Source of the DNA: Caulobacter vibrioides OR37
GTDB lineage: Bacteria > Pseudomonadota > Alphaproteobacteria > Caulobacterales > Caulobacteraceae
Direction of reading: 5' to 3'
DNA length: 64,000 nucleotides
Assembly: GCF_000372645.1 (NCBI RefSeq)
Contig: NZ_APMP01000013.1
Span: 1-64,000, forward strand
Every line of letters begins with the position of its first letter. Positions within the stretch are counted from its first letter, which is position 1. A program made the position numbers and the translations under genes. Positions 1-64,000 of this stretch are shown here, piece after piece. The notes beneath the pieces are model-generated. The model was not told the origin of the DNA. It did not search any database and was given only the letters and a program-made list of their open reading frames with translations.

Positions 1-2132
1 AGCCGGAGGCCGCGCCGGCCTCCCGCGCCGCCCGCGAGGCCGCGCGCCGCGCCGCCAAGGCGAAAAAGGCCAAGGCCCAGGCCGACACCGCGGTTCGCGA
101 GGACAAGGACGGCGTCCTCAGCGAGATCGTCGTCGTGGCCCAGCGCGACGAGGCCGAGACCAGCGTCCTGGTGCGCGGCGAGACGGGCTCGACCCGCACC
201 GGCGAGTCCCTGCGCGACCAGGCGCGTAACGCCCAGGTCATCTCGTCCAAACTGCTCGCCGAGCAGCAGGCCCAGAGCCTGCCCGACGCGCTGCGCAACG
301 CCGGCGGCGTGACGGTCAACACCGCCACGGTCCAAAGCGGCGTCACCTATACGGTGCGAGGCTTCTCGTCGGGCGGCGCGGTCAATGGGATGCCGACCTC
401 GTCAAGCAGCAACTTCGCCGCCGGCAGCACCCAGCCCATCGCCAATATCGAGCGGTTGGAGGTGCTGAAGGGGCCCGACGCGATCCTGCTGGGCGGCGAC
501 AGCCTGGGCGGCACGGTCAATATCGTGACCAAGAAGCCCAGCGCCGAAAAGCGCCTGTACGTGTCGGGCGAGGCCGGTTCGTTCGGCGCGGCGCGCGTCA
601 CGTTCGACGCCAACGGGGCCGTGTCGGACGACAAGCGGTTCACCGCTCGCCTCATCGCCACCGCGGCCGGCGCCGACCACAACGCCGGCGGTTATCGCGG
701 AAACCAGGACGATCTGCTCGCGCCGTCGCTGCGCTTCAAGAACGCCCAGACCGACGTCATCGCCAGCGTCACCCTGGGGCGGCAGGTGTTCGGCATGACG
801 CCCTACACCATCTTCAACGCCGCGACGAACCAGCCCTATCCGACCGATCGCGACCATCCGCTGGTCGGCGACAAGGATCAGTTCTCGCGGATCTCGGCCG
901 TGACCTACGACCTGCAGGCCAAGCAGCAGGTCGCGCCCTGGCTGCTGCTGTCGGGACACTATCAGCATCAGGACACGTCGCTGCTGCTGCGCCAATACTC
1001 GCCGTTTGTATTGCTGGCGCCGAATGGGCTGCTGCTCCTGTCGCGCAGCGGCGTCAAGCAGCACAGCGTGAACAACGCGGTGGACGGCTATGCGCGGTTC
1101 ACCGCGATCACCGGTCCCGTGGAGCACAAGGTGGTTCTGGGGGGGATGGCCAGCGACTACAATGTCGTCGCCGATGACGCGGTCTATTCCGACGGCCCCG
1201 GCATGTTCCCCTACAATTACATCACCAAGCAGGGGACGCTGTATCCGCTCGCCGGCCAATATCAGTTCGCGAACCGCGTCGTCGGCAAGCAGAACGCGTT
1301 CTACGGGCAATATCTGGCCAAGGTCTGGAAATTGGCCTTCATGGCCAGCGCCCGGAAGACCACCACGGACGCGACGGTCGATATCGCGGGTCGGCCGACC
1401 ACGCACAACAAGTCGAACGGCGCGGTGACGCCCAGCTATGGGATCGTCGCCAACGTCACCGACAATCTGTCGGTCTACGGATCGCTGGCCTACGGGTTCA
1501 TTCCCAGCTTTCAACTGGACCGCTTTCAGAACCGGCTGCCGGACAACCGCACGCGCAACCAGGAGGTTGGCCTGAAGCTCGACCTGTTCGGCAAGCGCGT
1601 TCTGGTCAACGCCTCCTGGTTCAGCCTGCGTCAGAGCAATCTGCGGATCAACGATCCGGTCGCGCCGCGCTATCAGATCGCGGTGCCGGGCCAGCTGGGC
1701 GAGGGCGTCGACCTCGGCGTCTCGGGCGAGCCGATCAAGGGCTGGCTGATCAGCGGCGGCTTCACCCGCACCGACTACAGCCTGCTCAGCCCCAGCGCCA
1801 AGAACGGCACCACCGTCGCCATGGCGCCGCGCGATCAGTACAACCTCTATAGCTCATACCGCCATCGTCTCGCCGACGGCGTGGTCGCCGGGTTCGGCGG
1901 CGGGGTCTACGGCCGGTCCAGCATCGCGGTCGACCGGTTCGGGGCCAATCACATCCCCTCGACCAATCAGGTGGATCTCAACGCCTTCCTGACGGTGCGC
2001 GACATCGATGTGAATTTCGGCGTCCACAACATTTTCAACCGCGTGAACTACGGCGTCACCCCCGCCACCAGTTACGTGCCCCTCGGCGAGCCGCGCACCT
2101 GGCGGCTGACCGTCGGCTACCGCTTCCGTTGA
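1..2132 (+). CDS. TonB-dependent siderophore-type receptor (5' end outside window)
   Basis: Outer-membrane TonB-dependent receptor, probably for a ferric siderophore or similar chelate. The frame is open from base 3, so the gene starts before the window; the GTG at 135 is internal. Residues just before it read LSEIVVVAQRDE, a TonB-box-like stretch, preceded by an Ala/Lys/Arg-rich segment (bases 3-100) that is unusual at this place. The plug domain follows, with IERLEVLKGPDAILLGG and GGTVNIVTKKP, then a roughly 500-residue barrel. The C-terminus ends in Phe-Arg after a NIFNRVNYG segment, as in FhuE/FpvA-type receptors. The ABC transporter gene begins 16 bp downstream, so the two are probably one operon. 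The family is certain; the ligand is unknown and could be a peptide or small protein given the protease genes downstream. Confidence 0.9.
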   Translation, partial: PEAAPASRAAREAARRAAKAKKAKAQADTAVREDKDGVLSEIVVVAQRDEAETSVLVRGETGSTRTGESLRDQARNAQVISSKLLAEQQAQSLPDALRNAGGVTVNTATVQSGVTYTVRGFSSGGAVNGMPTSSSSNFAAGSTQPIANIERLEVLKGPDAILLGGDSLGGTVNIVTKKPSAEKRLYVSGEAGSFGAARVTFDANGAVSDDKRFTARLIATAAGADHNAGGYRGNQDDLLAPSLRFKNAQTDVIASVTLGRQVFGMTPYTIFNAATNQPYPTDRDHPLVGDKDQFSRISAVTYDLQAKQQVAPWLLLSGHYQHQDTSLLLRQYSPFVLLAPNGLLLLSRSGVKQHSVNNAVDGYARFTAITGPVEHKVVLGGMASDYNVVADDAVYSDGPGMFPYNYITKQGTLYPLAGQYQFANRVVGKQNAFYGQYLAKVWKLAFMASARKTTTDATVDIAGRPTTHNKSNGAVTPSYGIVANVTDNLSVYGSLAYGFIPSFQLDRFQNRLPDNRTRNQEVGLKLDLFGKRVLVNASWFSLRQSNLRINDPVAPRYQIAVPGQLGEGVDLGVSGEPIKGWLISGGFTRTDYSLLSPSAKNGTTVAMAPRDQYNLYSSYRHRLADGVVAGFGGGVYGRSSIAVDRFGANHIPSTNQVDLNAFLTVRDIDVNFGVHNIFNRVNYGVTPATSYVPLGEPRTWRLTVGYRFR

Positions 2133-2148
2133 TAAGGGCTTCCCGCTG

Positions 2149-3936
2149 ATGCTGTCGCAGTCCGTTCAATCCGGTGAGCCCCCTCGCGAGGGGAAGCATG
2201 AGTCATCGCGGTCCTGGGGAAGGGGCGGGCGGCTGATCTTCAGGCTGCTGTGGGATTACTGGAGCTCCAAGGACTGGAAGTTCGCGTGGCTCGCGCTGTT
2301 GGCGCTCACCGTCTTCCAGTTCGCCGGGGCCTACCTGTTCGTCATGATGAACCGCTGGCAGCAGCGCTTCTTCGATGGCGTCGAGAACCGCGACATCACG
2401 GGGTTCAACACGCTGTTGCTGACCTTCGCCGGCATCCTCTCGATGCAGATGATCTTCGTCATCGTCGAGCCCTGGATTCGGCGCAGCGTCTGTCTGCGCT
2501 GGCGGATACACCTCACCGAGCGCTACGTGGATCGATGGATGGCGCGCCACCGCTACGCCGAGATCGAGCGGTTGCGGATGATCGACAACCCCGACCAACG
2601 GATCGCGGATGATATCAGGCTGATCACCGATCCGGAGCTGGGCTCGCTCTCGATCATGATGACCATGTTGAGCGCGGTCGTCTCGGCGTTCTCGTCGATC
2701 ATGATCTTGCTGGAGACCGCCGGCCCGATCCAGTTCACCCTGCTGGGCCACGCGATATCGATCCCGGGCAGCACGGTCTGGTACGCGGTCGCCTATGTGC
2801 TGGTCAGCAGCGTGATCATGGTGCTGCTGGGCAAGCCCTACATCCGGGCGATGATGCGGTGGCAGCACCGCGAGGCCGACTTCCGCGCCGGCCTGGTTCA
2901 TGTGCGCCGCAACGCGGCCCAGATCGGCCTGGCCAACGCGGTGCCCGCCGAACGGAACGCTCTGCATAAGGCGATTCACGAAGTCCGAGGCGGCGTCCGC
3001 GCGGTGATCCTGTCGCTGATCGGCCTGAACGGCGCCAACGGTCTTTACGAACGCCTGGGCTCGCTCATTCCGCTGTTCATCCTGGTGCCTCGCTACTTCG
3101 CGGGCGCGATCACCTTCGGTCAGGTCATGGGCGGCCGCGACGCCTTTTCGCAGCTGGTGCCGCACCTGGGCTTCTTCGTGCATCTGTATCCTCGGATGGC
3201 CACGCAGCTGTCCTATCTGAACCGCCTGCAGGCGCTGGACGACGCGATCGACAATCCCCGTGTGTCCGGCATCGTCGCCGTCGCCGGCGCGTCGCCGGGG
3301 GTGGCGCTTTCGACCTCGGGCCTGCTGCTGCGCCGACCGCACGGCGAGCCGCTGGCGGAGATCGGCGACTGGCGGGTGCGCGACGGCGAGCGCTGGGTGA
3401 TCCGGGGTCCGTCGGGCGCGGGCAAGAGCACCCTGCTGCGCGCCCTGGGCGGCATGTGGCCCGATGGCGAGGGGCAGGTCGCGCTGGCCGATCGCGCCAC
3501 GGCCATGTTCGTCCCGCAGCGCCTGTACCTGCCGATCGGCTCGCTGAAGGCCGGGATCTGCTTCCCCGATCCGCCGGAGGCCCATGACGACGCGGTGATC
3601 GCCAAGCTGCTGGAAGAGGTCAATCTCGGTCACCTGGCCGAAGACATGCATGTGTCGCGGGTCTGGCAGGACGAGCTTTCGCCGGGCGAGCAGCAGCGGA
3701 TCGCGCTGACGCGCATCCTGCTGCAGCGGCCGACCCTGCTGATCCTGGACGAGGCGACCAGCGCGCTGGATCCGGCCAACACCAGCCGCTTCCACGACCT
3801 GATCGACGAGCGGTTGCCGGACGTAACGCTGATCAGCGTGGTCCATGACGAACGGCTGCACCGCTACCACACCCACGCGCTGGTGATCGCCGAGGGGCGC
3901 GCCGTCGTCCGGCCGATCGCGGAGGCCGCCCAGTGA
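2149..3936 (+). CDS. Fused ABC transporter, YddA/BacA-like (ABC_membrane_2 plus ATPase)
   Basis: Inner-membrane half-transporter with the permease and ATPase in one 595-residue chain. The N-terminal ~330 residues hold about six hydrophobic segments of the SbmA/BacA/YddA type. The ATPase follows, with Walker A GPSGAGKST (residues 420-428), signature LSPGEQQR (from 510) and Walker B LLILDE (D534, E535). SbmA/BacA relatives import peptides and other bulky substrates. E. coli yddA lies beside a TonB receptor gene and a protease gene, the same type of neighbourhood as here. The ATG at 2149 has an AAGGG about 10 bp upstream. The stop overlaps the GTG start of tldE (GTGA), so translation is probably coupled. 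Direction of transport cannot be told from sequence. Confidence 0.88.
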   Translation: MLSQSVQSGEPPREGKHESSRSWGRGGRLIFRLLWDYWSSKDWKFAWLALLALTVFQFAGAYLFVMMNRWQQRFFDGVENRDITGFNTLLLTFAGILSMQMIFVIVEPWIRRSVCLRWRIHLTERYVDRWMARHRYAEIERLRMIDNPDQRIADDIRLITDPELGSLSIMMTMLSAVVSAFSSIMILLETAGPIQFTLLGHAISIPGSTVWYAVAYVLVSSVIMVLLGKPYIRAMMRWQHREADFRAGLVHVRRNAAQIGLANAVPAERNALHKAIHEVRGGVRAVILSLIGLNGANGLYERLGSLIPLFILVPRYFAGAITFGQVMGGRDAFSQLVPHLGFFVHLYPRMATQLSYLNRLQALDDAIDNPRVSGIVAVAGASPGVALSTSGLLLRRPHGEPLAEIGDWRVRDGERWVIRGPSGAGKSTLLRALGGMWPDGEGQVALADRATAMFVPQRLYLPIGSLKAGICFPDPPEAHDDAVIAKLLEEVNLGHLAEDMHVSRVWQDELSPGEQQRIALTRILLQRPTLLILDEATSALDPANTSRFHDLIDERLPDVTLISVVHDERLHRYHTHALVIAEGRAVVRPIAEAAQ

Positions 3937-5285
3937 GGCTGCTCGCCGCGCATCCGGCGGAGATGGAGGAGGTGGCCGCCTGCGCCGTCGCGATAGCGCG
4001 CGCCTTGGGCGCCGATCACGCCGTCGCCTCGGCCCGGGCCAGCGCCGGCGTGCGGGTGACCGCGCGGGAGGGCGCGACCGACACGGCGCTGCGCGATGCG
4101 CGGCAGGGCCTGACCCTGACCGTCTATCGCGGCGCCCGCGCCGGAACGGCCAGCACCGCGGCCCTGGACGCCGCCGCCGTGCGCCGCGCGGCCGAGGAAG
4201 CGTTCGCCTTGGCGGGACGGGTCTCGGAAGATCCCGAGGGCTTGCCGCCGGACCTCGACCAGATGGCCGCCGACACGCCTTCGCCGCTCCTGGACGCGCC
4301 CGCCGACCTCGATATAAGCGCTCTGCGGGCCATGGCCTTGCGCGGCGACGCCCTGATCCGCGCCGCCCGTCCGGGTCCCGGAATCGGCGTCGAGACCGTC
4401 GCGGCCGGCGCGTCGTCGAGCGAGGTGGCGACCGCCCTGGCGACCTCGACGGGGTTCCGCCGCGGCCAGCTGGCCACGGTCCACAACATCTGGGCGGTCG
4501 CCCTGGCCCGTGACGCCAGCGGCGCCGCCAATGATAGCGCCGAGAGCATCGACCGTCGCTTCGACGCGCTGGACTCCATCGAGACCCTGGCGGCCCGCGC
4601 GGCCGAAGGCGCCGCCGGTCGGCTCGGCGCCCGCGCCGTGGTCACCCATACCGGCCCGGTGATCTTCGAGGCCCGCGTGGCCACGGCCCTGGTCGGCGCC
4701 CTGGTCGCGGCGCTGTCGGGCGCGTCGCAAAATCGCGGCGCGACCTTCCTGCCCGGGGTTCTGGGCCAGGCGGCGGCGGCCGATCACCTGGACCTGACCG
4801 AGGACCCGTCCGAACCCTACGGCCTGGCCAGCGGCGCCTTCGACAGCGAAGGCGTGGCGGGGCGGCGCCGGGCGATCCTCAACGCGGGCGTCGTCGAAGG
4901 ATACTTCCTGCGAACGCGTTCGGCGCGGCAGCTGGGCATGGTCTCGACGGGCAACGCCGACGGACCCTGGAACCTGCGCTTGTCCAGCCGCGCCCCCGGC
5001 GGCTCGCTGGACGCCCTGCGACGTCTGATGGGGCGGGGATTGGTCGTCACCCGGCTGATGGGCGGCGCGGCCGATCCGATCACCGGCAACTGGACCTACG
5101 CGGTGGCGGGAAGCTGGATCGAGAACGGCGAGACCGTTCACGCCGTCACCGACGTGACGGTGGGCGGCAATCTCAAGGACATGCTGCGAGCGATCGTCGC
5201 GGTCGGAGACGACACGCACCGCGCCGGCGCGATCAGAACCGGATCGATCCTGATCGACGGATTACGGATCGGAGGCCTGGGATGA
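3933..5285 (+). CDS. tldE: TldE/PmbA-type metalloprotease subunit
   Basis: Non-catalytic partner of the TldD/TldE heterodimeric peptidase (450 residues, normal for PmbA/TldE). In E. coli this complex removes the microcin B17 leader and degrades CcdA, so it handles unfolded peptides threaded into a closed chamber. The family-typical C-terminal part reads TGNWTYAVAGSWIENGE followed by TVGGNLKDML. It lacks the HExxxH motif found in the next gene, as expected for TldE. The GTG start overlaps the transporter stop by 4 bp and its own stop overlaps the tldD start (ATGA), so transporter, TldE and TldD are translationally coupled. Many proteobacteria carry tldD and tldE as unlinked housekeeping genes; here they sit inside a receptor/transporter operon, which suggests a dedicated substrate. 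Confidence 0.9.
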   Translation: MRLLAAHPAEMEEVAACAVAIARALGADHAVASARASAGVRVTAREGATDTALRDARQGLTLTVYRGARAGTASTAALDAAAVRRAAEEAFALAGRVSEDPEGLPPDLDQMAADTPSPLLDAPADLDISALRAMALRGDALIRAARPGPGIGVETVAAGASSSEVATALATSTGFRRGQLATVHNIWAVALARDASGAANDSAESIDRRFDALDSIETLAARAAEGAAGRLGARAVVTHTGPVIFEARVATALVGALVAALSGASQNRGATFLPGVLGQAAAADHLDLTEDPSEPYGLASGAFDSEGVAGRRRAILNAGVVEGYFLRTRSARQLGMVSTGNADGPWNLRLSSRAPGGSLDALRRLMGRGLVVTRLMGGAADPITGNWTYAVAGSWIENGETVHAVTDVTVGGNLKDMLRAIVAVGDDTHRAGAIRTGSILIDGLRIGGLG

Positions 5286-6736
5286 CGGCCGACGCCATGA
5301 CCACCTTCGAGGCGGTTCGGGAACGGATCCTGACGCCGGCGGGGCTGGACCTTCCGGACCTGTCGCGCGCGCTGGGCGCCTCGGCGACGGCGGGATCGCG
5401 TTTGGCCGACCTGTTCTTCGAGTCCAAGCGCTCGCGGACCTTCCGCCTGGAGGACGGCCGCGTCGTCGGCGGATCGTTCCAGATCGACCAGGGCGTGGGC
5501 GCGCGATTGGCGCGGGGGGCTCAGGTCGCGTTCGCCCATTCGGCCGCGCTGAACCCGCCGGCCCTGGCGACCCTGGCCGAGGCCGTGCGCGCGCTCGACG
5601 GCGGCGAGGGCGGTCAGGTGAGCGTGTCGCCGGCGGCGCCGACGGGCGGCCACCAGCTTTACCCGGCCATCGACCTGGACGCGGCCGGCGACGCCGCGGC
5701 CTGGATCGCGATCCTCGATACGGTCGACCGGCGGGCTCGCGCCGCCGACCCGCGCATCGTCCGCGTCAACGCCTTCCTGAGGATCGTCGATCAGGCCATC
5801 CTGGTCGCCGATCTCGACGGCCGCGTCGCCGCCGACATGCGACCGACGGCCCAGCTGTTCGTCGATGTCGTCGCCGAGTCCGGCGGGCGCCGGGCCCGGG
5901 GCCAGGCCGGACTGGGCGGGCGCCATGGGGCGGCGGATCTGTCCGAGGACCGGCTGGCGGCGATGATCGCCAAGGCGGTCGGCATGGCGATCATCAATCT
6001 CGACGCCCGCCCCGCGCCGACGGGAACCATGCCGATCGTGCTGGGACCGGGCTATCCCGGCGTGCTGTTCCACGAGGCGGTCGGCCACGGGCTGGAAGGC
6101 GACCATCATCGCAAGAAGCTCTCGGCGTTCGACGGCAAGCTGGGCCAGCGGATCGCCGCGTCCGGCGTCACGGTCGTCGACGACGGCGCCGTGCCGGGCA
6201 GCATCGGCTCGCTGGGGGTCGATGACGAGGGCGCGCCGGGCCAGCGCACGACGCTGATCGAGGACGGCGTGCTGACGGGCCTGCTGCAGGACCGCTTGAA
6301 CGCTGGCCTGATGAACATGCGGCCCACGGGCAATGGTCGCCGCCAATCCTACGCCCACCTGCCGATGCCTCGGATGACCAACACCTTCCTGGTGGGAGGG
6401 CGCGACGATCCGGTCGACATCGTCGCCTCGGTCAAGGACGGCCTCTACGCGACCGCCTTCGGCGGCGGGCAGGTCGACATCGTCACCGGTCGCTTCAACT
6501 TTTCGACCACCCAGGCCTGGATGATCGAGAACGGCCGCCTGACCGCGCCCGTGGACGGCGCCACGCTGATCGGCGTGGGCCACGAGGCGCTGAAGCACAT
6601 CTCGATGGTCGGCGATGATCCGCGCCTCGACGAAGGCGTCGCCAGTTGCAGCAAGCAGGGCCAGCACCTCGATGTCGCCGTCGGCCAACCCACCATCCGC
6701 ATCGACCAGATGATGGTCGGCGGCGCCGCTTCCTGA
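5282..6736 (+). CDS. tldD: TldD-type metalloprotease, catalytic subunit
   Basis: Catalytic subunit of the TldD/TldE cytoplasmic peptidase (484 residues, typical length). The zinc site HEAVGH is at residues 264-269, in the family context VLFHEAVGHGLEGDHH. The C-terminal half carries other conserved TldD stretches such as PRMTNTFL and FGGGQVDIVTG. The gene begins at an ATGA overlap with tldE. A thioredoxin gene follows after 31 bp. The enzyme would hydrolyse peptides delivered by the upstream transporter or trim a modified precursor peptide. The assignment is firm; the choice between import-and-degrade and peptide maturation is inference from context. Confidence 0.93.
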   Translation: MTADAMTTFEAVRERILTPAGLDLPDLSRALGASATAGSRLADLFFESKRSRTFRLEDGRVVGGSFQIDQGVGARLARGAQVAFAHSAALNPPALATLAEAVRALDGGEGGQVSVSPAAPTGGHQLYPAIDLDAAGDAAAWIAILDTVDRRARAADPRIVRVNAFLRIVDQAILVADLDGRVAADMRPTAQLFVDVVAESGGRRARGQAGLGGRHGAADLSEDRLAAMIAKAVGMAIINLDARPAPTGTMPIVLGPGYPGVLFHEAVGHGLEGDHHRKKLSAFDGKLGQRIAASGVTVVDDGAVPGSIGSLGVDDEGAPGQRTTLIEDGVLTGLLQDRLNAGLMNMRPTGNGRRQSYAHLPMPRMTNTFLVGGRDDPVDIVASVKDGLYATAFGGGQVDIVTGRFNFSTTQAWMIENGRLTAPVDGATLIGVGHEALKHISMVGDDPRLDEGVASCSKQGQHLDVAVGQPTIRIDQMMVGGAAS

Positions 6737-6767
6737 TCCAGTCCAACGCGTAACGAAAGACAGAGCC

Positions 6768-7115
6768 ATGGCTGAGAATATCACGGTAATCTCGGGGGAA
6801 AGCCTCGATCCGCTCGACGCCGTCACGGGCGAGCGCGCGCAGATGCTGGTGTTCAGCGCCACCTGGTGCGGGCCGTGCAAGGCCATGGCGCCGGCTGTCG
6901 AGGACATCGCTCGCGCCTATGCCGACAGCGTGGCGGTGGCCAAGATCGACATCGAGGCCTCGCCGGCTCTGGCCCAGCAATTCGAGGTGCGCGGCGTGCC
7001 GACGCTGATCGTGCGCCGCGGCGGTCAACAGGTCGCCCGTCACGTCGGCGGCCAGAGCCGCACCCGCCTGGCGATGATGCTGGACGAAGCCGTCGAGGGC
7101 GGCGCGTCCGCATGA
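6768..7115 (+). CDS. Thioredoxin
   Basis: Small thioredoxin-fold disulfide reductase (115 residues) with the standard active site WCGPC (C34 and C37) and the cis-proline segment RGVPTLIV. There is no signal peptide, so it is cytoplasmic. It lies between tldD and a protein of unknown function, whose ATG overlaps this gene's stop (ATGA). The location suggests that disulfide-bonded substrates are reduced before proteolysis by TldD/E or the M3 peptidase. A general housekeeping thioredoxin that happens to sit here remains possible. Confidence 0.92.
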   Translation: MAENITVISGESLDPLDAVTGERAQMLVFSATWCGPCKAMAPAVEDIARAYADSVAVAKIDIEASPALAQQFEVRGVPTLIVRRGGQQVARHVGGQSRTRLAMMLDEAVEGGASA

Positions 7116-7723
7116 CGGAAGCTTCTCTCACGCCGGCCATGCGGACGTTGCGCGGGCAGCTGGGCGTCCCGCCGGTCGATCCCGCCTGGGCCCACGTCGC
7201 CGAGGACACCCGGCTGCTGGGCTGGATGCTGAACGCCTCGCGTCCTTGGCCCGAGGCGGCGGCTCCGGTCCTGGAAGGTCTTCTCGAAGCGCACCGCGAC
7301 GGCGTCGAGGATCCGGCGTCGTGGCGGCGATCGCGCCGCGAGGCGGTGGCGTTGTCGGACAACGACGACCGCCTGCTGGTCCTGCTGGGAAAGGTGGCCG
7401 AAGCCGCCGCTTGGCCCTTGGCGGACGCCGGCGCCGGCCTGACCGAGGTGCTGACCGCCCTGTGCCACCTGAGGGCCTGGCGCGCCGCGCTGGCGACGGG
7501 ATGGACTCAGGCCGACGACGCCGAGGCGATCAGCATCCTCACCCTGATCGGCGCCGGCGAGGGCGTCGACGCCGCGCCGGCGCGCGAACAGATCCCTGGC
7601 CTGTTCGCCGAGGCCCACCCCGCGCTCGAGAAACGCTTCGTGGCGCAGCTACGGGCGTCCAACGCGGCTTTCTCGGCCTGTCGCGCAGAGGTCGCCGCCT
7701 GGATCGCCGGGGCTGGCCGCTGA
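7112..7723 (+). CDS. Protein of unknown function downstream of thioredoxin
   Basis: A 203-residue soluble protein, mostly predicted helical and rich in Ala, Leu and Trp, with no signal peptide or membrane segment. I do not recognise a family. The start is the ATG in the ATGA overlap with the thioredoxin stop; the frame is also open upstream, but that would overlap most of the thioredoxin gene and lacks a sensible start. Visible features are two Cys (in TALCHLRAW and FSACRAEVAAW) and repeated AA/ALL helical patterns resembling helical-repeat or adaptor proteins. Tight coupling suggests a partner of the thioredoxin or of the proteases. Confidence 0.75.
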   Translation: MTEASLTPAMRTLRGQLGVPPVDPAWAHVAEDTRLLGWMLNASRPWPEAAAPVLEGLLEAHRDGVEDPASWRRSRREAVALSDNDDRLLVLLGKVAEAAAWPLADAGAGLTEVLTALCHLRAWRAALATGWTQADDAEAISILTLIGAGEGVDAAPAREQIPGLFAEAHPALEKRFVAQLRASNAAFSACRAEVAAWIAGAGR

Positions 7724-7774
7724 GATGGCTTGGAGTCGGTTAGCTGTTTTAAATGCCTCATAAATCAGAAATTT

Positions 7775-7820
7775 AGAGCCTTTCTGAACGCTTCGGATGG
7801 TTCATCCGGCGAAAAGGCTC
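7775..7820. repeat. Diverged TAGAGC-type palindromic element
   Basis: Outer arms GAGCCTTT and AAAGGCTC enclose an inner GGATG/CATCC pair. The design matches the second hairpin of the elements at 11218, 23660 and 44330. It lies 42 bp before the M3 peptidase start and could separate that gene's transcript from the upstream operon. Confidence 0.5.
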
Positions 7821-7861
7821 GCGGACTCGGCGGTTTCCGCGCGCCGGTGAAGGAATTTGTC

Positions 7862-9889
7862 ATGACGACCGAAGCGCTCCGTGATCCGACCCGGCCGCCG
7901 CCGTTCGACACCTTGACCCCCGACCTGATCCTGCCGGCGCTGGACCGCGCGATCGCCGAGCAGGACGCGGTGGTCGCCCGGCTGGCCGCCGAGCGACCCA
8001 CGACGTTCGAGGCGGCCTGGATGCCGCTCGAGCGCGCCGCGCTGGGGCTCGACGCCGTGTGGCTGACGGTGTCGCACCTGCATCGCGTCGCCGACACGCC
8101 AGCCTTGCGGGAAGCCTATGCCGAAGGGACCAAGCGACTGGTCGAGGCCGGAACGCGCCTTCGCCAGAACCGCGATGTCCACGACGTGCTGGTCGCTCTG
8201 TCGGCGACGCCCGCCTTCGCCGCGCGTCCGGACGCCGACCGGGTGGCCGTGGAGCGCGCGATCCGGGACTTCAAGCTGTCCGGCGTCGCGCTCGAACCGG
8301 CCGCGCGCGCCCGCTTCGCCGAGATCTCGGTCGAGCTGTCGCGGCTGTCGAACGACTTCGCCAGCGCGGTGCTCGACGCGACCGACGCCTGGTCCGAGCA
8401 CGTCACCGACCCGGCGCTTCTGGCGGGCGTGTCGCGAGCCGATCTCGCCATGTTCGCCGACGCGGCCAAGGCCAAGGGCCTGGAGGGTTGGCTGGTTACG
8501 CTGCAAGCGCCCAGCGTCGGCGCGATCATGACCTTCGCCGAGAACCGCGACCTGCGGGCGCGGGTCTATCGCGCCTTCGGCACGCGCGCCTCGGACCAAG
8601 GGCCGCAGGCGGGGCTGTTCGACAATAGCGATCGCATCTCGCGCATCCTGACGCTTCGGCGCGAGCTGGCCGCCCTTCTCGGCTACGGCGACCCCGTCGC
8701 CTGGTCGCTCGCCACCAAGATGGCGGAAAGCGCCGAGCAGGTGCTGGGCTTCCTGCGGGACCTGGCCGCGCGCGCCCGTCCGATCGCCGAACGGGAGCTC
8801 GCCGATCTGAAAGCCTTCGCCGCGTCCGAGCTCGGCCTCGACGACCTCCAGCCGTGGGACATCGGCTTCGTCGCCGAGCGTCTTCGCGCCGCGCGCTACG
8901 CGGTCGATGAAGAGACCGTGCGGGCCCATTTCCCGGTCGAGCGGGTGCTCGCGGGCTGGCGCGCCTTGCTGGAGCGGCTCTTCGGGTTGCGTCTTCAAGC
9001 CCGGGATGATGTCGCGCTCTGGCATCGCGACGCGCGCTATTTCGACGTCGCCGACGAGACAGGCGACGTGTTCGCCGGCCTCTATGTCGACTTGCACGCT
9101 CGCCCGGGCAAGCGGGGCGGCGCGTGGATGTCCGAAGCGCGACCCAGGCTTCGCGAAGGCGACACGACCAGCCCGCCGGTCGCCTATCTGGCCTGCAACT
9201 TCGCGCCGCGCGGGGAGGCGGCGCCGTCGCTGCTCTCGCACGCCGACGTCATCACCCTGCTGCACGAGACCGGGCATAGCCTGCACCACCTGTTCACGCG
9301 GGTCGAGCGGCCCAGCATCGCCGGCGTCAACGGCTTCGAATGGGACGCCGTCGAGCTGCCGAGCCAGCTGATGGAGGACTTCGCCTGGAATCCGACCGTG
9401 CTGGTCAGCATGTCGGGGCACTACCAGACCGACGAACCGCTTTCGGCCGAGATATTTGAAAAGCTGCTGGCGGCGCGGCGCTTCCAGTCGGGCATGGCGG
9501 TGCTGCGCCAGGTCGAATTCGCGCTGTTCGATCTGGAGGTTCACCTCGCCGAGGCGGGCGTGGATCCCATGGCGACGATCGAGGCGGTGCGCGACGCGGT
9601 CTCGGTCGTCCGTCCGCCCGCGTGGCATCGCTTCCCCCACGCCTTCACGCACATCTTCGCCGGCGGCTATGCGTCGGGCTATTACAGCTATCTGTGGGCC
9701 GAGGTCCTGGCGGCGGACGGCTTCCAGCGCTTCGTCGAGGCGGGCGTGATCGACCGCGCCACGGGCGAGGCCTTCCGCGAGGCGGTGCTGTCGCGCGGCG
9801 CCAGCCGGACGGCGGCCGAGAGCTTTCGCGCGTTCAGGGGGCGCGACGCGACGATCGACGCGCTGCTGATACGCCGAGGCCTTGCCTGA
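7862..9889 (+). CDS. M3-family oligopeptidase (oligopeptidase A-like)
   Basis: Cytoplasmic zinc metallopeptidase of family M3A, 675 residues (E. coli oligopeptidase A is about 680). The zinc motif HETGH lies at residues 468-472 within LLHETGHSLHHLF. The typical downstream ligand region FEWDAVELPSQLMEDF is present. M3 enzymes cut short peptides to smaller fragments and in E. coli degrade cleaved signal peptides. The frame is open upstream to 7730, but the ATG at 7862 has GAAGGA seven bases before it and matches the usual N-terminus. It is separated from the tldED-trx group by 138 bp holding a palindromic element, so it may have its own promoter. It fits as the last step of peptide breakdown in this locus. 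Confidence 0.93.
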   Translation: MTTEALRDPTRPPPFDTLTPDLILPALDRAIAEQDAVVARLAAERPTTFEAAWMPLERAALGLDAVWLTVSHLHRVADTPALREAYAEGTKRLVEAGTRLRQNRDVHDVLVALSATPAFAARPDADRVAVERAIRDFKLSGVALEPAARARFAEISVELSRLSNDFASAVLDATDAWSEHVTDPALLAGVSRADLAMFADAAKAKGLEGWLVTLQAPSVGAIMTFAENRDLRARVYRAFGTRASDQGPQAGLFDNSDRISRILTLRRELAALLGYGDPVAWSLATKMAESAEQVLGFLRDLAARARPIAERELADLKAFAASELGLDDLQPWDIGFVAERLRAARYAVDEETVRAHFPVERVLAGWRALLERLFGLRLQARDDVALWHRDARYFDVADETGDVFAGLYVDLHARPGKRGGAWMSEARPRLREGDTTSPPVAYLACNFAPRGEAAPSLLSHADVITLLHETGHSLHHLFTRVERPSIAGVNGFEWDAVELPSQLMEDFAWNPTVLVSMSGHYQTDEPLSAEIFEKLLAARRFQSGMAVLRQVEFALFDLEVHLAEAGVDPMATIEAVRDAVSVVRPPAWHRFPHAFTHIFAGGYASGYYSYLWAEVLAADGFQRFVEAGVIDRATGEAFREAVLSRGASRTAAESFRAFRGRDATIDALLIRRGLA

Positions 9890-9916
9890 ACAACGGCCTG
9901 AACTAAAGGCGACCCG

Positions 9917-11191
9917 TCAGACGAGGGCGGCGCCCGGGTCCCGGAAGCGGCTGTAAGAGATCAGAAGGCCGAACGCGCCGATCAGCAGGCCCGCATAGAC
10001 CAGGGCGATGAAGAATGGCGGCCCGCTCATGTCCCGCCAGGCGAACGCCTTGGCCAGCAGGATGAGGACGCTGCCCAGATAGGCCCAGGTGTCGAACAGG
10101 TTCACGAGATAGCCGGTGTTTCCCCCCGAGCGCAGGGCGGCGACCAGCCGGTCGGCCAGAATGGAGGTGCAGGGCACGTAGCCGAGATAGATCCCCGCGC
10201 CCAGGCTGACCATCCAGGCGATCGGGCCGATCACCTTGAGCTGGAACAGGACCGTGGCGATCAGGGCCAGCGCGACGCCGCCCAGCATGGCCAGGTGGAC
10301 GCGCCGAACGGCCAGGCGGTTGTCCTTGACCCGGGCCAGCACCGCGACCGTCGCCAGCACCAGCAGGGCGGCCGGAGCCTCCGACAGCGCCAGCACCTCG
10401 GGGGTCTTGGCGTAGCCCAAGGCGCGCCAGATCTCGACGGCGAAATTGTCCCGGAAATCGCGGACGGCTCCCAGCATCGTGAAGGCGCCGCCCAGCAGGA
10501 ACAGTTCCAGCCGATGCCGGTGGAAAAAGGCCTGGCGATCGGCTTTGCGCATGGGCGCGCGAGGGGTCCTTTCCGCCTGGTCCTGGCCGTCGGGCGCTGG
10601 GGTCTGGGCCAGAAGAAGGATCGCGCCGGCGATGATCGGTAGGAAGAGCGCGCCGGCCAGGGCGGGCATCCAGGCCTCGGAGACCCCGCCCTTGACCAGC
10701 AGCCAGAGCCCGACGCTCTTCACCACGCCGGAGGACAGGATGAAGCTGGTGCACAGGCCCGCGCCCAGGATCTCGCTGGTGCGCCGCCCTTCGAGATAGC
10801 GCAAGACCAGTCCCCAGATCATGCCCAGGGGCAGGCCGTTCAGGAACATGGCCACCGGCTTGAAGGGCGTCGGCAGCACGGCGAACAGCACCAGGGAAAG
10901 CTCGCTCAGGCCGATCAGCCCCAGGATCAGCCACCCGCGGCCGCGATCGCCGGCCTCGGCGACGACCTTGATGCCCAGGGCCTTGGAGAGGGTGTAGCCC
11001 AACACCTGGCTCAGGATCAGGGTGGCCTTGAAGTCCAGGGCGAAGGGCCAGCCGACGACATGGTCGTAGGTCGCGGCGGTGAACGGCTTGCGAAACGCGT
11101 ACATGCAGAAATAGGTCGCGAACGCGAACGACAGGGCCCAGGGGGCGACCAGGCCGGGACGCCGTCGCAGAAGGTTTCTCAGGCCGTCCAT
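9917..11191 (-). CDS. DUF5690-type major facilitator permease, module A
   Basis: Polytopic inner-membrane protein of 424 residues with about 12 hydrophobic segments. The motif TYFCMYAFRKPF near the N-terminus and GLPLGMIWGLV, RDFRDNFAVE and ADRLVAAL are shared with the second copy at 46602-47915. I assign the DUF5690 family from memory; the ARKPF-like start recalls organophosphate:phosphate antiporters such as GlpT. It lies downstream of the PhnZ-like gene on the same strand, with one repeat element between them. The likely role is uptake of a small phosphonate or phosphorylated head group. A single-component permease for 2-aminoethylphosphonate (AepP) is known; whether it belongs to this family should be checked. 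Confidence 0.8.
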   Translation of the reverse strand: MDGLRNLLRRRPGLVAPWALSFAFATYFCMYAFRKPFTAATYDHVVGWPFALDFKATLILSQVLGYTLSKALGIKVVAEAGDRGRGWLILGLIGLSELSLVLFAVLPTPFKPVAMFLNGLPLGMIWGLVLRYLEGRRTSEILGAGLCTSFILSSGVVKSVGLWLLVKGGVSEAWMPALAGALFLPIIAGAILLLAQTPAPDGQDQAERTPRAPMRKADRQAFFHRHRLELFLLGGAFTMLGAVRDFRDNFAVEIWRALGYAKTPEVLALSEAPAALLVLATVAVLARVKDNRLAVRRVHLAMLGGVALALIATVLFQLKVIGPIAWMVSLGAGIYLGYVPCTSILADRLVAALRSGGNTGYLVNLFDTWAYLGSVLILLAKAFAWRDMSGPPFFIALVYAGLLIGAFGLLISYSRFRDPGAALV

Positions 11192-11217
11192 CGTTTTCCC
11201 CGCGCGCCGTCAGAAAC

Positions 11218-11332
11218 TAGAGCGTGATAGCCGAAAGTGTGAGCGGTTTCGGCGGTTATCACGCTCTAAATGTTTGATTTAGAGCCTTATTTTTCCGCTC
11301 GAATGATTCCATTCGAGCGGATAAGGCTCTAG
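11218..11332. repeat. Double-hairpin repeat element, copy 1
   Basis: 115-bp element of two adjacent inverted repeats: first AGAGCGTGATA.../...TATCACGCTCT, then GAGCCTTAT.../...ATAAGGCTC around GAATGATTCCATTC. It is bounded by TAG and CTAG. It is nearly identical to copies at 23660 and 44330; here the T-run in the second hairpin has five T instead of four. Its right end supplies the TAG stop of the PhnZ-like gene (complement of 11329-11331). It probably acts as a terminator or mRNA-stabilising hairpin. Confidence 0.9.
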
Positions 11333-11871
11333 GCCGCCCGGGCGCAGGCGCGCAGGGCGTCGCGCCAGGTCTCCAGGCCCGGCACGACCTTGCCGAGCAC
11401 CTTGGCGGCGTCATCGGCCTCGCGGAGCAGCAGGGCGTCGTCGCGATGAGGATCTTCGGCGAAGCGGGCGACTTCCTCGGCGGTCATGTCGCCGCCCTGG
11501 GCCTCGAAGCTGCGCACGCTGGTGGGCGACAGGCATTGGCGATAGTCCGGCTGGGTCGTGACCATGTACCGCTTGGCGGCGACATGCAGGGCGACGAGGG
11601 CGTTGACCCGATCGTTCATCAGGCCGCGCAGCGCGTCGGCGCCGAACTCGGCGTGGTCGCGAATGTGGCACAGACCGTGCGCCACATCGTGCAGCAGGCC
11701 GGCGACCTGCAGCTCGACATCGTCGGGCTTCATTGCCTTCAGCACGGCGGCGCACTGCAGGCCGTGGTCCAGTTCGCTCAGCTCGGGCGCCTCGCAGGGG
11801 CGGTTCGCCATCTCCTCCAGATAGGCGTCCAGCGCCTCGAGCGTGGGGAAATAGGGCTTGGTCTCCGTCAT
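11329..11871 (-). CDS. PhnZ-like HD-domain diiron oxygenase, module A
   Basis: 180-residue HD-domain protein of the phosphonate-catabolism HDIG family (PhnZ/TmpB type). These mixed-valent diiron enzymes cleave a C-P bond in 1-hydroxyphosphonates, releasing phosphate. The diiron ligands are all present: H36, H61-D62 in LLHDVAH, H73, H96 in LHVAAKRY and D153 in LREADDAAK. The family C-terminal stretch QGGDMTAEE is also present. The Tyr and Glu described in PhnZ as controlling substrate binding (Y24, E27) have no obvious equivalent, so the substrate may differ. No PhnY-type hydroxylase is nearby. It is divergent from the receptor gene at 12163 and upstream of the DUF5690 permease. The stop codon lies inside the repeat element. 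Confidence 0.82.
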   Translation of the reverse strand: MTETKPYFPTLEALDAYLEEMANRPCEAPELSELDHGLQCAAVLKAMKPDDVELQVAGLLHDVAHGLCHIRDHAEFGADALRGLMNDRVNALVALHVAAKRYMVTTQPDYRQCLSPTSVRSFEAQGGDMTAEEVARFAEDPHRDDALLLREADDAAKVLGKVVPGLETWRDALRACARAA

Positions 11872-12162
11872 CGGACGCTCCTGGCTTCGGGCTGGTGAGG
11901 TCCTCTATCAATCATGTTTATGGATATCAATACCGGTATTATTACATAAGTCGATGATTGGGTGTTCCTGAACGCGAATGGCCAAGCGGCCGCGCGTCGC
12001 TGTCGCGGCGAATATAGGCGGTATCGGGACGGTTTTCGGGTGAAGCGCGCGTCCAGGCGCTGCGCCATCACATTAGTTTCATCGATTTTGACGTATATCA
12101 TAATCAACAATATCGATCCAAAAGGCGACGCCGCGCGCGTCAGGCAAACCCTGGGGGCTTCC
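11872..12162. promoter_or_regulatory. Divergent intergenic promoter region of module A
   Basis: 291 bp without a credible gene, much richer in A+T than its surroundings, separating the divergent PhnZ-like and receptor genes. It holds the dyad at 11909-11960 and an AT-rich stretch around 12085-12115 containing TTGACG then ATCATAATC, a plausible receptor promoter. No clear Shine-Dalgarno precedes the receptor ATG at 12163. Confidence 0.5.
11909..11960. promoter_or_regulatory. Symmetric operator-like dyad between phnZ-like gene and receptor
   Basis: Perfect 12-bp palindrome AATACCGGTATT (11929-11940) flanked at equal distance by perfect 7-bp arms CAATCAT (11909-11915) and ATGATTG (11954-11960). 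It lies in the AT-rich divergent region between 11871 and 12163 and is likely the site of a dimeric or tetrameric regulator, perhaps the module's LysR protein. Confidence 0.55.
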
Positions 12163-14484
12163 ATGAACAGGTTCGGACCATCGCTCTTCGTCATCGCGGC
12201 CGCGCTCGCCGCGACCGCCAGCCCGGCGCGCGCCGAAGCGCCGGAGACCTCTCCGGCGGCGACGACCGCTTCGCGAAGCGTCGAGGAAATCGTCGTCACC
12301 GCCCAGCGGCGCGAGGAGAAGCTGCAGACCGTCCCGGTCTCGATCCTGGCGTTCACCACCAAGCGGATCGAGCAGCTGAACGCGGTCAGTCTCGACAATC
12401 TCGAGCGCGCCGCGCCGGGCGTCACCTTCGCCGTCAACCGGGCCAAGACCGTGGGCCAGATCGGCATGCGCGGCGTGGTCGACTACGCCAGCACGCCTGG
12501 CTACGACGCGCGCGTGGGCGCCTATCTGGACGGCGTCTATATCAAGCGGTCCTATGCCGATAACCAGACCTTGCTGGGCATGGAGCGGGTGGAATTCCTC
12601 CGGGGTCCCCAGGGCACGACGTTCGGCATGAACACCGACGCCGGGGCGATCAGCTTCACCACCCGCAAGCCCGACCTGAACGCCCTGGGCGGCGAGGCGG
12701 TCGCGGAGGCCGGAAGCTTCGGCCACCGCCGGTTCGGCGCGCGCGCGAACCTGCCGCTGATCAAGGAAAAGCTGGCCCTGGCCGTCACGCTGACCAACGA
12801 GACCTCGGACGGCTTCATCGACAACATCTATCTCAACCGCGCCTATGGCGGGGTCGATCGCAAGTCCGCGCGGGCCCAGCTGCGCTATCAGCCGAACGAC
12901 AATGTCGATATCAATCTGCAGTATTCGGGCCTGTGGGACGACAACAAGTCGATCTGGACCATCGGCGTCTGGTCGCCGGCCCAATGGGCCAGCTTCCAGA
13001 AGCTCTATCCGAAGTTCAGCGGTCTGCCGCTGCCGGGCGCCCTGCAGATCGCCGACGGCAGCGACCAGGGCGAGACGGGGCGGTCGCAATTCTTCATCGG
13101 CACGGTCGACTGGCGTCTGGGCGACGGGCTCAAGCTGACCTCGATCAGCGCCTATCAGTCCGAGCGCTTCCAGCAGATTTCCGACGCCACCGACCTGCCG
13201 GCCTCGGGCCGGGTCTACGACCTCAACCAGACTTCGCGCCAATTCAGCCAGGAACTGCGCCTGGCCAGCGACTCGGCCCAGCCGCTCAGCTTCATCGCCG
13301 GCCTGTACTTCCAGGACGGCAAGAACGGCGCGAACACCCGCTATTATCTGGGTTCGGAATTCGCGGCCCTGACCTTCTGGAGCCGCGGCGTCGCCGAGGC
13401 CGTCATTCCCGCCGCCGTGTCGGTTTCGCCGCTGCGGCTTTACAACAACACCGTGATCCGCGCGCCCGCGACGGTGTCGGACCAGTCCTACGCGGCCTAC
13501 GGCTCGCTGCTCTACCGGCCCGCGTCCAATGTCGAGATCGAGACGGGCGGGCGCTATTCGGTGATCCGCAAGACGCTGGAGCATTTCTCGGAAAACGATC
13601 CTCTGCGCGCCGATCCGACCAACGCGGCCAACCTGGCCTACGCCGCCTTCGGCCAGTTCCCCGACCAGACCGACAAGCAGACCTTCACGGCGTTCACGCC
13701 CAAGGTCTCGATCAGCTATCACCCCACCCGCGACACGACGCTGTTCGCCAGCGCGTCCAAGGGGTTCAAGGCGGGCGGCTGGAACACCGGCGTCGTCACC
13801 CAGGCGGTGTTCGACGCGGGGCTGCGGCTGGGCGACGAGTCCTCGGTCAATTACGAGATCGGGCTCAAGTCCGAATGGTTCGACCGCCGCCTGCGGTTCA
13901 ACGTGACCGGCTTCCTGGAGGACTTCACCGGCTTCCAGGTGTCGCAGTGGACCCCCACCGTGACCGGATCGTCGGTCGCGCGCCTGGCCAACGCCGGCAA
14001 GGCCCGCTCGAAGGGCGTCGAGGCCGAGCTGGAGGCGATCCCGCTGCAAGGCCTGAGCCTGACCGCCAACTTCACCTATAACCGCGCCCGGTTCACCGAA
14101 TTCGCGAACTGCAACGGCCTCAACACCAGCTGCACCGGCAACCGGCTGCCCTACGCGCCGGATTACAAGCTGTATCTGGCCGCGACCTATGAGCGGCCGA
14201 TCACGGGGACGCTGAACGCCTTTGTCGGCGGCGGCTATTCCATGGAGACCTCGTCCTATTCCAACGTGGTCAATGTCGCGCGTGAATATATCCCCCGTCA
14301 CAGCTCCATCGAGGCCAAGATCGGCGTGGCGGCCATGGACGAGCGCTGGTCGCTGACGGTGTTCGGCGCCAACCTCGCCGACCATCTGAACCAGGTCTAT
14401 TCGCAGAGCGGCGCCTATGGCGACCAGATCCGGTTCTTCCGCGAACCGCGATCCTATGGCGCGACCTTCAAGCTGCGCTATTGA
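12163..14484 (+). CDS. TonB-dependent receptor, module A
   Basis: Outer-membrane active-transport receptor, 773 residues. The signal peptide spans about residues 1-23 (MNRFGPSLFVIAAALAATAS, ending ARA), followed by the TonB box VEEIVVTAQRREE. The plug contains MERVEFLRGPQGTTFGMN and the barrel ends GATFKLRY. The frame is open back to 11962, but that part lacks a signal-peptide pattern; the ATG at 12163 starts the export signal directly. It is divergent from the PhnZ-like gene and followed after 73 bp by an SGNH esterase gene. The context suggests uptake of a phospholipid- or phosphonate-derived ligand. Confidence 0.92.
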   Translation: MNRFGPSLFVIAAALAATASPARAEAPETSPAATTASRSVEEIVVTAQRREEKLQTVPVSILAFTTKRIEQLNAVSLDNLERAAPGVTFAVNRAKTVGQIGMRGVVDYASTPGYDARVGAYLDGVYIKRSYADNQTLLGMERVEFLRGPQGTTFGMNTDAGAISFTTRKPDLNALGGEAVAEAGSFGHRRFGARANLPLIKEKLALAVTLTNETSDGFIDNIYLNRAYGGVDRKSARAQLRYQPNDNVDINLQYSGLWDDNKSIWTIGVWSPAQWASFQKLYPKFSGLPLPGALQIADGSDQGETGRSQFFIGTVDWRLGDGLKLTSISAYQSERFQQISDATDLPASGRVYDLNQTSRQFSQELRLASDSAQPLSFIAGLYFQDGKNGANTRYYLGSEFAALTFWSRGVAEAVIPAAVSVSPLRLYNNTVIRAPATVSDQSYAAYGSLLYRPASNVEIETGGRYSVIRKTLEHFSENDPLRADPTNAANLAYAAFGQFPDQTDKQTFTAFTPKVSISYHPTRDTTLFASASKGFKAGGWNTGVVTQAVFDAGLRLGDESSVNYEIGLKSEWFDRRLRFNVTGFLEDFTGFQVSQWTPTVTGSSVARLANAGKARSKGVEAELEAIPLQGLSLTANFTYNRARFTEFANCNGLNTSCTGNRLPYAPDYKLYLAATYERPITGTLNAFVGGGYSMETSSYSNVVNVAREYIPRHSSIEAKIGVAAMDERWSLTVFGANLADHLNQVYSQSGAYGDQIRFFREPRSYGATFKLRY

Positions 14485-14557
14485 TCGAAGGTCCGGTCAC
14501 GGCGCGACGCCGTGGCCGGACGCCTTTGTCATAGCCCGCTTCCGGAGCCTTGAGACC

Positions 14558-15691
14558 GTGCGGAACCTGGATCCGACAGACGATCTCGTTCGCGGCGTCG
14601 TGAGCCGCGCGCGAACCTCTGAGGGCCTTCGTCTATCGCGGCTGCCGGCCGCCGCCGAGGGACGGGACCCCGATCCTCAGTTGGTGCTGACGGCGAGCAT
14701 GGCGGCCGGGATGCGACTGCGGGTCGACAGCGACACCCGCGCGCTGGAGCTGGACGTCGAGGCGGCGGGCCTGCGCTATGTCGGGGGCGAACGTCGGACG
14801 GTGGCCTTCGACCTCTTCGTCGACGATCGCCTGTTCGAGCGCCGCGTCGTGTCCGAAGGGCCGACGCTGCTGGTCGATTTCGGGTCCTCGCCGCCGGGGG
14901 TGATCCAGGAGGCGGGACCGACGACCCGCCTTCGCTTCGAGGGCTTGCCGCCGGGGCCGAAGCGGCTGGAACTGTGGCTGCCCCAAAACGCCGCGATCAC
15001 CCTGAAGGCCCTGCGGATCGACGCGGAGGCGACGGCCTCGCCGCCATCTCCCGGCCGGCGATCCTGGCTGCACTACGGCAGCTCGATCAGCCACGGCAAG
15101 GAGGCCGATGGCCCCAGCGACTGCTGGCCCGCCATCGTGGCGCGCGCGTTGGACCTGGATCTCACCTCGCTGGGCTACAGCGGCAACTGCCTGCTGGAGG
15201 GCTTCGTCGCCCAGGCCCTGGCGCGAAGCGACGCCGACATCCTGACGCTGGAAATCGGCGTCAACGTGGTCAGCAGCGACGCCATGCGCGAGCGCGCCTT
15301 CATTCCAGCGGTCCACACCTTTCTCGACATCATTCGCGACGCGCGCCCGGATGTTCCGATCCTGGTCATCTCGCCGCTCTACGCGGGCGTCCTCGAAAAC
15401 CATCCCGGACCGGCGCGACGCGGCGCGCGGGGGATCGAGGCGGTGTCCCGTCCCGCCGGCTTGGCCGAGGGCGCGCTGACCGGGGCCTCGACCCGACACG
15501 TGCTCGAAGGTCTGGTCGAGCGGCGCCGGGCCGGGGGCGATCGGCGGCTGCATTATCGCGACGGCCGCGCGCTGCTCGGCGAAGCGGACGCCGGCCTGCT
15601 GGTCGACGGCCTTCATCCATCCGACATCGGACAAAAGCTGATCGGGCGTCGCGCCACGCCGATCGTCGATCGCCTGCTGTCAGGCGACTGA
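14558..15691 (+). CDS. SGNH/GDSL-type esterase, module A
   Basis: SGNH-hydrolase family esterase or lipase, 377 residues. Block I is HYGSSISHG with the nucleophile at S176, block II is SGNC, block III is EIGVNV and block V is DGLHPS (D350, H353). About 170 residues precede the catalytic domain and form a beta-rich accessory domain of the kind seen in GDSL-like lipases. No signal peptide is visible. The frame is open from 14417 inside the receptor gene; the GTG at 14558 with GGAG 12 bases before it is the better start. Its last 12 bp overlap the convergent LysR gene. In context it may deacylate a lipid or other ester imported through the receptor. Confidence 0.82.
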   Translation: MRNLDPTDDLVRGVVSRARTSEGLRLSRLPAAAEGRDPDPQLVLTASMAAGMRLRVDSDTRALELDVEAAGLRYVGGERRTVAFDLFVDDRLFERRVVSEGPTLLVDFGSSPPGVIQEAGPTTRLRFEGLPPGPKRLELWLPQNAAITLKALRIDAEATASPPSPGRRSWLHYGSSISHGKEADGPSDCWPAIVARALDLDLTSLGYSGNCLLEGFVAQALARSDADILTLEIGVNVVSSDAMRERAFIPAVHTFLDIIRDARPDVPILVISPLYAGVLENHPGPARRGARGIEAVSRPAGLAEGALTGASTRHVLEGLVERRRAGGDRRLHYRDGRALLGEADAGLLVDGLHPSDIGQKLIGRRATPIVDRLLSGD

Positions 15692-16645
15692 AGCGGCGGG
15701 GCGGTCGGCGCGGGCGCCTTGCGCGGCGGGCAAAAGCGACGGCGAGCCAGGTTGCTTGCGCTCGGTCAGGTCGACGAAGGCGCGCACGGCGGGCAGGTCG
15801 CTCAGCGTTTCCGGATAGATCAGATAGGTGCCCGCGACGATCCGCGGCTCGATCGGGATGAAGCTGACCCGGGAGTCGAAATTGGCTTCGGAGTTGAAGA
15901 CGATCCCCGCGCCGACGCCGGCCGCGACCGCTTCGCGAACGCTTTCGCGGCCATGAAGGGTCAGGCGGATGTCGGGCGTCAGGTTCTTTTCGGCGCAGGC
16001 GCTCTCGAAGATCCGTCGCGTGATCGATCCTTGCTCCCGCATGACCAGGGGCAGGGCGGCGACGGTGTCGAGGTCTATCGCCGAGCGGCCCGCCAGCGCG
16101 TCGCCGGCCGGCAGCCAGGCGCACAGGTGGATGGCCTCGATCAGGCGGCAGTTGAAGTCGGTCACCGCCTGGGGCAGGCCGGCGACCGCGATGTCGATGC
16201 GGTTCTGCTCCAGCAGGCCCAGCAGATCGTCCGAATTGCCGGCGATGGTGTGGACGTCGACGCCCGGATGGGCGCGCATGAAGGCGCCGATCAGCGACAT
16301 GGCGCAGCGGGGCGCGCTGATGCCGATCCGGATCTGTCCCAGCTCCAGCTGCTTGAACTGGTCGAGGCTGGCCTCCAGCTCGTTCACGCGGCTCAGGATG
16401 ATCCGCACGCGCGTATAGACGTCCCGGCCGATCGAGGTCAGCTCGGGCTTGGGACGGCGGTGGAACAGCGTCGCGCCCAGCATGTCCTCCACGGCGGCGA
16501 TCTGGAACGAGACCGTCGGCTGGGCGATCTCCAGCAGCTTGGCGGCGTTGGAAAAGCTGCCGGTCTCGGCGACGGTCACGAAGGTCCGCAGCACCTGCAG
16601 GCTCAGCGCCCCCAAGCCGCGCTTGCCGTCTTTCTTCTGTTCCAT
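15680..16645 (-). CDS. LysR-type regulator, module A
   Basis: LysR transcription factor, 321 residues. The N-terminal winged helix (residues ~14-72) includes the recognition segment AAKLLEIAQPTVSFQIAAVE, followed by an effector-binding domain. The segment GRESVREAVAAGVGAGIVF resembles LysR proteins linked to aminoethylphosphonate catabolism, which fits the PhnZ-like gene nearby. The last ~30 residues are low-complexity. It is divergent from the phosphodiesterase gene (16833) and convergent with the SGNH gene. It probably controls module A. Confidence 0.88.
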   Translation of the reverse strand: MEQKKDGKRGLGALSLQVLRTFVTVAETGSFSNAAKLLEIAQPTVSFQIAAVEDMLGATLFHRRPKPELTSIGRDVYTRVRIILSRVNELEASLDQFKQLELGQIRIGISAPRCAMSLIGAFMRAHPGVDVHTIAGNSDDLLGLLEQNRIDIAVAGLPQAVTDFNCRLIEAIHLCAWLPAGDALAGRSAIDLDTVAALPLVMREQGSITRRIFESACAEKNLTPDIRLTLHGRESVREAVAAGVGAGIVFNSEANFDSRVSFIPIEPRIVAGTYLIYPETLSDLPAVRAFVDLTERKQPGSPSLLPAAQGARADRPAASVA

Positions 16646-16832
16646 CCAAAACTCCGATACGCGCCCAGGTCCGCGGACCGCCCGAGCCGGGGGTTTCCAT
16701 CGACGCGCGAGGCGCGATCATGCCGGGCGGCGCGTCCCGCGCCAACCCTCATTCCAATCAACATATATAATCATACGTGTGACATATATTAAGTTCATAT
16801 ATTGAGAGAGCTTCAAAACGAGGGGGAGTCCG
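16646..16832. promoter_or_regulatory. Divergent promoter region lysR / phosphodiesterase
   Basis: 187 bp; the part from 16750 to 16805 is strongly AT-rich with an imperfect palindrome TCATACGTGTGA (16771-16782), a candidate regulator site for LysR autoregulation and phosphodiesterase control. Confidence 0.4.
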
Positions 16833-18182
16833 ATGCGTTCGCTGATGCGGTTCGCGGCCATGGTCGCCGCGCTGACGATGGCGTCCAACGCCATGGCCAA
16901 GGGCCATTCGCTGGTGGTGATCTCGATCGACGGGATGCGCCCCAGCGAGATCACCGACCCGAACGCCGGCGATCCGGACCTGCCCTATCTTCGCGGGTTT
17001 CTGAGCGGAGGCAGCTACGCGGACTCGGTTCGCAACGAAACCCCGACCCTGACCCTGCCCAACCATGTCTCGCTGGTCACCGGGGTCGCGCCCGAACAGC
17101 ATGGCGTCATCGACAACATCGTGTTCGATCCCATCCATCCGGGCGCCAACCAATTCTATTGGTACGCGCAGGACATCCGGACCCCGACGCTGTGGACCCA
17201 GGTCCGGCAAGCCGGCGGCAAGGTCGCCAGCGTCAACTGGCCCGTCACGGTCGGGGCCGACATCGACTACAACATCCCCCTCTATTGGCGCGATCAGACC
17301 CCGGAGGACGTCAAGCTGATCCGGGCCATGTCGACGCCCGGCCTGGTCGACGAGTTGGAGAAGAAGACCGGCTTCAAGCTCGCCCAGGCGATCATGCACA
17401 TGCCGGACTCCGATCGCGTGGCGGGCCGCTTCGCCGCCGAGATCCTGAAGTCGCGGCGTCCCCGACTTCTGTTGATCAACTTCTCGGCCTTCGACATGGC
17501 CCAGCACCTGTTCGGTCCGGGCAGCCCGCAGGCCAAGGCGGCCCTGCGCAATGTCGACCAGGTCGTCCGCGACTTGGCCGAGGCGGCCAAGGCGGCCGAT
17601 CCCGACGCCGTGGTGGCGGTGGTGTCCGACCACGGCTTCGCGCCGCTGCACGACGACGTGAACCTGCTGAAGGCCTTCGCCGACGAGGGTCTGGCGCGGT
17701 TCAGCGCCGACAAGAGCCAGGTCGAGTCCTGGGACGCCCTGCCATGGGGCGGCGCGACGGCCGCGGTGTATCTGGCCCGGCCCGAGGATCCCGACCTGCG
17801 CGGCCGGGTTCGCGCGTTCCTCTCCACGCTGAAGACTGACGCGTCGTTCCATATCCGCCAGGTGGACGACCTCACCGAGACGCCGGCCTACGCGGCGGGC
17901 CACGCGCCCGCGTTCCGCGTCGGCTTCGAGATCGGTTTCGAGATGGGCCGCGACGCCAATGCGCCGCCGGTGTCGCCGAGCCGCTATCGGGGGATGCACG
18001 GCTATCCCGCCAGCTATCCGGAAATGCGCTCGTCGTTCTTCATCCAGGGCGCCGATATTCCCAAGGGGCGCGATCTCGGGGTCATCCGCATGGAGAGCAT
18101 CGCCCCGACCCTGGCGGCCGTGATGGGCTTGCCGAGCACGGGTGAGAACCTCCTCAAGTCGGAGCGCGCGCCCGCCCGGTAA
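16833..18182 (+). CDS. Secreted NPP-type phosphodiesterase (alkaline phosphatase superfamily)
   Basis: Exported metal-dependent hydrolase of the nucleotide pyrophosphatase/phosphodiesterase type, 449 residues, with a signal peptide (residues 1-22, ending NAMA). Metal-site motif ISIDGMRP opens the domain; the nucleophile is T74 in TLTLPNHVSLVTG; later motifs are FDMAQHLFGP, VVSDHGF and MHGYPA. Relatives hydrolyse nucleotide phosphodiesters, choline glycerophospholipids or phosphonoacetate. Within module A it could release a head group outside the cytoplasm for the receptor/permease/oxygenase to use. It is divergent from lysR. The stop codon lies in the loop of a GC-rich hairpin. Confidence 0.85.
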   Translation: MRSLMRFAAMVAALTMASNAMAKGHSLVVISIDGMRPSEITDPNAGDPDLPYLRGFLSGGSYADSVRNETPTLTLPNHVSLVTGVAPEQHGVIDNIVFDPIHPGANQFYWYAQDIRTPTLWTQVRQAGGKVASVNWPVTVGADIDYNIPLYWRDQTPEDVKLIRAMSTPGLVDELEKKTGFKLAQAIMHMPDSDRVAGRFAAEILKSRRPRLLLINFSAFDMAQHLFGPGSPQAKAALRNVDQVVRDLAEAAKAADPDAVVAVVSDHGFAPLHDDVNLLKAFADEGLARFSADKSQVESWDALPWGGATAAVYLARPEDPDLRGRVRAFLSTLKTDASFHIRQVDDLTETPAYAAGHAPAFRVGFEIGFEMGRDANAPPVSPSRYRGMHGYPASYPEMRSSFFIQGADIPKGRDLGVIRMESIAPTLAAVMGLPSTGENLLKSERAPAR

Positions 18183-18193
18183 GGCGGGCGCGC
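18166..18193 (+). terminator. GC-rich hairpin over the phosphodiesterase stop codon
   Basis: 11-bp perfect stem (18166-18176 with 18183-18193) and a 6-base loop CGGTAA that contains the TAA stop. No U-tract follows, so it may be an mRNA 3' stabiliser or a Rho-assisted terminator. Confidence 0.45.
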
Positions 18194-18302
18194 CCGGCTC
18201 GGCGCTAGCCATTCTTTGCGTGTGGATCGAGGCCGTGCTTCGCGAATGGCGCTGGACCGGGCGACCTTCGACCAAGCCTCGGGATGCCGCGAACGCGGCG
18301 TT

Positions 18303-18316
18303 GGCAATCGTTTGCC
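18303..18316. promoter_or_regulatory. LacI-type operator, site 1 (before GH68)
   Basis: GGCAATCGTTTGCC, one base off the perfect palindrome at 20908. It lies 68 bp before the GH68 gene start and shares the pattern with five other sites in the sucrose/esterase locus. Confidence 0.65.
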
Positions 18317-18384
18317 TTTGCGGTCGCTTTCTTTTACACCGGCCAGGCTGGAGCCCGCCATCATCCAGCCGACCGGGAGAGCGC

Positions 18385-19539
18385 ATGTCCAGTGTCATTC
18401 CTTTAGCGATCAGCGCCGAACGGGCCGTTCCAGATCGCTGGACGGCCGCCGACGTGGCGCGGATCGACCCTCTGGCCATGAGCACGGCGCCGTTGATCGG
18501 CGAGCGCGAAATCGTTCGCGTGAGCGCTGAATTGGACATCTGGGACGCCTGGCCCCTCCAGACCCAGGCGGGCGCGCCGATGGTGTTCGAGGACGGCGCG
18601 ACGCTCTGGATGGCTCTGGCCGCGCCTCGCTTCGAGGATCCCGACGATCGGCACGGACACGCCCGAATTCATCTGTTTCGGCGCGACGCGGCGGGTTGGT
18701 CGCCCCTCGGCCCGGCGATGCCGGAAGGATTCTCGCCGGGGAGCCGGGAATGGTCGGGCTCGGCCGTCGTGGACGCGGACGGGCGGGCCCTGACCCTCTA
18801 TTTCACGGCGACGGGCCGGCGCGGCGAGACCGCCCCGACGTTCGAGCAGCGGCTTTTCAGCGCCCGCGCCAGCCTCGAGACGTCCGGTGATCGGCCCAGG
18901 CTGTTCGACTGGAGGGACTTGCGCGAGGTCGTCGAGCGCGACGCGGCCCATTACATGGCTAGCGACGGCGGCGTGGGGGTCATCGGGACCATCAAGGCGT
19001 TCCGCGATCCCGCCTATTTCCATGACCCCCGCGATGGCGGCCATTACCTTTTCTTCGCCGGCTCGGCGGCGGGCGGGGCGGCTTTCAACGGTGTGATCGG
19101 CGCGGCCCTCTCCTCCTCGGGCAAGGCCGACGACTGGCGTCTGGCTCCGCCGCTGATCGATGCGACGGACGTCAACAACGAGCTCGAACGGCCGCATGTC
19201 GTCATGGCGGGGGGGCTCTATTACATGTTCTGGTCGACCCAGACCCACGTGTTCGCGCCGACTCTGCGCCATGCCCCGACGGGCCTTTATGGCATGGTGT
19301 CCGAACATCCGATGCAAGGCTGGCGGCCTCTGAACGGGACGGGGCTGGTCTTCGCCAATCCGCCCGCCGCCCCGCGTCAGGCCTATAGCTGGTTGGTGCT
19401 GCCGGACCTGTCGGTGATCAGCTTTATCGACGACTGGGGGCGTGGCCGCGAGGCGACCGGCGCGCGTCGCTTCGGAGCCACTTTCGCGCCCGCGCTGCGG
19501 CTGCGATTGGCTGGCGATCAGGCTGAACTGGACGTCTAG
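18385..19539 (+). CDS. GH68 fructosyl hydrolase/transferase (levansucrase-like)
   Basis: Glycoside hydrolase family 68 enzyme acting on sucrose, as invertase or levansucrase, 384 residues. The nucleophile is D54 in DIWDAWPLQ; REWSGSA corresponds to the substrate-binding WSGS of SacB; FRDP is the transition-state stabiliser motif and NELERPHVV holds the acid/base Glu. There is no signal peptide, so it may act in the cytoplasm on sucrose brought in by the SLC45-type permease; some GH68 enzymes are nevertheless exported without a classical signal. The frame is open upstream to 18142 but the ATG at 18385 is the first sensible start. A LacI-type operator precedes it and the lacI gene follows. Confidence 0.85.
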   Translation: MSSVIPLAISAERAVPDRWTAADVARIDPLAMSTAPLIGEREIVRVSAELDIWDAWPLQTQAGAPMVFEDGATLWMALAAPRFEDPDDRHGHARIHLFRRDAAGWSPLGPAMPEGFSPGSREWSGSAVVDADGRALTLYFTATGRRGETAPTFEQRLFSARASLETSGDRPRLFDWRDLREVVERDAAHYMASDGGVGVIGTIKAFRDPAYFHDPRDGGHYLFFAGSAAGGAAFNGVIGAALSSSGKADDWRLAPPLIDATDVNNELERPHVVMAGGLYYMFWSTQTHVFAPTLRHAPTGLYGMVSEHPMQGWRPLNGTGLVFANPPAAPRQAYSWLVLPDLSVISFIDDWGRGREATGARRFGATFAPALRLRLAGDQAELDV

Positions 19540-19575
19540 CGCCGGCCCGGTGCGTGGCGAGCGGGCCACGTTAGG

Positions 19576-19589
19576 GGCAATCGATTGCT
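19576..19589. promoter_or_regulatory. LacI-type operator, site 2 (before lacI)
   Basis: GGCAATCGATTGCT with a perfect 12-bp core GCAATCGATTGC. It lies between the GH68 stop and the LacI-family gene, fitting autoregulation. Confidence 0.7.
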
Positions 19590-19792
19590 AGGGCGATCTC
19601 GACGCTGTCTCGAAAAGGCTCTCGTCATTGTTCCGGCGCCGGCCAGCCGGAGGTGGTCCTCGACACCGCCCGCCCTCCAACGGATGTTGGAATCGACCTA
19701 GATCGACACTCCGAAGTTCTGGGGCGCTGGTCTTGACGAAGAGACCGCCTTGCCGTCCGCTGAACCACCCAACGTGTTTCATTGAGGTTGCC

Positions 19793-20842
19793 TTGCCCCC
19801 GAAGACTAGGCCCGGCTCGAAGACGGCCGGCGCTAGACCTCAGAATATCCAGGAGTTGGCCCGGATCGCTGGCGTATCGACCGCGACCGTGTCTCGCGCC
19901 CTGACGGGCGCCGGCCACCTGTCGGCGGCGACGCGCGAGCGCATTCAAAAGCTGGCCGCCGAGCTGCAGTTCAAGCCCAGCACGACGGCGCGCAATCTGC
20001 GGATCGGGCGGACCGGGGCGATCGGCGTGGTGGTGCCTCTCGGTCACGAGCGAACCCAGCATCTGTCCGACCCCTTCTTCATGACCCTGATCAGCCATGT
20101 GGCCGATCGGCTGGCCGACCAGGGCTACGACGCCCTGCTCAGCCGCGTCGTGCCCAGCGACGGCGACTGGCTGGACCGTATCGCCCAATCTGGCCGGGTC
20201 GACGGCATCATCGTCATTGGACAGTCCGATCAGGCGCGGGTGCTGGACCAGACCGCCAAGACCTACAGGCCGATGGTCGTCTGGGGCTCTCAGATCGCCG
20301 GTCACGCCTATCACACCGTCGGCAGCGACAACCGTCTGGGCGGACGCATGGCGACGGAACATCTGATCGCCCAGGGGTGCCGTAAGCTGGCCTTCTTCGG
20401 CGATCCCAACGCCCCCGAGGTCGAGGAACGGCTGCGGGGGTTCCGCGACGCGATCGAGGCCGCGGAGGGCGTGGCCGGGGCGCTGTTGCCCGTCCACTTC
20501 GTGCCGCAGATGGCTCTGACGACCATCTCGGACTATCTGGGGATCGCCGATGGCGTCGACGGCATTTTCGCCGCGTCGGACACCATCGCCATGATGACGA
20601 TCCAGGCGCTGGCCGATCGCGGTCGCGCCGTGCCCGCCGACGTCAAGGTCGTCGGCTTCGACGACCTTGACGTCGCGCGTCATACCCTGCCGCCTCTGAC
20701 GTCGGTCCGGCAGGATCTGGACAAGGGCGCCAAGGCCCTGGTCGATACGCTGCTGGCGCTTCTGCGCGACGAGGACGCGCCGTCGGTGCTTCTGACGCCG
20801 ACGCTCGCCCCGCGGGCTTCGACGGGCGCGGGCGACCGTTAG
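19793..20842 (+). CDS. LacI-family repressor of the sucrose/esterase locus
   Basis: LacI/GalR transcription factor, 349 residues. The helix-turn-helix NIQELARIAGVSTATVSRAL is near residue 20 and the hinge helix is in KPSTTARNLR; a periplasmic-binding-protein-like effector domain follows. I chose the TTG at 19793 because GAGG lies five bases before it and it gives the normal family length; the open frame to 19628 would add 55 unrelated residues. It sits among the GH68, esterase and permease genes. Six palindromes centred on the CpG-type core ATCGAT, typical of LacI operators, lie before these genes and before its own. The effector is likely sucrose, fructose or a derivative. Confidence 0.87.
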   Translation: MPPKTRPGSKTAGARPQNIQELARIAGVSTATVSRALTGAGHLSAATRERIQKLAAELQFKPSTTARNLRIGRTGAIGVVVPLGHERTQHLSDPFFMTLISHVADRLADQGYDALLSRVVPSDGDWLDRIAQSGRVDGIIVIGQSDQARVLDQTAKTYRPMVVWGSQIAGHAYHTVGSDNRLGGRMATEHLIAQGCRKLAFFGDPNAPEVEERLRGFRDAIEAAEGVAGALLPVHFVPQMALTTISDYLGIADGVDGIFAASDTIAMMTIQALADRGRAVPADVKVVGFDDLDVARHTLPPLTSVRQDLDKGAKALVDTLLALLRDEDAPSVLLTPTLAPRASTGAGDR

Positions 20843-20907
20843 GATCTATCGCTCAATCGGGCGCGACGTCGTGGTCTTGCGCGGCGAGATGACGGGATTG
20901 GTTGACG

Positions 20908-20921
20908 GGCAATCGATTGCC
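20908..20921. promoter_or_regulatory. LacI-type operator, site 3 (before esterase/permease)
   Basis: Perfect 14-bp palindrome GGCAATCGATTGCC, the best match of the six sites. It lies upstream of the esterase (21255) and sucrose permease (22334) genes. Confidence 0.75.
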
Positions 20922-20953
20922 GTACACTGTGCCGGGGTCGCCGAAAGCTACGC

Positions 20954-21005
20954 CTAGAGCGCGTTATCCGCTTCGAATGGTTCCATTTGACGCGCGAGAC
21001 TCTAG
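20954..21005. repeat. Diverged CTAG-bounded palindromic element
   Basis: 52 bp from CTAGAG to CTCTAG with inner arms GCGCGT/ACGCGC around a GAATGGTTCCATT core. It is a single-hairpin relative of the 114-bp elements. Confidence 0.6.
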
Positions 21006-21078
21006 GGCCCAGGCGCAACGCCCGCCGTCCACGAGCGGGAGATGATACGCGGCGCCGCGGCGTTGGGGAGAAAAGGCG

Positions 21079-21237
21079 ATGCAAGATCTTACGGCGGCCA
21101 CCGTCGATGGGATGGAGAGCGGGCAGGGCGTCAACGTCGCCGTCCCAGGCTTCGTCTCGGCTTTCCTTCTCAAGAGCCGCCTGGCGATCCGCCGCCGCGC
21201 TGGCTGGACATGCGCCGACAAAGGGCTCCTGACTTGA
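21079..21237 (+). CDS. Possible 52-aa small protein before the esterase
   Basis: Short open frame starting ATG with GGGGAGAAAAGG just before it, a strong ribosome-binding site. The product begins MQDLTAATVDGME and holds a short hydrophobic stretch (VNVAVPGFVSAFLL) followed by a basic segment. I recognise no family. It may be a leader peptide, a small membrane protein or the remnant of a lost gene; it ends 17 bp before the esterase start. Confidence 0.3.
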   Translation: MQDLTAATVDGMESGQGVNVAVPGFVSAFLLKSRLAIRRRAGWTCADKGLLT

Positions 21238-21254
21238 AGAGCGCGAGCGACTCC

Positions 21255-22253
21255 ATGAGCGCCAAGCACGGCCACTTCGCGTTGTCGCGACGCCTCGTCC
21301 TGGGCGCGGGTCTGGCCGTGGCGGGCGGCGGCCAGGCCCTGGCCGATCGCGAACCGTTGAAGCCGCCGCCGGCGCTGGGACCGCTGCCCGCGAGTTGGGC
21401 GCGCGCCGAGGCGATCGCCCTCTGGCCGGGCGCGGCGCCGAACGGTCCCTTCAAGGCCCAGCCCGTTCCCGCCGACTTTCCGCCGGGCTTCTTTCGCAAC
21501 GTCGCCCAGCCGTCGCTGCACGTATTCCGGCCCGCCAAGAGCAACGGCAAGGCGGTGCTGATCGCGCCGGGCGGGGCCTATAGTTTCGTCGTCGGCACTC
21601 ATGAGGGCGTGGCCGTCGCCGAGGCCCTCGCCACGCGGGGCTATACCGCCTTTGTCCTGATCTACCGGCTGCCGGGAGAAGGCTGGAGCGAGTTCTGGAA
21701 CGTGCCGCTGCAGGACGCGCAGCGCGCCTTGCGGCTGGTTCGCGCCAACGCCAGGCGGTTCGGCTTCGAGCCTGGGCGGGTCGCCGCGCTCGGCTTTTCG
21801 GCCGGCGGGCACTTGATCGCCTCGCTGGCCACCGAACACGCCGAGACCCTGTACGCCCCGCGCGACGCGGCCGACGCGCTCAGCGCGCGACCCGCCGCGG
21901 TCGGTCTGATCTATCCGGTGATCACCTTGGCGCTGCCCTACGCCAATCCGCAGACGCGCCTTTCGCTGCTGGGACCCGCGCCCACGGAGGATCTGGTCGC
22001 GCGCCGCTCGCCCCAGCGCCATGTCTCGGCCGAGACGCCGCCGTGTTTCCTGGCGCACGCCTTGGACGACACGGCCGTCCCTCCGGAAAATAGTCTGATG
22101 ATGCTCGAGGCCCTGCGTAAGGCCGGCGTCCGCGCGGAGGCGCATTTCCTGGAGGAGGGCGGACACGGATTTGGCCTGGGCTCGCCCAACGCGCCCGACG
22201 GCCGGTGGCTGGACCTGTTCGACTTGTGGCTCCAGCGCGCCGTCGCCGGCTGA
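21255..22253 (+). CDS. Exported alpha/beta-hydrolase esterase
   Basis: Alpha/beta-hydrolase fold esterase of the BD-FAE/acetyl-esterase type, 332 residues. The N-terminus LSRRLVLGAGLAVAGGGQALA resembles a Tat-type signal, so export is likely. The nucleophile is S182 in GFSAGGH, and DDTAVPPEN and GGHGFGLG supply the acid and histidine regions. The start is the ATG before this signal; the frame is open further upstream without a better start. It follows the operator at 20908 and precedes the sucrose permease by 80 bp, so the two probably share a transcript. It is a candidate deacylase for acetylated or acylated sugar. Confidence 0.82.
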   Translation: MSAKHGHFALSRRLVLGAGLAVAGGGQALADREPLKPPPALGPLPASWARAEAIALWPGAAPNGPFKAQPVPADFPPGFFRNVAQPSLHVFRPAKSNGKAVLIAPGGAYSFVVGTHEGVAVAEALATRGYTAFVLIYRLPGEGWSEFWNVPLQDAQRALRLVRANARRFGFEPGRVAALGFSAGGHLIASLATEHAETLYAPRDAADALSARPAAVGLIYPVITLALPYANPQTRLSLLGPAPTEDLVARRSPQRHVSAETPPCFLAHALDDTAVPPENSLMMLEALRKAGVRAEAHFLEEGGHGFGLGSPNAPDGRWLDLFDLWLQRAVAG

Positions 22254-22333
22254 AGCCCGTCCGCCACCCAGGCCGTGGACCCCACATCAAGACGATCGAG
22301 ACGCCTTTGAACGCGTCCACGGAGGAAAGACGC

Positions 22334-23662
22334 ATGGAAGACGCGCTGAAGCCCAGACTGCCCTGGCTTCGCATCGTGGAGATGAACCTTGGCTTTCTGG
22401 GCCTGCAGTTCAGCTTTGGCCTGCAGCAGTCCAACATGGCGCCGATCTATTCCTATCTCGGAGCCCACGAGGCCGCCATTCCGCTTCTGCAACTGGCCGG
22501 TCCGGTGACGGGCCTGCTGGTCCAGCCCATCATCGGCGCGATGAGCGACCGCACCGTCACGCGTTGGGGGCGGCGGACGCCCTATTTCGTGTTCGGGGCG
22601 GTGCTGTGCGCCGTCGGGCTGTTCTTCATGCCGCTGTCCCCGACCATTCTGGCGGCCGTCAGCCTGCTGTGGATCCTGGACGCGGGCAACAACATCACCA
22701 TGGAGCCCTACCGGGCCTATGTCAGCGACCGGCTGTCCACGGAGCAGCGGCGTTTTGGCTTTCTTTCGCAGAGCGCCTTCACGGGCCTGGGCCAGATGCT
22801 GGCCTATCTGGCGCCGAGCTTCATGGTCAACATGCTGGGCTTCGACATCAACGCGGTGGACGCCCACCGCATCCCGGTGATCACCCGCGTGGCGTTCACG
22901 GTGGGCGCGGTGCTGTCGCTGACGACGATCCTGTGGTCGATCTTCCGCGTGCCCGAGCTGCCGCTGAGCGATGCGCAGAAGGACCGGCTCAAGGCCTTGC
23001 CCCTGACCGCGACCGCGACGCTGCGCGAGATCTGGGACGCGATCGTCACCATGCCGGCGACCATGCGCAAGCTGGCGCTGATGAGCCTGTTTCAGTGGTA
23101 CGCCATGTTCGGCTACTGGAACTACGTCATCTACTCGATCAGCCGGTCGGTCTATGGCGAGGCCAATCCGCTGTCGGAGAGTTTCCGCAGGGCCGTGCTG
23201 GATAACGGCCAGGTCGGCGGCTTCTACAACGGCGTGGCCTTCGTCGCCGCCTTCGCCATGGCCCCGCTGACCCGGCGGTTCGGGGCCGCGGCCATGCACG
23301 CCTTTTGTCTGTTGACGGCCGGCCTGGGCATGTTCGCCATACCCCATGTCACTCAGAAGGTCTGGCTGTTCGCGCCGGCCATCGGGGTCGGGCTGGGCTG
23401 GGCCAGCATCATGGGCAATCCCTACATCATCCTGTCGGAGAGCATCCCGCCCGAACGCACCGGCGTCTACATGGGCATTTTCAACATGATGATCGTGACG
23501 CCGATGCTGTTGAACGCGGTCACCATGCCCCTCTATTTCGACAGCCTGCTGGCCGGCGATCCGCGTCGCGTGCTGATGCTGTGCGGGGCGCTGATGGGCG
23601 CGGCGGCGATGTGCGTGCTCTGGGCGGGGCGGTCGACCGGCGCGCGGCCGGCGGCGGCTTAG
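22334..23662 (+). CDS. SLC45/GPH-type sugar permease, probably sucrose
   Basis: Major-facilitator permease of 442 residues with 12 likely membrane segments. The N-terminal sequence MNLGFLGLQFSFGLQQSN and the loop SDRTVTRWGRRTPY are typical of the bacterial SLC45/sucrose-maltose proton symporter group. GGAGGA lies eight bases before the ATG. Neighbouring GH68, lacI and fructokinase genes point to sucrose as substrate. The TAG stop is the first three bases of the repeat element at 23660. Confidence 0.87.
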   Translation: MEDALKPRLPWLRIVEMNLGFLGLQFSFGLQQSNMAPIYSYLGAHEAAIPLLQLAGPVTGLLVQPIIGAMSDRTVTRWGRRTPYFVFGAVLCAVGLFFMPLSPTILAAVSLLWILDAGNNITMEPYRAYVSDRLSTEQRRFGFLSQSAFTGLGQMLAYLAPSFMVNMLGFDINAVDAHRIPVITRVAFTVGAVLSLTTILWSIFRVPELPLSDAQKDRLKALPLTATATLREIWDAIVTMPATMRKLALMSLFQWYAMFGYWNYVIYSISRSVYGEANPLSESFRRAVLDNGQVGGFYNGVAFVAAFAMAPLTRRFGAAAMHAFCLLTAGLGMFAIPHVTQKVWLFAPAIGVGLGWASIMGNPYIILSESIPPERTGVYMGIFNMMIVTPMLLNAVTMPLYFDSLLAGDPRRVLMLCGALMGAAAMCVLWAGRSTGARPAAA

Positions 23663-23773
23663 AGCGTGATAGCCGAAAGTGTGAGCGGTTTCGGCGGTTA
23701 TCACGCTCTAAATGTTTGATTTAGAGCCTTATTTTCCGCTCGAATGATTCCATTCGAGCGGATAAGGCTCTAG
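23660..23773. repeat. Double-hairpin repeat element, copy 2
   Basis: 114-bp element nearly identical to those at 11218 and 44330. It lies between the permease (+) and the esterase gene (-) whose stop is at 23800, so it can terminate transcription from both sides. Its first three bases are the permease stop codon TAG. Confidence 0.9.
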
Positions 23774-23799
23774 AGCCCCTTACGAGCTGATTGGATCAA

Positions 23800-24726
23800 T
23801 CAGACCGGAAAGGGCGCCAGCAGGAAGGCGAGCGCTTCGTCGAGGCGCTCGCGCCACGCCCCTTCGTCGTGGCCGACGCCGGCATAGACGCGAACGCGAA
23901 GATCCTTGTCCTCGACGTAGCCCAACGCGCTCAGCGCGCCGACCAAGGCGGCGTGCGATGGCGGATAGAAGCGGTCGATGCTCAGCGCGCTTCTGTCCAG
24001 CCACAGGCGATGCGACCCCGCGCGCGGCATATGGCGTCGGGCGAACACGCCCACGGCGCGCGCGACGTCCTCCGCGAAGCCCGCGGGCAGGGGCTCGGTC
24101 TCCGTTACGGGCAACAGGCTGAAATGGGCCGACAGCATGGCCGCGCCCGCGAAAGTCTCGGGATATCGCGCCAGCAGCTCCGCCGCCGCCACGGCCCCCA
24201 TCGAAGACCCCGCGAGGAAAGCGCCCGCCTGTCCCGGCGAGGTGGCGAAGGCGTCTTCGATCAGAGGCTTGATCTCTTCGACCAGCATCCGGGCGTAGGC
24301 CGCTGATTTCGGCGCGCCAGGCCAGGCGTCGAGGATCGCCTGACGCGCTGGCGCGGCGAGCTGCTCCAGGATCAGCGCGGGGGCGTACTCGGCGAAGCGC
24401 TCGTGCGTGCAGGCGACGCCCACGACCATGATCGGCGCGATTCGCCCCGCGTCGATCAGTCGTGACAGGCAGGCGTCCGCCTCCCAGGCCACGCCGAACG
24501 GCACCAGCCGAGCGTCGAACAGGTTCTGGCCGTCCTGCATGTAAAGCACCGGCAAGGGCGCGTCGTCGTCCACTCCATCGGGCCTCCAGACATAGAGGTC
24601 GCGGGCCGCGAGATCGCGGGATGCGAAACCGCGTAAAACGCGGAGTTGGCCGCGTCCGCTCGGCGAGGGGAGGCTGGTCCAGCCTTTGGGCGCGCGCTCC
24701 GGCGCACCCGGCGTGGCTCTGGGCAT
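23800..24726 (-). CDS. Putative esterase, enterochelin-esterase/esterase D type
   Basis: Alpha/beta-hydrolase of the putative-esterase family (PF00756 type), 308 residues. The substrate loop LPVLYMQDGQNLFD, nucleophile motif GSSMGA and C-terminal GVGHDEGAWRERL are all characteristic. No signal peptide is evident. CAGGAG lies about eight bases before the ATG. It starts 25 bp after the stop of the hydrolase at 24752-25861, forming a two-gene operon transcribed away from the double operator at 25950-25997. Relatives hydrolyse enterobactin, acetylated sugars or feruloyl esters. Confidence 0.82.
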   Translation of the reverse strand: MPRATPGAPERAPKGWTSLPSPSGRGQLRVLRGFASRDLAARDLYVWRPDGVDDDAPLPVLYMQDGQNLFDARLVPFGVAWEADACLSRLIDAGRIAPIMVVGVACTHERFAEYAPALILEQLAAPARQAILDAWPGAPKSAAYARMLVEEIKPLIEDAFATSPGQAGAFLAGSSMGAVAAAELLARYPETFAGAAMLSAHFSLLPVTETEPLPAGFAEDVARAVGVFARRHMPRAGSHRLWLDRSALSIDRFYPPSHAALVGALSALGYVEDKDLRVRVYAGVGHDEGAWRERLDEALAFLLAPFPV

Positions 24727-24751
24727 TGACGCGCTCCTGATCCCTGGCGCG

Positions 24752-25861
24752 TCAGCGGCCCAGATGTTTGTCGAAGAACTTCAACATCACATCGTAGGCT
24801 TGGCGCGATTCCGGCACGTCGGCATTGTAGAAGAATCCGTGGAACAGGCCTTCCCAGACGTGGAGATCGGCCTCGACGCCCAACCGGACCAACTGGGTGT
24901 GGGTATAGACCGTCGAGCTCAGCTCGAAGCCTCGGGTGGCGGTGATCAGCAGGGTCGGGGGGAATTGGCGAAGAACCTCGTCCGAGGCGGTCGGCGACAC
25001 CAGGGGATCCTTGACGCTCGCGCCGGCGAGATAGGGTAGGGCCGAACCCTCCGAGGCCGGGCGGGCGGGCGGCCAGGGCGCTGGCGGACGGGCGTCGCCC
25101 AGCGGACCGGTGAAGAAGTCGGCGTCGCCGCCGAAGCCCGACGGCGACAAGGTCGCGCCCGCGCAGAAGATGCCGATCGCGCCGGGACGCGGCAGGCCGT
25201 GGGCCTGGAACCAGGCGACCGACATGCCGGTCAGCATTCCGCCCGCCGAGCAGCCATAGATGCCGATGTTCTTGGCGGGGTAGGTTTTCAGCAGTTCGCG
25301 ATAGACCGAGGCCACGTCCTCGCTGGCGGCCGGGAAGTGATGTTCCGGCCCTTGTCGGTAGTCCACGGCGACAACGCGAATGCGTCCCAGGCTGGTCAGG
25401 GGCAGGGACTCAAGCTCGCCGCAACCCTGGAAGCAGCCCATGAAGCCGCCGCCATGCAGATTGATCAGCACGCGGGCGCGGTTCTCGGGCGATACGCCGC
25501 CCTTGGGCGTATAGTCATAGACGTGCACGCCCCCAATCTTGGCATCGACCCGGTCATGGGGAAACAGAACGCGCTGCCGGGCCAGATAGGATTCCATGAA
25601 GATCGGAACCCCGTCCTTTTGCGCCAGCAATTCGGGCTGCTGCATCTGGCGCAGGTGCTCGGCCATATAGGCCTTGGCCTCGGGCGACAGCAGGCTCGAG
25701 ACCGGAACGCTCATGGCCGGCGCCAGGACGGTTCCGTCTGGATCGACCCGCACCGGCGAGGGCTTACGATCCTGGGCCGCGGCGACGCTGGCCGCCAAGG
25801 CAAGCAGGGCGATCACCGTCGCCTTGACCGCACCGCGCCCGCGCGCGTTTCGGGTTTCCAT
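24752..25861 (-). CDS. Exported alpha/beta hydrolase, HSL-like
   Basis: Alpha/beta-hydrolase fold-3 esterase of 369 residues, with a signal peptide (about residues 1-29, hydrophobic ATVIALLALAASVAAA). The oxyanion motif HGGGF begins at H136 and the nucleophile is S205 in GCSAGG; the histidine lies in GLFHGF. It is first gene of a two-gene minus-strand operon and diverges from a similar hydrolase at 26029. Two LacI-type operators lie between them. It is probably a periplasmic deacylase of the imported compound. Confidence 0.83.
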   Translation of the reverse strand: METRNARGRGAVKATVIALLALAASVAAAQDRKPSPVRVDPDGTVLAPAMSVPVSSLLSPEAKAYMAEHLRQMQQPELLAQKDGVPIFMESYLARQRVLFPHDRVDAKIGGVHVYDYTPKGGVSPENRARVLINLHGGGFMGCFQGCGELESLPLTSLGRIRVVAVDYRQGPEHHFPAASEDVASVYRELLKTYPAKNIGIYGCSAGGMLTGMSVAWFQAHGLPRPGAIGIFCAGATLSPSGFGGDADFFTGPLGDARPPAPWPPARPASEGSALPYLAGASVKDPLVSPTASDEVLRQFPPTLLITATRGFELSSTVYTHTQLVRLGVEADLHVWEGLFHGFFYNADVPESRQAYDVMLKFFDKHLGR

Positions 25862-25949
25862 CTCGTCTTCTCCCTACGGTCGGTCCGGGCCGTCGATTGG
25901 TGTTTCGTCTCGCGCCGCGGCCTCGGCTGGACCGAACTAAAAACGCCTC

Positions 25950-25963
25950 GGTAATCGATTGCA
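25950..25963. promoter_or_regulatory. LacI-type operator, site 4
   Basis: GGTAATCGATTGCA in the divergent region between the two HSL-like hydrolases. It is 34 bp centre to centre from site 5, about three helical turns. Confidence 0.7.
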
Positions 25964-25983
25964 AGTTTCTTCTTCGCGGGGGT

Positions 25984-25997
25984 TGTAATCGATTGCC
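25984..25997. promoter_or_regulatory. LacI-type operator, site 5
   Basis: TGTAATCGATTGCC, paired with site 4. The two together could control both divergent hydrolase operons by looping or cooperative binding. Confidence 0.7.
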
Positions 25998-26028
25998 TTT
26001 TCGGGGATCACTTTAGGGAGGAGCCGAA

Positions 26029-27096
26029 GTGCTCCGAGTCGGGGAGGCTAATTTGGCCGTATCGAGACGCGATTTGCACGCGATGATGCTGGGCGCCGCG
26101 GTCGCCGCGGGCGCGACCCCGTCCTTGGCGGGCGTCAGCCCGAGCGGCGAGGATCTTCTGGCCAATGTCGATCCGGAGCTGCGGGACGCGGCCCGCGCGC
26201 TGCTGGCCAAGCCTCAACCGAACTGGACCGTGCCGCAGCTTCTGGCCTTGCGCGCTCATTTGCCCCCGCCGCCAAAGCCCCTGGCCAGTCCGGCCGTGGA
26301 GCGCCGCGTCGTTCCCGGCGCTCCAGGCGGGCCGGACGTGCCCGTGCAGATCATCGGCGCCGTCTCGAGCGCCAAGCCGCGACCGGCGTTGCTGCATATC
26401 CATGGCGGCGGGTTCATCCTGGGGCGTCCCGAGGATGCCACGCCTGTTTGTCAAACCATCGCCGCGGAGCTGGATTGCCTGGTGGTCAATGTGGACTACA
26501 GGCTCTCTCCCGAAACGCCTTTTCCCGGCCCGGTCGAGGATTGCTACGCGGCGCTAGCGTGGCTGCATCGTAACGCGGAGGCGCTGGGCGTCGATCGCGA
26601 CCGCATCGCGGTGATGGGCGAAAGCGCCGGCGGAGGCTTGGCGGCGATGGTCGCTATCGCCGCGCGCGATCGCCGCGAAGTGAAGTTGCGCTATCAGGTC
26701 CTCATCTATCCCATGCTCGACGATCGCACCGGCAGCACGCGGCGGGTTCCGTCGTCCATTGGCCGCATCGGCTGGAACGAGGCTGGCAATCGCTTTGGCT
26801 GGTCGTGCTTTCTGGGCGCCCCCGCCGGCAAGGGCCAGCCGCCCCGCGGCGCCTCGCCGGCGCGCGTGGCCGACCTGAGCGGCCTGGCGCCGGCCTTTAT
26901 CGGCGTCGGCGGCATCGATCTCTTTGTCGAGGAGGATCTCGAATACGCGCGACGCTTGGTGCTCGCGGGCGTGCCGACCCAGTTCCAGCTCACGCCCGGC
27001 GCCTATCACGGGTTCGATTTCGTGGCGCCGCAAGCCCGACCGTCCAAGGCGTTCACCGCCGCGTGGATGAGCGGGCTGCGCGCCGCGTTCGCCTGA
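26029..27096 (+). CDS. Exported alpha/beta hydrolase, HSL-like, second
   Basis: HSL-family esterase, 355 residues. The N-terminus VSRRDLHAMMLGAAVAAGA looks like a Tat signal. The oxyanion motif HGGG is at 125-128, the nucleophile S199 lies in GESAGGG, the acid is in the GGIDLFVEE region and the histidine in AYHGFDF. The GTG start at 26029 has GGGAGGAG just upstream. It faces the double LacI operator and is followed 107 bp later by the locus receptor gene with its own operator. It is probably a deacylase for a sugar ester. Confidence 0.85.
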   Translation: MLRVGEANLAVSRRDLHAMMLGAAVAAGATPSLAGVSPSGEDLLANVDPELRDAARALLAKPQPNWTVPQLLALRAHLPPPPKPLASPAVERRVVPGAPGGPDVPVQIIGAVSSAKPRPALLHIHGGGFILGRPEDATPVCQTIAAELDCLVVNVDYRLSPETPFPGPVEDCYAALAWLHRNAEALGVDRDRIAVMGESAGGGLAAMVAIAARDRREVKLRYQVLIYPMLDDRTGSTRRVPSSIGRIGWNEAGNRFGWSCFLGAPAGKGQPPRGASPARVADLSGLAPAFIGVGGIDLFVEEDLEYARRLVLAGVPTQFQLTPGAYHGFDFVAPQARPSKAFTAAWMSGLRAAFA

Positions 27097-27151
27097 TGTG
27101 AGCGGAGACCGGCGCGCGAGAGAGGCTCATGCGGGGTGTCGCGAAGAGCGC

Positions 27152-27165
27152 GGCAATCGATTACA
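27152..27165. promoter_or_regulatory. LacI-type operator, site 6 (before receptor)
   Basis: GGCAATCGATTACA, 38 bp before the receptor start codon at 27204. It shares the ATCGAT core with the other five sites. Confidence 0.65.
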
Positions 27166-27203
27166 TTCATATCGCTAGACAATAAAAATGGGGAGGTATC
27201 GTC

Positions 27204-29375
27204 GTGAGAAAGATTGAATTCAACACGCGGTCGCGTTCAGCGCTTTGGCGTGGAGTTAGCCTGGCGGCCCTAGCCGGCGCGTTCATCGCCGCCGCCAGCG
27301 GTCCGGCTCTGGCCCAGCAAGCCCAGGGCGACGCGGCGACGCCGGAAAAGCTCGACGAGGTGGTGGTCACCGCGCTCAAGGGGGGCTCTCAGGTCATCGC
27401 GCGGGCGCCCGTCGCGATCCAGGCCTTCTCCGAGAAGGTGCTCACCGAGCGCGGGGTGCGCGATGGCGCGGACCTGATCCAGATGATCCCGGGGGCGTCG
27501 CAAGCCCAGGAAATTGGCGCGGGCTACCGCATCTTCTCGTTCCGGGGCTCGGGCGCCGGCGGACCGGTCGGCGACGGCATGATCGGCTATTATCTGGACG
27601 ATACCCCGTTTGGCGTTCCCAACAATCAGGCCGCGCCGCCGCTGCAATATTTCGACATCGAACGGGTGGAAGTGCTGCGCGGGCCGCAAGGCACGCTGTA
27701 CGGCTCGGGCTCGATGGGCGGCGCGATCATCTATCGCACCAAAAATCCTAGCCTTAGCCGGATGGGCTTCACGGCCGAAAGCGAACTGTCGGGGACGCGC
27801 GAGGCGGGCGATCCCAACTATCGCGTGGCCGGCGCGGTCTCGATCCCCATCATCGAGGACAAGCTGGGGCTGCGCGTCAGCGGCGGCTACGACAAGCGGG
27901 CCGGCTACAACGACATCTATCAGGGGGCTCCGGTGGGGACGCCCTACAAGACGGACGCCAACGGCGTCATCGCCAAGAACCTCCAGGCGGTGCTCTTGTG
28001 GAAACCCACCGACCTCACGACCGTGCGACTGCGCGCTTGGCGGTTCAGCACCGACCAAGACTATCTGAACGTCATGAATTCGGTGGATCCGCCCTACGCG
28101 GCCTATCAGGGCACGGTCAACGGCTATGATCGTCGGCGCGCGAACTACTACTCGGCGACCGTCACCCATGCGTTCGATGGTCTGACGTTGACCAACGCCA
28201 CCTCATACCAGAAGTCGCTGCCGGGCGGCTTTGGCGTGGCGCTGAACCTTGGCGCGCCGCTAGGGATCGGCACGCTGATCAATGGCGGCGACGCCAACAG
28301 CTTCGTGAACGAGTTCCGCCTCGCCACGTCCGGCGATGGCCCGCTGCACTGGGTGGGCGGGGCCTTCTACCAGAAGGCGCGCGGCCTCTATACCTTCTCC
28401 CTGAACTTTCCCACCCTGAAGCTGGGGGGAAGCACGATCACCCGCACGGAAAATGCCTCGGTGTTCTCGGAAGTCAGCTACGACCTGATGGGCGGCAAGC
28501 TGGTGCCTCTGTTGGGGCTCCGCTACTTCAAGGATGATCGCTCCTCGGAGTCCGTGACCAACGGTCAGTTGATCACGAGCCATGCCAAGCCGGACGCCCT
28601 GACCTGGCGGGCGAACCTGGCCTACTATCCGTCCGACAAGTGGATGCTGTTCTTCAACGCTGGCACGGGCTTCCGGAGCGGCATCCTGCAGTCGCAGGCC
28701 CAAGCCAACGCGGTGATCGCGGACGGCGTGCCGACCGGCGTTTCGTTGACGCCCGACAAGCTGCGGAACATCGAGATCGGCGCCAAGGGCAAGCTGTTCG
28801 ACGACAAGCTCCACCTCTCGGTCAGCGCCTACGACATCAAGTACACAAACCTGCAGAGCGCCTTCAATACGTCGATCGGCCTGTCCGCCTTCGCCAATCT
28901 CGGCGACGCCAAGACGCAGGGGATCGATATCGAGGCGTCGTGGGACACCCCGATCGAGGGCCTCAACCTGGCCGTGGTTGGCAACGTCAACACCTCGGAG
29001 TTCACCAACGTCATCCCCGCCTTCGCCGCCGCCAATCCGCGGAACAAGAGCGGCCAGGAGCTTTTCAACACGCCGCCGTACAACTGGCGCCTGGATGTGA
29101 ATTATCAAAAGAGCATCGGGGCTTACGACGTGTTCGCCAACGCCTCGGCCACCGCCGTCGGCAAGGCGCGCAATAGTGATCCCACCGTCAACACGCTGAA
29201 CCCCTACCAACTCTATCGCGCCAGCGTCGGGGTTCGGAAGGGCGCCTACACGGTCAAGCTCTTTGGCGAGAACCTGTCGGACGAGCGTGGACCCACCGCG
29301 GCGAACGGCCCGACCCTGCTGGCCGGGCCGCGTCCGCGGACCATCGGCGTGAACCTGAGCTTGGACTTCAACTAG
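27204..29375 (+). CDS. TonB-dependent receptor of the sucrose/esterase locus
   Basis: Outer-membrane receptor, 723 residues. A signal peptide (residues ~1-33, ending PALAQQ) is followed by the TonB box KLDEVVVTALK, a plug with IERVEVLRGPQGTLYGSGS and GAIIYRTKNP, and a barrel ending TIGVNLSLDFN. The GTG start has a strong GGGGAGGT site before it. A LacI-type operator lies 38 bp upstream. It is flanked on both sides by esterase genes, so its ligand is likely a sugar too large for porins, such as an acylated sucrose. The TAG stop begins a TAGAGCGCG element. Confidence 0.93.
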   Translation: MRKIEFNTRSRSALWRGVSLAALAGAFIAAASGPALAQQAQGDAATPEKLDEVVVTALKGGSQVIARAPVAIQAFSEKVLTERGVRDGADLIQMIPGASQAQEIGAGYRIFSFRGSGAGGPVGDGMIGYYLDDTPFGVPNNQAAPPLQYFDIERVEVLRGPQGTLYGSGSMGGAIIYRTKNPSLSRMGFTAESELSGTREAGDPNYRVAGAVSIPIIEDKLGLRVSGGYDKRAGYNDIYQGAPVGTPYKTDANGVIAKNLQAVLLWKPTDLTTVRLRAWRFSTDQDYLNVMNSVDPPYAAYQGTVNGYDRRRANYYSATVTHAFDGLTLTNATSYQKSLPGGFGVALNLGAPLGIGTLINGGDANSFVNEFRLATSGDGPLHWVGGAFYQKARGLYTFSLNFPTLKLGGSTITRTENASVFSEVSYDLMGGKLVPLLGLRYFKDDRSSESVTNGQLITSHAKPDALTWRANLAYYPSDKWMLFFNAGTGFRSGILQSQAQANAVIADGVPTGVSLTPDKLRNIEIGAKGKLFDDKLHLSVSAYDIKYTNLQSAFNTSIGLSAFANLGDAKTQGIDIEASWDTPIEGLNLAVVGNVNTSEFTNVIPAFAAANPRNKSGQELFNTPPYNWRLDVNYQKSIGAYDVFANASATAVGKARNSDPTVNTLNPYQLYRASVGVRKGAYTVKLFGENLSDERGPTAANGPTLLAGPRPRTIGVNLSLDFN

Positions 29376-29438
29376 AGCGCGTCATGTTTAAGCGTGAGCC
29401 GATAAACAGGCTTTAGGCCCGCACCGATCAGCGCGGGC
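29372..29438. terminator. TAGAGC remnant and hairpin after the receptor
   Basis: CTAGAGCGCGTCATG at the stop codon matches the left arm of the repeat family. A stem GCCCGC (29417-29422) / GCGGGC (29433-29438) follows. It is a probable terminator without a strong U-tract. The rest of the 220-bp gap to 29595 shows nothing else clear. Confidence 0.4.
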
Positions 29439-29625
29439 GCCGATGTCCGCGCTTGATCATTCTCCCAACTGAGGATGGGCGCGCTCGCCGTCGCGGGGAT
29501 CGCGGCGGCGAAGCGGCCCTTTTCTCGCGCGGGGAGATGCGCCCCTGCCGCTCTCCCCGCGACTTTCTCTCTTTGGAAACCAGACGCATCCGTCGATGAG
29601 CGTCGCAGCGACCGAGGGTTCTTCC

Positions 29626-31317
29626 ATGAGCGGTGTCTTCGAGGATCGCCGCGGCTCAGGCGTGGCGCGCCGCTCCATCCTGAAGGGCGCGGCGCTTGTC
29701 GCGGGCGCCCAGGGCGCGATGGCGGGGCCGGCGAGGGCGACGACCCGGGCCGCGAGGACCGGCCTGACCGCCGGCGCGGGCGTGGCGCAAGCGGCCACCG
29801 CCTCTGGGCGCGTGGCCGGCTATGTGCGCGACGGGATAAACATCTTCAAGGGGGTGCCCTATGGCGCGCCCACGGGCGGGACGGGACGGTTCCTGCCGCC
29901 GCGGCCTCCGGAGCCCTGGACGGGCGCGCGCAGCGCGCGCCACTACGGACCCATCTGTCCCCAGGACCAGGGAACAGGGCGCCTAAACGACGAGGAAGCC
30001 TTTGTCTTTCAATGGAACGACGCCGTTCAGAGCGAGGATTGCCTAAGGCTCAATGTCTGGACGCCTGGCTTGGCGCCCTCGGGGCGACGACCGGTGATGG
30101 TCTGGCTGCACGGGGGAGGCTTCGCGGCCGGCTCGGGGCACGACCTGCCCGCCTTCGACGGCGAGAACCTCGCGCGCCGCGGCGATGTGGTGGTCGTGAC
30201 CCTGAACCATCGCCTGAATGTCCTGGGGTATCTTGATCTGTCCCATGTCGACGAGCGGTTCGCCCAGTCTGGCAATGTCGGCATGCTCGATATCGTCGCG
30301 GCCCTGGCGTGGGTTCGCGACAACATCGCCCAGTTTGGCGGCGATCCTGATCGTGTCCTGATCTTCGGTCAGTCTGGGGGCGGGGCCAAGGTCTCGACCC
30401 TGATGGGCATGCCCGCCGCCCGCGGTCTCTTTCATCGCGCCATCGTCATGAGCGGCTCGTTCAGCTGGGCCGTCTCCCAGGAGAAGGCGCGGCGCCTGAC
30501 CGATCTGACCCTGGCCGAACTGGGCCTTGCGGCATCGGACGCGGCCCGCCTTCAGACCATGCCGCACGCGCGCCTTCTGGAGGCGGGGCAAAGAGTCCGG
30601 GCGCGGGTCAACAAGCCTTTCGACGGCTTCGTGGACGCCCGCCTTATCCCGAACCAGCTCGATTTCGCCCCCGTGGTCGACGGGGCCGTTCTGCCGACCT
30701 GTCCGTTCCATCCGGACGCGCCGGCGATTTCGGCGAACGTGCCGCTGATGGTCGGCACGACGCTCAATGAGTTCGTCCACGGAATAAACCATCCGGAGGT
30801 CGAGACCATGAGCGAGGCCGAGCTCGCCGCGAGGGCCGAGCGTTTCCTGCCGGGAAGAGGCGCCGGCCTGGTGGCGGCGTTTCGACGGCGAACGCCGAAC
30901 GCCAGTCCCTTCGATATTTGGTCGCGGATCGCGACCGCGCCGATCCGCCAGGCCGCGGTCGATCAAGCGGCGGTCAAGGCGCGCCAGGGCGGAGCGCCCG
31001 CCTATCTCTACGCGTTCAACTGGCGCTCGCCCGTGCTGGACGGCCGGCCGCGCGCGTTTCACTGCCTGGATATCCCCTTCGCCTTCGCCAACACCGATCG
31101 CTGCGACTCCATGACGGGCGGCGGCGAGGACGCCGCGGCGCTGAGCGCCAAGGTCGCGGACGCCTTCGTCGCTTTCGCGCGGAGCGGGGATCCCAACCAC
31201 GCGGGCCTGCCGCGCTGGGATCCGATGTCCGCCGAAGGAAGCGCCACCATGATCTTCGACGTCCAGAGCCGCCTTGAACGCGATCATGACGCCGACGAGC
31301 GGGCGGCGATCCGGTGA
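29626..31317 (+). CDS. Exported type B carboxylesterase
   Basis: Carboxylesterase/cholinesterase-family enzyme, 563 residues. A Tat signal ARRSILKGAALVAGAQG opens the protein, then the family start GRVAGYVRDGINIFKGVPYG, the EDCLRLNVW signature, oxyanion HGGGF and nucleophile S250 in FGQSGGG. I prefer the ATG at 29626, which has GAGGG seven bases before it, over the in-frame ATG at 29596. The fructokinase gene follows 25 bp after the stop, implying one transcript. This is the fifth esterase of the locus and the largest; exported type B esterases often attack aromatic or medium-chain esters. Confidence 0.87.
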   Translation: MSGVFEDRRGSGVARRSILKGAALVAGAQGAMAGPARATTRAARTGLTAGAGVAQAATASGRVAGYVRDGINIFKGVPYGAPTGGTGRFLPPRPPEPWTGARSARHYGPICPQDQGTGRLNDEEAFVFQWNDAVQSEDCLRLNVWTPGLAPSGRRPVMVWLHGGGFAAGSGHDLPAFDGENLARRGDVVVVTLNHRLNVLGYLDLSHVDERFAQSGNVGMLDIVAALAWVRDNIAQFGGDPDRVLIFGQSGGGAKVSTLMGMPAARGLFHRAIVMSGSFSWAVSQEKARRLTDLTLAELGLAASDAARLQTMPHARLLEAGQRVRARVNKPFDGFVDARLIPNQLDFAPVVDGAVLPTCPFHPDAPAISANVPLMVGTTLNEFVHGINHPEVETMSEAELAARAERFLPGRGAGLVAAFRRRTPNASPFDIWSRIATAPIRQAAVDQAAVKARQGGAPAYLYAFNWRSPVLDGRPRAFHCLDIPFAFANTDRCDSMTGGGEDAAALSAKVADAFVAFARSGDPNHAGLPRWDPMSAEGSATMIFDVQSRLERDHDADERAAIR

Positions 31318-31342
31318 AGAGACGTCTTGGAGGCGATGCCCA

Positions 31343-32227
31343 ATGACCTATGCGGGCGTGGAAATCGGCGGCACGAAGGTCGTGGTCGCGTTTGGGTCAG
31401 GGCCCGAGGATCTCGGCGACCGTGTGCGCATTCCCACCACGGCGCCAGACGAGACTCTGGAGGCGCTTTTCAAGGTGCTGGAGGCGCGACGCGCCCGGTC
31501 GGGTCTGAGGGCCGTCGGGGTCGCCACCTTCGGACCGGTGAGGCTAGATCCTGGCGCGGCGGACCACGGTCGGCTGTTGGCGACGCCCAAGCCCGGCTGG
31601 TCCGGCGTTGATCTCTTGGGCGTCTTGAGCGGATTGGGACTGCCCATCGGACTCGATACCGACGTCAATGGCGCGGCGCTGGGCGAGGGGCGTTGGGGCG
31701 CCTGCGCGGGTCTGGCCGACCATGCCTATATCACCGTCGGAACCGGCGTGGGCGTCGGTCTGGTCGTCAATGGCGCGCCCGTTCATGGCGCTCTGCATCC
31801 CGAGCTGGGGCATCTGCCCGTGCGCCGCGATCCCGCGTCGGATCCGTTCGTCGGCGCGTGTCCGTTTCACGGAGATTGTCTCGAGGGCTTGGTCAGCGGC
31901 GCCGCGCTCGCCGCCCGGCTGGGCCGTCCGGCCGAAACCCTTTCCACCGACGATCCGCTATGGGACCTCGTCTCCGACTACTTGGCGCAGATGATCGTCG
32001 CGCTGACCTACACGATAGCGCCCCGTCGGATCGTGCTGGGCGGCGGCGTGGGTCAGACGCCTCACGTGCTGTCCCGGACCCGCGAGCGCGTGGCGTCCTG
32101 GTTGGGCGGCTATCTTCCCGACCTTCGCCGCCCGGGCGTCCTGGAGGACTATCTCGTCGCCCCGGCGCTGGGGGAAAATTCCGGAGTCCTGGGCGCGATC
32201 GTCCTGGCCGAAAACGCCTCTGCCTGA
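31343..32227 (+). CDS. ROK-family fructokinase
   Basis: Sugar kinase phosphorylating fructose with ATP, 294 residues. The ATP-binding start GVEIGGTKVVVAFG, the central DTDVNGAALGE and the zinc-binding HPELGH...CPFHGDCLEGLVSG pattern are typical of ROK fructokinases. The ATG at 31343 fits the family start; the open frame to 31274 overlaps the esterase. It follows the carboxylesterase by 25 bp and completes sucrose catabolism: GH68 releases fructose, this enzyme makes fructose 6-phosphate. Confidence 0.88.
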   Translation: MTYAGVEIGGTKVVVAFGSGPEDLGDRVRIPTTAPDETLEALFKVLEARRARSGLRAVGVATFGPVRLDPGAADHGRLLATPKPGWSGVDLLGVLSGLGLPIGLDTDVNGAALGEGRWGACAGLADHAYITVGTGVGVGLVVNGAPVHGALHPELGHLPVRRDPASDPFVGACPFHGDCLEGLVSGAALAARLGRPAETLSTDDPLWDLVSDYLAQMIVALTYTIAPRRIVLGGGVGQTPHVLSRTRERVASWLGGYLPDLRRPGVLEDYLVAPALGENSGVLGAIVLAENASA

Positions 32228-32356
32228 CCCTGGAAAGTCCGCGCCTGGCGGAGGCCCCCTAGAAGCGCCGCGCCGCTGTCCAATGACGACGAGCCGACAT
32301 GGCCCCGGAACCACGCCGGGCCAGGGCGGTTATCCGACCGTATTGGAGGACGGACC

Positions 32357-34765
32357 ATGCCCCTGAACGGCGAGCGCTCGAATGGTGTGGCTTCGTGGCC
32401 GCCGCGTCTTCTGGGCGCGGCGTTTTTGCTGATCGGCCTGGTTCTGGCGGTCGGCGGGGCCTGGCTGGCCGTGCTTCATGGATCGCCCTACTACGGTCTC
32501 GCGGGCCTGGGGCTGATCGTCTCGGGCGTGCTGCTGATCACGCGGCGGATCACCGGCGTGTGGCTGTACGCGGCGGTGTTCGCCGCCACCTTGGTCTGGG
32601 CGCTCTGGGAGGTCGGCTTGAACGGCTGGGCGCTGGTCCCGAGGCTCGTCGGGCCGCTGGTCCTGCTGTGGCTGGCCCTGGCCTGCGCGCCGTTGCTGAC
32701 CGTCGACCGTCGGGCGCGGAAACTGGCCGGCGGGCTCTTCGCCGGCTCCCTGATCCTGACCATGGTCGGCGTCGCCGCCGTCGCCATCGCCGCCGCCCCG
32801 GGCAAGCCGGGCGAGCCCTCCTCGGCAAGCGGTCTCCTGGCGATGGACGGGACGATGGCGGCCGGGGCCGACTGGACGGCCTATGGCGGAACCTACGGCG
32901 CGCAGCGCTACTCGACCCTGGCCCAGATCACGCCGGAGAACGCCGGCCAGCTGCGGCGCGCCTGGCTGTTCCACACCGGCGACATGCCCGACACGCCCGA
33001 GGCCAAGAAGCAGTACGGCGCCGAGACCACGCCGCTGAAGGTCGGGGACGCGCTGTATCTGTGCACGCCCAAGAACGTGATGATCGCGCTCGACGCCGCT
33101 ACCGGCAAGGAACGCTGGCGGTTCGATCCGAAGGTCGCGGACATCCACATCCCCTATACGGCCGCCTGCCGCGGCGTCGCCTATTACGCCGCGCCCAACG
33201 CCTCGGGACCGTGCGCCCGGCGGATCATCGAGGGCACGTTGGACGCGCGGCTGATCGCGGTGGACGCCGGCACGGGCCAGCCCTGCGCGGGCTTCGGCTT
33301 CGGCGGCCAGGTCGACACCAATCAGGGCGTCGGCAAGGCGGCGGCCGGGATGTTCTCGATCACCTCGGCCCCGACCATCGTCCGGGGCGTGGTCGTCACG
33401 GGCCACCAGGTTCTGGACGGCCAGCGGCGCGACGCGCCCTCGGGCGTGATCCAGGGCTATGACGCCGTCACCGGACAGCTGCGCTGGGCCTGGGACATGA
33501 CGCGCCCGGACCTGACCGGCGCGCCGCCGCCCGGCCAGACCTATACGCGGGGCACGCCCAACATGTGGACGACCGCCAGCGGCGACGAGGCCCTGGGCCT
33601 TGTGTATCTGCCGCTGGGCAACAGCGCCGTCGACTATTGGAGCTCGACCCGCTCGCCGCTGGAGAAGGCCCATTCCAGCTCGCTGGTCGCCCTGGACGTG
33701 ACCACCGGCAAGAAGGTCTGGTCGTTCCAGGCGGTGCACAACGACGTCTGGGACTACGACCTCGGCTCGCAGGCCACGCTGGTCAACTTCCCGACCGGCG
33801 CGGGGACGGTCCCCGCCCTGGTGCTGCCGGGCAAGCAGGGCGACCTCTATGTTCTGGATCGCCGCACCGGCGCGCCGCTGACCGGCGTGGTCGAAAAGCC
33901 CGTTCCGCAGGGCGGCGTCGAACCCCAGCAGCGCGCGCCGACCCAGCCGTTCTCGCTGTTCCACACCCTGCGCAAGGCCGACCTCACCGAAAAGCGGATG
34001 TGGGGCATGTCGCCGATCGATCAGATGATCTGCCGGATCCAGTTCCGCCGCGCGACCTACAAGGGCTTCTACACCCCGCCCGAGACCAAGGGTCATTACG
34101 TCGAATATCCCGGCTATAACGGCGGCTCGGATTGGGGCGGCATCGCCGTCGACCCGGCGCGCGGGGTCATCGTCGCCAACTACAACGACATGCCGAACTA
34201 CAACCGCCTGGTGCCTCGCGCCGAGGCCGACAAGAAGGGCTGGGCGCCGCGCGGCGAGGAACGCGGCGGTTCGATGAAGAAGGGCGCGGAAGGCGCGGGC
34301 GACCCGCAGTGGGGCTCGCCCTACGCGATCGACGTCAACGCCGGCTGGCGCCTGCCCCTGACCGGCCTGCTCTGCAAGGAGCCGCCCTATGGCGGGCTGA
34401 CCGCCATCGACCTTCGGACCGGCCGGACCCTGTGGGACCGTCCGTTCGGATCGGCGCGCAACAACGGTCCGTTCGGCATTCCCTCGCGCTTGCCCATCGA
34501 GATCGGCACGCCCAACAACGGCGGGGCGGTGGTCACGGCGGGCGGGGTGATCTTCATCGCCGCGGCCACCGACGACCTGATCCGGGCCGTCGACCTGAAG
34601 ACCGGCAAGACGCTGTGGACCGACCACCTGCCCGGCGGCGGGCAGGCCACGCCGATGACCTACGAGATCGGCGGCAAGCAGTATCTGGTCATCATGGCCG
34701 GCGGGCATCACTTCATGGAGACCAAGATCAGCGACGCGCTCGTGGCCTACGCGCTGCCGAGCTAG
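32357..34765 (+). CDS. gcd: Membrane-bound PQQ glucose dehydrogenase
   Basis: Quinoprotein glucose dehydrogenase, 802 residues, normal for Gcd. About five membrane segments in residues 15-150 anchor the protein. The periplasmic PQQ beta-propeller follows, starting DWTAYGGTYGAQRYSTLAQI, with GRTLWDRPFG and a C-terminal YLVIMAGGHH. It oxidises glucose to gluconolactone and passes electrons to ubiquinone. GGAGGA lies six bases before the ATG. It follows fructokinase by 129 bp in the same direction, so it may use the glucose set free from sucrose, provided cleavage or glucose efflux reaches the periplasm. Its TAG stop abuts a 42-bp palindrome. Confidence 0.92.
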   Translation: MPLNGERSNGVASWPPRLLGAAFLLIGLVLAVGGAWLAVLHGSPYYGLAGLGLIVSGVLLITRRITGVWLYAAVFAATLVWALWEVGLNGWALVPRLVGPLVLLWLALACAPLLTVDRRARKLAGGLFAGSLILTMVGVAAVAIAAAPGKPGEPSSASGLLAMDGTMAAGADWTAYGGTYGAQRYSTLAQITPENAGQLRRAWLFHTGDMPDTPEAKKQYGAETTPLKVGDALYLCTPKNVMIALDAATGKERWRFDPKVADIHIPYTAACRGVAYYAAPNASGPCARRIIEGTLDARLIAVDAGTGQPCAGFGFGGQVDTNQGVGKAAAGMFSITSAPTIVRGVVVTGHQVLDGQRRDAPSGVIQGYDAVTGQLRWAWDMTRPDLTGAPPPGQTYTRGTPNMWTTASGDEALGLVYLPLGNSAVDYWSSTRSPLEKAHSSSLVALDVTTGKKVWSFQAVHNDVWDYDLGSQATLVNFPTGAGTVPALVLPGKQGDLYVLDRRTGAPLTGVVEKPVPQGGVEPQQRAPTQPFSLFHTLRKADLTEKRMWGMSPIDQMICRIQFRRATYKGFYTPPETKGHYVEYPGYNGGSDWGGIAVDPARGVIVANYNDMPNYNRLVPRAEADKKGWAPRGEERGGSMKKGAEGAGDPQWGSPYAIDVNAGWRLPLTGLLCKEPPYGGLTAIDLRTGRTLWDRPFGSARNNGPFGIPSRLPIEIGTPNNGGAVVTAGGVIFIAAATDDLIRAVDLKTGKTLWTDHLPGGGQATPMTYEIGGKQYLVIMAGGHHFMETKISDALVAYALPS

Positions 34766-34807
34766 AGCCTGTCTGGTTTGGAGGGATCCCTCCAAACCAG
34801 ACAGGCT
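34766..34807. terminator. 42-bp perfect palindrome after gcd
   Basis: Perfect 42-bp inverted repeat with no unpaired loop in the DNA (arms begin AGCCTGTCTGG and meet at GGGATCCC). It starts one base after the gcd stop TAG. On RNA it would form a ~19-bp hairpin with a GATC loop; no U-tract follows. Confidence 0.7.
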
Positions 34808-34883
34808 GGATCTTCGAGGGCGCTGGTCGGCCGTGATTATGTAACACATTCTCAGCTGGCGGCTTCCCGGCTATAGCCAGCCC

Positions 34884-35267
34884 ATGGCTTCGACGCGGAA
34901 CTGGCTGAAGACGGTGTCGGGAGCGCTGTGCGCGCTCCTGCTGCTGGTCTTTACCGTCACGCCGGCGGTCGACGCCCTGATCTGCGGCGCCGAGGACGCG
35001 CCCGGCGCCAGCGCTCAAGTCGGCGCCGACGAGGCGGTCGCGAGTCCGGACCACGCCGACAATGCCCATCCCGGCAAGGCCCATCCCGGCAAGGCGGGCG
35101 CCGAAGCCTGCGCGCACGGCCACTGTCACCACGCCGCGCCCGTCGCGCCGGCGGTCGGCGCGGCCTTCGCGTTCAAGACCATCCTCCCGCCGACCCTGAA
35201 GCCGGAAGCCGGCGGGGTTCCGCCGTCCAACACGCCCGACGCGCCCAACGAACCGCCCAGAGCCTGA
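34884..35267 (+). CDS. Small His-rich exported protein before czcC
   Basis: 127-residue protein with an N-terminal hydrophobic signal or anchor (residues ~12-30) and a periplasmic region with His/Asp-rich stretches, including two AHPGK repeats and CAHGHCHH. This composition suggests binding of divalent metals. It lies 57 bp before czcC in the same direction. Comparable small proteins (CzcI-like) accompany metal-efflux operons and may act in sensing or metal buffering. No catalytic domain is visible. Confidence 0.7.
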   Translation: MASTRNWLKTVSGALCALLLLVFTVTPAVDALICGAEDAPGASAQVGADEAVASPDHADNAHPGKAHPGKAGAEACAHGHCHHAAPVAPAVGAAFAFKTILPPTLKPEAGGVPPSNTPDAPNEPPRA

Positions 35268-35324
35268 CGACGCCGCGCCATCGCGCGCGATCCCCCTCGT
35301 CAGCAACCTCATCTGGGACTTTCC

Positions 35325-36554
35325 ATGTTCTCCCGACATGTCCGCCCCGCCGTGCTTTGCGCGGCCGTGGCGATGGCCGGTCTTGGCGCGCCCGCGCGCG
35401 CTCCGGCCGAGCCGCTTACCCTGGCCGACGCCCTGGCGCGCGCCCAGGTGCGATCCCCGCTCCTGACGGCGGCCCAGGCCGCCGTGGCCGCCGCCGAAGG
35501 CCGCGCCCGCCAGGCCGGCCTGCCCCCCAATCCCGAAGCCGGCCTGCAGTCCGAGAACCTCGCGGGGGCGGGTCAATACCGCGACTTCAAGTCGGCCGAG
35601 ACCACGCTGTCGGTCAGCCAGCGCCTCGAACTGGGCGGCAAGCGGCGCGCGCGCCAGGCCGCCGCCGTCGCCGAGGTCGAGGCCGCCCGACTGAGCGCCG
35701 CCATCGCCAAGGCCGATCTCGATCAGGAAGTCGCCGCGCGCTACGCCGAGGCGCTGGCCGCGCGGGACCGTCTGTCGCTGGCCCGCGAGACCGCCGAGCG
35801 CGCCGAAAGCCTGGCCAAGGCGGCGGCCGTCCTGGTCGAGGCCGGGCGGGAGCCGCCGCTGCGCGCCCTGCGGGCCGAGGCCGCCAGCCGGGAAGCCGCC
35901 GCCGCGGTGGTCGCCGCCGAGGCCGAAGCCGAGGCCGCGCGGCGGGCCTTGGCGACGCTGTGGGGCGAGGCGGCCGACGCGGTCGATCTCGTCGACACGC
36001 CCGCGCCGGAGGCCGTCGGGGCGCGGGGCGTCGATCCGGCCGAGACTCTGGACGCGCGGCTCGCCCGGGCCGAACGGCGGACCGCCGAGGCGGTGATCGA
36101 CCGCGAACGGGCCGCGGCTCGCCCCGATCTCACCGTTCAGGCCGGCGTGCGGCGGTTCCAGCAGAACGGCGACGCCGCCCTCGTCGTCGGCGTCTCCGCG
36201 CCGATTCCGGTCTTCAACCGCAACCAAGGCGCGGTCGCGGCGGCGCGGGCCGACGCTGCGGCGGCCGAGGCCCGGGAGCGACTGGCCCTGGCCCGGTCGA
36301 TCCGGACGCTGCGCGACGCCCAGGCCTCGCTGGTCGCGGCCAACGCCCGGGTGGAGGCGCTGCGGGGGCGGATCCTGCCGGGGGCGGAGACCGCCGTGGA
36401 CCTGGCCCGCCGGGGATTCGAGGCGGGCAAGTTCTCGCTGCTCGACGTGCTCGACGCCCAGACGGCCCTGACGACCGCCCGAACCGATCTCATCGCCGCG
36501 CGCCTAGAGCGCGCCAAGGCGCTGGCCGCGCTCGAACGCGCCGCCGCCCAATAA
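35325..36554 (+). CDS. czcC: CzcC-type outer-membrane efflux protein
   Basis: TolC-like outer-membrane channel of a heavy-metal RND pump, 409 residues. The signal peptide is followed by LTLADALARAQVRSPLL and two repeated Ala-rich helical hairpins, including LPPNPEAGLQSENLAG and FSLLDVLDAQTAL, typical of CzcC. It is the first structural gene of czcCBA and is followed 12 bp later by czcB. It is probably the exit duct for cobalt, zinc, cadmium or nickel. Confidence 0.88.
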   Translation: MFSRHVRPAVLCAAVAMAGLGAPARAPAEPLTLADALARAQVRSPLLTAAQAAVAAAEGRARQAGLPPNPEAGLQSENLAGAGQYRDFKSAETTLSVSQRLELGGKRRARQAAAVAEVEAARLSAAIAKADLDQEVAARYAEALAARDRLSLARETAERAESLAKAAAVLVEAGREPPLRALRAEAASREAAAAVVAAEAEAEAARRALATLWGEAADAVDLVDTPAPEAVGARGVDPAETLDARLARAERRTAEAVIDRERAAARPDLTVQAGVRRFQQNGDAALVVGVSAPIPVFNRNQGAVAAARADAAAAEARERLALARSIRTLRDAQASLVAANARVEALRGRILPGAETAVDLARRGFEAGKFSLLDVLDAQTALTTARTDLIAARLERAKALAALERAAAQ

Positions 36555-36566
36555 GGAAAGCTGATC

Positions 36567-37745
36567 ATGATATCCATGGACGGAAAGACCCTGCTGACGG
36601 CCGTGGCGGCCAGCAGCCTCCTGGCGGCCGGGGGCGGCGCCCTCGTCGGCAAGGCGCTGTTCGCCGGGCCCGCCCGGCAAGCGAGCGCCGCCAAGCCCGA
36701 GGACGATCACGCCGACGAGAAGCCTCGGGTGGACATGCCCCCCGAGCGGATCGCCGCCGACGGCGTCCAGGTGCTGGTCCTGGCCGACGGCGGTCTCGAC
36801 GCCGCCGTTCCGGCCCAGGCCACGGTGGTGGCCATGCCCCACGGCGCGGCGATCCTGGCCGCCCGCGCGGACGGCGCGATCACGCGGATCAACAAGCGCT
36901 TGGGCGACCCGGTCGCGGCCGGCGAGGCGGTCGCCATGATCGAGAGCCGGGACGCGTCCGCCATCAGCGCCGAGCGCGCCGCCGCCGCCGCCAAGGCCCT
37001 GGCGGCCCGCCAAGCCCTGGCCCGCGAGCGCACGCTGTTCGAGGCGCGCATCACCGCGCGTCAGGATCTCGAGGCCGCGCGGGCCGAGGCCGCCATCGCC
37101 GAGGCGGAGCTGCGCCGCGCCAACAGCGCGGTCGCGGCGGCCGGGGTCGGCGGCGACGGCCGGGGCCTCCTCGTCACCAGCCCGATCTCGGGCCGGATCA
37201 CGGCCGCCAGCGCGACGCTCGGCGCCTATGTGACGGCGGGCTCGGAGCTCTTCCGGGTGGCCGATCCGGGCCGGGTCGAGATCCAGGCGGCCTTGCCCGC
37301 CGCCGACGCCCGACGCGTCAGGCCGGGCGACCCGGCGGTGGTCGAGACCGCCGACGGACCGGTGACGGCCTCGGTGCGCGGCGTGACCCCGGGCCTGGAC
37401 GCCGAGAGCCGGTCCGCCACGGCGGTCCTCGTCCTGAACGGCCCGGCGCCGGCCCTCGCGCCCGGTCAGGCCTTGCGCGCGCGCATCACGCCGCGGGACG
37501 GCGCGGTCGCGGTGAGAGGCCGCTTCGTCGCGCCCGAGGAGGCCGTGCAGTCGATCAACGGCGCGGATGTCGTGTTCGTCCGTACTCGGAATGGCTTCGA
37601 GACGCGCCCGGTGCGGGTCGGCCGTCGCGGCGCCGGCCAGGTGGAGATCGTCTCGGGTGTGCGGGCCGGCGAACGGATCGCCGGCAAGGGCGCCTTTCTG
37701 CTGAAGGCCGAACTCGGCAAGGGGGAGGCCCGTCATGAGGACTAA
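36567..37745 (+). CDS. czcB: CzcB-type periplasmic adaptor
   Basis: Membrane-fusion protein of the RND pump, 392 residues. An N-terminal membrane anchor (residues ~8-30) leads to lipoyl/barrel-sandwich halves (DGAITRINKRLGDPVAAGEAV and TSPISGRITAASATLGAYV) around an Ala-rich helical hairpin, then beta-barrel domains. A His/Asp segment EDDHADEK after the anchor may bind metal. A second in-frame ATG lies three codons in. czcA follows after 33 bp. Confidence 0.88.
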   Translation: MISMDGKTLLTAVAASSLLAAGGGALVGKALFAGPARQASAAKPEDDHADEKPRVDMPPERIAADGVQVLVLADGGLDAAVPAQATVVAMPHGAAILAARADGAITRINKRLGDPVAAGEAVAMIESRDASAISAERAAAAAKALAARQALARERTLFEARITARQDLEAARAEAAIAEAELRRANSAVAAAGVGGDGRGLLVTSPISGRITAASATLGAYVTAGSELFRVADPGRVEIQAALPAADARRVRPGDPAVVETADGPVTASVRGVTPGLDAESRSATAVLVLNGPAPALAPGQALRARITPRDGAVAVRGRFVAPEEAVQSINGADVVFVRTRNGFETRPVRVGRRGAGQVEIVSGVRAGERIAGKGAFLLKAELGKGEARHED

Positions 37746-37778
37746 CGCGCGCGGGACCCCAGGCGGGGAGGGCGTCCG

Positions 37779-40700
37779 ATGATCGGCCGCGTCCTCGACC
37801 TTTCGGTCCGCTTCCGCTGGGCCGTCATCGCCCTGGTCGCGCTGGTCGCCGCCCTGGGCGTCCACAACCTCGCGAGCCTGCCGATCGACGCGGTTCCCGA
37901 CATCACCAACAAGCAGGTGCAGATCAACACCGTCGCCGGGACCCTGGCGCCCGCCGAGGTGGAGAAGCTCGTCACCTTTCCGGTGGAGACGGCGATGGCC
38001 GGCGTCCCGGGCCTAGAGTCGACGCGCTCGATCTCGCGCAACGGCTTCTCGCAGGTCACCGTCGTCTTCAAGGAAAAGACCGACATCTATTTCGCGCGCC
38101 AGCAGGTGGCCGAGCGTCTGACCCAGGTGCGCCAAAGCCTGCCGGCCGGCGTCGAGCCCGCCATGGGGCCGATCTCGTCCGGACTGGGCGAGGTGCTGAT
38201 GTGGACGGTGGCCTTCGAGCATCCGGGCGGCAAGGGCGCCAAGCGCCAGGACGGCGCGCCGGGCTGGCAAACCGACGGCGCCTACCTGACGACGACCGGC
38301 GAGCGACTGGCCGACCCCACCGCCCAGGCGGCCTATCTGCGCGAGGTGCAGGATTGGATCGTGCGGCCGGGGATGCGCGCGGTTCCGGGCGTGGCCGGGG
38401 TCGACTCCATCGGCGGCTTCGACAAGCAGTTCGTGGTCCAGCCGGATCCGATCCGGATGGCGTCCCTGGGCGTGTCGTTCGGCGATCTGGCCAAGGGGCT
38501 CGAGGCGGCCAATCTGGCGGTCGGCGCCGGCTTCGTCGAACGGGGCGGGGAGGCGTTCCTGGTCCGGGCCGACGCCCGCGTGCGAACGGTCGACGAGATC
38601 GCCAACGCCATCGTCGCCGCGCGCGAGGGCGTGTCGGTCCGCGTGCGCGACGTGGCCGTGGTCAAGGTCGGCGGCGGCCTGCGCGGCGGGGCGGCGTCCG
38701 AGAACGGCGAGGAGGTGGTGGTCGGCACGGCGCTGATGCGGACCGGCGAGAACAGCCGCGCCGTCGCCGTCGCCTCGGCGGAGCAGCTGACGCGGATCGC
38801 CGAGCGCTTGCCGCCAGGGATCAAGCTCCAGATCACCTACGATCGTTCGAAGCTGGTCGGCGCGACCATCAGGACCGTCGAGAAGAACCTGACCGAGGGC
38901 GCGCTGCTGGTGGTCGTGGTGCTGTTCCTGCTGCTCGGGAACTTCCGCGCCGCCTTGATCACCGCGCTGGTCATCCCGCTCTCCATGCTGATGACGGCCA
39001 TCGGCATGAACAGGCTGGGCGTCTCGGGCAATCTGATGAGCCTGGGGGCCCTGGACTTCGGCCTGATCGTCGACGGCGCGGTGATCATCGTCGAGAACGC
39101 CCTGCGTCGCCTGGCCGAGCGCCAGGGCCACGAAGGCCGCCTTCTGACCCTGCCCGAGCGGCTTTCGGAAACCCGGGAGGCGGCCCGCGAGATGATCGCG
39201 CCGACCGTCTATGGCCAGGCGATCATCCTCTTAGTGTACGCGCCGCTGCTGACCTTCACCGGCGTCGAGGGCAAGACCTTCTCGCCGATGGCGATCACGG
39301 TGATGCTGGCCCTGGCCAGCGCCTTCGCGCTGTCGCTGACCTTCATTCCCGCCATGATCGCGCTGCTGATCCGGGGGCGGGTCGCCGAGAAGGAGGTCGC
39401 GCCGGTCCGCTGGGCCAAGGCCCGCTACGAGCCCCTGTTGCGCAAGGTCGTGGCCCGTCCGCTGCCGGTGATCCTGGGCTCGGTGGGGGTCTTCGTCGCC
39501 GCCGTGGCGACCTTCGCCCTGCTGGGTCGGGAATTCACGCCGCAACTCGACGAGAAGGACCTGGCCATCCAGGCCCTGCGCATTCCGTCGACCTCGCTGG
39601 AGCAGTCGCTGCGGATGCAGCGGCGCATCGAGCGGGTGATCGCGGGCTTTCCGGAGGTGGCCTTCGTCTATTCCAAGACCGGCGCTTCCGAGGTGGCCAG
39701 CGATCCGATGCCGCCCAACGCCTCGGACGCCTTCGTCATCCTCAAGCCTCGGAAGGACTGGCCCGACAAGCTCGAGACCAAGGCCCAACTGATCGGCCGC
39801 ATCGAGGCCAAGCTGGAAGGTCTTACCGGCAACGCCTACGAGTTCAGCCAGCCGATCCAGATGCGCTTCAACGAGCTGATCGCCGGCGTCCGGGGCGATG
39901 TCGCCGTCAAGGTCCATGGCGACGACCTGGACGCCATGGCCAAGTCCGCCGAGGAGATCGCCGCGGTGCTGCGCGGGGTCAAGGGGGCGGCGGACGTCAA
40001 GGTCGAGCAGACCTCGGGCTTCCCGACCCTGGACGTCCAGCTGGATCGCGAGGCGATCGGCCGCCACGGCCTGACGGTCGAGGCGGTCGCCGACACCCTG
40101 GCCGTGGCCATGGGCGGTCGCCAGGCCGGGCTCGTCTTCCAGGGCGACCGCCGGTTCGACATCGTGGTGCGCCTGCCGGACGCCAGCCGAAACGATCTCG
40201 ACGCGGTCGGCGCCCTGCCGGTCATCCCGCCCGGCGGGGGCGGAACGCGCGCCGCGATCCCGCTGCGCGACCTGGCCAAGTTCTCGTATTCGGAGGGCCT
40301 CAATCAGGTCGGCCGCGAGAACGGCAAGCGACGCGTGGTCGTGCAGGCCAACGTCCGGGGCGCCGATCTGGGCGGCTTTGTCGACGAGGCCCGGCGCGAG
40401 GTCGAGGCGCGGGTCAAGCTGCCGCCCGGCTCCTGGCTGGTCTGGGGCGGGCAGTTCGAGAACCTGAAGGCCGCCCAGGCGCGCCTGGCGCTCGTCGCGC
40501 CGCTCTGTTTCCTGCTGATCTTCGGGCTGTTGTTCATGGCCCTGGGCGGCGCCGCGCCGGCCGCGGCGGTGTTCTCGGCGATCCCGCTGGCCCTGGCCGG
40601 CGGCGTGTTCGGCCTGGCCCTGAGAGGCCTTCCGTTCTCGGTGTCGGCCGCCGTCGGCTTCATCGCGCTGTCGGGCGTGGCGGTGCTGAACGGCCTGGTC

Positions 40701-40976
40701 ATGATGACCGCCATCCGGCGGCGACTGTCGGCCGGCATGACGCTGGAGACGGCGATCATCGAGGGGGCCGTGGAGCGTCTGCGGCCCGTGATGATGACCG
40801 GCCTGGTCGCCTCTCTCGGCTTCGCGCCCATGGCCCTGGCCACCGGCGCCGGGGCGGAGGTCCAGCGTCCGCTGGCCACGGTCGTCATCGGCGGACTGAT
40901 CACCGCCACGGCCCTGACCCTGTTCGTCCTGCCGGCCATCTGCCGCTTCCTGCCGCGCGGGAAGACGCCGGCCTGA
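37779..40976 (+). CDS. czcA: CzcA-type heavy-metal RND pump
   Basis: Inner-membrane proton-driven metal exporter, 1065 residues, with 12 membrane segments and two large periplasmic loops. The proton-relay/metal motif in TM4 reads DFGLIVDGAVIIVEN (D426, D432, E439), the pattern of zinc/cobalt/cadmium/nickel pumps rather than copper or silver pumps. The early sequence LPIDAVPDITNKQVQINT is typical of CzcA. Caulobacter has related czr and ncz pumps; sequence alone does not settle the metal. It is last gene of the operon and convergent with the receptor at 41098. Confidence 0.92.
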   Translation: MIGRVLDLSVRFRWAVIALVALVAALGVHNLASLPIDAVPDITNKQVQINTVAGTLAPAEVEKLVTFPVETAMAGVPGLESTRSISRNGFSQVTVVFKEKTDIYFARQQVAERLTQVRQSLPAGVEPAMGPISSGLGEVLMWTVAFEHPGGKGAKRQDGAPGWQTDGAYLTTTGERLADPTAQAAYLREVQDWIVRPGMRAVPGVAGVDSIGGFDKQFVVQPDPIRMASLGVSFGDLAKGLEAANLAVGAGFVERGGEAFLVRADARVRTVDEIANAIVAAREGVSVRVRDVAVVKVGGGLRGGAASENGEEVVVGTALMRTGENSRAVAVASAEQLTRIAERLPPGIKLQITYDRSKLVGATIRTVEKNLTEGALLVVVVLFLLLGNFRAALITALVIPLSMLMTAIGMNRLGVSGNLMSLGALDFGLIVDGAVIIVENALRRLAERQGHEGRLLTLPERLSETREAAREMIAPTVYGQAIILLVYAPLLTFTGVEGKTFSPMAITVMLALASAFALSLTFIPAMIALLIRGRVAEKEVAPVRWAKARYEPLLRKVVARPLPVILGSVGVFVAAVATFALLGREFTPQLDEKDLAIQALRIPSTSLEQSLRMQRRIERVIAGFPEVAFVYSKTGASEVASDPMPPNASDAFVILKPRKDWPDKLETKAQLIGRIEAKLEGLTGNAYEFSQPIQMRFNELIAGVRGDVAVKVHGDDLDAMAKSAEEIAAVLRGVKGAADVKVEQTSGFPTLDVQLDREAIGRHGLTVEAVADTLAVAMGGRQAGLVFQGDRRFDIVVRLPDASRNDLDAVGALPVIPPGGGGTRAAIPLRDLAKFSYSEGLNQVGRENGKRRVVVQANVRGADLGGFVDEARREVEARVKLPPGSWLVWGGQFENLKAAQARLALVAPLCFLLIFGLLFMALGGAAPAAAVFSAIPLALAGGVFGLALRGLPFSVSAAVGFIALSGVAVLNGLVMMTAIRRRLSAGMTLETAIIEGAVERLRPVMMTGLVASLGFAPMALATGAGAEVQRPLATVVIGGLITATALTLFVLPAICRFLPRGKTPA

Positions 40977-40999
40977 GCGAAGGCTCGGCTCAAAGAAAA

Positions 41000-41025
41000 G
41001 CCCTTCCGGCGCGGGCCGGAAGGGC
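41000..41025 (-). terminator. Rho-independent terminator of the receptor gene
   Basis: Perfect 11-bp stem GCCCTTCCGGC/GCCGGAAGGGC with a 4-base loop, followed on the minus strand by TTTTCTTT. It terminates the minus-strand receptor gene and could also stop czcA transcripts. Confidence 0.75.
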
Positions 41026-41097
41026 GAGTTGAGGGGAAGCTCCGGGGCGTGTTCGGGCGGAAGTCGCCGCCCGAACGCGGTCCACGTCAGGTCGAAG

Positions 41098-43944
41098 TCA
41101 GTAAGCGTAGGCCACGCGCAGGATGAAGTTGCGGCCCGGCTCCATGTAGTCTTTCTGATAGGACGGGTTCTTGCCCTTGGTCGTGTAGTAGCGGTGCCCA
41201 TCCAGGATGTTCTGCACGTCGAAGTCGACGGTCAGGCCGCGACGGATGTTGTAGCGGGTGTGCAGATCCAGCGACTTGTTGGGCTGAACCCACTTGTCGA
41301 CCGCGTTGTCGCGCGTGTCTTCGATGTAGGCCCCTTGATACTGGTAGCTCAGCTTGGCCTCGATGCCGTACTTCTGATAGGTCAGCGAGGTGTTGTAGAT
41401 CAGGTCCGGCGCCTGGATGAACGAGATCGGGTGGCCGCGACGATAGTCCAGGCCGGTCTCGGCCGACGAGGTCTGGGCGGTGACGTTGGCCTCGACGCCG
41501 AAGCCGTCGAACGGCGCGCCCAGCCCCTCGAACGACTTGATCAGGTTCAGCTCCACCCCGGTCAGGGTCGCCTTCTCGCCGTTTTGCGGCTGGGTGATGG
41601 TGATCGTGCCGTTCTTGGTGTCGGCGTTCACCGAGCGGCCGTTGGTGAAGATGAAGTGCTTGATCTTCTTATGGAAGACGCCGACGGACACCAGGCTGGA
41701 ACGGTCCGGATAATATTCGGCCGACAGGTCGAAGTTCAGCGACTCGCCGGGCTTGAGGTCCGGATTGCCGCGGCTGATGGCGATGATCTCCTTGGTCGCC
41801 GGATCGCGGGTCACGCTCTCGCCGCGCGAGATGTTGGCGTATTCCGGCCGCGAGAAGCTGGTCCAGATCGCGCCGCGATAGACGAGTTTCAGGCCCTGAC
41901 GATAGACGGCGGTGACGCTGGGCAGGACGTTGGTGTAGTCGCGGTTGGTCTTGCCGAAGCCGGACGTCGTACCGTCGTTGATCCAGGTGGTGGTCTCGAC
42001 CTTGGTGTGTTCGACGCGGGCGCCGCCGATGACTTCCAGAGCCCCCGACCGGACATGGGCCAGGGCGTAACCGGCATAGATGGTTTCCGAGCCCTTCTTG
42101 TCGTCGCTGTTCAGGTCCGCGGTCGAATACGACACCGGATGGGCGGCGCGCGCGGCGTCCAGCGCGGCGATCACCCGGTCCCGGCTCATGATCGAGCCGT
42201 AGTAGTAGCGGTCGGTGAACAGGCCGCTGACCTGACGCTCGACCAGGCCAGACGCCGCCAGCGACTTTCCGTTCAGCGCGGTGCCGGACAGGTCGCCTTC
42301 CCAGATCGGCGTGGAGTCATATTCGCGCTCCGACTTCAGATACTTGAAGCCGCCCTTCACGTAGTCGATCAGGCCGTTCAGCTCGTAGCGGGCGTCTACC
42401 TTCAACGCGGTGCGGGCGTCGGACTGCTTGTTCTTGTTCATCGACGCGCCGTCGAACGGCAGCAGGTCGTCGCGATGGTCGACATTGGCGGCGTAGGCCG
42501 GAAGCTGCGCCTGAGGGAAGCGCGGATCGGCCGACGACCACAGGATGCCGGTCGAGGTGAACATCGGATCGGTCGAGCATTTGTCACAGTTGTAGCCGAT
42601 GCCGTAATAGAGCGGCGTGCCCTTCTCGCCGTAGGAATAGCTGAGGTCGTAGTCGAGGGTCAGGCGCTCGAAGCGGCTGTGGCCGCCCGCGTTGATCGTG
42701 TAGAGCGACGAGTCCTGGTCCTGGGTTTCGAAGGTGCGGGCGAACTGGAAGGCCTTGGGGTTCCAGACGCCCGAACGGCCAAATAGCGACCAGTACGACT
42801 TGCTCGACTTGCGGTCGGCGTCGGTGATGAGGCCGTCTTTGTCCGCGTCGACGATCTGGGCCACGGTGTAGCCGTAGATGTTGCCCTTCACCGGGTCCTT
42901 GCCGATGATCATCTGCTCGGGCTGAAGCAGGGTCGTGTCGTCCAGATTGACCTGGGTCAGGCGCGCGGTTGTGCGGCTGCGCTCGTCGGTATAGTCGTTG
43001 ACGCCCTTGCGGTTCAGCTTGGCGTACTGGCCGCGAACATAGAACTCGTGATGATCGACGTGATAGTCGATCGAGAAGTTGCCGCCATAGCGCTTCTGTT
43101 CGCCGCGGCGGAAGTCGAGGTCGATGCCGGGCAGGTACATCGAGCGGCTGTCGATGGCCTCGGTCGAGTTCTTGCGCCAGTGGTAGGGCTCCCACTCGCC
43201 GTCGTTCTCGGTCTCTTCGTTGGTGTAGTGGCTCTTGCCGTAATAGACCGAGCCGAACAGGCCCAGGCGGTCGTCGGCGAACTTGCGGGCGACGTCGATC
43301 TGGATCTGGCCGCTGCCGGCCGGCTCGTTGTCCTTCTGGGCGCGGTCATTGAGGCCGTAGGAGGCGAAGACGCGCAGGGTCGGCTTGCGGAAGTCGAAGG
43401 CGGTCGGGGTGACGAAGTTGACCGCGCCGCCGATCGCGTCGCCGTCCAGGTCCGGCGTCAGGGTCTTGTAGACCGCGATCGCCTTCAGGCCGTTGGGCGG
43501 CAGAACCGTCATCGACATCTTGCGCGAGCTGGAGTCGGTCAGCGCCACGCGGGTGCCGTTGATCGAATAGGCGTTGTAGGTGCTGGCCAGGCCGCGAATG
43601 GAGACGTACTCGCCCTCGCCGGTTTCCTGGTTGACCACGACATTGACGCCGGGAATGCGGGCCAGGGCGTCGGCGACGTTGGCGTCGGGCAGCTTGCCCA
43701 GGTCGTCGGCGGAGATGACGTTGACGACGCCGGTCGCCTTCTTCTGCTCGTCGATCGAGTTGGCGGTCGACAGGCGCTGGCCGGTGATGACCAGCTCGCT
43801 GACGGCGTCGGCGGCGGGCTTGGCCGGGGCGTTCTGGGCTTGCTGATCGCCCGTTTGGGCATGGACGGCCGGCGCGAAGGCGAGCGCGAGGACGCTGGCG
43901 CCGGTCAGGGCCGCGAGCTTGAGGCGCGATGGCGGGTTGAACAT
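41098..43944 (-). CDS. TonB-dependent receptor, Xanthomonas/Caulobacter type
   Basis: Large outer-membrane receptor, 948 residues, of the TonB-Xanth-Caul group common in Caulobacter. The signal peptide ends at HAQ (residue ~28). The plug includes DALARIPGVNVVVNQETGEGEYVSIRGL and LTPDLDGDAIGGAVNFVTP. The barrel ends FILRVAYAY. The ATG at 43944 begins the signal peptide; the frame is open to 44016 without export features. Such receptors often import carbohydrates, peptides or other organics. It lies downstream of module B on the same strand but has its own AT-rich promoter region and a repeat element in between, so membership in module B is uncertain. Confidence 0.92.
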   Translation of the reverse strand: MFNPPSRLKLAALTGASVLALAFAPAVHAQTGDQQAQNAPAKPAADAVSELVITGQRLSTANSIDEQKKATGVVNVISADDLGKLPDANVADALARIPGVNVVVNQETGEGEYVSIRGLASTYNAYSINGTRVALTDSSSRKMSMTVLPPNGLKAIAVYKTLTPDLDGDAIGGAVNFVTPTAFDFRKPTLRVFASYGLNDRAQKDNEPAGSGQIQIDVARKFADDRLGLFGSVYYGKSHYTNEETENDGEWEPYHWRKNSTEAIDSRSMYLPGIDLDFRRGEQKRYGGNFSIDYHVDHHEFYVRGQYAKLNRKGVNDYTDERSRTTARLTQVNLDDTTLLQPEQMIIGKDPVKGNIYGYTVAQIVDADKDGLITDADRKSSKSYWSLFGRSGVWNPKAFQFARTFETQDQDSSLYTINAGGHSRFERLTLDYDLSYSYGEKGTPLYYGIGYNCDKCSTDPMFTSTGILWSSADPRFPQAQLPAYAANVDHRDDLLPFDGASMNKNKQSDARTALKVDARYELNGLIDYVKGGFKYLKSEREYDSTPIWEGDLSGTALNGKSLAASGLVERQVSGLFTDRYYYGSIMSRDRVIAALDAARAAHPVSYSTADLNSDDKKGSETIYAGYALAHVRSGALEVIGGARVEHTKVETTTWINDGTTSGFGKTNRDYTNVLPSVTAVYRQGLKLVYRGAIWTSFSRPEYANISRGESVTRDPATKEIIAISRGNPDLKPGESLNFDLSAEYYPDRSSLVSVGVFHKKIKHFIFTNGRSVNADTKNGTITITQPQNGEKATLTGVELNLIKSFEGLGAPFDGFGVEANVTAQTSSAETGLDYRRGHPISFIQAPDLIYNTSLTYQKYGIEAKLSYQYQGAYIEDTRDNAVDKWVQPNKSLDLHTRYNIRRGLTVDFDVQNILDGHRYYTTKGKNPSYQKDYMEPGRNFILRVAYAY

Positions 43945-44329
43945 GGTGACTCCGTTGATCTGTCCCGACGCCCGCCCCCCAAGGGCGCGCGCCTTCACCT
44001 CCCGGCGGTGGGTCACCGTCGGGCAAAAAACGACCCGACACCCCTGTGAGAGGGCGTTCAGGCTTGAGCTGTGCGAGGCCGTATCCCGTCCGCGATGCGC
44101 TGTTCGTGAAGCCCCCTTTACGAACCGCGATCATAAAAAATGCGAATGAGACAATTTGATCTATACGAAAAAAGTATGACGGCTTGTTGACGCCAGGAGG
44201 TTGTGAAAGGGCGCCGCGTCCTGGGGCGCGGCGTCAGGGGGGGGCGGCCCCGGACCAGGAGGCGCGCGCGAAACTCAAGCGCGAGCGGCGAGCCGCTGGC
44301 GCTCTAAATTTCTGAATTCAGGCGGCCTT
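43945..44329. promoter_or_regulatory. Promoter region upstream of the receptor, no gene
   Basis: No credible gene. The AT-rich stretch 44125-44195 holds TATGACGGCTTGTTGAC (44175-44191), 14 of 17 identical to a box upstream of the module B receptor at 52525-52541. A GC-rich hairpin (44212-44233) and a GCTCTAAATT repeat fragment lie further from the gene. Confidence 0.45.
44175..44191 (-). promoter_or_regulatory. Shared receptor-upstream box, copy 1
   Basis: TATGACGGCTTGTTGAC; read on the minus strand it begins GTCAACAA, like a -35 region or activator site. A similar box lies at 52525. Confidence 0.4.
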
Positions 44330-44443
44330 TAGAGCGTGATAGCCGAAAGTGTGAGCGGTTTCGGCGGTTATCACGCTCTAAATGTTTGATTTAGAGACTT
44401 ATTTTCCGCTCGAATGATTCCATTCGAGCGGATAAGGCTCTAG
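44330..44443. repeat. Double-hairpin repeat element, copy 3
   Basis: 114 bp, differing from copy 2 by one base (GAGACTT for GAGCCTT). Its right end supplies the TAG stop codon of the phospholipase gene (complement of 44440-44442). Confidence 0.9.
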
Positions 44444-46578
44444 GCGTTCAGCACCATCTTGCCGATGCCCGGGTCGGTGCGGCTGACCCGGCCGGTTTCG
44501 ACGTGACCGGCGAATTGCGCGCTCCAGCGTTTGTCGGCGTCGTGGGTCAGGCGGAAGGCGTACCAGTGATCGCTGGCGGACGGGTCCAGGACCAGCCTTG
44601 CCTCGCCGCCGGGCGGCAGGGCCGCCGTCTCGGCGCCTTCGACGAACGCGAAGGGATAGGCCGGCTCGCCGGTCAGGGTCACGCTCAGGGGCTTGGCGCC
44701 GTCATTGCGAAGCTGAACGGCCAGGCCGCCGGTCCCGGTCTCGGAGACCGCCGCGGTCAGCCCGCCGGCCCGCTCGCGGTGGCCCCGGAACCGGCGATAG
44801 AAGCCGTTGGGGCCGTGCACGACGAGGTCGTAGTCGCGCACGTCTTCCATGGCGAACAGGTCGGCGACGTGCCGCTCGCCAGGCGTCAGCGTGTAGTGGC
44901 GCGGGGCGGCCGGCGCGTAGGCGGCGTAGTCGTGGAGGGTGAACACCGCCCCGACCTCGCCCTGGTTGACCAAGGTGACCCGGAAGCGGCCGTCGACGAC
45001 GCCGCCGTCGACGGCGAGGCGATAGGGCAGGGCTCGCGCCAGGCGGCGGGCCGGATCCTGAACGGCGGCGACCTGCGTGGCCGGGATCCGCAGGGTCGGC
45101 TGGCGCGCCGCGTGGGCGATCCGGTCGAGATAGTCGGCGGTGTCGGGCAGGCCCAGGCTGTGCGTCTCGGCGTTGGGAGTCTTGAAGTCGAAACAGGCGG
45201 TCAGATCGCCCGCGACCGCGCGCCGCCAGGGCGAGATGTTCGGCTCGCGCACGCCGAAGCGCTTTTCCAGGAACATCAGCGTCGAGGTGTGGTCGAACAG
45301 CTGCGAGCAGACATAGCCGCCGCGCGTCCAGGGCGAGACGATGATCGCCGGCACCCGAATGCCCATGCCGATCGGCTGGACGCCGCGCACCATCGGGTGG
45401 GGGTGGTTCGAATAGTCCTTGAACTCCCCCGCGACGCTGACCCCGCTGTGGCCGCGGCTGGCGTCGGCGGGCGGCATCGGCGGGGGCATGTGGTCGTAGA
45501 AGCCGCCGGCCTCGTCATAGTTGATCATGAACACGGTCTTGGAGAACACCTCGGGGTGCTCGACCAGGGCCGCGATCAGCCGGGCGGTCAGGTGCTCGCC
45601 CGCGGCCGGCACGCCCTCGGGATGTTCGGACAGCGCCTGGGCGGTGACGATCCAGGACACCTGGGGCAGCTGGCCGCTGGCGATGTCGCGCCGGAACGCC
45701 TCGACCAGCTGCGTCCCGTCCGAGCGGCTGCGATCGGGCTCGGGCCGGCCCTCGGACACCCAGGCGCGGCCGCGACGATAGAGGTTCGAGTCCCTGGGGC
45801 AGGGCCGGTAGGGGGCGAACACCGAGAGGATGTTGTCGCAGTAGTTGTCGTATTCCTGATAGACCTTCCAGCTGACGCCGGCCTTTTCCAGCCGCTCGGG
45901 ATAGGTCGTCCAGGCGTAGGGCGTGATCGGCTGGTCGGCCGCCATGTCGGCCCACGGGGTCTCGTCGTGGCCGTAGTTGGTCATCACCGGATCGCCGCCC
46001 ACCGCGCCGCCGCCGTTGCAGCCGGTCATCATGTGCATCCGGTTCGGATAGGTCTGGGTCAGGGTCGAGCAGTGATAGGCGTCCAGCACCGTGAAGCTGG
46101 ACGCCAGGGCGTGATAGAAGGGCAGGTCGGCGGCCGTGTAGTAGGCCATGCGCCGGTCCATCTGCTTGGACTCGCCCCAATGGTCGTAGCGCCCGCCGTT
46201 CACCAGCAGGGTGGCGGCGGTGTGATGCTGGTCGGCGCCGTCGACGACATAGGCGTTGGCGGTGCGGGAGTCGGCGTGGAACGGCTGGACGAAGCCGTCG
46301 GGGTGCTGGTCGCTGGGCTGGCGCCAGACGGTCTGGCCGTTCAGCAGCCGCAGCGGCCGGGGATCGCCAAAGCCGCGCACGCCGGGCAGCGTGCCGAAAT
46401 AGTGGTCGAACGCGCGGTTCTCCTGGGTGAGGATCACCACGTGTTCGACGTCGCGGATCGTGCCGGTGCGGTGGTGCGCCGGGGTGGCGAGCGCGCGGTT
46501 CAGCGTGGCGAGCGCGGCGACGCCGAGCCCCCCGGCGGCTGTCTTCAGAAAGGCGCGGCGATCAAACGACATGGTCAT
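44440..46578 (-). CDS. Tat-exported phospholipase C, phosphocholine type
   Basis: Phospholipase C of the non-haemolytic, phosphocholine-preferring type, 712 residues. The Tat signal DRRAFLKTAAGGLGVAAL is at the N-terminus. The acid-phosphatase-like catalytic start ENRAFDHYFGTL is characteristic, as are NYDEAGGFYDHMPPP and SPWTRGGYV; two C-terminal beta domains of unknown role complete the family architecture. It cleaves phospholipids to diacylglycerol and a phosphorylated head group. It starts 23 bp after the DUF5690 stop, so it is cotranscribed with that permease and the PhnZ-like gene. It could equally release phosphonate head groups from phosphonolipids, which would feed the oxygenase. Confidence 0.92.
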   Translation of the reverse strand: MTMSFDRRAFLKTAAGGLGVAALATLNRALATPAHHRTGTIRDVEHVVILTQENRAFDHYFGTLPGVRGFGDPRPLRLLNGQTVWRQPSDQHPDGFVQPFHADSRTANAYVVDGADQHHTAATLLVNGGRYDHWGESKQMDRRMAYYTAADLPFYHALASSFTVLDAYHCSTLTQTYPNRMHMMTGCNGGGAVGGDPVMTNYGHDETPWADMAADQPITPYAWTTYPERLEKAGVSWKVYQEYDNYCDNILSVFAPYRPCPRDSNLYRRGRAWVSEGRPEPDRSRSDGTQLVEAFRRDIASGQLPQVSWIVTAQALSEHPEGVPAAGEHLTARLIAALVEHPEVFSKTVFMINYDEAGGFYDHMPPPMPPADASRGHSGVSVAGEFKDYSNHPHPMVRGVQPIGMGIRVPAIIVSPWTRGGYVCSQLFDHTSTLMFLEKRFGVREPNISPWRRAVAGDLTACFDFKTPNAETHSLGLPDTADYLDRIAHAARQPTLRIPATQVAAVQDPARRLARALPYRLAVDGGVVDGRFRVTLVNQGEVGAVFTLHDYAAYAPAAPRHYTLTPGERHVADLFAMEDVRDYDLVVHGPNGFYRRFRGHRERAGGLTAAVSETGTGGLAVQLRNDGAKPLSVTLTGEPAYPFAFVEGAETAALPPGGEARLVLDPSASDHWYAFRLTHDADKRWSAQFAGHVETGRVSRTDPGIGKMVLNA

Positions 46579-46601
46579 CGCTCTCCCGGGTTAGGGCGGG
46601 T

Positions 46602-47915
46602 TCAGATCAGGGCGGGGGCGGCCGCGCGCGGCGGCTGGGCGACGCGGCGGAACGTGTTGAAATGGAAGTGGAGCAGGGCCAGCAGGGTGGCGACGCCGAC
46701 GACCAGGGCGACCAGGTAGCAGGCGCCGAGGAAGAAGCTCAGCCAGCTCAGCTTGACGCCCAGGCTCTTGACCAGCAGCAGCGCGACGCTGCCGCCATAG
46801 CCCGAGGCGTCGGTCAGATACATGAAGAAGGCGGCGTTGCCGGGAATGCCCATCGCGGCGGTCAGCCGGTCGGCCAGCACGGCGTTGAAGGGGATGTAGC
46901 CCATATAGACGCCTGCGCCGACGCCGATCATCCAGGTCATCGCGCCGATCCAGTGGAGCTGCAGGGCCAGGGTGGCGGCGGCGATCAGGGCCGCGCCGGC
47001 CAGGATCATGCAGAGATAGGCGATCACCGCCGTGCTGTTGCGGCGGATCCAGGCGGTCGCGCCGAACAGCGCCAGGATGAAGGCCGCGATCGGCAGCTCC
47101 GACAGGGTGAACAGCGCCGGATTGCCGTCGTAGCCCAGGCCATGCCACAGCTCGACGGCGAAGTTGTCGCGGAAATCCCGCAGCGCGGTCAGGGCCACAT
47201 AGGCGACGATCAGCAGGGCCAGGCCGATGCCGGCGCGGGCCCAGAAGGCGCGCCGCTCGGCCTTGGGCATCGGCCCGCGCGGCATCCGCTCGGCCCGGTC
47301 GCGGGCGTCCGGCGGCGGCGTCTGGGACAGCAGCCAGACCGACAGCACCAGCAGCGGCAGGAACAGCGCGCCGGTCGCCGCCGGCATCCAGAACTCGGGA
47401 ACGCCCCAGTTGTCGATCAGCGAGCGGCCGGCCGACTTCACGACGCCCGACGAGACGATGAAGCTGAGGCAGAGGCCGGTGCCGAGCCATTCGGAGCTGC
47501 GGCGCCCCTCGACATAGCCGAACACCAGGCCCCAGATCATGCCCAGCGGCAGGGCGCTGAAGAAGATCGCCACCACCTTCAGCGGGGCGGGCAGGATCGC
47601 GAACAGCACCAGCGAGACCTCGGAGGCGCCGATGAAGCCGAGGATCATCCAGGCGCGATCCTGGGGTCGGGCCTCGCTGATCATCTTGATGCCGATCGCC
47701 TTCGACAGCGCGTAGCCGATCACCTGGGCGACGACGATCGTCACCTTGAAGTCCAGCGCTGAATGCCAGCCGGGCGTCGCCGCGTAGCTCGCCACCGCGA
47801 ACGGCTTGCGGAACGCGTACATGCAGAAATAGGTGGTGAAGCTGGTCAGCAACGCATAGGCGGCCACCCAGGCCGGGCCCGCCCGGCTGAGCATCCGCGA
47901 GATTGGCGATGGCAT
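46602..47915 (-). CDS. DUF5690-type major facilitator permease, module B
   Basis: Paralogue of the module A permease, 437 residues with about 12 membrane segments. Shared landmarks are TYFCMYAFRKPF, LPLGMIWGLVFGYVEGRRSSE, RDFRDNFAVELW and ADRLTAAM. It lies between the PhnZ-like gene (157 bp upstream) and the phospholipase gene (23 bp downstream). Presumed substrate is the head group released by the phospholipase. Confidence 0.82.
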   Translation of the reverse strand: MPSPISRMLSRAGPAWVAAYALLTSFTTYFCMYAFRKPFAVASYAATPGWHSALDFKVTIVVAQVIGYALSKAIGIKMISEARPQDRAWMILGFIGASEVSLVLFAILPAPLKVVAIFFSALPLGMIWGLVFGYVEGRRSSEWLGTGLCLSFIVSSGVVKSAGRSLIDNWGVPEFWMPAATGALFLPLLVLSVWLLSQTPPPDARDRAERMPRGPMPKAERRAFWARAGIGLALLIVAYVALTALRDFRDNFAVELWHGLGYDGNPALFTLSELPIAAFILALFGATAWIRRNSTAVIAYLCMILAGAALIAAATLALQLHWIGAMTWMIGVGAGVYMGYIPFNAVLADRLTAAMGIPGNAAFFMYLTDASGYGGSVALLLVKSLGVKLSWLSFFLGACYLVALVVGVATLLALLHFHFNTFRRVAQPPRAAAPALI

Positions 47916-48034
47916 GTCGGTGTCCCTGCTCGGTCCGCGGTCGCGGTCGCGGGCGCGCGCCAGGCTTGGCGGCGACGCGCCCGCGACGTTGAATTGCGTT
48001 AGATTATGAAATCACATTCCGTATAACTAAAGAA

Positions 48035-48051
48035 TATGATGTCATGATGAC
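48035..48051 (-). promoter_or_regulatory. Box upstream of DUF5690, weak copy
   Basis: TATGATGTCATGATGAC in the AT-rich 157-bp gap between the PhnZ-like and DUF5690 genes, 13 of 17 identical to the box at 52525. It suggests a separate promoter for the permease and phospholipase. Confidence 0.3.
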
Positions 48052-48072
48052 GCCGAGGGTCCGGCGCCTGGG

Positions 48073-48645
48073 TCAGGCCGCCTGGGTCAGGGCCGAGGTC
48101 AGGTGGCGGTCCAGGAAGGCCTCGATGGGGTCGGGGCGCGCGTGCTTGTCCTTGGCCAGCTCGTCGATCCGGCGAAGGGCGACCGCCGCCTCGGCGTGGG
48201 GCTGGGCCAGGAAGGCCGCCTGTTCGTCGGCCGACATCAGGCCCCCCTGCAGCACCAGCGACAGCAGCGAGTCCCGCGACAGCGTCGACAGATAGCCAGG
48301 CGCGGCCGAGCAGAGGTAACGCTTGGCCGCGACGTGCAGGCGGATCGGCGCGGCGACGGTCTCGGGGAAGCGCTCGGCCACCCAGTCGGCGCCCAACTCC
48401 TCATGCCGGTCGTCGATGCCCGCCTCGGCGGGCGCCTCGCCCAGATCGTGCACCATGTGGCCGACGTCATGCAGCAGGCAGGCCATGACCATCGCCGACG
48501 ACAGGCCCTGGGCTTCGGCGTGGGCGGCCGACTGCAGGGCGTGGGCCAGCTGGGTCATCTCATAAAGTCCGTAGGCGCGTTCGCCCAGGCCGAGATACAG
48601 GCCGCGAATTTCCTCTCGCAGCGCTTCCGAAGGCGACGACGTCAT
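48073..48645 (-). CDS. PhnZ-like HD-domain diiron oxygenase, module B
   Basis: 190-residue HD protein of the PhnZ/TmpB type, closer to the characterised enzymes than the module A copy. Diiron ligands: H35 in QLAHALQ, H59-D60 in LLHDVGH, H81, H104 in LHVAAKRY, and the Asp in LRRIDELAK. The N-terminal YGLYEMTQLAH holds a Tyr (Y25) where PhnZ has its gating Tyr and a Glu (E29) close to the PhnZ substrate Glu position. The family motif LQGGLMSADE is present. It would oxidatively cleave a 1-hydroxyphosphonate to a carboxylate and phosphate. No PhnY or TmpA hydroxylase gene is nearby. No clear Shine-Dalgarno precedes the ATG; a dyad occupies that position. Confidence 0.87.
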   Translation of the reverse strand: MTSSPSEALREEIRGLYLGLGERAYGLYEMTQLAHALQSAAHAEAQGLSSAMVMACLLHDVGHMVHDLGEAPAEAGIDDRHEELGADWVAERFPETVAAPIRLHVAAKRYLCSAAPGYLSTLSRDSLLSLVLQGGLMSADEQAAFLAQPHAEAAVALRRIDELAKDKHARPDPIEAFLDRHLTSALTQAA

Positions 48646-48649
48646 AATT

Positions 48650-48689
48650 TATACAAATCCAAATCAGGTTTTGATTTTGGATGTTTATA
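48650..48689. promoter_or_regulatory. AT-rich dyad between lysR and phnZ-like gene, module B
   Basis: Imperfect inverted repeat with arms TATACAAATCCAAATC and GATTTTGGATGTTTATA. It ends five bases before the PhnZ-like start codon and overlaps the LysR stop. It may be a regulator site or an RNA hairpin affecting translation of the oxygenase. Confidence 0.45.
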
Positions 48690-49611
48690 TTTCGCCGCCG
48701 CCGCCAGCAAGCCCCAGAAACGCGCCCAGAGCGGGAATCTCGGCGCTTTCGCGCAGCGAGACGAGATAGACGCCGGCCGTGCGCCGGAAGCCGCGGATCG
48801 GCAGGGCCTTGAGGCGTCTGTCGCTGCCGGTTTCGCCCTCGAGAATGCAGGCGAAGCCGATCCCGCACGCGGCGGCTTCCTTGACCGCTTCGCGGCTCTC
48901 GAGCACGAGGGCGGTGGTCGGCGTTGCGCCGACCCAGGCCAGCGCCTGTTCGGTCAGCGCGCGGGTGACCGAGCCCTCCTCGCGCAGGATCAGCGACAGT
49001 CCGGCCAGCTCCTTGACGTCGATCGCCTCGCGCTGGGCGAAGGGGTGATCGGCGGGAACGACCAGGTTGAGCCCCTGTTCGCGCAGCAGATGGCAGGCCA
49101 GGCTGTTGTCGGGCTCCAGCATCGAGACCATCGCCACGTCGACCCGACATTCGATCACGTCGCGGATCAGGGACTGGGTGTTGCCCAGCCGCGTGCCGAT
49201 TTCGATGTCGGGATAGGTGCGGCGATATTCGGCGATCAGCGGCATCGTGAACGGCGGCGTGGAGAAGCCGATCACCAGGCGGCCGCGCTTGATGCCGCCG
49301 AACAGCCGGGCGGTGGCCTCGAAGTCGTTCATCCGGCTGATGACCAGGCGCGCGCGGGTGTAAAGCTCGCGGCCGACATCGGTCAGGCTCTGGTCGTGAG
49401 ACCGGCGGTTCAGCAGGCGCGCTCCGCACGCCTGTTCCAGCGCGTTGATCTGGTTGGAGATATTGGGCTGCGACACGCCCATCGCCGCGGCCGCGCGCGA
49501 GAAGGAGCCGTGATCGACCACGCCGACGAAGGCGCGCAGCGCGCCGATCGACAAACCGCTGCCCTCGCGACGACGGGAAGCGCGTTCGGAACGAGGGTCG
49601 TCGCCGGTCAT
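48685..49611 (-). CDS. LysR-type regulator, module B
   Basis: LysR transcription factor, 308 residues from the ATG at 49611; the open frame to 49674 starts with TTG and runs through a hairpin. The helix-turn-helix is SFSRAAAAMGVSQPNISNQINALE. The effector domain contains LESREAVKEAAACGIGFACI, parallel to the module A regulator and to LysR proteins of aminoethylphosphonate operons. It lies between the receptor gene and the PhnZ-like gene on the same strand, 39 bp before the latter. Confidence 0.87.
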   Translation of the reverse strand: MTGDDPRSERASRRREGSGLSIGALRAFVGVVDHGSFSRAAAAMGVSQPNISNQINALEQACGARLLNRRSHDQSLTDVGRELYTRARLVISRMNDFEATARLFGGIKRGRLVIGFSTPPFTMPLIAEYRRTYPDIEIGTRLGNTQSLIRDVIECRVDVAMVSMLEPDNSLACHLLREQGLNLVVPADHPFAQREAIDVKELAGLSLILREEGSVTRALTEQALAWVGATPTTALVLESREAVKEAAACGIGFACILEGETGSDRRLKALPIRGFRRTAGVYLVSLRESAEIPALGAFLGLAGGGGEI

Positions 49612-49656
49612 CGCGAGCTCATAACCAAAATTGATGATGGGCTCTTTTAGTCGGTT

Positions 49657-49686
49657 CTGGGGGCGCGGCAACACCCACGCCCCCAG
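49657..49686. terminator. Hairpin between receptor and lysR, module B
   Basis: 9-bp perfect stem CTGGGGGCG/CGCCCCCAG with a 12-base loop, 20 bp after the receptor stop. It lacks a proper U-tract on the minus strand, so termination would be partial. Confidence 0.4.
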
Positions 49687-49705
49687 GCTGTATTCGAGGT
49701 TTTCG

Positions 49706-52411
49706 CTAGAATGTCACCGACAGAGACAGCGCCGCCTGGCGGCCGGCGCGGACGATCTGCGGCACGGTTTCGGCGTCCCGGCCGACGGTGCGGTAGAAGC
49801 TATAGTTGTCGAGCAGGTTGCTGACCGTCGCCGCCAGACGGACCGACGGGGTCGGCAGATAGGCGAACGAGGCGTCCAGCGAACGGGTCGATTGCGTCCA
49901 TTCGCTCATCAGCGCGCCGCCGGTGGTCCCGAACTTGTACTTGCTGAGCACGCGCCCGTTGAAGTGATAGGAAAGGCGCGCCTCGAACTTGTTCGGATTG
50001 AAGAAGATCGCGGCGTTGTAGAGAGTCCGGGGCGTGCCCGCCATCGGCTGGGTCGGGTCGGTGGTCGGGTCCAGCAGCCGCGCTTGCGAGCGCTGCAGCG
50101 TCACGTTGCCGGCCACGCCCAGGGCCGACAGCGCGCCCGGCATGTCGCGGAAGCGGTACTCGCCGTCCAGCTCCAGGCCATAGACGTGGGCGCGGCCGCC
50201 GTTGACGGGCTTGCTGACCGTCGTGTCGTTGGTGACGATCGCCGGCGTGCTGCGATAGTCCGTGCCGCGATCGTACATGTAGTCGTTCATGTCCTTGTAG
50301 AAGGCCGCGACCGCGACGCGATAGACCGGTTGGGTCCGCTCCCACGACACGTCGTAGTTGGTCGAGGTCATCGGCCGGAGGTTGGGGTTGCCCTCGGTGA
50401 CCGAGAAGGTGCCGTCGGTATTGCGCTTGACCGTGCGCCCGCCGCCCAGCTGGAAGAAGGCCGGACGCGAATAGCTCCGCCAGATGGCCGCGCGGAAGAC
50501 GCCGGCGTCGTCGCTCCGCAGCACCGCGTGCAGCGACGGCAGGAGCATGTGATAGGCGCTGCGGTTGGTCTGGAAGCCCGAGACTTGGCCGGCGCTATTG
50601 GCCTTCGACCAGAAGCGGTTGTGGATGACCGTGTCCTCGTAGCGAACGCCCGGCTGGATCTCCAGCGCGCCCCACCGCATCCGTGTCAGCGCATAGGCGG
50701 CGGCGACGCTTTCATTGCCGGCCAGCACGTTCTTGTAGCGCGAGTCCGGCGACAGGGTGACCGCCGCGGCGGCGTTGGCCGCCAGCCGCGTCAGCTCCGC
50801 CGCGTCGCCGGTCGGCAGGGTGTAGGGGTAGCGGTCCTTGTCGGCGATCACCTGGCCGTTGAACAGGCTGCTGGTGGCCAGGGTCGCGTTCAGCGGCGCG
50901 AAGTCGATGTTGGAGTAGTCGACATTGTCGCTGTCGCGGTCGCTGCGCGTGAACTTCGCGCCGGCCGCCACTTCCTTGAACAGGCCGTCGAGCGCGTAGG
51001 CGGCGTCGAACTTGCCGCCATAGACCTTCGCCGATGAGGTGGCGGCGGTGTATTCGCCGCTGCCGACCTGATAGGCGAACAGGCTGTTGTCGTTCAGCCG
51101 CGCCAGCTGGGCCGCGCTGAGCAGCGGGATCGGGTAGCGGTCGCGATAGGTCACCTGGAACGGACCGTTCAGGTCGTTGGCCGCGCTGGCCAGGAAGGTG
51201 ATCTCGGCGTGGTCCGGGGCGGCGCTGAGGCCATAGCTGTAGAAGCCCGAGCCGCTGAGCTTCAGACGGCCAAGCCGCGTCTCGCCGCCCAGCTGGACCG
51301 AGGAAAGCCGCGCGTTCGACGGCGCGGTCTCGAACCAGTAGTGATATTCGCCGTCGCTCTCGCCGTTCTGGTACAGCCCGTCCGGGCGCAGCACGGGGGC
51401 CGGATAGTTCCCGGCCTGAATGCCCTTCTGATAGATCTGCTGGGTGATGTCCGAGCGGGCGTGGGTCGCCTTGAGCCACAGGCTGGCGTTCTCGCCCTGC
51501 CAGTCCAGCGACAGCGCCCCGCCATAGCGCAGCTCCTCGCCGCGGCTGAACTGGGCGTTGACGCTCTTGAGGATCAGATTGTCCTGGCGGCTGAAGCCGT
51601 CCGGATTGGTTCCCTGCTTGCCGACCGACACCGCGTAGCCCCATTGCCCGCCTTGGAAGTCGAGCATGGTCGAGGCGAAGCGGCGCTTGCCGTAATAGGC
51701 CGTGGCGTAGACGCCGAACGCGTCGCCGGGGCCGAACTGGCGGGCGAATTCCGCCTGGCCCAGATAGGATCCGGCCGGCGCGTGATAATCATGGGCCAGC
51801 GGCGAGTAGCCGCCCTGCAGATAGACCCGATTGTAGCGCTTGCCGAAATCGCGGGCGACCGGCGTCTGGAAGTCCAGCGTGCCGCCCACCGCGTCGCCGT
51901 CCATGTCGGCGGTCGAGGTCTTCGACACGGCGATCTGCTTGAGGCCGATCGGCGGCAGCAGGCCCAGCGAGATGTTGCGGCTGTAGGGCATCCCCTGGGC
52001 GGCGTTGGCGCCGTTCAGCAGGTTGACGTTGTACGACCCCGACAGCCCGCGGATCGACACGAAGTTGCTCGTGCCCCGCCCGGCGCCGTCGATCCCGCCG
52101 TGGTTGCCTTCCGACGGCGACAGGCCCTCGGTGGCGCTGACGGAGATGCCCGGCGTGCGGGCCAGGACGTCGACGACGTTGGTGTTGGGAATGGCCAGCA
52201 TCTCGGCGGCCGAGATGGTGGTCGTCTGGCTGACGTCGTTGGGCTTGTCGCGGCCGGCCTTCGCGCCGAGAACGACGACCTTGTCGACCTGATCGTCAGG
52301 GGCGTCGGCGGCCCAGGCGAGGGCGGGCGTGCAGGCGCTGGCCAGCAGCGTCAGCACGGCGAGCGAAGGGGCGGCGCATCGCTGCGCTTTGCCCGGGAAA
52401 TAGGGCGGCAT
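49706..52411 (-). CDS. TonB-dependent receptor, module B
   Basis: Outer-membrane receptor, 901 residues, Xanthomonas/Caulobacter type. The signal peptide runs to about residue 35 (PALAWA). The plug contains VDVLARTPGISVSATEG, FVSIRGLSGSYNVNLLNGA and the phrase ADMDGDAVGGTLDFQTP also typical of the receptor at 41098. The C-terminus ends AALSLSVTF. It is the first gene of module B and is preceded by an AT-rich promoter with the box at 52525. It likely brings lipid-derived or phosphonate material through the outer membrane. Confidence 0.92.
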   Translation of the reverse strand: MPPYFPGKAQRCAAPSLAVLTLLASACTPALAWAADAPDDQVDKVVVLGAKAGRDKPNDVSQTTTISAAEMLAIPNTNVVDVLARTPGISVSATEGLSPSEGNHGGIDGAGRGTSNFVSIRGLSGSYNVNLLNGANAAQGMPYSRNISLGLLPPIGLKQIAVSKTSTADMDGDAVGGTLDFQTPVARDFGKRYNRVYLQGGYSPLAHDYHAPAGSYLGQAEFARQFGPGDAFGVYATAYYGKRRFASTMLDFQGGQWGYAVSVGKQGTNPDGFSRQDNLILKSVNAQFSRGEELRYGGALSLDWQGENASLWLKATHARSDITQQIYQKGIQAGNYPAPVLRPDGLYQNGESDGEYHYWFETAPSNARLSSVQLGGETRLGRLKLSGSGFYSYGLSAAPDHAEITFLASAANDLNGPFQVTYRDRYPIPLLSAAQLARLNDNSLFAYQVGSGEYTAATSSAKVYGGKFDAAYALDGLFKEVAAGAKFTRSDRDSDNVDYSNIDFAPLNATLATSSLFNGQVIADKDRYPYTLPTGDAAELTRLAANAAAAVTLSPDSRYKNVLAGNESVAAAYALTRMRWGALEIQPGVRYEDTVIHNRFWSKANSAGQVSGFQTNRSAYHMLLPSLHAVLRSDDAGVFRAAIWRSYSRPAFFQLGGGRTVKRNTDGTFSVTEGNPNLRPMTSTNYDVSWERTQPVYRVAVAAFYKDMNDYMYDRGTDYRSTPAIVTNDTTVSKPVNGGRAHVYGLELDGEYRFRDMPGALSALGVAGNVTLQRSQARLLDPTTDPTQPMAGTPRTLYNAAIFFNPNKFEARLSYHFNGRVLSKYKFGTTGGALMSEWTQSTRSLDASFAYLPTPSVRLAATVSNLLDNYSFYRTVGRDAETVPQIVRAGRQAALSLSVTF

Positions 52412-52524
52412 GAAGCGGTTCCTATCTGGTGAGAAGAAGGACGAGCGGAGGCAGGGCCGGAAGCGTCGGCTTCCGGCTAAAAATTGATATTAGTTATGAC
52501 AACGAGAGTTCTATAATTACAGAT

Positions 52525-52541
52525 TATGATGCTTTGTTGAC
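52525..52541 (-). promoter_or_regulatory. Shared receptor-upstream box, copy 2
   Basis: TATGATGCTTTGTTGAC, about 115 bp before the module B receptor start, 14 of 17 identical to the box at 44175. The adjacent 52485-52525 is AT-rich. Confidence 0.4.
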
Positions 52542-52638
52542 AGCGAGGCCGCGAACCCGTGTCGAAAAGCGCGCGTGGGCGCGCGCCGGGGCCGGGCCGG
52601 CTTCGGCGTCCGTTCGCTTGTCGGGAGCCGCGCGGGCT

Positions 52639-52696
52639 CCAGAGCGCGTCAGGCTTAAGTGTGAGCGGCTAAACCGCTCGAACGCGCTGGCTCTAG
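52639..52696. repeat. Diverged palindromic element at the M61 gene end
   Basis: Outer arms AGAGCGCGT/AACGCGCT and inner hairpin GAGCGG-CTAAA-CCGCTC. The rightmost CTAG supplies the stop codon of the M61 gene (complement of 52693-52695). Confidence 0.6.
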
Positions 52697-54612
52697 CGCG
52701 GCGACAGGATCTGGGTCAGTCGGTCCGGTTGGTCCGTCAGGCGCTTCAGGCGCGGATATTTCAGGCCGCCGTGATAGGCGATCCGCACGATCCGCGCCTT
52801 GTCGTCGGCCTTGACGGTCAGGACGATCGGCGGCGCGCCGGGCCTGGCGGCGGCGGTGATCGCCGCTTTCAGGGTCTCGGGGGCATAGGGCTTGCCGCCG
52901 ACCTTGACGATGTGGGTCCCGGCGATGACGCCCGCCTGGAACAGCGGCCCGTCCCACAGGACCTCCTTGACCGCGCCGTCCCAGCCGATCTCCCCGCCCA
53001 GCGAGAAGGTCAGCAGGCTCGACTTGGCGTCCCTTTCGGTGGCGCGGATATAGGCCGACGGGCGGGTCTCGAAGGCCACGGTCCAGCCCGAACGGGTCAG
53101 GCCGTCCATCGGCGCGTGGTCGTGGGCGTCGAGGCGCGCGTTCAGGAAGCTCGCCCAGTCGTAGGGTGTCACCGCGTTCAGGGCCGCGACCACGTCCTCG
53201 AACTGGTAGGTCGAGACGGTCATGTCGCCGTCGTCCACGCCCAGGAAGGCGCGGGCGAAGTCGTCCAGCGACTTGGCGCCCTCGGTGCGCGCGCGGATCA
53301 GGGTGTCGACGTCCAGCCAGACCAGCTGGCCTTCCTCGTAATAGTCCAGCGCCCGCAGCCAGCTGGTCGACCCCGTGCCGCCCACCGAATTGATGATGTA
53401 GGCGTTGGTGGTGTCGCGCAGCGCGCGCCAGCAGCGGCCCGGCGTCGCCTGGGCGTTGGCCGCGATCAGGGCCAGGCGCTGGCGCATCTGGTCGGGCGAG
53501 AACAGTCCCGACCGCGTGGCCAGCGTGTCGCCATAGTACTCGGTCAGGCCCTCATAGACCCAGAGCAGGCTGTCGCGCATCGGCGTGGTGTAGTCGGGCG
53601 TCCAGAGGTCGGCCGGACGCCGGTGCTTGCCGTTCCAGGCGTGGACATATTCGTGGGCCAGGATGTCGCGGCCGTTGAACGCCGTGTCCCAGGCCGTGAA
53701 GTATCCGCCGGAGTTGTAGCCGTTCTCGCTGGACCTCTGGTGCTCGGCGCCCAGATAGCCAGCCGTGGGATTGAGGCTGAGCAGGAAGTCGTAGTGATCG
53801 AAGTTGCGCGCGCCGCCGAACAGCTTGTCGGCCTGCTGGACCAGGCGGCGGTGCGTGTCGATCTGGGCCGGCGTCGCCTTCAGGTCCTTGGGCGCGTCCG
53901 CGAACACGCTGAGGCGAACGGGCCGGGGCGAGCCGGGGTCGAGATCGAACTCGGCCTTGTAGCGCCCGGCATAGACCGGGGAATCCATCAGGGATTCGAA
54001 GCTGGTGACGGCGAAGCGCGTGGTCGCGCCGGTCGTCTCGGCGCCGTCCAGGGCGGTGGCCAGGCGCCAGCCCTCTGGAATGGTCAGGGTGGGCCTGACG
54101 CGGATGCGGCCGACCGCGTGGCCGGCCGGATAGAGGGCGACGGCGGTCCATTTCAGCAGCACCAGGTTCGGCGTCACCGCGATCCGCACCGGACCGCCGG
54201 GCTGGGCCGTGGGCTGTTCCAGTCGAACGGTCAGGGCGCGGACGCCGTCCGGCACGTCGACGTGAAAGGCGGTCATCTCGACCGGATCGCGCCGCCATTC
54301 GAGGCGCTGGCCGGTGTCGGTCGTGATCGTGAAGCCGCTCATCAGCACGATCTGGGCGCTGGGCGAATGCTCGCCCGGGATCCATTTGGGCAGGGACAGC
54401 ACCAGGGGACCCGGCGTGACGGGTAGGGTCTCCGTGACCCGGAACACCTTGCGCGTCGTGTCGCTGACATCGACCTTCAGGTCGATGACGCCGGGATAGT
54501 CGACCGCCCGCGCCTCCGGGATCGGCGGCGTGGGCGGGGCCGGGCGGGGATCGGCCCGCGCCGGCGACATCGACAGCGCCAGGCAGGCGGCCAGGAAGAG
54601 CTTCGGCGTCAT
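52693..54612 (-). CDS. Exported M61 glycyl aminopeptidase with PDZ domain
   Basis: Secreted zinc metallopeptidase of family M61, 639 residues. The signal peptide spans residues 1-19 (ending ARA). The zinc motif HEYVH is at H320-H324 within ILAHEYVHAWNGKHRRP, with the family stretch VYEGLTEYYGD downstream. A C-terminal PDZ-like domain includes GVIAGTHIVKVGGK. M61 enzymes remove N-terminal residues, often Gly or Ala, from peptides. The ATG at 54612 begins the signal peptide. It lies 59 bp after the receptor stop on the same strand, so the two probably form an operon for peptide use. Confidence 0.88.
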   Translation of the reverse strand: MTPKLFLAACLALSMSPARADPRPAPPTPPIPEARAVDYPGVIDLKVDVSDTTRKVFRVTETLPVTPGPLVLSLPKWIPGEHSPSAQIVLMSGFTITTDTGQRLEWRRDPVEMTAFHVDVPDGVRALTVRLEQPTAQPGGPVRIAVTPNLVLLKWTAVALYPAGHAVGRIRVRPTLTIPEGWRLATALDGAETTGATTRFAVTSFESLMDSPVYAGRYKAEFDLDPGSPRPVRLSVFADAPKDLKATPAQIDTHRRLVQQADKLFGGARNFDHYDFLLSLNPTAGYLGAEHQRSSENGYNSGGYFTAWDTAFNGRDILAHEYVHAWNGKHRRPADLWTPDYTTPMRDSLLWVYEGLTEYYGDTLATRSGLFSPDQMRQRLALIAANAQATPGRCWRALRDTTNAYIINSVGGTGSTSWLRALDYYEEGQLVWLDVDTLIRARTEGAKSLDDFARAFLGVDDGDMTVSTYQFEDVVAALNAVTPYDWASFLNARLDAHDHAPMDGLTRSGWTVAFETRPSAYIRATERDAKSSLLTFSLGGEIGWDGAVKEVLWDGPLFQAGVIAGTHIVKVGGKPYAPETLKAAITAAARPGAPPIVLTVKADDKARIVRIAYHGGLKYPRLKRLTDQPDRLTQILSPR

Positions 54613-54671
54613 GGACACTCCCGCGCGAAGGGATGGAGCGGCCGCCGGCGCGACCGCTCCGGACCGCGCCA

Positions 54672-57461
54672 TCAAAGGCCGCTGGCGCCGCCGAACTTGT
54701 GGGTCAGCTGCAGGTAATAGCTGCGCCCGGTCGCCGAGAACCACGAGGTGTCATAGTACGGATAGCCCGAATAGGTCGGGTCGCGCGGCGGCTTCTGGTC
54801 GAACAGGTTGTCGACCGCCAGGCTCAGGCGGGTGCGATCGGTGAGGTCATACTGCACCGTGCCGTTGACCATGTAGGTCGCCTTGGTCCAGCCGTCGTTG
54901 TTGTAGTTCGGGATCCGGCTCAGGCGCTGGCCGTGCAGGCCGACGCTGAGGGCGTTGAGACGCCAGTTGATCGAGGCGCTGCTCTTGGTGCGCGGAATGT
55001 CGTAGCCGCTGTCGAAGGCCAACTCGTTCTTGATCGGGTCGCCCGGATACTGGCGGCTGGTGTGATTGTGCACCCAGGTGTGGGCCAGGCTGAAGTCGAA
55101 GACGCCCAGCGCGCTGGTCGGCAAGCGATAGTGCGCCGCGACGTCGATGCCCGTCGTGCGCTCGGTGGCGACGTTGATCGGGTTGATGGCCACGCTGCTG
55201 ATCGCGCCCGGATTGATGGCGGCGGTCAGCGGGTTGCGCTTCACGCGGGCCAGGGCGTCGACGCAGGTCGGCGAGCCGACGCTGACCGGCGTGCCCGCCG
55301 AGGTCTGGCCGATCCGGCAGTCGGCTTCCTGGCGCAGGACGCTGTCCAGGCTCATGTCCAGCACGGCGTTGTCCAGCTGGACCCGGAAGTAGTCGACCGA
55401 GATGTCGAAATTGCGCACCGGCGACCAGACCGCGCCGTAGTTGAACGACTTGGAGGTCTCGGGCTTCAGGTCGAGATTGCCCAGGCGCACCTTGACCAGG
55501 CCCTCGTCGGCGTAGCTGCAGTCGCCGATGTCCTGGCCGGGCTGCTCGACGCGGCAGCGATAATAGTCGGTGCCCGAGGGGTGGCTGATGCCCTCCTTGG
55601 CGAAGACATAGTGCAGGTCGGGGGCGCGGAAGCCGGTGCCGTAGGCGGCGCGCAGCAGCAGGGTCTTCATCGGCCGCCACTCGACGCCGCCGTTGTAGGT
55701 GAACTTGTCGATCGTGTTGCTGTCGTACTTGTAGCTGTCATAGCGGCCGGCGGTGGACAGCTCGACCGTGCTCAGCAGCGGGGCGCGGAATTCGTAGCCG
55801 GCGCCCCAGTGGTCGCGGGCGCCCGACCCGTCGGCGTCGCGCAGGTGATAGTAGTAGTTCACGGTGGCCAGCGGATCGAGGCCCAGCTTGTAGGACTGGT
55901 GGCCGTACTCGGCGACGGCCGCGAAGCCGACCGGACCTGCCGGCAGGCGGAACAGTTCGGCCTGGTTGATCTGGAACGACACGCCCTGCTGGCGCGCGAC
56001 GGGCTCATAGGTCGTGCGCGCGGTGATCGAGTCGTACTCGGCCGTGGTCAGCGGTTTGTAGAGACGCGCCGGATCGGCGTTGAAGATCGCGTAGCCGGTG
56101 TCGGGATCCACGCCGAGCTGCGGACCCAGGAAGAAGGCGTTGGCCTTGGCGGCGACCACCTTGGGCCAGCTGATCGACGAGCGGTACTGGCTGAAATTGT
56201 AGAAGGCCTCGTAGTTCCAGCCGCCGCCCAGCGCGCCCTTGACGCCCGGGGTGATGCTGAAGGTGCGCGAGACGTTCTTGATGAAGCCGTTGTTCAGCCC
56301 GCCCATTTCCTCGGGCGTGAAGTTGCGGTGCCACTCGTCCAGCCCGCCGCTGAACTGGTTGTAGAAGATGCCGTCCTCGCTGCCCTTGGCGTCCTGATAT
56401 TCCCAGTTCAGCACGTCCTGGAACTGCCGGGTGCGGCTATAGCCGGCCGAGATGTCGGCGAAGAAGGACAGGGTGTCGCGCGGCGCGTAGTTGAGCGAGG
56501 CGACGACATTGGCGCTCTTGCGCTCGCTGACGATGGTGCCGTAGCCGATCGAGCTGTAGCTGCCGCAATAGAAGCCCGGATCGCCGTCGGGACCCCAGCC
56601 CGGCCGGCTGGCGTACTCGATCGAGCCGTTGTTGAGCCTCGACAGCGCCTTGCAGGTGTTCGCGCCGGGATCGACATAGACGTCCTCGGACGGATCGATC
56701 CGCAGGAAGTCGCGCCGCGCGATCGCGGTGCGGCGGCTGGGGCTGTCCTTGGTGCTGTCCTGGATGGCGCGGTCGTAGGCCCACATCGGGTGCTGGTCGA
56801 CGAACTCGCCGCCGATCGCGAGGCTGAAGTCGCCCTTCGAATAGCCGGTCGAGACATTGACCCGCTTGCTGGCGCCGCCGCCGTGCTCATAGTCGCCGAA
56901 GGTCACGTCGACGGTCGTGCCGTCGACCTTTTTCTTCAGGTTGAAGTTGACCACGCCCGAGATGGCGTCCGAGCCGTAGACCGCCGAGGCGCTGCCGCTC
57001 AGCACCTCGATCCGGTCGATCATGCCCAGCGGGATCGACGAGGTGTCGGTGAACGCGCTCTTGCCGTTGTAGGGCAGGGGGAAGTCGGCGATGCGGCGGC
57101 CGTTGACCAGCACCAGCGTGTGGTTGGGGCCCAGGCCGCGTAGGTCGACCTGCTGGGCGCCGGGGGTCCAGTCCATGCCGCTGGACGATTGCTGGGTCTG
57201 GGTCTCGCCGCCGTTCTGGGTCAGGGAGCGCATGACGTCCGGCACGCTGTTGAAGCCGGCGGCCTTGATGCTGTCGCTGGTGATCACCGTCACGGGCGCG
57301 GGGCCCTCGGTCGCGATGCGGGGGATGCGGGAGCCGGTGATCACCAGCGCCTCGACCGCGTCGCCGTTGCTGGACGTCGTCGTCTGAGCGTTGGCCTGGC
57401 CGATGATCATGAAGCCGGCCATGCCGGCCAGCGCGCTGGCGCGAAGAAGATGCGTCTTCAT
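54672..57461 (-). CDS. TonB-dependent receptor of the peptide/cyanophycin-like locus
   Basis: Outer-membrane receptor, 929 residues. The signal peptide ends QANAQ (residue ~25), followed by the TonB box VEALVITGSRIPR. The plug includes LRGLGPNHTLVLVNGRRIAD and IDRIEVLSGSASAVYGSDAISGVVNF. The barrel ends YYLQLTHKFGGASGL. The ATG at 57461 starts the export signal; the open frame to 57686 does not fit. It is divergent from the cyanophycinase-like gene and upstream of the M61 peptidase. It probably imports peptides. Confidence 0.92.
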   Translation of the reverse strand: MKTHLLRASALAGMAGFMIIGQANAQTTTSSNGDAVEALVITGSRIPRIATEGPAPVTVITSDSIKAAGFNSVPDVMRSLTQNGGETQTQQSSSGMDWTPGAQQVDLRGLGPNHTLVLVNGRRIADFPLPYNGKSAFTDTSSIPLGMIDRIEVLSGSASAVYGSDAISGVVNFNLKKKVDGTTVDVTFGDYEHGGGASKRVNVSTGYSKGDFSLAIGGEFVDQHPMWAYDRAIQDSTKDSPSRRTAIARRDFLRIDPSEDVYVDPGANTCKALSRLNNGSIEYASRPGWGPDGDPGFYCGSYSSIGYGTIVSERKSANVVASLNYAPRDTLSFFADISAGYSRTRQFQDVLNWEYQDAKGSEDGIFYNQFSGGLDEWHRNFTPEEMGGLNNGFIKNVSRTFSITPGVKGALGGGWNYEAFYNFSQYRSSISWPKVVAAKANAFFLGPQLGVDPDTGYAIFNADPARLYKPLTTAEYDSITARTTYEPVARQQGVSFQINQAELFRLPAGPVGFAAVAEYGHQSYKLGLDPLATVNYYYHLRDADGSGARDHWGAGYEFRAPLLSTVELSTAGRYDSYKYDSNTIDKFTYNGGVEWRPMKTLLLRAAYGTGFRAPDLHYVFAKEGISHPSGTDYYRCRVEQPGQDIGDCSYADEGLVKVRLGNLDLKPETSKSFNYGAVWSPVRNFDISVDYFRVQLDNAVLDMSLDSVLRQEADCRIGQTSAGTPVSVGSPTCVDALARVKRNPLTAAINPGAISSVAINPINVATERTTGIDVAAHYRLPTSALGVFDFSLAHTWVHNHTSRQYPGDPIKNELAFDSGYDIPRTKSSASINWRLNALSVGLHGQRLSRIPNYNNDGWTKATYMVNGTVQYDLTDRTRLSLAVDNLFDQKPPRDPTYSGYPYYDTSWFSATGRSYYLQLTHKFGGASGL

Positions 57462-57739
57462 CCTGTCCCCCTTTTTTGTTGCGTCGTCGGTCCAGCCCCG
57501 GGGCGCTCGAGCCCCGGCGCCGCATGGGAATTGGCCCCATTTGGATCGCGACTTTCTCAGATTGGAAGTCGGAAAAGTCATTTTGTCAAAACTTATGGAC
57601 ATATTGCGCACATCGTGCAGCAATTTGGTCATAAAGCCGGCAAGGTCGGGCGGCTTGCTGTTTTCGACGGTGGAACGCGTTGTCACCGCTCGCGAAAGCC
57701 CGTCCGGTGACTAGGCTGGGGGCGAACGGAGGAAACCGA
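57462..57739. promoter_or_regulatory. Divergent promoter region receptor / cyanophycinase-like gene
   Basis: 278 bp without a gene. The less GC-rich part 57540-57640 includes an imperfect dyad ATTGC...GCAAT (57603-57624) that could bind one of the nearby Lrp-type regulators. CGGAGGAA precedes the cyanophycinase-like start. Confidence 0.35.
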
Positions 57740-58750
57740 ATGGCTCGATGGGGAACGGCGGCGGCCATGGCCGCCTTGCTGCTGGGCGCGGGCGCCGCGA
57801 GCGCGGCGATTCCGGCGGGACCCGACGCGGTCGGCCCGGGCTACGAATATTATCGGATCGGCGACGTGAACGCGCCGACGCCCGGCAAGACGGGCCCGCT
57901 GCTGGGCCTGTTCGGCGGCGGCGACTGGCCGGTCGCAGCCTTCCGGCAGTTCGTCAAGCAGTCGGGCGGCGGCCATATCGTCGTGCTGCGCGCCCGGGGC
58001 GGTCGCGAGCTGCAGGACGAGATCTACAACGACGTCGGCGGCGCGGCCTCGGTCGAGACCCTGGTGATCCACGACGAGGACGCCGGTAACGATCCCAAGC
58101 TGCTGGCGATCATCGCCCACGCCGACGGAATCTTCTTCGGCGGCGGCGACCAGAGCAACTATGTGCGGGCCTGGAAGGGCTCGGCGCTGAACAAGGCGCT
58201 GGACGCCCACGTCAAGGCCGGCAAGCCGATCGGCGGCACCAGCGCCGGCCTGGCGGTGCTGGGCGGCTACGTCTATGGCTGCCTGGACTCGATCAGCCTG
58301 ACCTCGCCGGACGCCCTGAAGAACCCCACCGGGCCCAGCGTGACCCTGGTGCGCGACTTCCTGCACCTGCCCTATCTGTCCAAGGTCATCACCGACACCC
58401 ACTTCGACAAGCGCGATCGCCAGGGCCGGCTGGTGACCTTCGTCGGACGCCTGATCCAGGAGGAGAACGACCCCTCCATCACGGGCCTGGGCGTCGACGA
58501 GGCCGGGGCCGTGCTGATCGACGGTCAGGGCGTGGGCCGTTACTACGGGCCGGGCCACGCCTGGCTGGTGCGGCCGCTGAAGGCGCCGGCCACGATCATC
58601 GCCGGACAGCCCTTGACCTACGCGTCCTTCCCCATCGTCGGGCTGGGTCCCGACAGCACGCTGGACTTCAAGACCTTCCAGGTCACCAAGCCCGACTTCA
58701 CGATCACCGCGCGCGTGGACAAGGGAACCCTGATCCGCAGTGACCGATAA
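57740..58750 (+). CDS. Exported cyanophycinase-like S51 peptidase
   Basis: Serine peptidase of family S51, 336 residues, with a signal peptide (residues 1-23, ending ASAA). The nucleophile S168 lies in GGTSAGLAVLG and the substrate-binding segment reads FFGGGDQSNYVRAWKG, as in cyanophycinases. Cyanophycinase cleaves the aspartate-arginine storage polymer cyanophycin into beta-Asp-Arg dipeptides; exported forms let bacteria feed on it. Other members of the family cleave Asp dipeptides or have unknown targets. The isoaspartyl peptidase gene follows directly, the standard second step of cyanophycin breakdown. Confidence 0.85.
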   Translation: MARWGTAAAMAALLLGAGAASAAIPAGPDAVGPGYEYYRIGDVNAPTPGKTGPLLGLFGGGDWPVAAFRQFVKQSGGGHIVVLRARGGRELQDEIYNDVGGAASVETLVIHDEDAGNDPKLLAIIAHADGIFFGGGDQSNYVRAWKGSALNKALDAHVKAGKPIGGTSAGLAVLGGYVYGCLDSISLTSPDALKNPTGPSVTLVRDFLHLPYLSKVITDTHFDKRDRQGRLVTFVGRLIQEENDPSITGLGVDEAGAVLIDGQGVGRYYGPGHAWLVRPLKAPATIIAGQPLTYASFPIVGLGPDSTLDFKTFQVTKPDFTITARVDKGTLIRSDR

Positions 58751-58778
58751 CGCCCGCGCGCTCCAGACCGAGATCAAG

Positions 58779-59810
58779 ATGACGCTCAACACCGCTCGCC
58801 GCCTCGCCCTTCTGACCCTTTGCGGCCTGGCCCTGGCCTCTCCGGCCCTTTCATCGCCGGCGGACGGCGACGCCGCGCCGAAATGGTCGCTGGCCGTGCA
58901 TGGCGGCGCGGGCGTGCTCGAGCGCGGGGAACTGACCCCCGAGAAGGACAAGGCCTATCGCGCCGGACTGAACGCCGCCCTGGAAGCCGGCGCCAAGATC
59001 CTGAAGGCCGGCGGCTCCAGCCTGGACGCCGTCGAGGCCGCCGTGCGCGTGCTGGAGGACAATCCGCTGTTCAACGCCGGCAAGGGCGCGGTGTTCACGG
59101 CCGAGGGCCGCAACGAACTAGACGCGGCGATCATGGACGGCGCGACCCTGAAGGCCGGGGCCGTCGCCGGCGTCACGCGCACACGCAATCCGATCAGCCT
59201 GGCTCGCGCGGTGATGGAGAAGTCGCCCCACGTGATGCTGGCGCGCGAGGGCGCCGACCAGTTCTCCAAGGAAATGGGTCTGGAACAGGCGCCGCCAGAG
59301 TATTTCTATACCGAGGATCGCTGGAAACAGCTGCTGGCCTGGCGCAAGGATCAGCACGCCATGCTTGATCCCACCCACCTCTTCGGCACGGTCGGCGCGG
59401 TGGCCCTCGACCAGAAGGGCCACGTCGCCGCCGCCACCTCGACCGGCGGCATGACCGGCAAGCGCTGGGGCCGTATCGGCGACAGCCCGATCATCGGCGC
59501 GGGGACCTATGCCCGCGACGGGGACTGCGCGGTGTCGGCCACCGGCTCGGGCGAGTACTTCATCCGCGAAACCGCGGCGCGCCAGGTCTGCGACCGCGTG
59601 GCCTGGAAGGGCGAGACCATCCAGCAGGCCGCCGACGGGACCATGGCCTCGATCACCAAGATCGGCGGCGACGGCGGATTGATCGCCATCGACGGCCAGG
59701 GCCGGGCGGCGTTCGGCATGAACGACCTGGGCATGTATCGCGGCGCGATCTCCTCGGCGGCGCCGACGCCGCGCACGGCGATCTATGCCGACGAGCCTTC
59801 ACCGCGTTGA
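58779..59810 (+). CDS. Isoaspartyl peptidase / plant-type asparaginase
   Basis: N-terminal-nucleophile hydrolase that self-cleaves into two subunits and hydrolyses beta-aspartyl dipeptides and asparagine, 343 residues. The start WSLAVHGGAGVLERG is canonical. T204 in HLFGTVGAVALD is the expected autoprocessing nucleophile; the substrate segment STGGMTGKRWGRIGDSPIIGAGTYA follows. A signal peptide (MTLNTARRLALLTLCGLALAS) indicates export. I prefer the ATG at 58779; a GTG at 58740 overlapping the upstream gene is possible. With the S51 peptidase it would convert a beta-Asp polymer or peptide to amino acids. Confidence 0.9.
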   Translation: MTLNTARRLALLTLCGLALASPALSSPADGDAAPKWSLAVHGGAGVLERGELTPEKDKAYRAGLNAALEAGAKILKAGGSSLDAVEAAVRVLEDNPLFNAGKGAVFTAEGRNELDAAIMDGATLKAGAVAGVTRTRNPISLARAVMEKSPHVMLAREGADQFSKEMGLEQAPPEYFYTEDRWKQLLAWRKDQHAMLDPTHLFGTVGAVALDQKGHVAAATSTGGMTGKRWGRIGDSPIIGAGTYARDGDCAVSATGSGEYFIRETAARQVCDRVAWKGETIQQAADGTMASITKIGGDGGLIAIDGQGRAAFGMNDLGMYRGAISSAAPTPRTAIYADEPSPR

Positions 59811-59840
59811 TTTGAAGCGCCAAGCAGGGGGGCTGACGGC

Positions 59841-60290
59841 GTGACGAAATCGGATGACCGGGGACTGGACGACTTGGACCGCCGCCTGCTGGCCATGCTG
59901 CGCGAGGATTCCCGCCAGCCGGTGACCAAGCTGGCCGGCGACCTGGGCCTGTCGCGCGCCAACGTCTATGCCCGCCTCAGCCGCCTGGAGGAGGACGGGG
60001 TGATCGGCGGCTACACCGTGCGGCTCGGCGACCCCTATGATCGACGGCTGATCCGCGCCCAGGTGATGATCAAGGCCCAGCTGAAGCACGCCAAGGCCAT
60101 CGAGGAGTCGTTGGCGGCGATCTCGGAGCTTTCGGCGCTGCACGCGATCAGCGGCGAGTACGACCTGATCGCCGTGGTCGAGGCCGAGACGGTCGGCGAG
60201 CTCAACACGCTGATCGACCGCATCGGCGAGATCGAGGGCATCGAGCGGACGACCTCGTCGATCCTGCTGGCGACGAAAGTCCTGCGTTAG
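59841..60290 (+). CDS. Lrp/AsnC-type regulator
   Basis: Lrp/AsnC transcription factor, 149 residues: helix-turn-helix (residues ~10-55, VTKLAGDLGLSRANVYARLSRLEEDG) and RAM ligand-binding domain (~70-149, HAISGEYDLIAVVEA). It starts with GTG 30 bp after the isoaspartyl peptidase stop. It probably senses an amino acid such as Asp, Arg or Glu and controls this locus. Confidence 0.9.
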   Translation: MTKSDDRGLDDLDRRLLAMLREDSRQPVTKLAGDLGLSRANVYARLSRLEEDGVIGGYTVRLGDPYDRRLIRAQVMIKAQLKHAKAIEESLAAISELSALHAISGEYDLIAVVEAETVGELNTLIDRIGEIEGIERTTSSILLATKVLR

Positions 60291-60391
60291 GGGCAAGCGC
60301 GGCGGTTTCTCTCGCCGGACCCGCCCAACTCGACGGTTTCCTGGGGAGCGCGCGGCATAAGCTGCCGCGTGAGCTTCAGCGGAGAAACCTC

Positions 60392-60727
60392 TTGAGCCTC
60401 GAGCGGATCGACACGGGACCGGGCTTCCTGGGCGTCGCGGCCGACGCCGGCCGCGCGCGCGCCGCGCCGCGGGCCCACGTGATGTTGCGGCTGGCGCGCC
60501 GCGACATGGCCGAGGCCGAGCGCGCCCTGGCCGACGTCGCCGGCCTGACCGCCCTGCACCAGATTTCCGGCGACTATGACCTGGTCGCGGTCGTCGAGGC
60601 CGCCCACGACGAGGCGCTGGACGCGCTGATCGCCGAGATCGCCCGCCTGCGCGGCGTCAGCGCCGCCCTGGCCTCGCGCCTGACCCCCTCCGCCAGCCTT
60701 TCCCGCGCCGCGTCGTTCGCGACCTGA
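60392..60727 (+). CDS. Lrp-type RAM domain protein without DNA-binding domain
   Basis: 111-residue protein aligning only with the RAM domain of the preceding Lrp protein (HQISGDYDLVAVVEA against HAISGEYDLIAVVEA). No helix-turn-helix is encoded upstream in any frame that I can see. The start is TTG at 60392 with GCGGAG eight bases before it. It may form mixed oligomers with the full-length regulator and tune it, or be the surviving half of a duplicated gene. Confidence 0.7.
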   Translation: MSLERIDTGPGFLGVAADAGRARAAPRAHVMLRLARRDMAEAERALADVAGLTALHQISGDYDLVAVVEAAHDEALDALIAEIARLRGVSAALASRLTPSASLSRAASFAT

Positions 60728-60772
60728 AGACCGCCGCGCGCTCCCAAAAAAACGCCAACACGAGAATCCGCC

Positions 60773-61777
60773 GTGGACTTTCCCTATCCGTGCCTGATGT
60801 TCCTCGCCGACGTCGATCGCGTCAGCGCCAAGACCGCCCTGGGCGTCGCCTACTGGCGGCCGGACGCCTGCGTCGGCCAACTGCGCCTGCCGGGCTGCGA
60901 GGTCGATCTGGGTCTCTCCGACATGACGCCCGGCGCGGCCAAGGCCGCCGGGGCGCGGTCGCTGCTGATCGGCGTCGCCAACGCCGGCGGCTTTATCCCG
61001 CCGCACTGGGAGGCCGTGCTGATCGAGGCGCTGGAAGCGGGGCTGGACCTGGTGTCCGGGCTGCACACCCGCCTGGCCAGCCTGCCGCGCGTGCGCGAGA
61101 CGGCCGAGCGCCTGGGGCGGCGATTGTTCGAGGCGCGCGAGCCCGATCCGCGCTTCATCGTCGTCGGCGAGGGCGTCAAGCGCGACGGACAGCGGCTGCT
61201 GACGGTCGGCACGGACTGCGCGGTCGGCAAGATGTACGCGGCCCTGGCCATCACCAAGGACCTGAAGGCGCGCGGCGTCAGCGCCGATTTCCGCGCCACG
61301 GGCCAGACCGGCATCTTCATCGCCGGCTCGGGCGCGCCGATCGACGCCATCGTCTCGGACTTCGTGGCCGGGGCGGCCGAGGTCCTGAGCCCGGCGGCTC
61401 ACCCGGATCACTGGGACGTCATCGAGGGGCAGGGCTCGCTGTTCCACCCGGCCTATGCGGGGGTGTCGCTGGGCCTGCTGCACGGCAGCCAGCCGGACGC
61501 CCTGGTCGTCTGCCACGACGCCACCCGCGCGGCCATCGACGGGCTGGAGTCGTTCCCGACGCCCAGCCTGGCCGAGGCGATCGAGCTCAATCTGCGGCAC
61601 GCACGGCTGACCAATCCGGCGGCGCGGGTGGTGGGCGTCTGCGTCAACACCTCGCGCCTGTCGCCAGAGGCCGCCGCCGACTACCTGCGCGACGTCGCCG
61701 CCCAGCTGGGGATTCCGTGCTGCGATCCCGTCCGCACCGGCGTGGCGGCGATCGTCGACGGCCTGGTCGCGGCCTGA
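60773..61777 (+). CDS. dgcN: DUF1611 protein, DgcN-like D-glutamate N-acetyltransferase
   Basis: DUF1611 family protein, 334 residues. The N-terminal half begins PYPCLMFLADVDRVSAKTALGVAYWRP; a P-loop-like GTDCAVGKM is near residue 145 in the second half. In the described Dgc route DgcN acetylates D-glutamate and DgcA racemises the product to N-acetyl-L-glutamate. The stop overlaps the start of an enolase-superfamily gene (TGATG), the same gene pair. It starts with GTG. The match rests on family and pairing, so the substrate could be another D-amino acid. Confidence 0.75.
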   Translation: MDFPYPCLMFLADVDRVSAKTALGVAYWRPDACVGQLRLPGCEVDLGLSDMTPGAAKAAGARSLLIGVANAGGFIPPHWEAVLIEALEAGLDLVSGLHTRLASLPRVRETAERLGRRLFEAREPDPRFIVVGEGVKRDGQRLLTVGTDCAVGKMYAALAITKDLKARGVSADFRATGQTGIFIAGSGAPIDAIVSDFVAGAAEVLSPAAHPDHWDVIEGQGSLFHPAYAGVSLGLLHGSQPDALVVCHDATRAAIDGLESFPTPSLAEAIELNLRHARLTNPAARVVGVCVNTSRLSPEAAADYLRDVAAQLGIPCCDPVRTGVAAIVDGLVAA

Positions 61778-62763
61778 TGCGCCTGACCGCGCGCAGGCGC
61801 GTCCACGACCTGATCGAGCCCTTCGTCATCGCCCGCAAGGCCTATACCGAGGCGGTGGTCGTCGAGGTCGAGATCGAGGCCGACGGCGCGATCGGGCGCG
61901 GCGAGGCGGCCGGGGTCGACTATCGCGGCGACACGCCGGACCGGATGCTGGAACAACTAGGCGACCTTTCCGAACGTTTGGATCGTGGCGAGCGCCTGGA
62001 CCGCGAGGCGCTGGCGTCCCTTCTGCCGCCTGGCGGCGCGCGCAACGCCGTGGACTGCGCCCTCTGGGACCTGGAGGCCAAGCGGTCGGGCGTTTCGGCC
62101 ACGATCCGGGCGAACCTCGCGCCCCTGCGCACCCTCGAGACCTTCGTCACCCTGGGCATGGACACGCCCCAGGCCATGGGAGCCAAGGCCCGTCGCTGGA
62201 CCGCGCGCTACGCGGCGCTGAAGGTCAAGCTGGGCGACGCCGACGACATGGCGCGGCTTGAGGCGATCCGGGCGGCGGCGCCGCGCGCCCGCCTGATCGC
62301 CGACGCCAACCAGGGCTGGACCCTGGCCCAGCTCAACGACCGCGCGCCGCGCATGGCGGCGCTGGGGGTGGAGCTTCTGGAGCAACCTTTGCCGGTCGGC
62401 CGCGACGACGAGCTTTTCGACTATCGCGGCGCGGTGCCGCTGTGCGCGGACGAGTCGCTGGACGACCGCGCCGATCTGGACCGGGTCGTCGGCCGCTACG
62501 CGTTCGGCAATATCAAGCTGGACAAGGCGGGCGGGCTGACCGAGGCCCTGGCCCTGGCCGACGCGGCGCGGGCCCGGGGGCTGCGGCTGATGGTCGGCTG
62601 CATGGAGGGCACGTCTCTGGGCATCGCCCCGGCGCTGCTGCTGGCCCAGACGTGCGAGATCGTCGACCTGGATTGCCCGATGCAGCTGGTCCGCGACGTC
62701 GACGGCGGCTTCGGCTACCTGGACGGCTGGCTGAGGCCGAACGGCCCCGATCTCTGGGGATAG
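61777..62763 (+). CDS. dgcA: Enolase-superfamily racemase/epimerase, DgcA-like
   Basis: Mandelate-racemase/muconate-lactonising-type enzyme, 328 residues, in the group usually labelled dipeptide epimerase. Catalytic residues: K149-V-K151, metal ligands D176 (DANQGW), E202 (EQPL) and D225 (ADES), and K250 (KLDK). With a DUF1611 partner the likely activity is racemisation of N-acetyl-D-glutamate; L-Ala-D/L-Glu epimerase remains the alternative. The start overlaps the DUF1611 stop by one base; the frame runs open upstream but only as a shadow. The TAG stop begins a TAGAGCGCG motif. Confidence 0.8.
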   Translation: MRLTARRRVHDLIEPFVIARKAYTEAVVVEVEIEADGAIGRGEAAGVDYRGDTPDRMLEQLGDLSERLDRGERLDREALASLLPPGGARNAVDCALWDLEAKRSGVSATIRANLAPLRTLETFVTLGMDTPQAMGAKARRWTARYAALKVKLGDADDMARLEAIRAAAPRARLIADANQGWTLAQLNDRAPRMAALGVELLEQPLPVGRDDELFDYRGAVPLCADESLDDRADLDRVVGRYAFGNIKLDKAGGLTEALALADAARARGLRLMVGCMEGTSLGIAPALLLAQTCEIVDLDCPMQLVRDVDGGFGYLDGWLRPNGPDLWG

Positions 62764-62776
62764 AGCGCGTTAGGTT

Positions 62777-63286
62777 TCAGCTTTCCAGGTCCTGACCTGT
62801 CGCCAGCAGCGCCGCCAGGTCGAGGGCGCCTTCGCCTTTCAGCTTCTTGGTGACCGGCAGGGTGACGTAGTCGAACGAGACGTTCAGCGTGTCGAGCATG
62901 TGCTCCATGATCGTCTGATAGTGCTCGATGCCGAAGGCGGCGATGGTGATCAGATAGTCGACGTCGCCCAGCACCGCCTGGCAGCCGATGACGTTGGGCA
63001 GGTCGGCGATCCCCGCCTCGAACACCTTGGCCCGGGCGTAGGAATAGTCGGTCAGCTTGATCTGCACGACGAAGGTCGACAGCTTGGCCAGCCGGCCCAG
63101 ATCGATCTCGGCGTGGTAGCCCCGGATGATCCTGGACTTCTCCAGCCGCTTCATCCGCTCCCAGCAGCGCGAGGCCGACAGGCCGACCAGCTCGCCCATC
63201 GCGGCCTTGGTGACCCGACCCTGGCGTTGCAGCAGCGCCAGGATCTTGATGTCGATCCGATCGAGATCCTTGCGCTGATCGCTCAT
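62777..63286 (-). CDS. Lrp/AsnC-type regulator, second full-length copy
   Basis: Lrp/AsnC transcription factor, 169 residues. The DNA-binding region is LDRIDIKILALLQRQGRVTKAAMGELVGLSASRCWERMKRLE and the RAM domain is in the C-terminal half. It is convergent with dgcA and divergent from the deacylase at 63452, so it may control either. Confidence 0.9.
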   Translation of the reverse strand: MSDQRKDLDRIDIKILALLQRQGRVTKAAMGELVGLSASRCWERMKRLEKSRIIRGYHAEIDLGRLAKLSTFVVQIKLTDYSYARAKVFEAGIADLPNVIGCQAVLGDVDYLITIAAFGIEHYQTIMEHMLDTLNVSFDYVTLPVTKKLKGEGALDLAALLATGQDLES

Positions 63287-63451
63287 GAGCCTTCCTTGCG
63301 GGTGTCGCCCAAAGGCTTAGCGCGAAGCGGGCGGCGAAGGTAAGCGCCCGCGCCGCCTCGCGGGAAGGCTCCTCGCGTCCGAAGGCCTCGAAACAGCGGA
63401 AACCCTCGCCGGCGCGCGCTAGAGTCCGGGCGGGCAACAGAGCGTGAGCGC

Positions 63452-64000
63452 ATGAGACTTTCCCTTTTCGGTTCGGCCCTGGGGCTGGCCTGCCTGCTGG
63501 GGTCCAGCGCCCTGGCCTCGACCCTGATCGTCCACGCGCGCGTAGTGGACGGGACCGGCGCCGCGGCGCGGGCCGCCAGCGTCCGGATCGACAAGGACCG
63601 CGTCGTCGCCGTCGGCAAGCTCAAGCCCCGGCCCGGCGAGGCGATCGTCGACGCCAAGGGCCTGACCCTGGCGCCCGGCTTCATCGACGCCCACAGCCAC
63701 CACGACCGCCAGGCCGAGAAGACGCCGGAGATGGCGATGCTGGCCGCTCAGGGCGTGACCACCATCGTGGTCGGGCAGGACGGCGAGTCGGCCTTGCCGA
63801 TCGGCGCCTATTTCGACCAGCTGACCCGCTCGCCGCTGGCCGTCAACGTCGCCTCCTACACCGGCCACGGCAGCCTGCGGGCCCGGGCCATGGGTCAGGA
63901 CTACAAGCGTCCCGCCACCCCGGCCGAGATGGCGGCCATGAGCGCCGACCTGGCCCGCGATCTGCGCGCCGGCTCGCTGGGCCTGTCGACGGGGCTGGAA
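63452..64000 (+). CDS. N-acyl-D-amino-acid deacylase-like amidohydrolase (3' end outside window)
   Basis: First 183 residues of an exported amidohydrolase. The signal peptide (residues 1-22, ending LAS) is followed by TLIVHARVVDGTGAAARAASVRI, metal-site motif APGFIDAHSHHDR, then QGVTTIVVGQDGESALPIG, as in N-acyl-D-amino-acid deacylases (D-aminoacylases). These release D-amino acids from N-acyl forms, which could feed the DgcN/DgcA pair. The frame is open to the last base. Confidence 0.82.
   Translation, partial: MRLSLFGSALGLACLLGSSALASTLIVHARVVDGTGAAARAASVRIDKDRVVAVGKLKPRPGEAIVDAKGLTLAPGFIDAHSHHDRQAEKTPEMAMLAAQGVTTIVVGQDGESALPIGAYFDQLTRSPLAVNVASYTGHGSLRARAMGQDYKRPATPAEMAAMSADLARDLRAGSLGLSTGLE

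Follow-up and report, generated by a model that had tools for sequence, protein, structure and literature searches.

What would bring an exported phospholipase C together with a permease of the DUF5690 family and an HD-domain protein resembling enzymes that cleave carbon–phosphorus (C–P) bonds? We addressed this question for the five genes at 44440–52411 of the window (the whole stretch of 64,000 nucleotides analysed here), which we refer to as module B and which all lie on the minus strand in the order TonB receptor, LysR, PhnZ-type HD protein, permease (DUF5690) and phospholipase C (PLC) of the Tat type, with intergenic gaps of 31, 39, 157 and 23 bp. Coordinates, strand and family matches agree with the original prediction of such a set (Table 1). 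We consider it reasonably probable that module B is a phosphonate-scavenging operon for lipid (or similar) phosphonate head groups, in which DUF5690 would act as the importer and the HD protein would cleave the C–P bond.

Table 1. Features of modules A and B and the receptor gene adjoining module B.
Feature	Coordinates	Strand	Model match or remark
DUF5690 permease, module A	9917..11191	-	PF18943 448 bits
HD oxygenase-like protein, module A, with a loop that lacks the gating Tyr of YxxE	11329..11871	-	TIGR03276 129 bits, under cut-off
TonB-dependent receptor, module A	12163..14484	+	PF00593/PF07715
GDSL-type esterase inside module A	14417..15691	+	PF14606/PF13472
LysR regulator, module A	15680..16645	-	TIGR03339 202 bits, under cut-off
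NPP-type phosphodiesterase, module A, presumed exported (signal-like N-terminus by eye)	16833..18182	+	PF01663 161 bits
Second TonB-dependent receptor, candidate unit member	41098..44016	-	TIGR01782 570 bits; 423 bp downstream of PLC
Tat-type exported PLC (predicted), 712 aa, module B	44440..46578	-	TIGR03396 PC_PLC 726 bits (cut-off 580)
DUF5690 permease, 437 aa, module B, proposed phosphonate importer	46602..47915	-	PF18943 464 bits (cut-off 25)
PhnZ/TmpB-type HD-domain oxygenase (predicted), 190 aa, YxxY loop, module B	48073..48645	-	TIGR03276 194 bits
LysR regulator, 329 aa, module B	48685..49674	-	PF03466/PF00126; TIGR03339 phn_lysR best NCBIfam
TonB-dependent receptor, 901 aa, module B first gene	49706..52411	-	TIGR01782 439.6 bits (cut-off 310)

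Module B and its counterparts in the same genome

Module A (9917–18182) shares the DUF5690, HD and LysR families with module B, as had been claimed (51% identity over 418 aligned columns, 38% over 138 and 36% over 293, respectively), but this recurrence does not extend to the receptors, for which BLASTP shows no similarity (E = 0.29). The module B receptor shares 29% identity with the neighbouring receptor at 41098–44016. A third set, module C (G000:C1), encodes a PLC, an HD protein, DUF5690 and a PhnR-like regulator, and the predicted pairing of an exported head-group-releasing enzyme with DUF5690 and a PhnZ-type oxygenase occurs three times in this genome and also in other genomes. We had to abandon the suggestion that module B is a rearranged version of module A, because the A, B and C HD proteins fall into three separate clades and the A and B receptors are unrelated; A-type HD proteins are also found with B-clade DUF5690 proteins elsewhere (L114 and L115). 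It should be noted that the HD and DUF5690 trees were both rooted at the midpoint, that the program marked several of their rows as long-branched (L118, L125, L120, L108, MODA_DUF and others), and that open reading frames with uncertain starts were trimmed to the last 200 residues in the HD tree (those >260 aa, with the truncated L012 dropped) and to the last 460 in the DUF5690 tree (67 of 111 rows used).

Other phosphonate genes are present in this genome. PbfD and PhnX, the latter over its curated cut-off, are encoded at a distance of some 27 kb from the DUF5690 gene of module C, on a contig other than that of modules A and B, and no PbfA, PhnW (TIGR03301) or PhnJ passes its cut-off in the genome. 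Module C also has a PF05118 hydroxylase-family gene beside its HD gene.

The HD proteins are PhnZ-like with altered loops

The module B HD protein scores 194, 128 and 116 bits against TIGR03276, NF049941 and NF052439 (cut-offs 214.6, 300 and 300) and reaches none of them; the HD proteins of modules A and C are likewise under the NCBIfam cut-offs, as are the LysRs of A and B (the latter with 231.9 bits against 341.1 for TIGR03339 phn_lysR). All six metal ligands of the di-iron set (H...HD...H...H...D) are nonetheless present in the module B protein (H35, H59, D60, H81, H104 and D161), together with K108, S126, Q133 and R158, and this ligand set is found in 39/39 of the HD proteins with a complete N-terminus (40 compared). 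The structural model (pLDDT 91) matches TmpB (6npa) and PhnZ (4mln/4n71), and all ten fold matches at E <= 0.001 are chains of 6npa or of the PhnZ structures 4mlm, 4mln, 4n6w and 4n71.

The YxxE loop is where the proteins differ. In PhnZ and TmpB, the Tyr of this loop is on Fe2 and the Glu contacts the substrate amine (PMC8177086). In module B the loop is replaced by YGLY (Y25xxY28) and in module C by YxE, and the module A protein, which has complete ligands, carries CEAPE with no Tyr. These loop differences make it likely that the module A and B proteins act on different substrates. The Tyr-less type coexists with the hydroxy-aminoethylphosphonate (hydroxy-AEP) lyase PbfA in L114 and L115, so under the more tentative reading given below its substrate would probably be another hydroxyphosphonate.

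No PhyH-type alpha-hydroxylase was recognised in modules A, B or C, and the single PhyH protein of the genome is on another contig (C18); the HD protein would therefore need a ready-made hydroxyphosphonate. Elsewhere, we listed 77 genes neighbouring HD genes, of which ten were scanned with Pfam and 44 more via one alignment, with a few rescanned. The first ten gave PhyH in L046 and L079; the 25 families displayed of 55 for the further 44 include no PhyH, and PF05118 hydroxylases lie beside HD or PbfD in L008, L093 and L014.

The phospholipases of HD loci mostly form a separate clade

The module B PLC begins with a twin-arginine motif (DRRAFLK, read by eye from the translation). PLCs of HD loci mostly group in one separate clade of 17 members (support 100/100), which differs at ten positions fixed in six phosphocholine-specific PLCs (PC-PLCs) outside it, with changes in the module B protein including D358G, N357A and W345F (the truncated L096 was dropped from this count). 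Position 358 (DENDG/DEGDG) is G in 16/16 clade members examined and D in 6/6 outside; the equivalent residue is also D in the solved structures 9gy2, 9gye and 8yk5, and G in 8k3g and NPC4 8hav. The genome encodes two further PC-PLCs (C24 and C28).

These enzymes bear on the explanation that modules scavenge phosphate esters, with the PLC or NPP releasing phosphocholine or phosphoethanolamine, DUF5690 importing it, and the HD protein serving as a phosphohydrolase that frees the phosphate. The PLCs of modules B and C do pass the phosphocholine-specific TIGR03396, and among solved relatives, ENPP6 (5ege, E = 5.7e-14) ranks fourth for the NPP of module A, the nearest being the bacterial NPP 2gsn (E = 1.7e-17). 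We nevertheless regard this explanation as unlikely, given an HD protein which retains the ligands and phosphonate-site residues of PhnZ and TmpB and matches only those folds strongly, C–P enzymes as the recurring neighbours of DUF5690, and the differences of the HD-locus PLC clade from the six outside PC-PLCs, three of which are also in HD loci.

DUF5690 as a candidate phosphonate transporter

The module B DUF5690 model (pLDDT 89.9) has an MFS fold and resembles organophosphate/phosphate transporters, keeping their TM1 and TM7 arginines. A Y-x3-Y-x2-RK motif in TM1 and the TM7 Arg align to GlpT R45, K46 and R269, which we take to have a phosphate-binding role, and R36, K37, K72 and R246 (also Y29 and Y33) are kept in 35/35 aligned DUF5690 sequences. 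The fold alone sets no family for the modelled protein, because in VIA-align NorA, URAT1, DgoT, OCT1 and others come close behind SLC37A4. Sequence support for placing DUF5690 in the organophosphate:phosphate antiporter (OPA) family is weak, with an hhalign match of E = 0.0011 and 20% probability (score 35.4 over 346 columns; control scores 17.6 for ACS and 31.1 for MHS). A single-sequence search of the PDB found no relative at E <= 1, a profile search gave just two chance-level matches (E = 0.93), and NCBIfam had no match at E <= 0.01 for module B or E <= 0.001 for module A.

DUF5690 might instead export phosphate or a catabolic product, or act as a sensor, with import left to another system. 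UhpC, annotated as a glucose-6-phosphate sensor, is of the OPA kind, L126 has a PLC–HD–LysR–receptor set with no DUF5690 within its 19 kb, and an MFS_1 protein (85 bits) adjoins the module C receptor. Against this, DUF5690 is the only inner-membrane transporter among the scanned genes of modules A and B, and none of the proteins encoded in the genome scores above the cut-off of the OPA model TIGR00881; we judge this alternative improbable.

Distribution and gene neighbourhoods of DUF5690

DUF5690 was found in 27 of 200 genomes of the order, including 12 of the 13 with a full-length HD protein and 19 of the 20 with the aminoethylphosphonate oxidase PbfD, and the joint occurrence of DUF5690 with phosphonate enzymes is far above chance in Fisher tests which treat related genomes as independent. 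Full-length HD proteins were defined by TIGR03276 scores >100 bits (16 matches, 13 genomes); we rejected counting every match as PhnZ-type (108/200 genomes at E 0.001), as all but these 16 are short, generic HD matches of about 33–63 residues and 20–39 bits. The association of DUF5690 with HD oxygenases proposed earlier therefore stands overall but is not general, as 15 of the 27 DUF5690 genomes have no full-length HD protein; seven of these 15 have PbfD, and the remaining eight of the 27 have neither. C–P lyase was considered as an explanation for these eight, but PhnJ is in only one (G023). A Caulobacter vibrioides control genome carries DUF5690 and yields neither an HD nor a PbfD match at E 1e-40.

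At the level of the locus, PbfD and PhnX often adjoin DUF5690 in relatives, and in Gimesia (L079) it adjoins a curated methylphosphonate hydroxylase PhnY and PhnZ1. Curated cut-offs for C–P enzymes are exceeded in related clusters by PbfA in L114 and PhnY/PhnZ1 in L079, and by none in module B, where HD is below cut-off. DUF5690 is nearby in 32 of 40 HD loci, a figure biased by the selection of most loci by DUF5690. No marker lies within 5 kb in 26 of 80 DUF5690 loci (the best 80 of 92 found, chosen by similarity to the module B protein) and in 14 of 28 in another set. We note that marker HMMs were built from the same loci in which they were then counted, with thresholds of our own setting, that duplicate short loci (L001–L006) were dropped, and that the curated-model check covered one representative per marker cluster: those for HpnZ (303 bits against 328) and PhnX-like (L048; 181 against 218.9 and 107 against 220) fall under their cut-offs, and the label SusC was assigned from L051 alone, a TonB receptor in which plug and carboxypeptidase-like domains were recognised. 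Since the recurrent neighbour enzymes are C–P enzymes, the putative cargo of DUF5690 is more likely to be a phosphonate than a phosphorylated head group, the original prediction having named both.

We consider it very improbable that these are phosphorus genes of no common pathway, loosely related and brought together by horizontal transfer. In favour of this view, module parts are combined differently from clade to clade, and the closest match to module B is in Sphingomonas azotifigens (87%; the next, Caulobacteraceae loci, 69–71%), which would suggest transfer if the host is not a Sphingomonas. Against it, the genes are found together, in differing orders, in Pseudomonadota, Bacteroidota, Planctomycetota and Verrucomicrobiota (DUF5690 itself is also seen in Myxococcota and others).

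A proposed pathway for module B

For the proposed phosphonate-scavenging operon, we infer the substrate, direction of transport and order of steps as follows. The Tat-exported PLC would cut the head group off the lipid outside the cytoplasm, and the TonB receptor would carry substrate or product through the outer membrane. DUF5690, an MFS protein in which residues correspond to those that bind phosphate in organophosphate:phosphate antiporters, would import the free phosphonate, and the PhnZ-type HD di-iron oxygenase would split the C–P bond of an alpha-hydroxyphosphonate to give phosphate and a carboxylate. LysR may sense the substrate, and aminoethylphosphonates with no hydroxyl would be handled by PbfD and PhnX, whose genes lie at another site in this genome. 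More tentatively, and with rather less confidence than an even chance, this may be a dedicated phosphonolipid-utilisation system combining a PLC clade of altered specificity, a TonB receptor, a new transporter family (DUF5690) and two uncharacterised HD kinds (YxxY and Tyr-less), in which case the Tyr-less enzyme would have to control O2 access unlike PhnZ.

If the proposal is true, a Pfam family hitherto without a function would gain one, lipid breakdown would be tied to C–P cleavage, and bacterial access to lipid-bound phosphonate would be explained. It would also add a further kind of bacterial phosphonate importer to the AepXVW, AepP, AepSTU, PhnCDE and PhnSTUV systems described in PMC8316502 and PMC10574752. 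The loop types place the substrate range of the HD oxygenases within direct test.

Comparison with known systems

Searches of the open-licence literature returned no paper on DUF5690, none for TmpB with the substrate name, none on topic by title for phosphonolipid, PLC and AEP, and, in the text accessible, no locus combining phosphonate genes, a TonB receptor, a PLC and a transporter. The PbfD–PhnX route for aminoethylphosphonate and N-methyl-aminoethylphosphonate, as given in PMC10590968, is encoded in the same genome, yet at a separate locus. AepP, described in PMC8316502 as a GlpT-like 2-aminoethylphosphonate permease, is an OPA-kind MFS protein linked to phosphonate genes; DUF5690 is likewise an MFS protein linked to phosphonate genes and tentatively of the OPA kind, but has its own Pfam family, no NCBIfam match at the E-values given above and no solved sequence relative. 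The module B PLC resembles phosphocholine-specific PLC (TIGR03396) in its full-length match over the cut-off and its twin-arginine motif, but its HD-locus clade is unlike the six outside PC-PLCs at the ten positions. The PhnY*/PhnZ, TmpA/TmpB and Gimesia PhnY/PhnZ1 pathways have the HD ligand and phosphonate-site residues in common with the modules. In place of YxxE, however, the loop is YxxY in module B and YxE in module C and lacks Tyr in module A; the modules are also without a recognised PhyH-type alpha-hydroxylase, and they include a phospholipase or phosphodiesterase predicted to be exported.

Gene content of modules A, B and C

We found the five genes of module B where the original prediction had placed them, all on the minus strand with small gaps between them, and family models likewise confirmed module A, in which the exported enzyme is of the NPP type. 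The proposed recurrence of the one module as the other held for DUF5690 (the PF18943 MFS permease), the PhnZ/TmpB-type HD-domain protein (HD) and LysR, which are homologous with 51, 38 and 36% identity, respectively, but not for the TonB receptors, which showed no homology when compared. In module B, the phospholipase C (PC-PLC), DUF5690 and receptor scored over the cut-offs of the curated models TIGR03396, PF18943 and TIGR01782, and the nearest families of HD and LysR were the phosphonate families TIGR03276 and TIGR03339, with both scores below cut-off. The closest relative of the module is from Sphingomonas azotifigens (87% in DUF5690), followed by Caulobacteraceae loci (69–71%), which would suggest horizontal transfer of these genes if the window is not from Sphingomonas.

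A whole-genome search recovered three DUF5690 and three full-length HD genes, with every HD close to a DUF5690. In the third module (module C), HD begins 19 bp after the PC-PLC (746 bits), and the regulator is of the GntR rather than the LysR type (PhnR model 243 bits, cut-off 297). A TonB receptor adjoins this module, but may belong to another cluster because an MFS_1 protein, a luciferase-like monooxygenase and a flavin reductase lie beside it. The genome encodes four full PC-PLCs, and a scan of the 18 kb stretches around the two outside the modules (contigs C24 and C28) with custom HMMs detected neither HD nor DUF5690. It also encodes the aminoethylphosphonate (AEP) oxidase PbfD (404 bits against a cut-off of 285) and PhnX (335 against 220), whose genes overlap by 4 bp and lie ~27 kb from the module C DUF5690, while no PhnW (TIGR03301), PhnJ or PbfA scored over cut-off in this genome.

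Coordinates of the modules and of neighbouring features
Feature	Location	Coordinates	Content
Module A	window	9917–18182	
Module B	window	44440–52411	
Module B, part paired with L011 (nearest)	window	44440–49674	
GDSL-type esterase	window	14417–15691	between module A receptor and LysR
Sugar locus, apparently separate	window	18142–20842	GH68 levansucrase/invertase, then LacI-type regulator; adjoins module A
Module C	L008 (G000:C1:459000–478000)	7803–12809	DUF5690 + GntR; PC-PLC + HD divergent
PF05118 (aspartyl/asparaginyl beta-hydroxylase-like) + sulfotransferase genes	L008	12810–16917	
PF05118/sulfotransferase genes	L093	14805–17703	
PF05118/sulfotransferase genes	L014	1061–2322	
DeoR-type regulator	L014 (Asticcacaulis)	5340–6116	adjoins PbfD/PhnX-like; locus also has LysR-HD-DUF5690
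DeoR-type regulator	L016 (Asticcacaulis)	2537–3313	as in L014
Divergent HD	L125 (G085)	8829–9623	adjoins PF13372 Alginate_exp porin; genome without DUF5690; PhnJ on same contig

Linkage of DUF5690 and HD in the order

The expectation that DUF5690 accompanies HD in other genomes was upheld overall. Among 200 genomes of the order, full-length HD (defined as >100 bits) is present in 13, PbfD in 20 (19 over cut-off, the G062 protein being a fragment below it) and DUF5690 in 27; DUF5690 occurs in 12/13 of the HD genomes (Fisher p = 3.4e-11) and 19/20 of the PbfD genomes (p = 2.4e-19). However, a full-length HD is missing from 15/27 DUF5690 genomes, and 8/27 lack both HD and PbfD (G116, G136, G146, G196, G023, G048, G082 and G162), which counts against the linkage, as does a Caulobacter vibrioides control genome with DUF5690 and no HD match. 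The two genes lie no more than 6 kb apart on one contig in eight of the 12 shared genomes (47 bp to 5.2 kb) and on different contigs in four, including G176 where they are near contig ends. We note that a module B-like PLC-HD-LysR-receptor cluster in L126 (G042:C2) has no DUF5690 nearby.

HD proteins and phospholipases C

Residues K108, S126, Q133 and R158 are kept in all 40 HDs compared and the six ligands in 39/39 with a complete N-terminus, and a profile search with HD returned PhnZ and TmpB only, which were also the sole structures to match its fold with an E-value of 0.001 or lower; we regard HD as probably a C-P oxygenase. A YxxE loop, as set out in a review (PMC8177086), has a Tyr that sits on Fe2 until substrate binding and a Glu that reaches hydrogen-bonding distance of the substrate amine. 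This loop is present in 9/39 HD sequences, all from Bacteroidota, with YxE in 16 (including module C), YGLY (YxxY) in nine (the module B clade), a Tyr-less loop in four (the module A clade of L114, L115, L118 and the window) and YHAK in one (L125). In the HD tree, the B and A clades (9 and 4 rows, respectively, each with 100/100 support) stand apart from the rest. From these sequence comparisons we infer that the loop types and clades differ in head-group recognition, and the module B substrate is perhaps not a primary amine.

In L114, the (R)-hydroxy-AEP ammonia-lyase PbfA (618 bits, cut-off 525) lies between LysR and the HD–DUF5690 pair, with a PC-PLC and module B-like receptor in the same locus, and PbfA was also found in G102, whose locus L115 is similarly laid out. 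Since pbfA and phnZ occur together in 0/1,186 phnWX and 0/75 phnWAY clusters in the counts reported by PMC8154272, the placement of PbfA beside A-type HDs suggests that these do not do the job of PhnZ.

The PC-PLC tree (n = 23) placed 17 proteins in a single clade (support 100/100) and six outside, including the two non-module PLCs of this genome. HD is in the same locus for 16/17 of the clade, the exception (L096) being cut at a contig end. The correspondence is imperfect, as HD also shares a locus with three of the six outside, from Sphingobium/Novosphingobium loci which combine one PLC inside the clade with one outside it. Ten positions separate 16 clade sequences from the six, nine fixed in 16/16 and one in 15/16, and include D358G in DENDG. 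Among solved structures, D is retained in the PC-PLCs 9gy2, 9gye and 8yk5, while 8k3g and NPC4, a non-specific PLC from plants, share the G of the clade. These differences would fit a changed or wider head-group preference.

Proposed pathway

In our model, the exported PLC (NPP in module A) would free a head group for import via the TonB receptor and DUF5690, after which HD would oxidise hydroxyphosphonates and PbfD/PhnX would process unhydroxylated amines. SusC-like receptors, which are within 6 kb of 7/40 HDs, in Bacteroidota, would stand in for the TonB receptor. Ready-made hydroxy-AEP would explain the pathway without need of a hydroxylase, and PMC8154272 records its first isolation from Acanthamoeba polysaccharides and a report from Bdellovibrio stolpii lipids (stereochemistry unspecified). 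Alternatively, a hydroxylase is possibly encoded yet unrecognised, with PF05118 proteins as candidates: one directly adjoins HD in module C and others occur in L093 and L014 close to HD or PbfD, though these and the sulfotransferase genes alongside HD or PbfD in the three loci are possibly a separate receptor-linked cluster.

We lean towards module B being a phosphonate-scavenging operon in general, are less confident of lipid as the source, and put the chances of the PLC acting on a phosphonolipid at about even.

DUF5690 neighbours in named records

DUF5690 itself is probably a phosphonate transporter. Within 5 kb of DUF5690 in the best 80 of 92 loci from named records, we counted HD in 22, PbfD in 17, PhnX-like proteins in 14 and an HpnZ-like dehydrogenase in 30, with at least one marker in 54/80, or 31/80 when the dehydrogenase is excluded; in these 80 loci the four markers were found 0 times at 4 to 6 kb and 7 times at 6 to 8 kb. 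Three Planctomycetota loci (L038, L044 and L047) share a common neighbourhood with no phosphonate marker within 5 kb, and their DUF5690 may carry other substrates. The DUF5690 gene of a Gimesia sp. (L079) precedes genes for PhnY, a methylphosphonate hydroxylase (540 bits against a cut-off of 500), and PhnZ1 (401 against 300). In the order set, NPP-type enzymes are absent from all 28 loci. DUF5690 is directly flanked by an NPP-type phosphodiesterase in five Sediminibacterium-like Bacteroidota loci (L070, L071, L072, L075 and L080), and overall NPP-type enzymes are within 5 kb in 10/80 of the best 80 of 92 named-record loci and adjacent in eight, which parallels the arrangement seen in module A.
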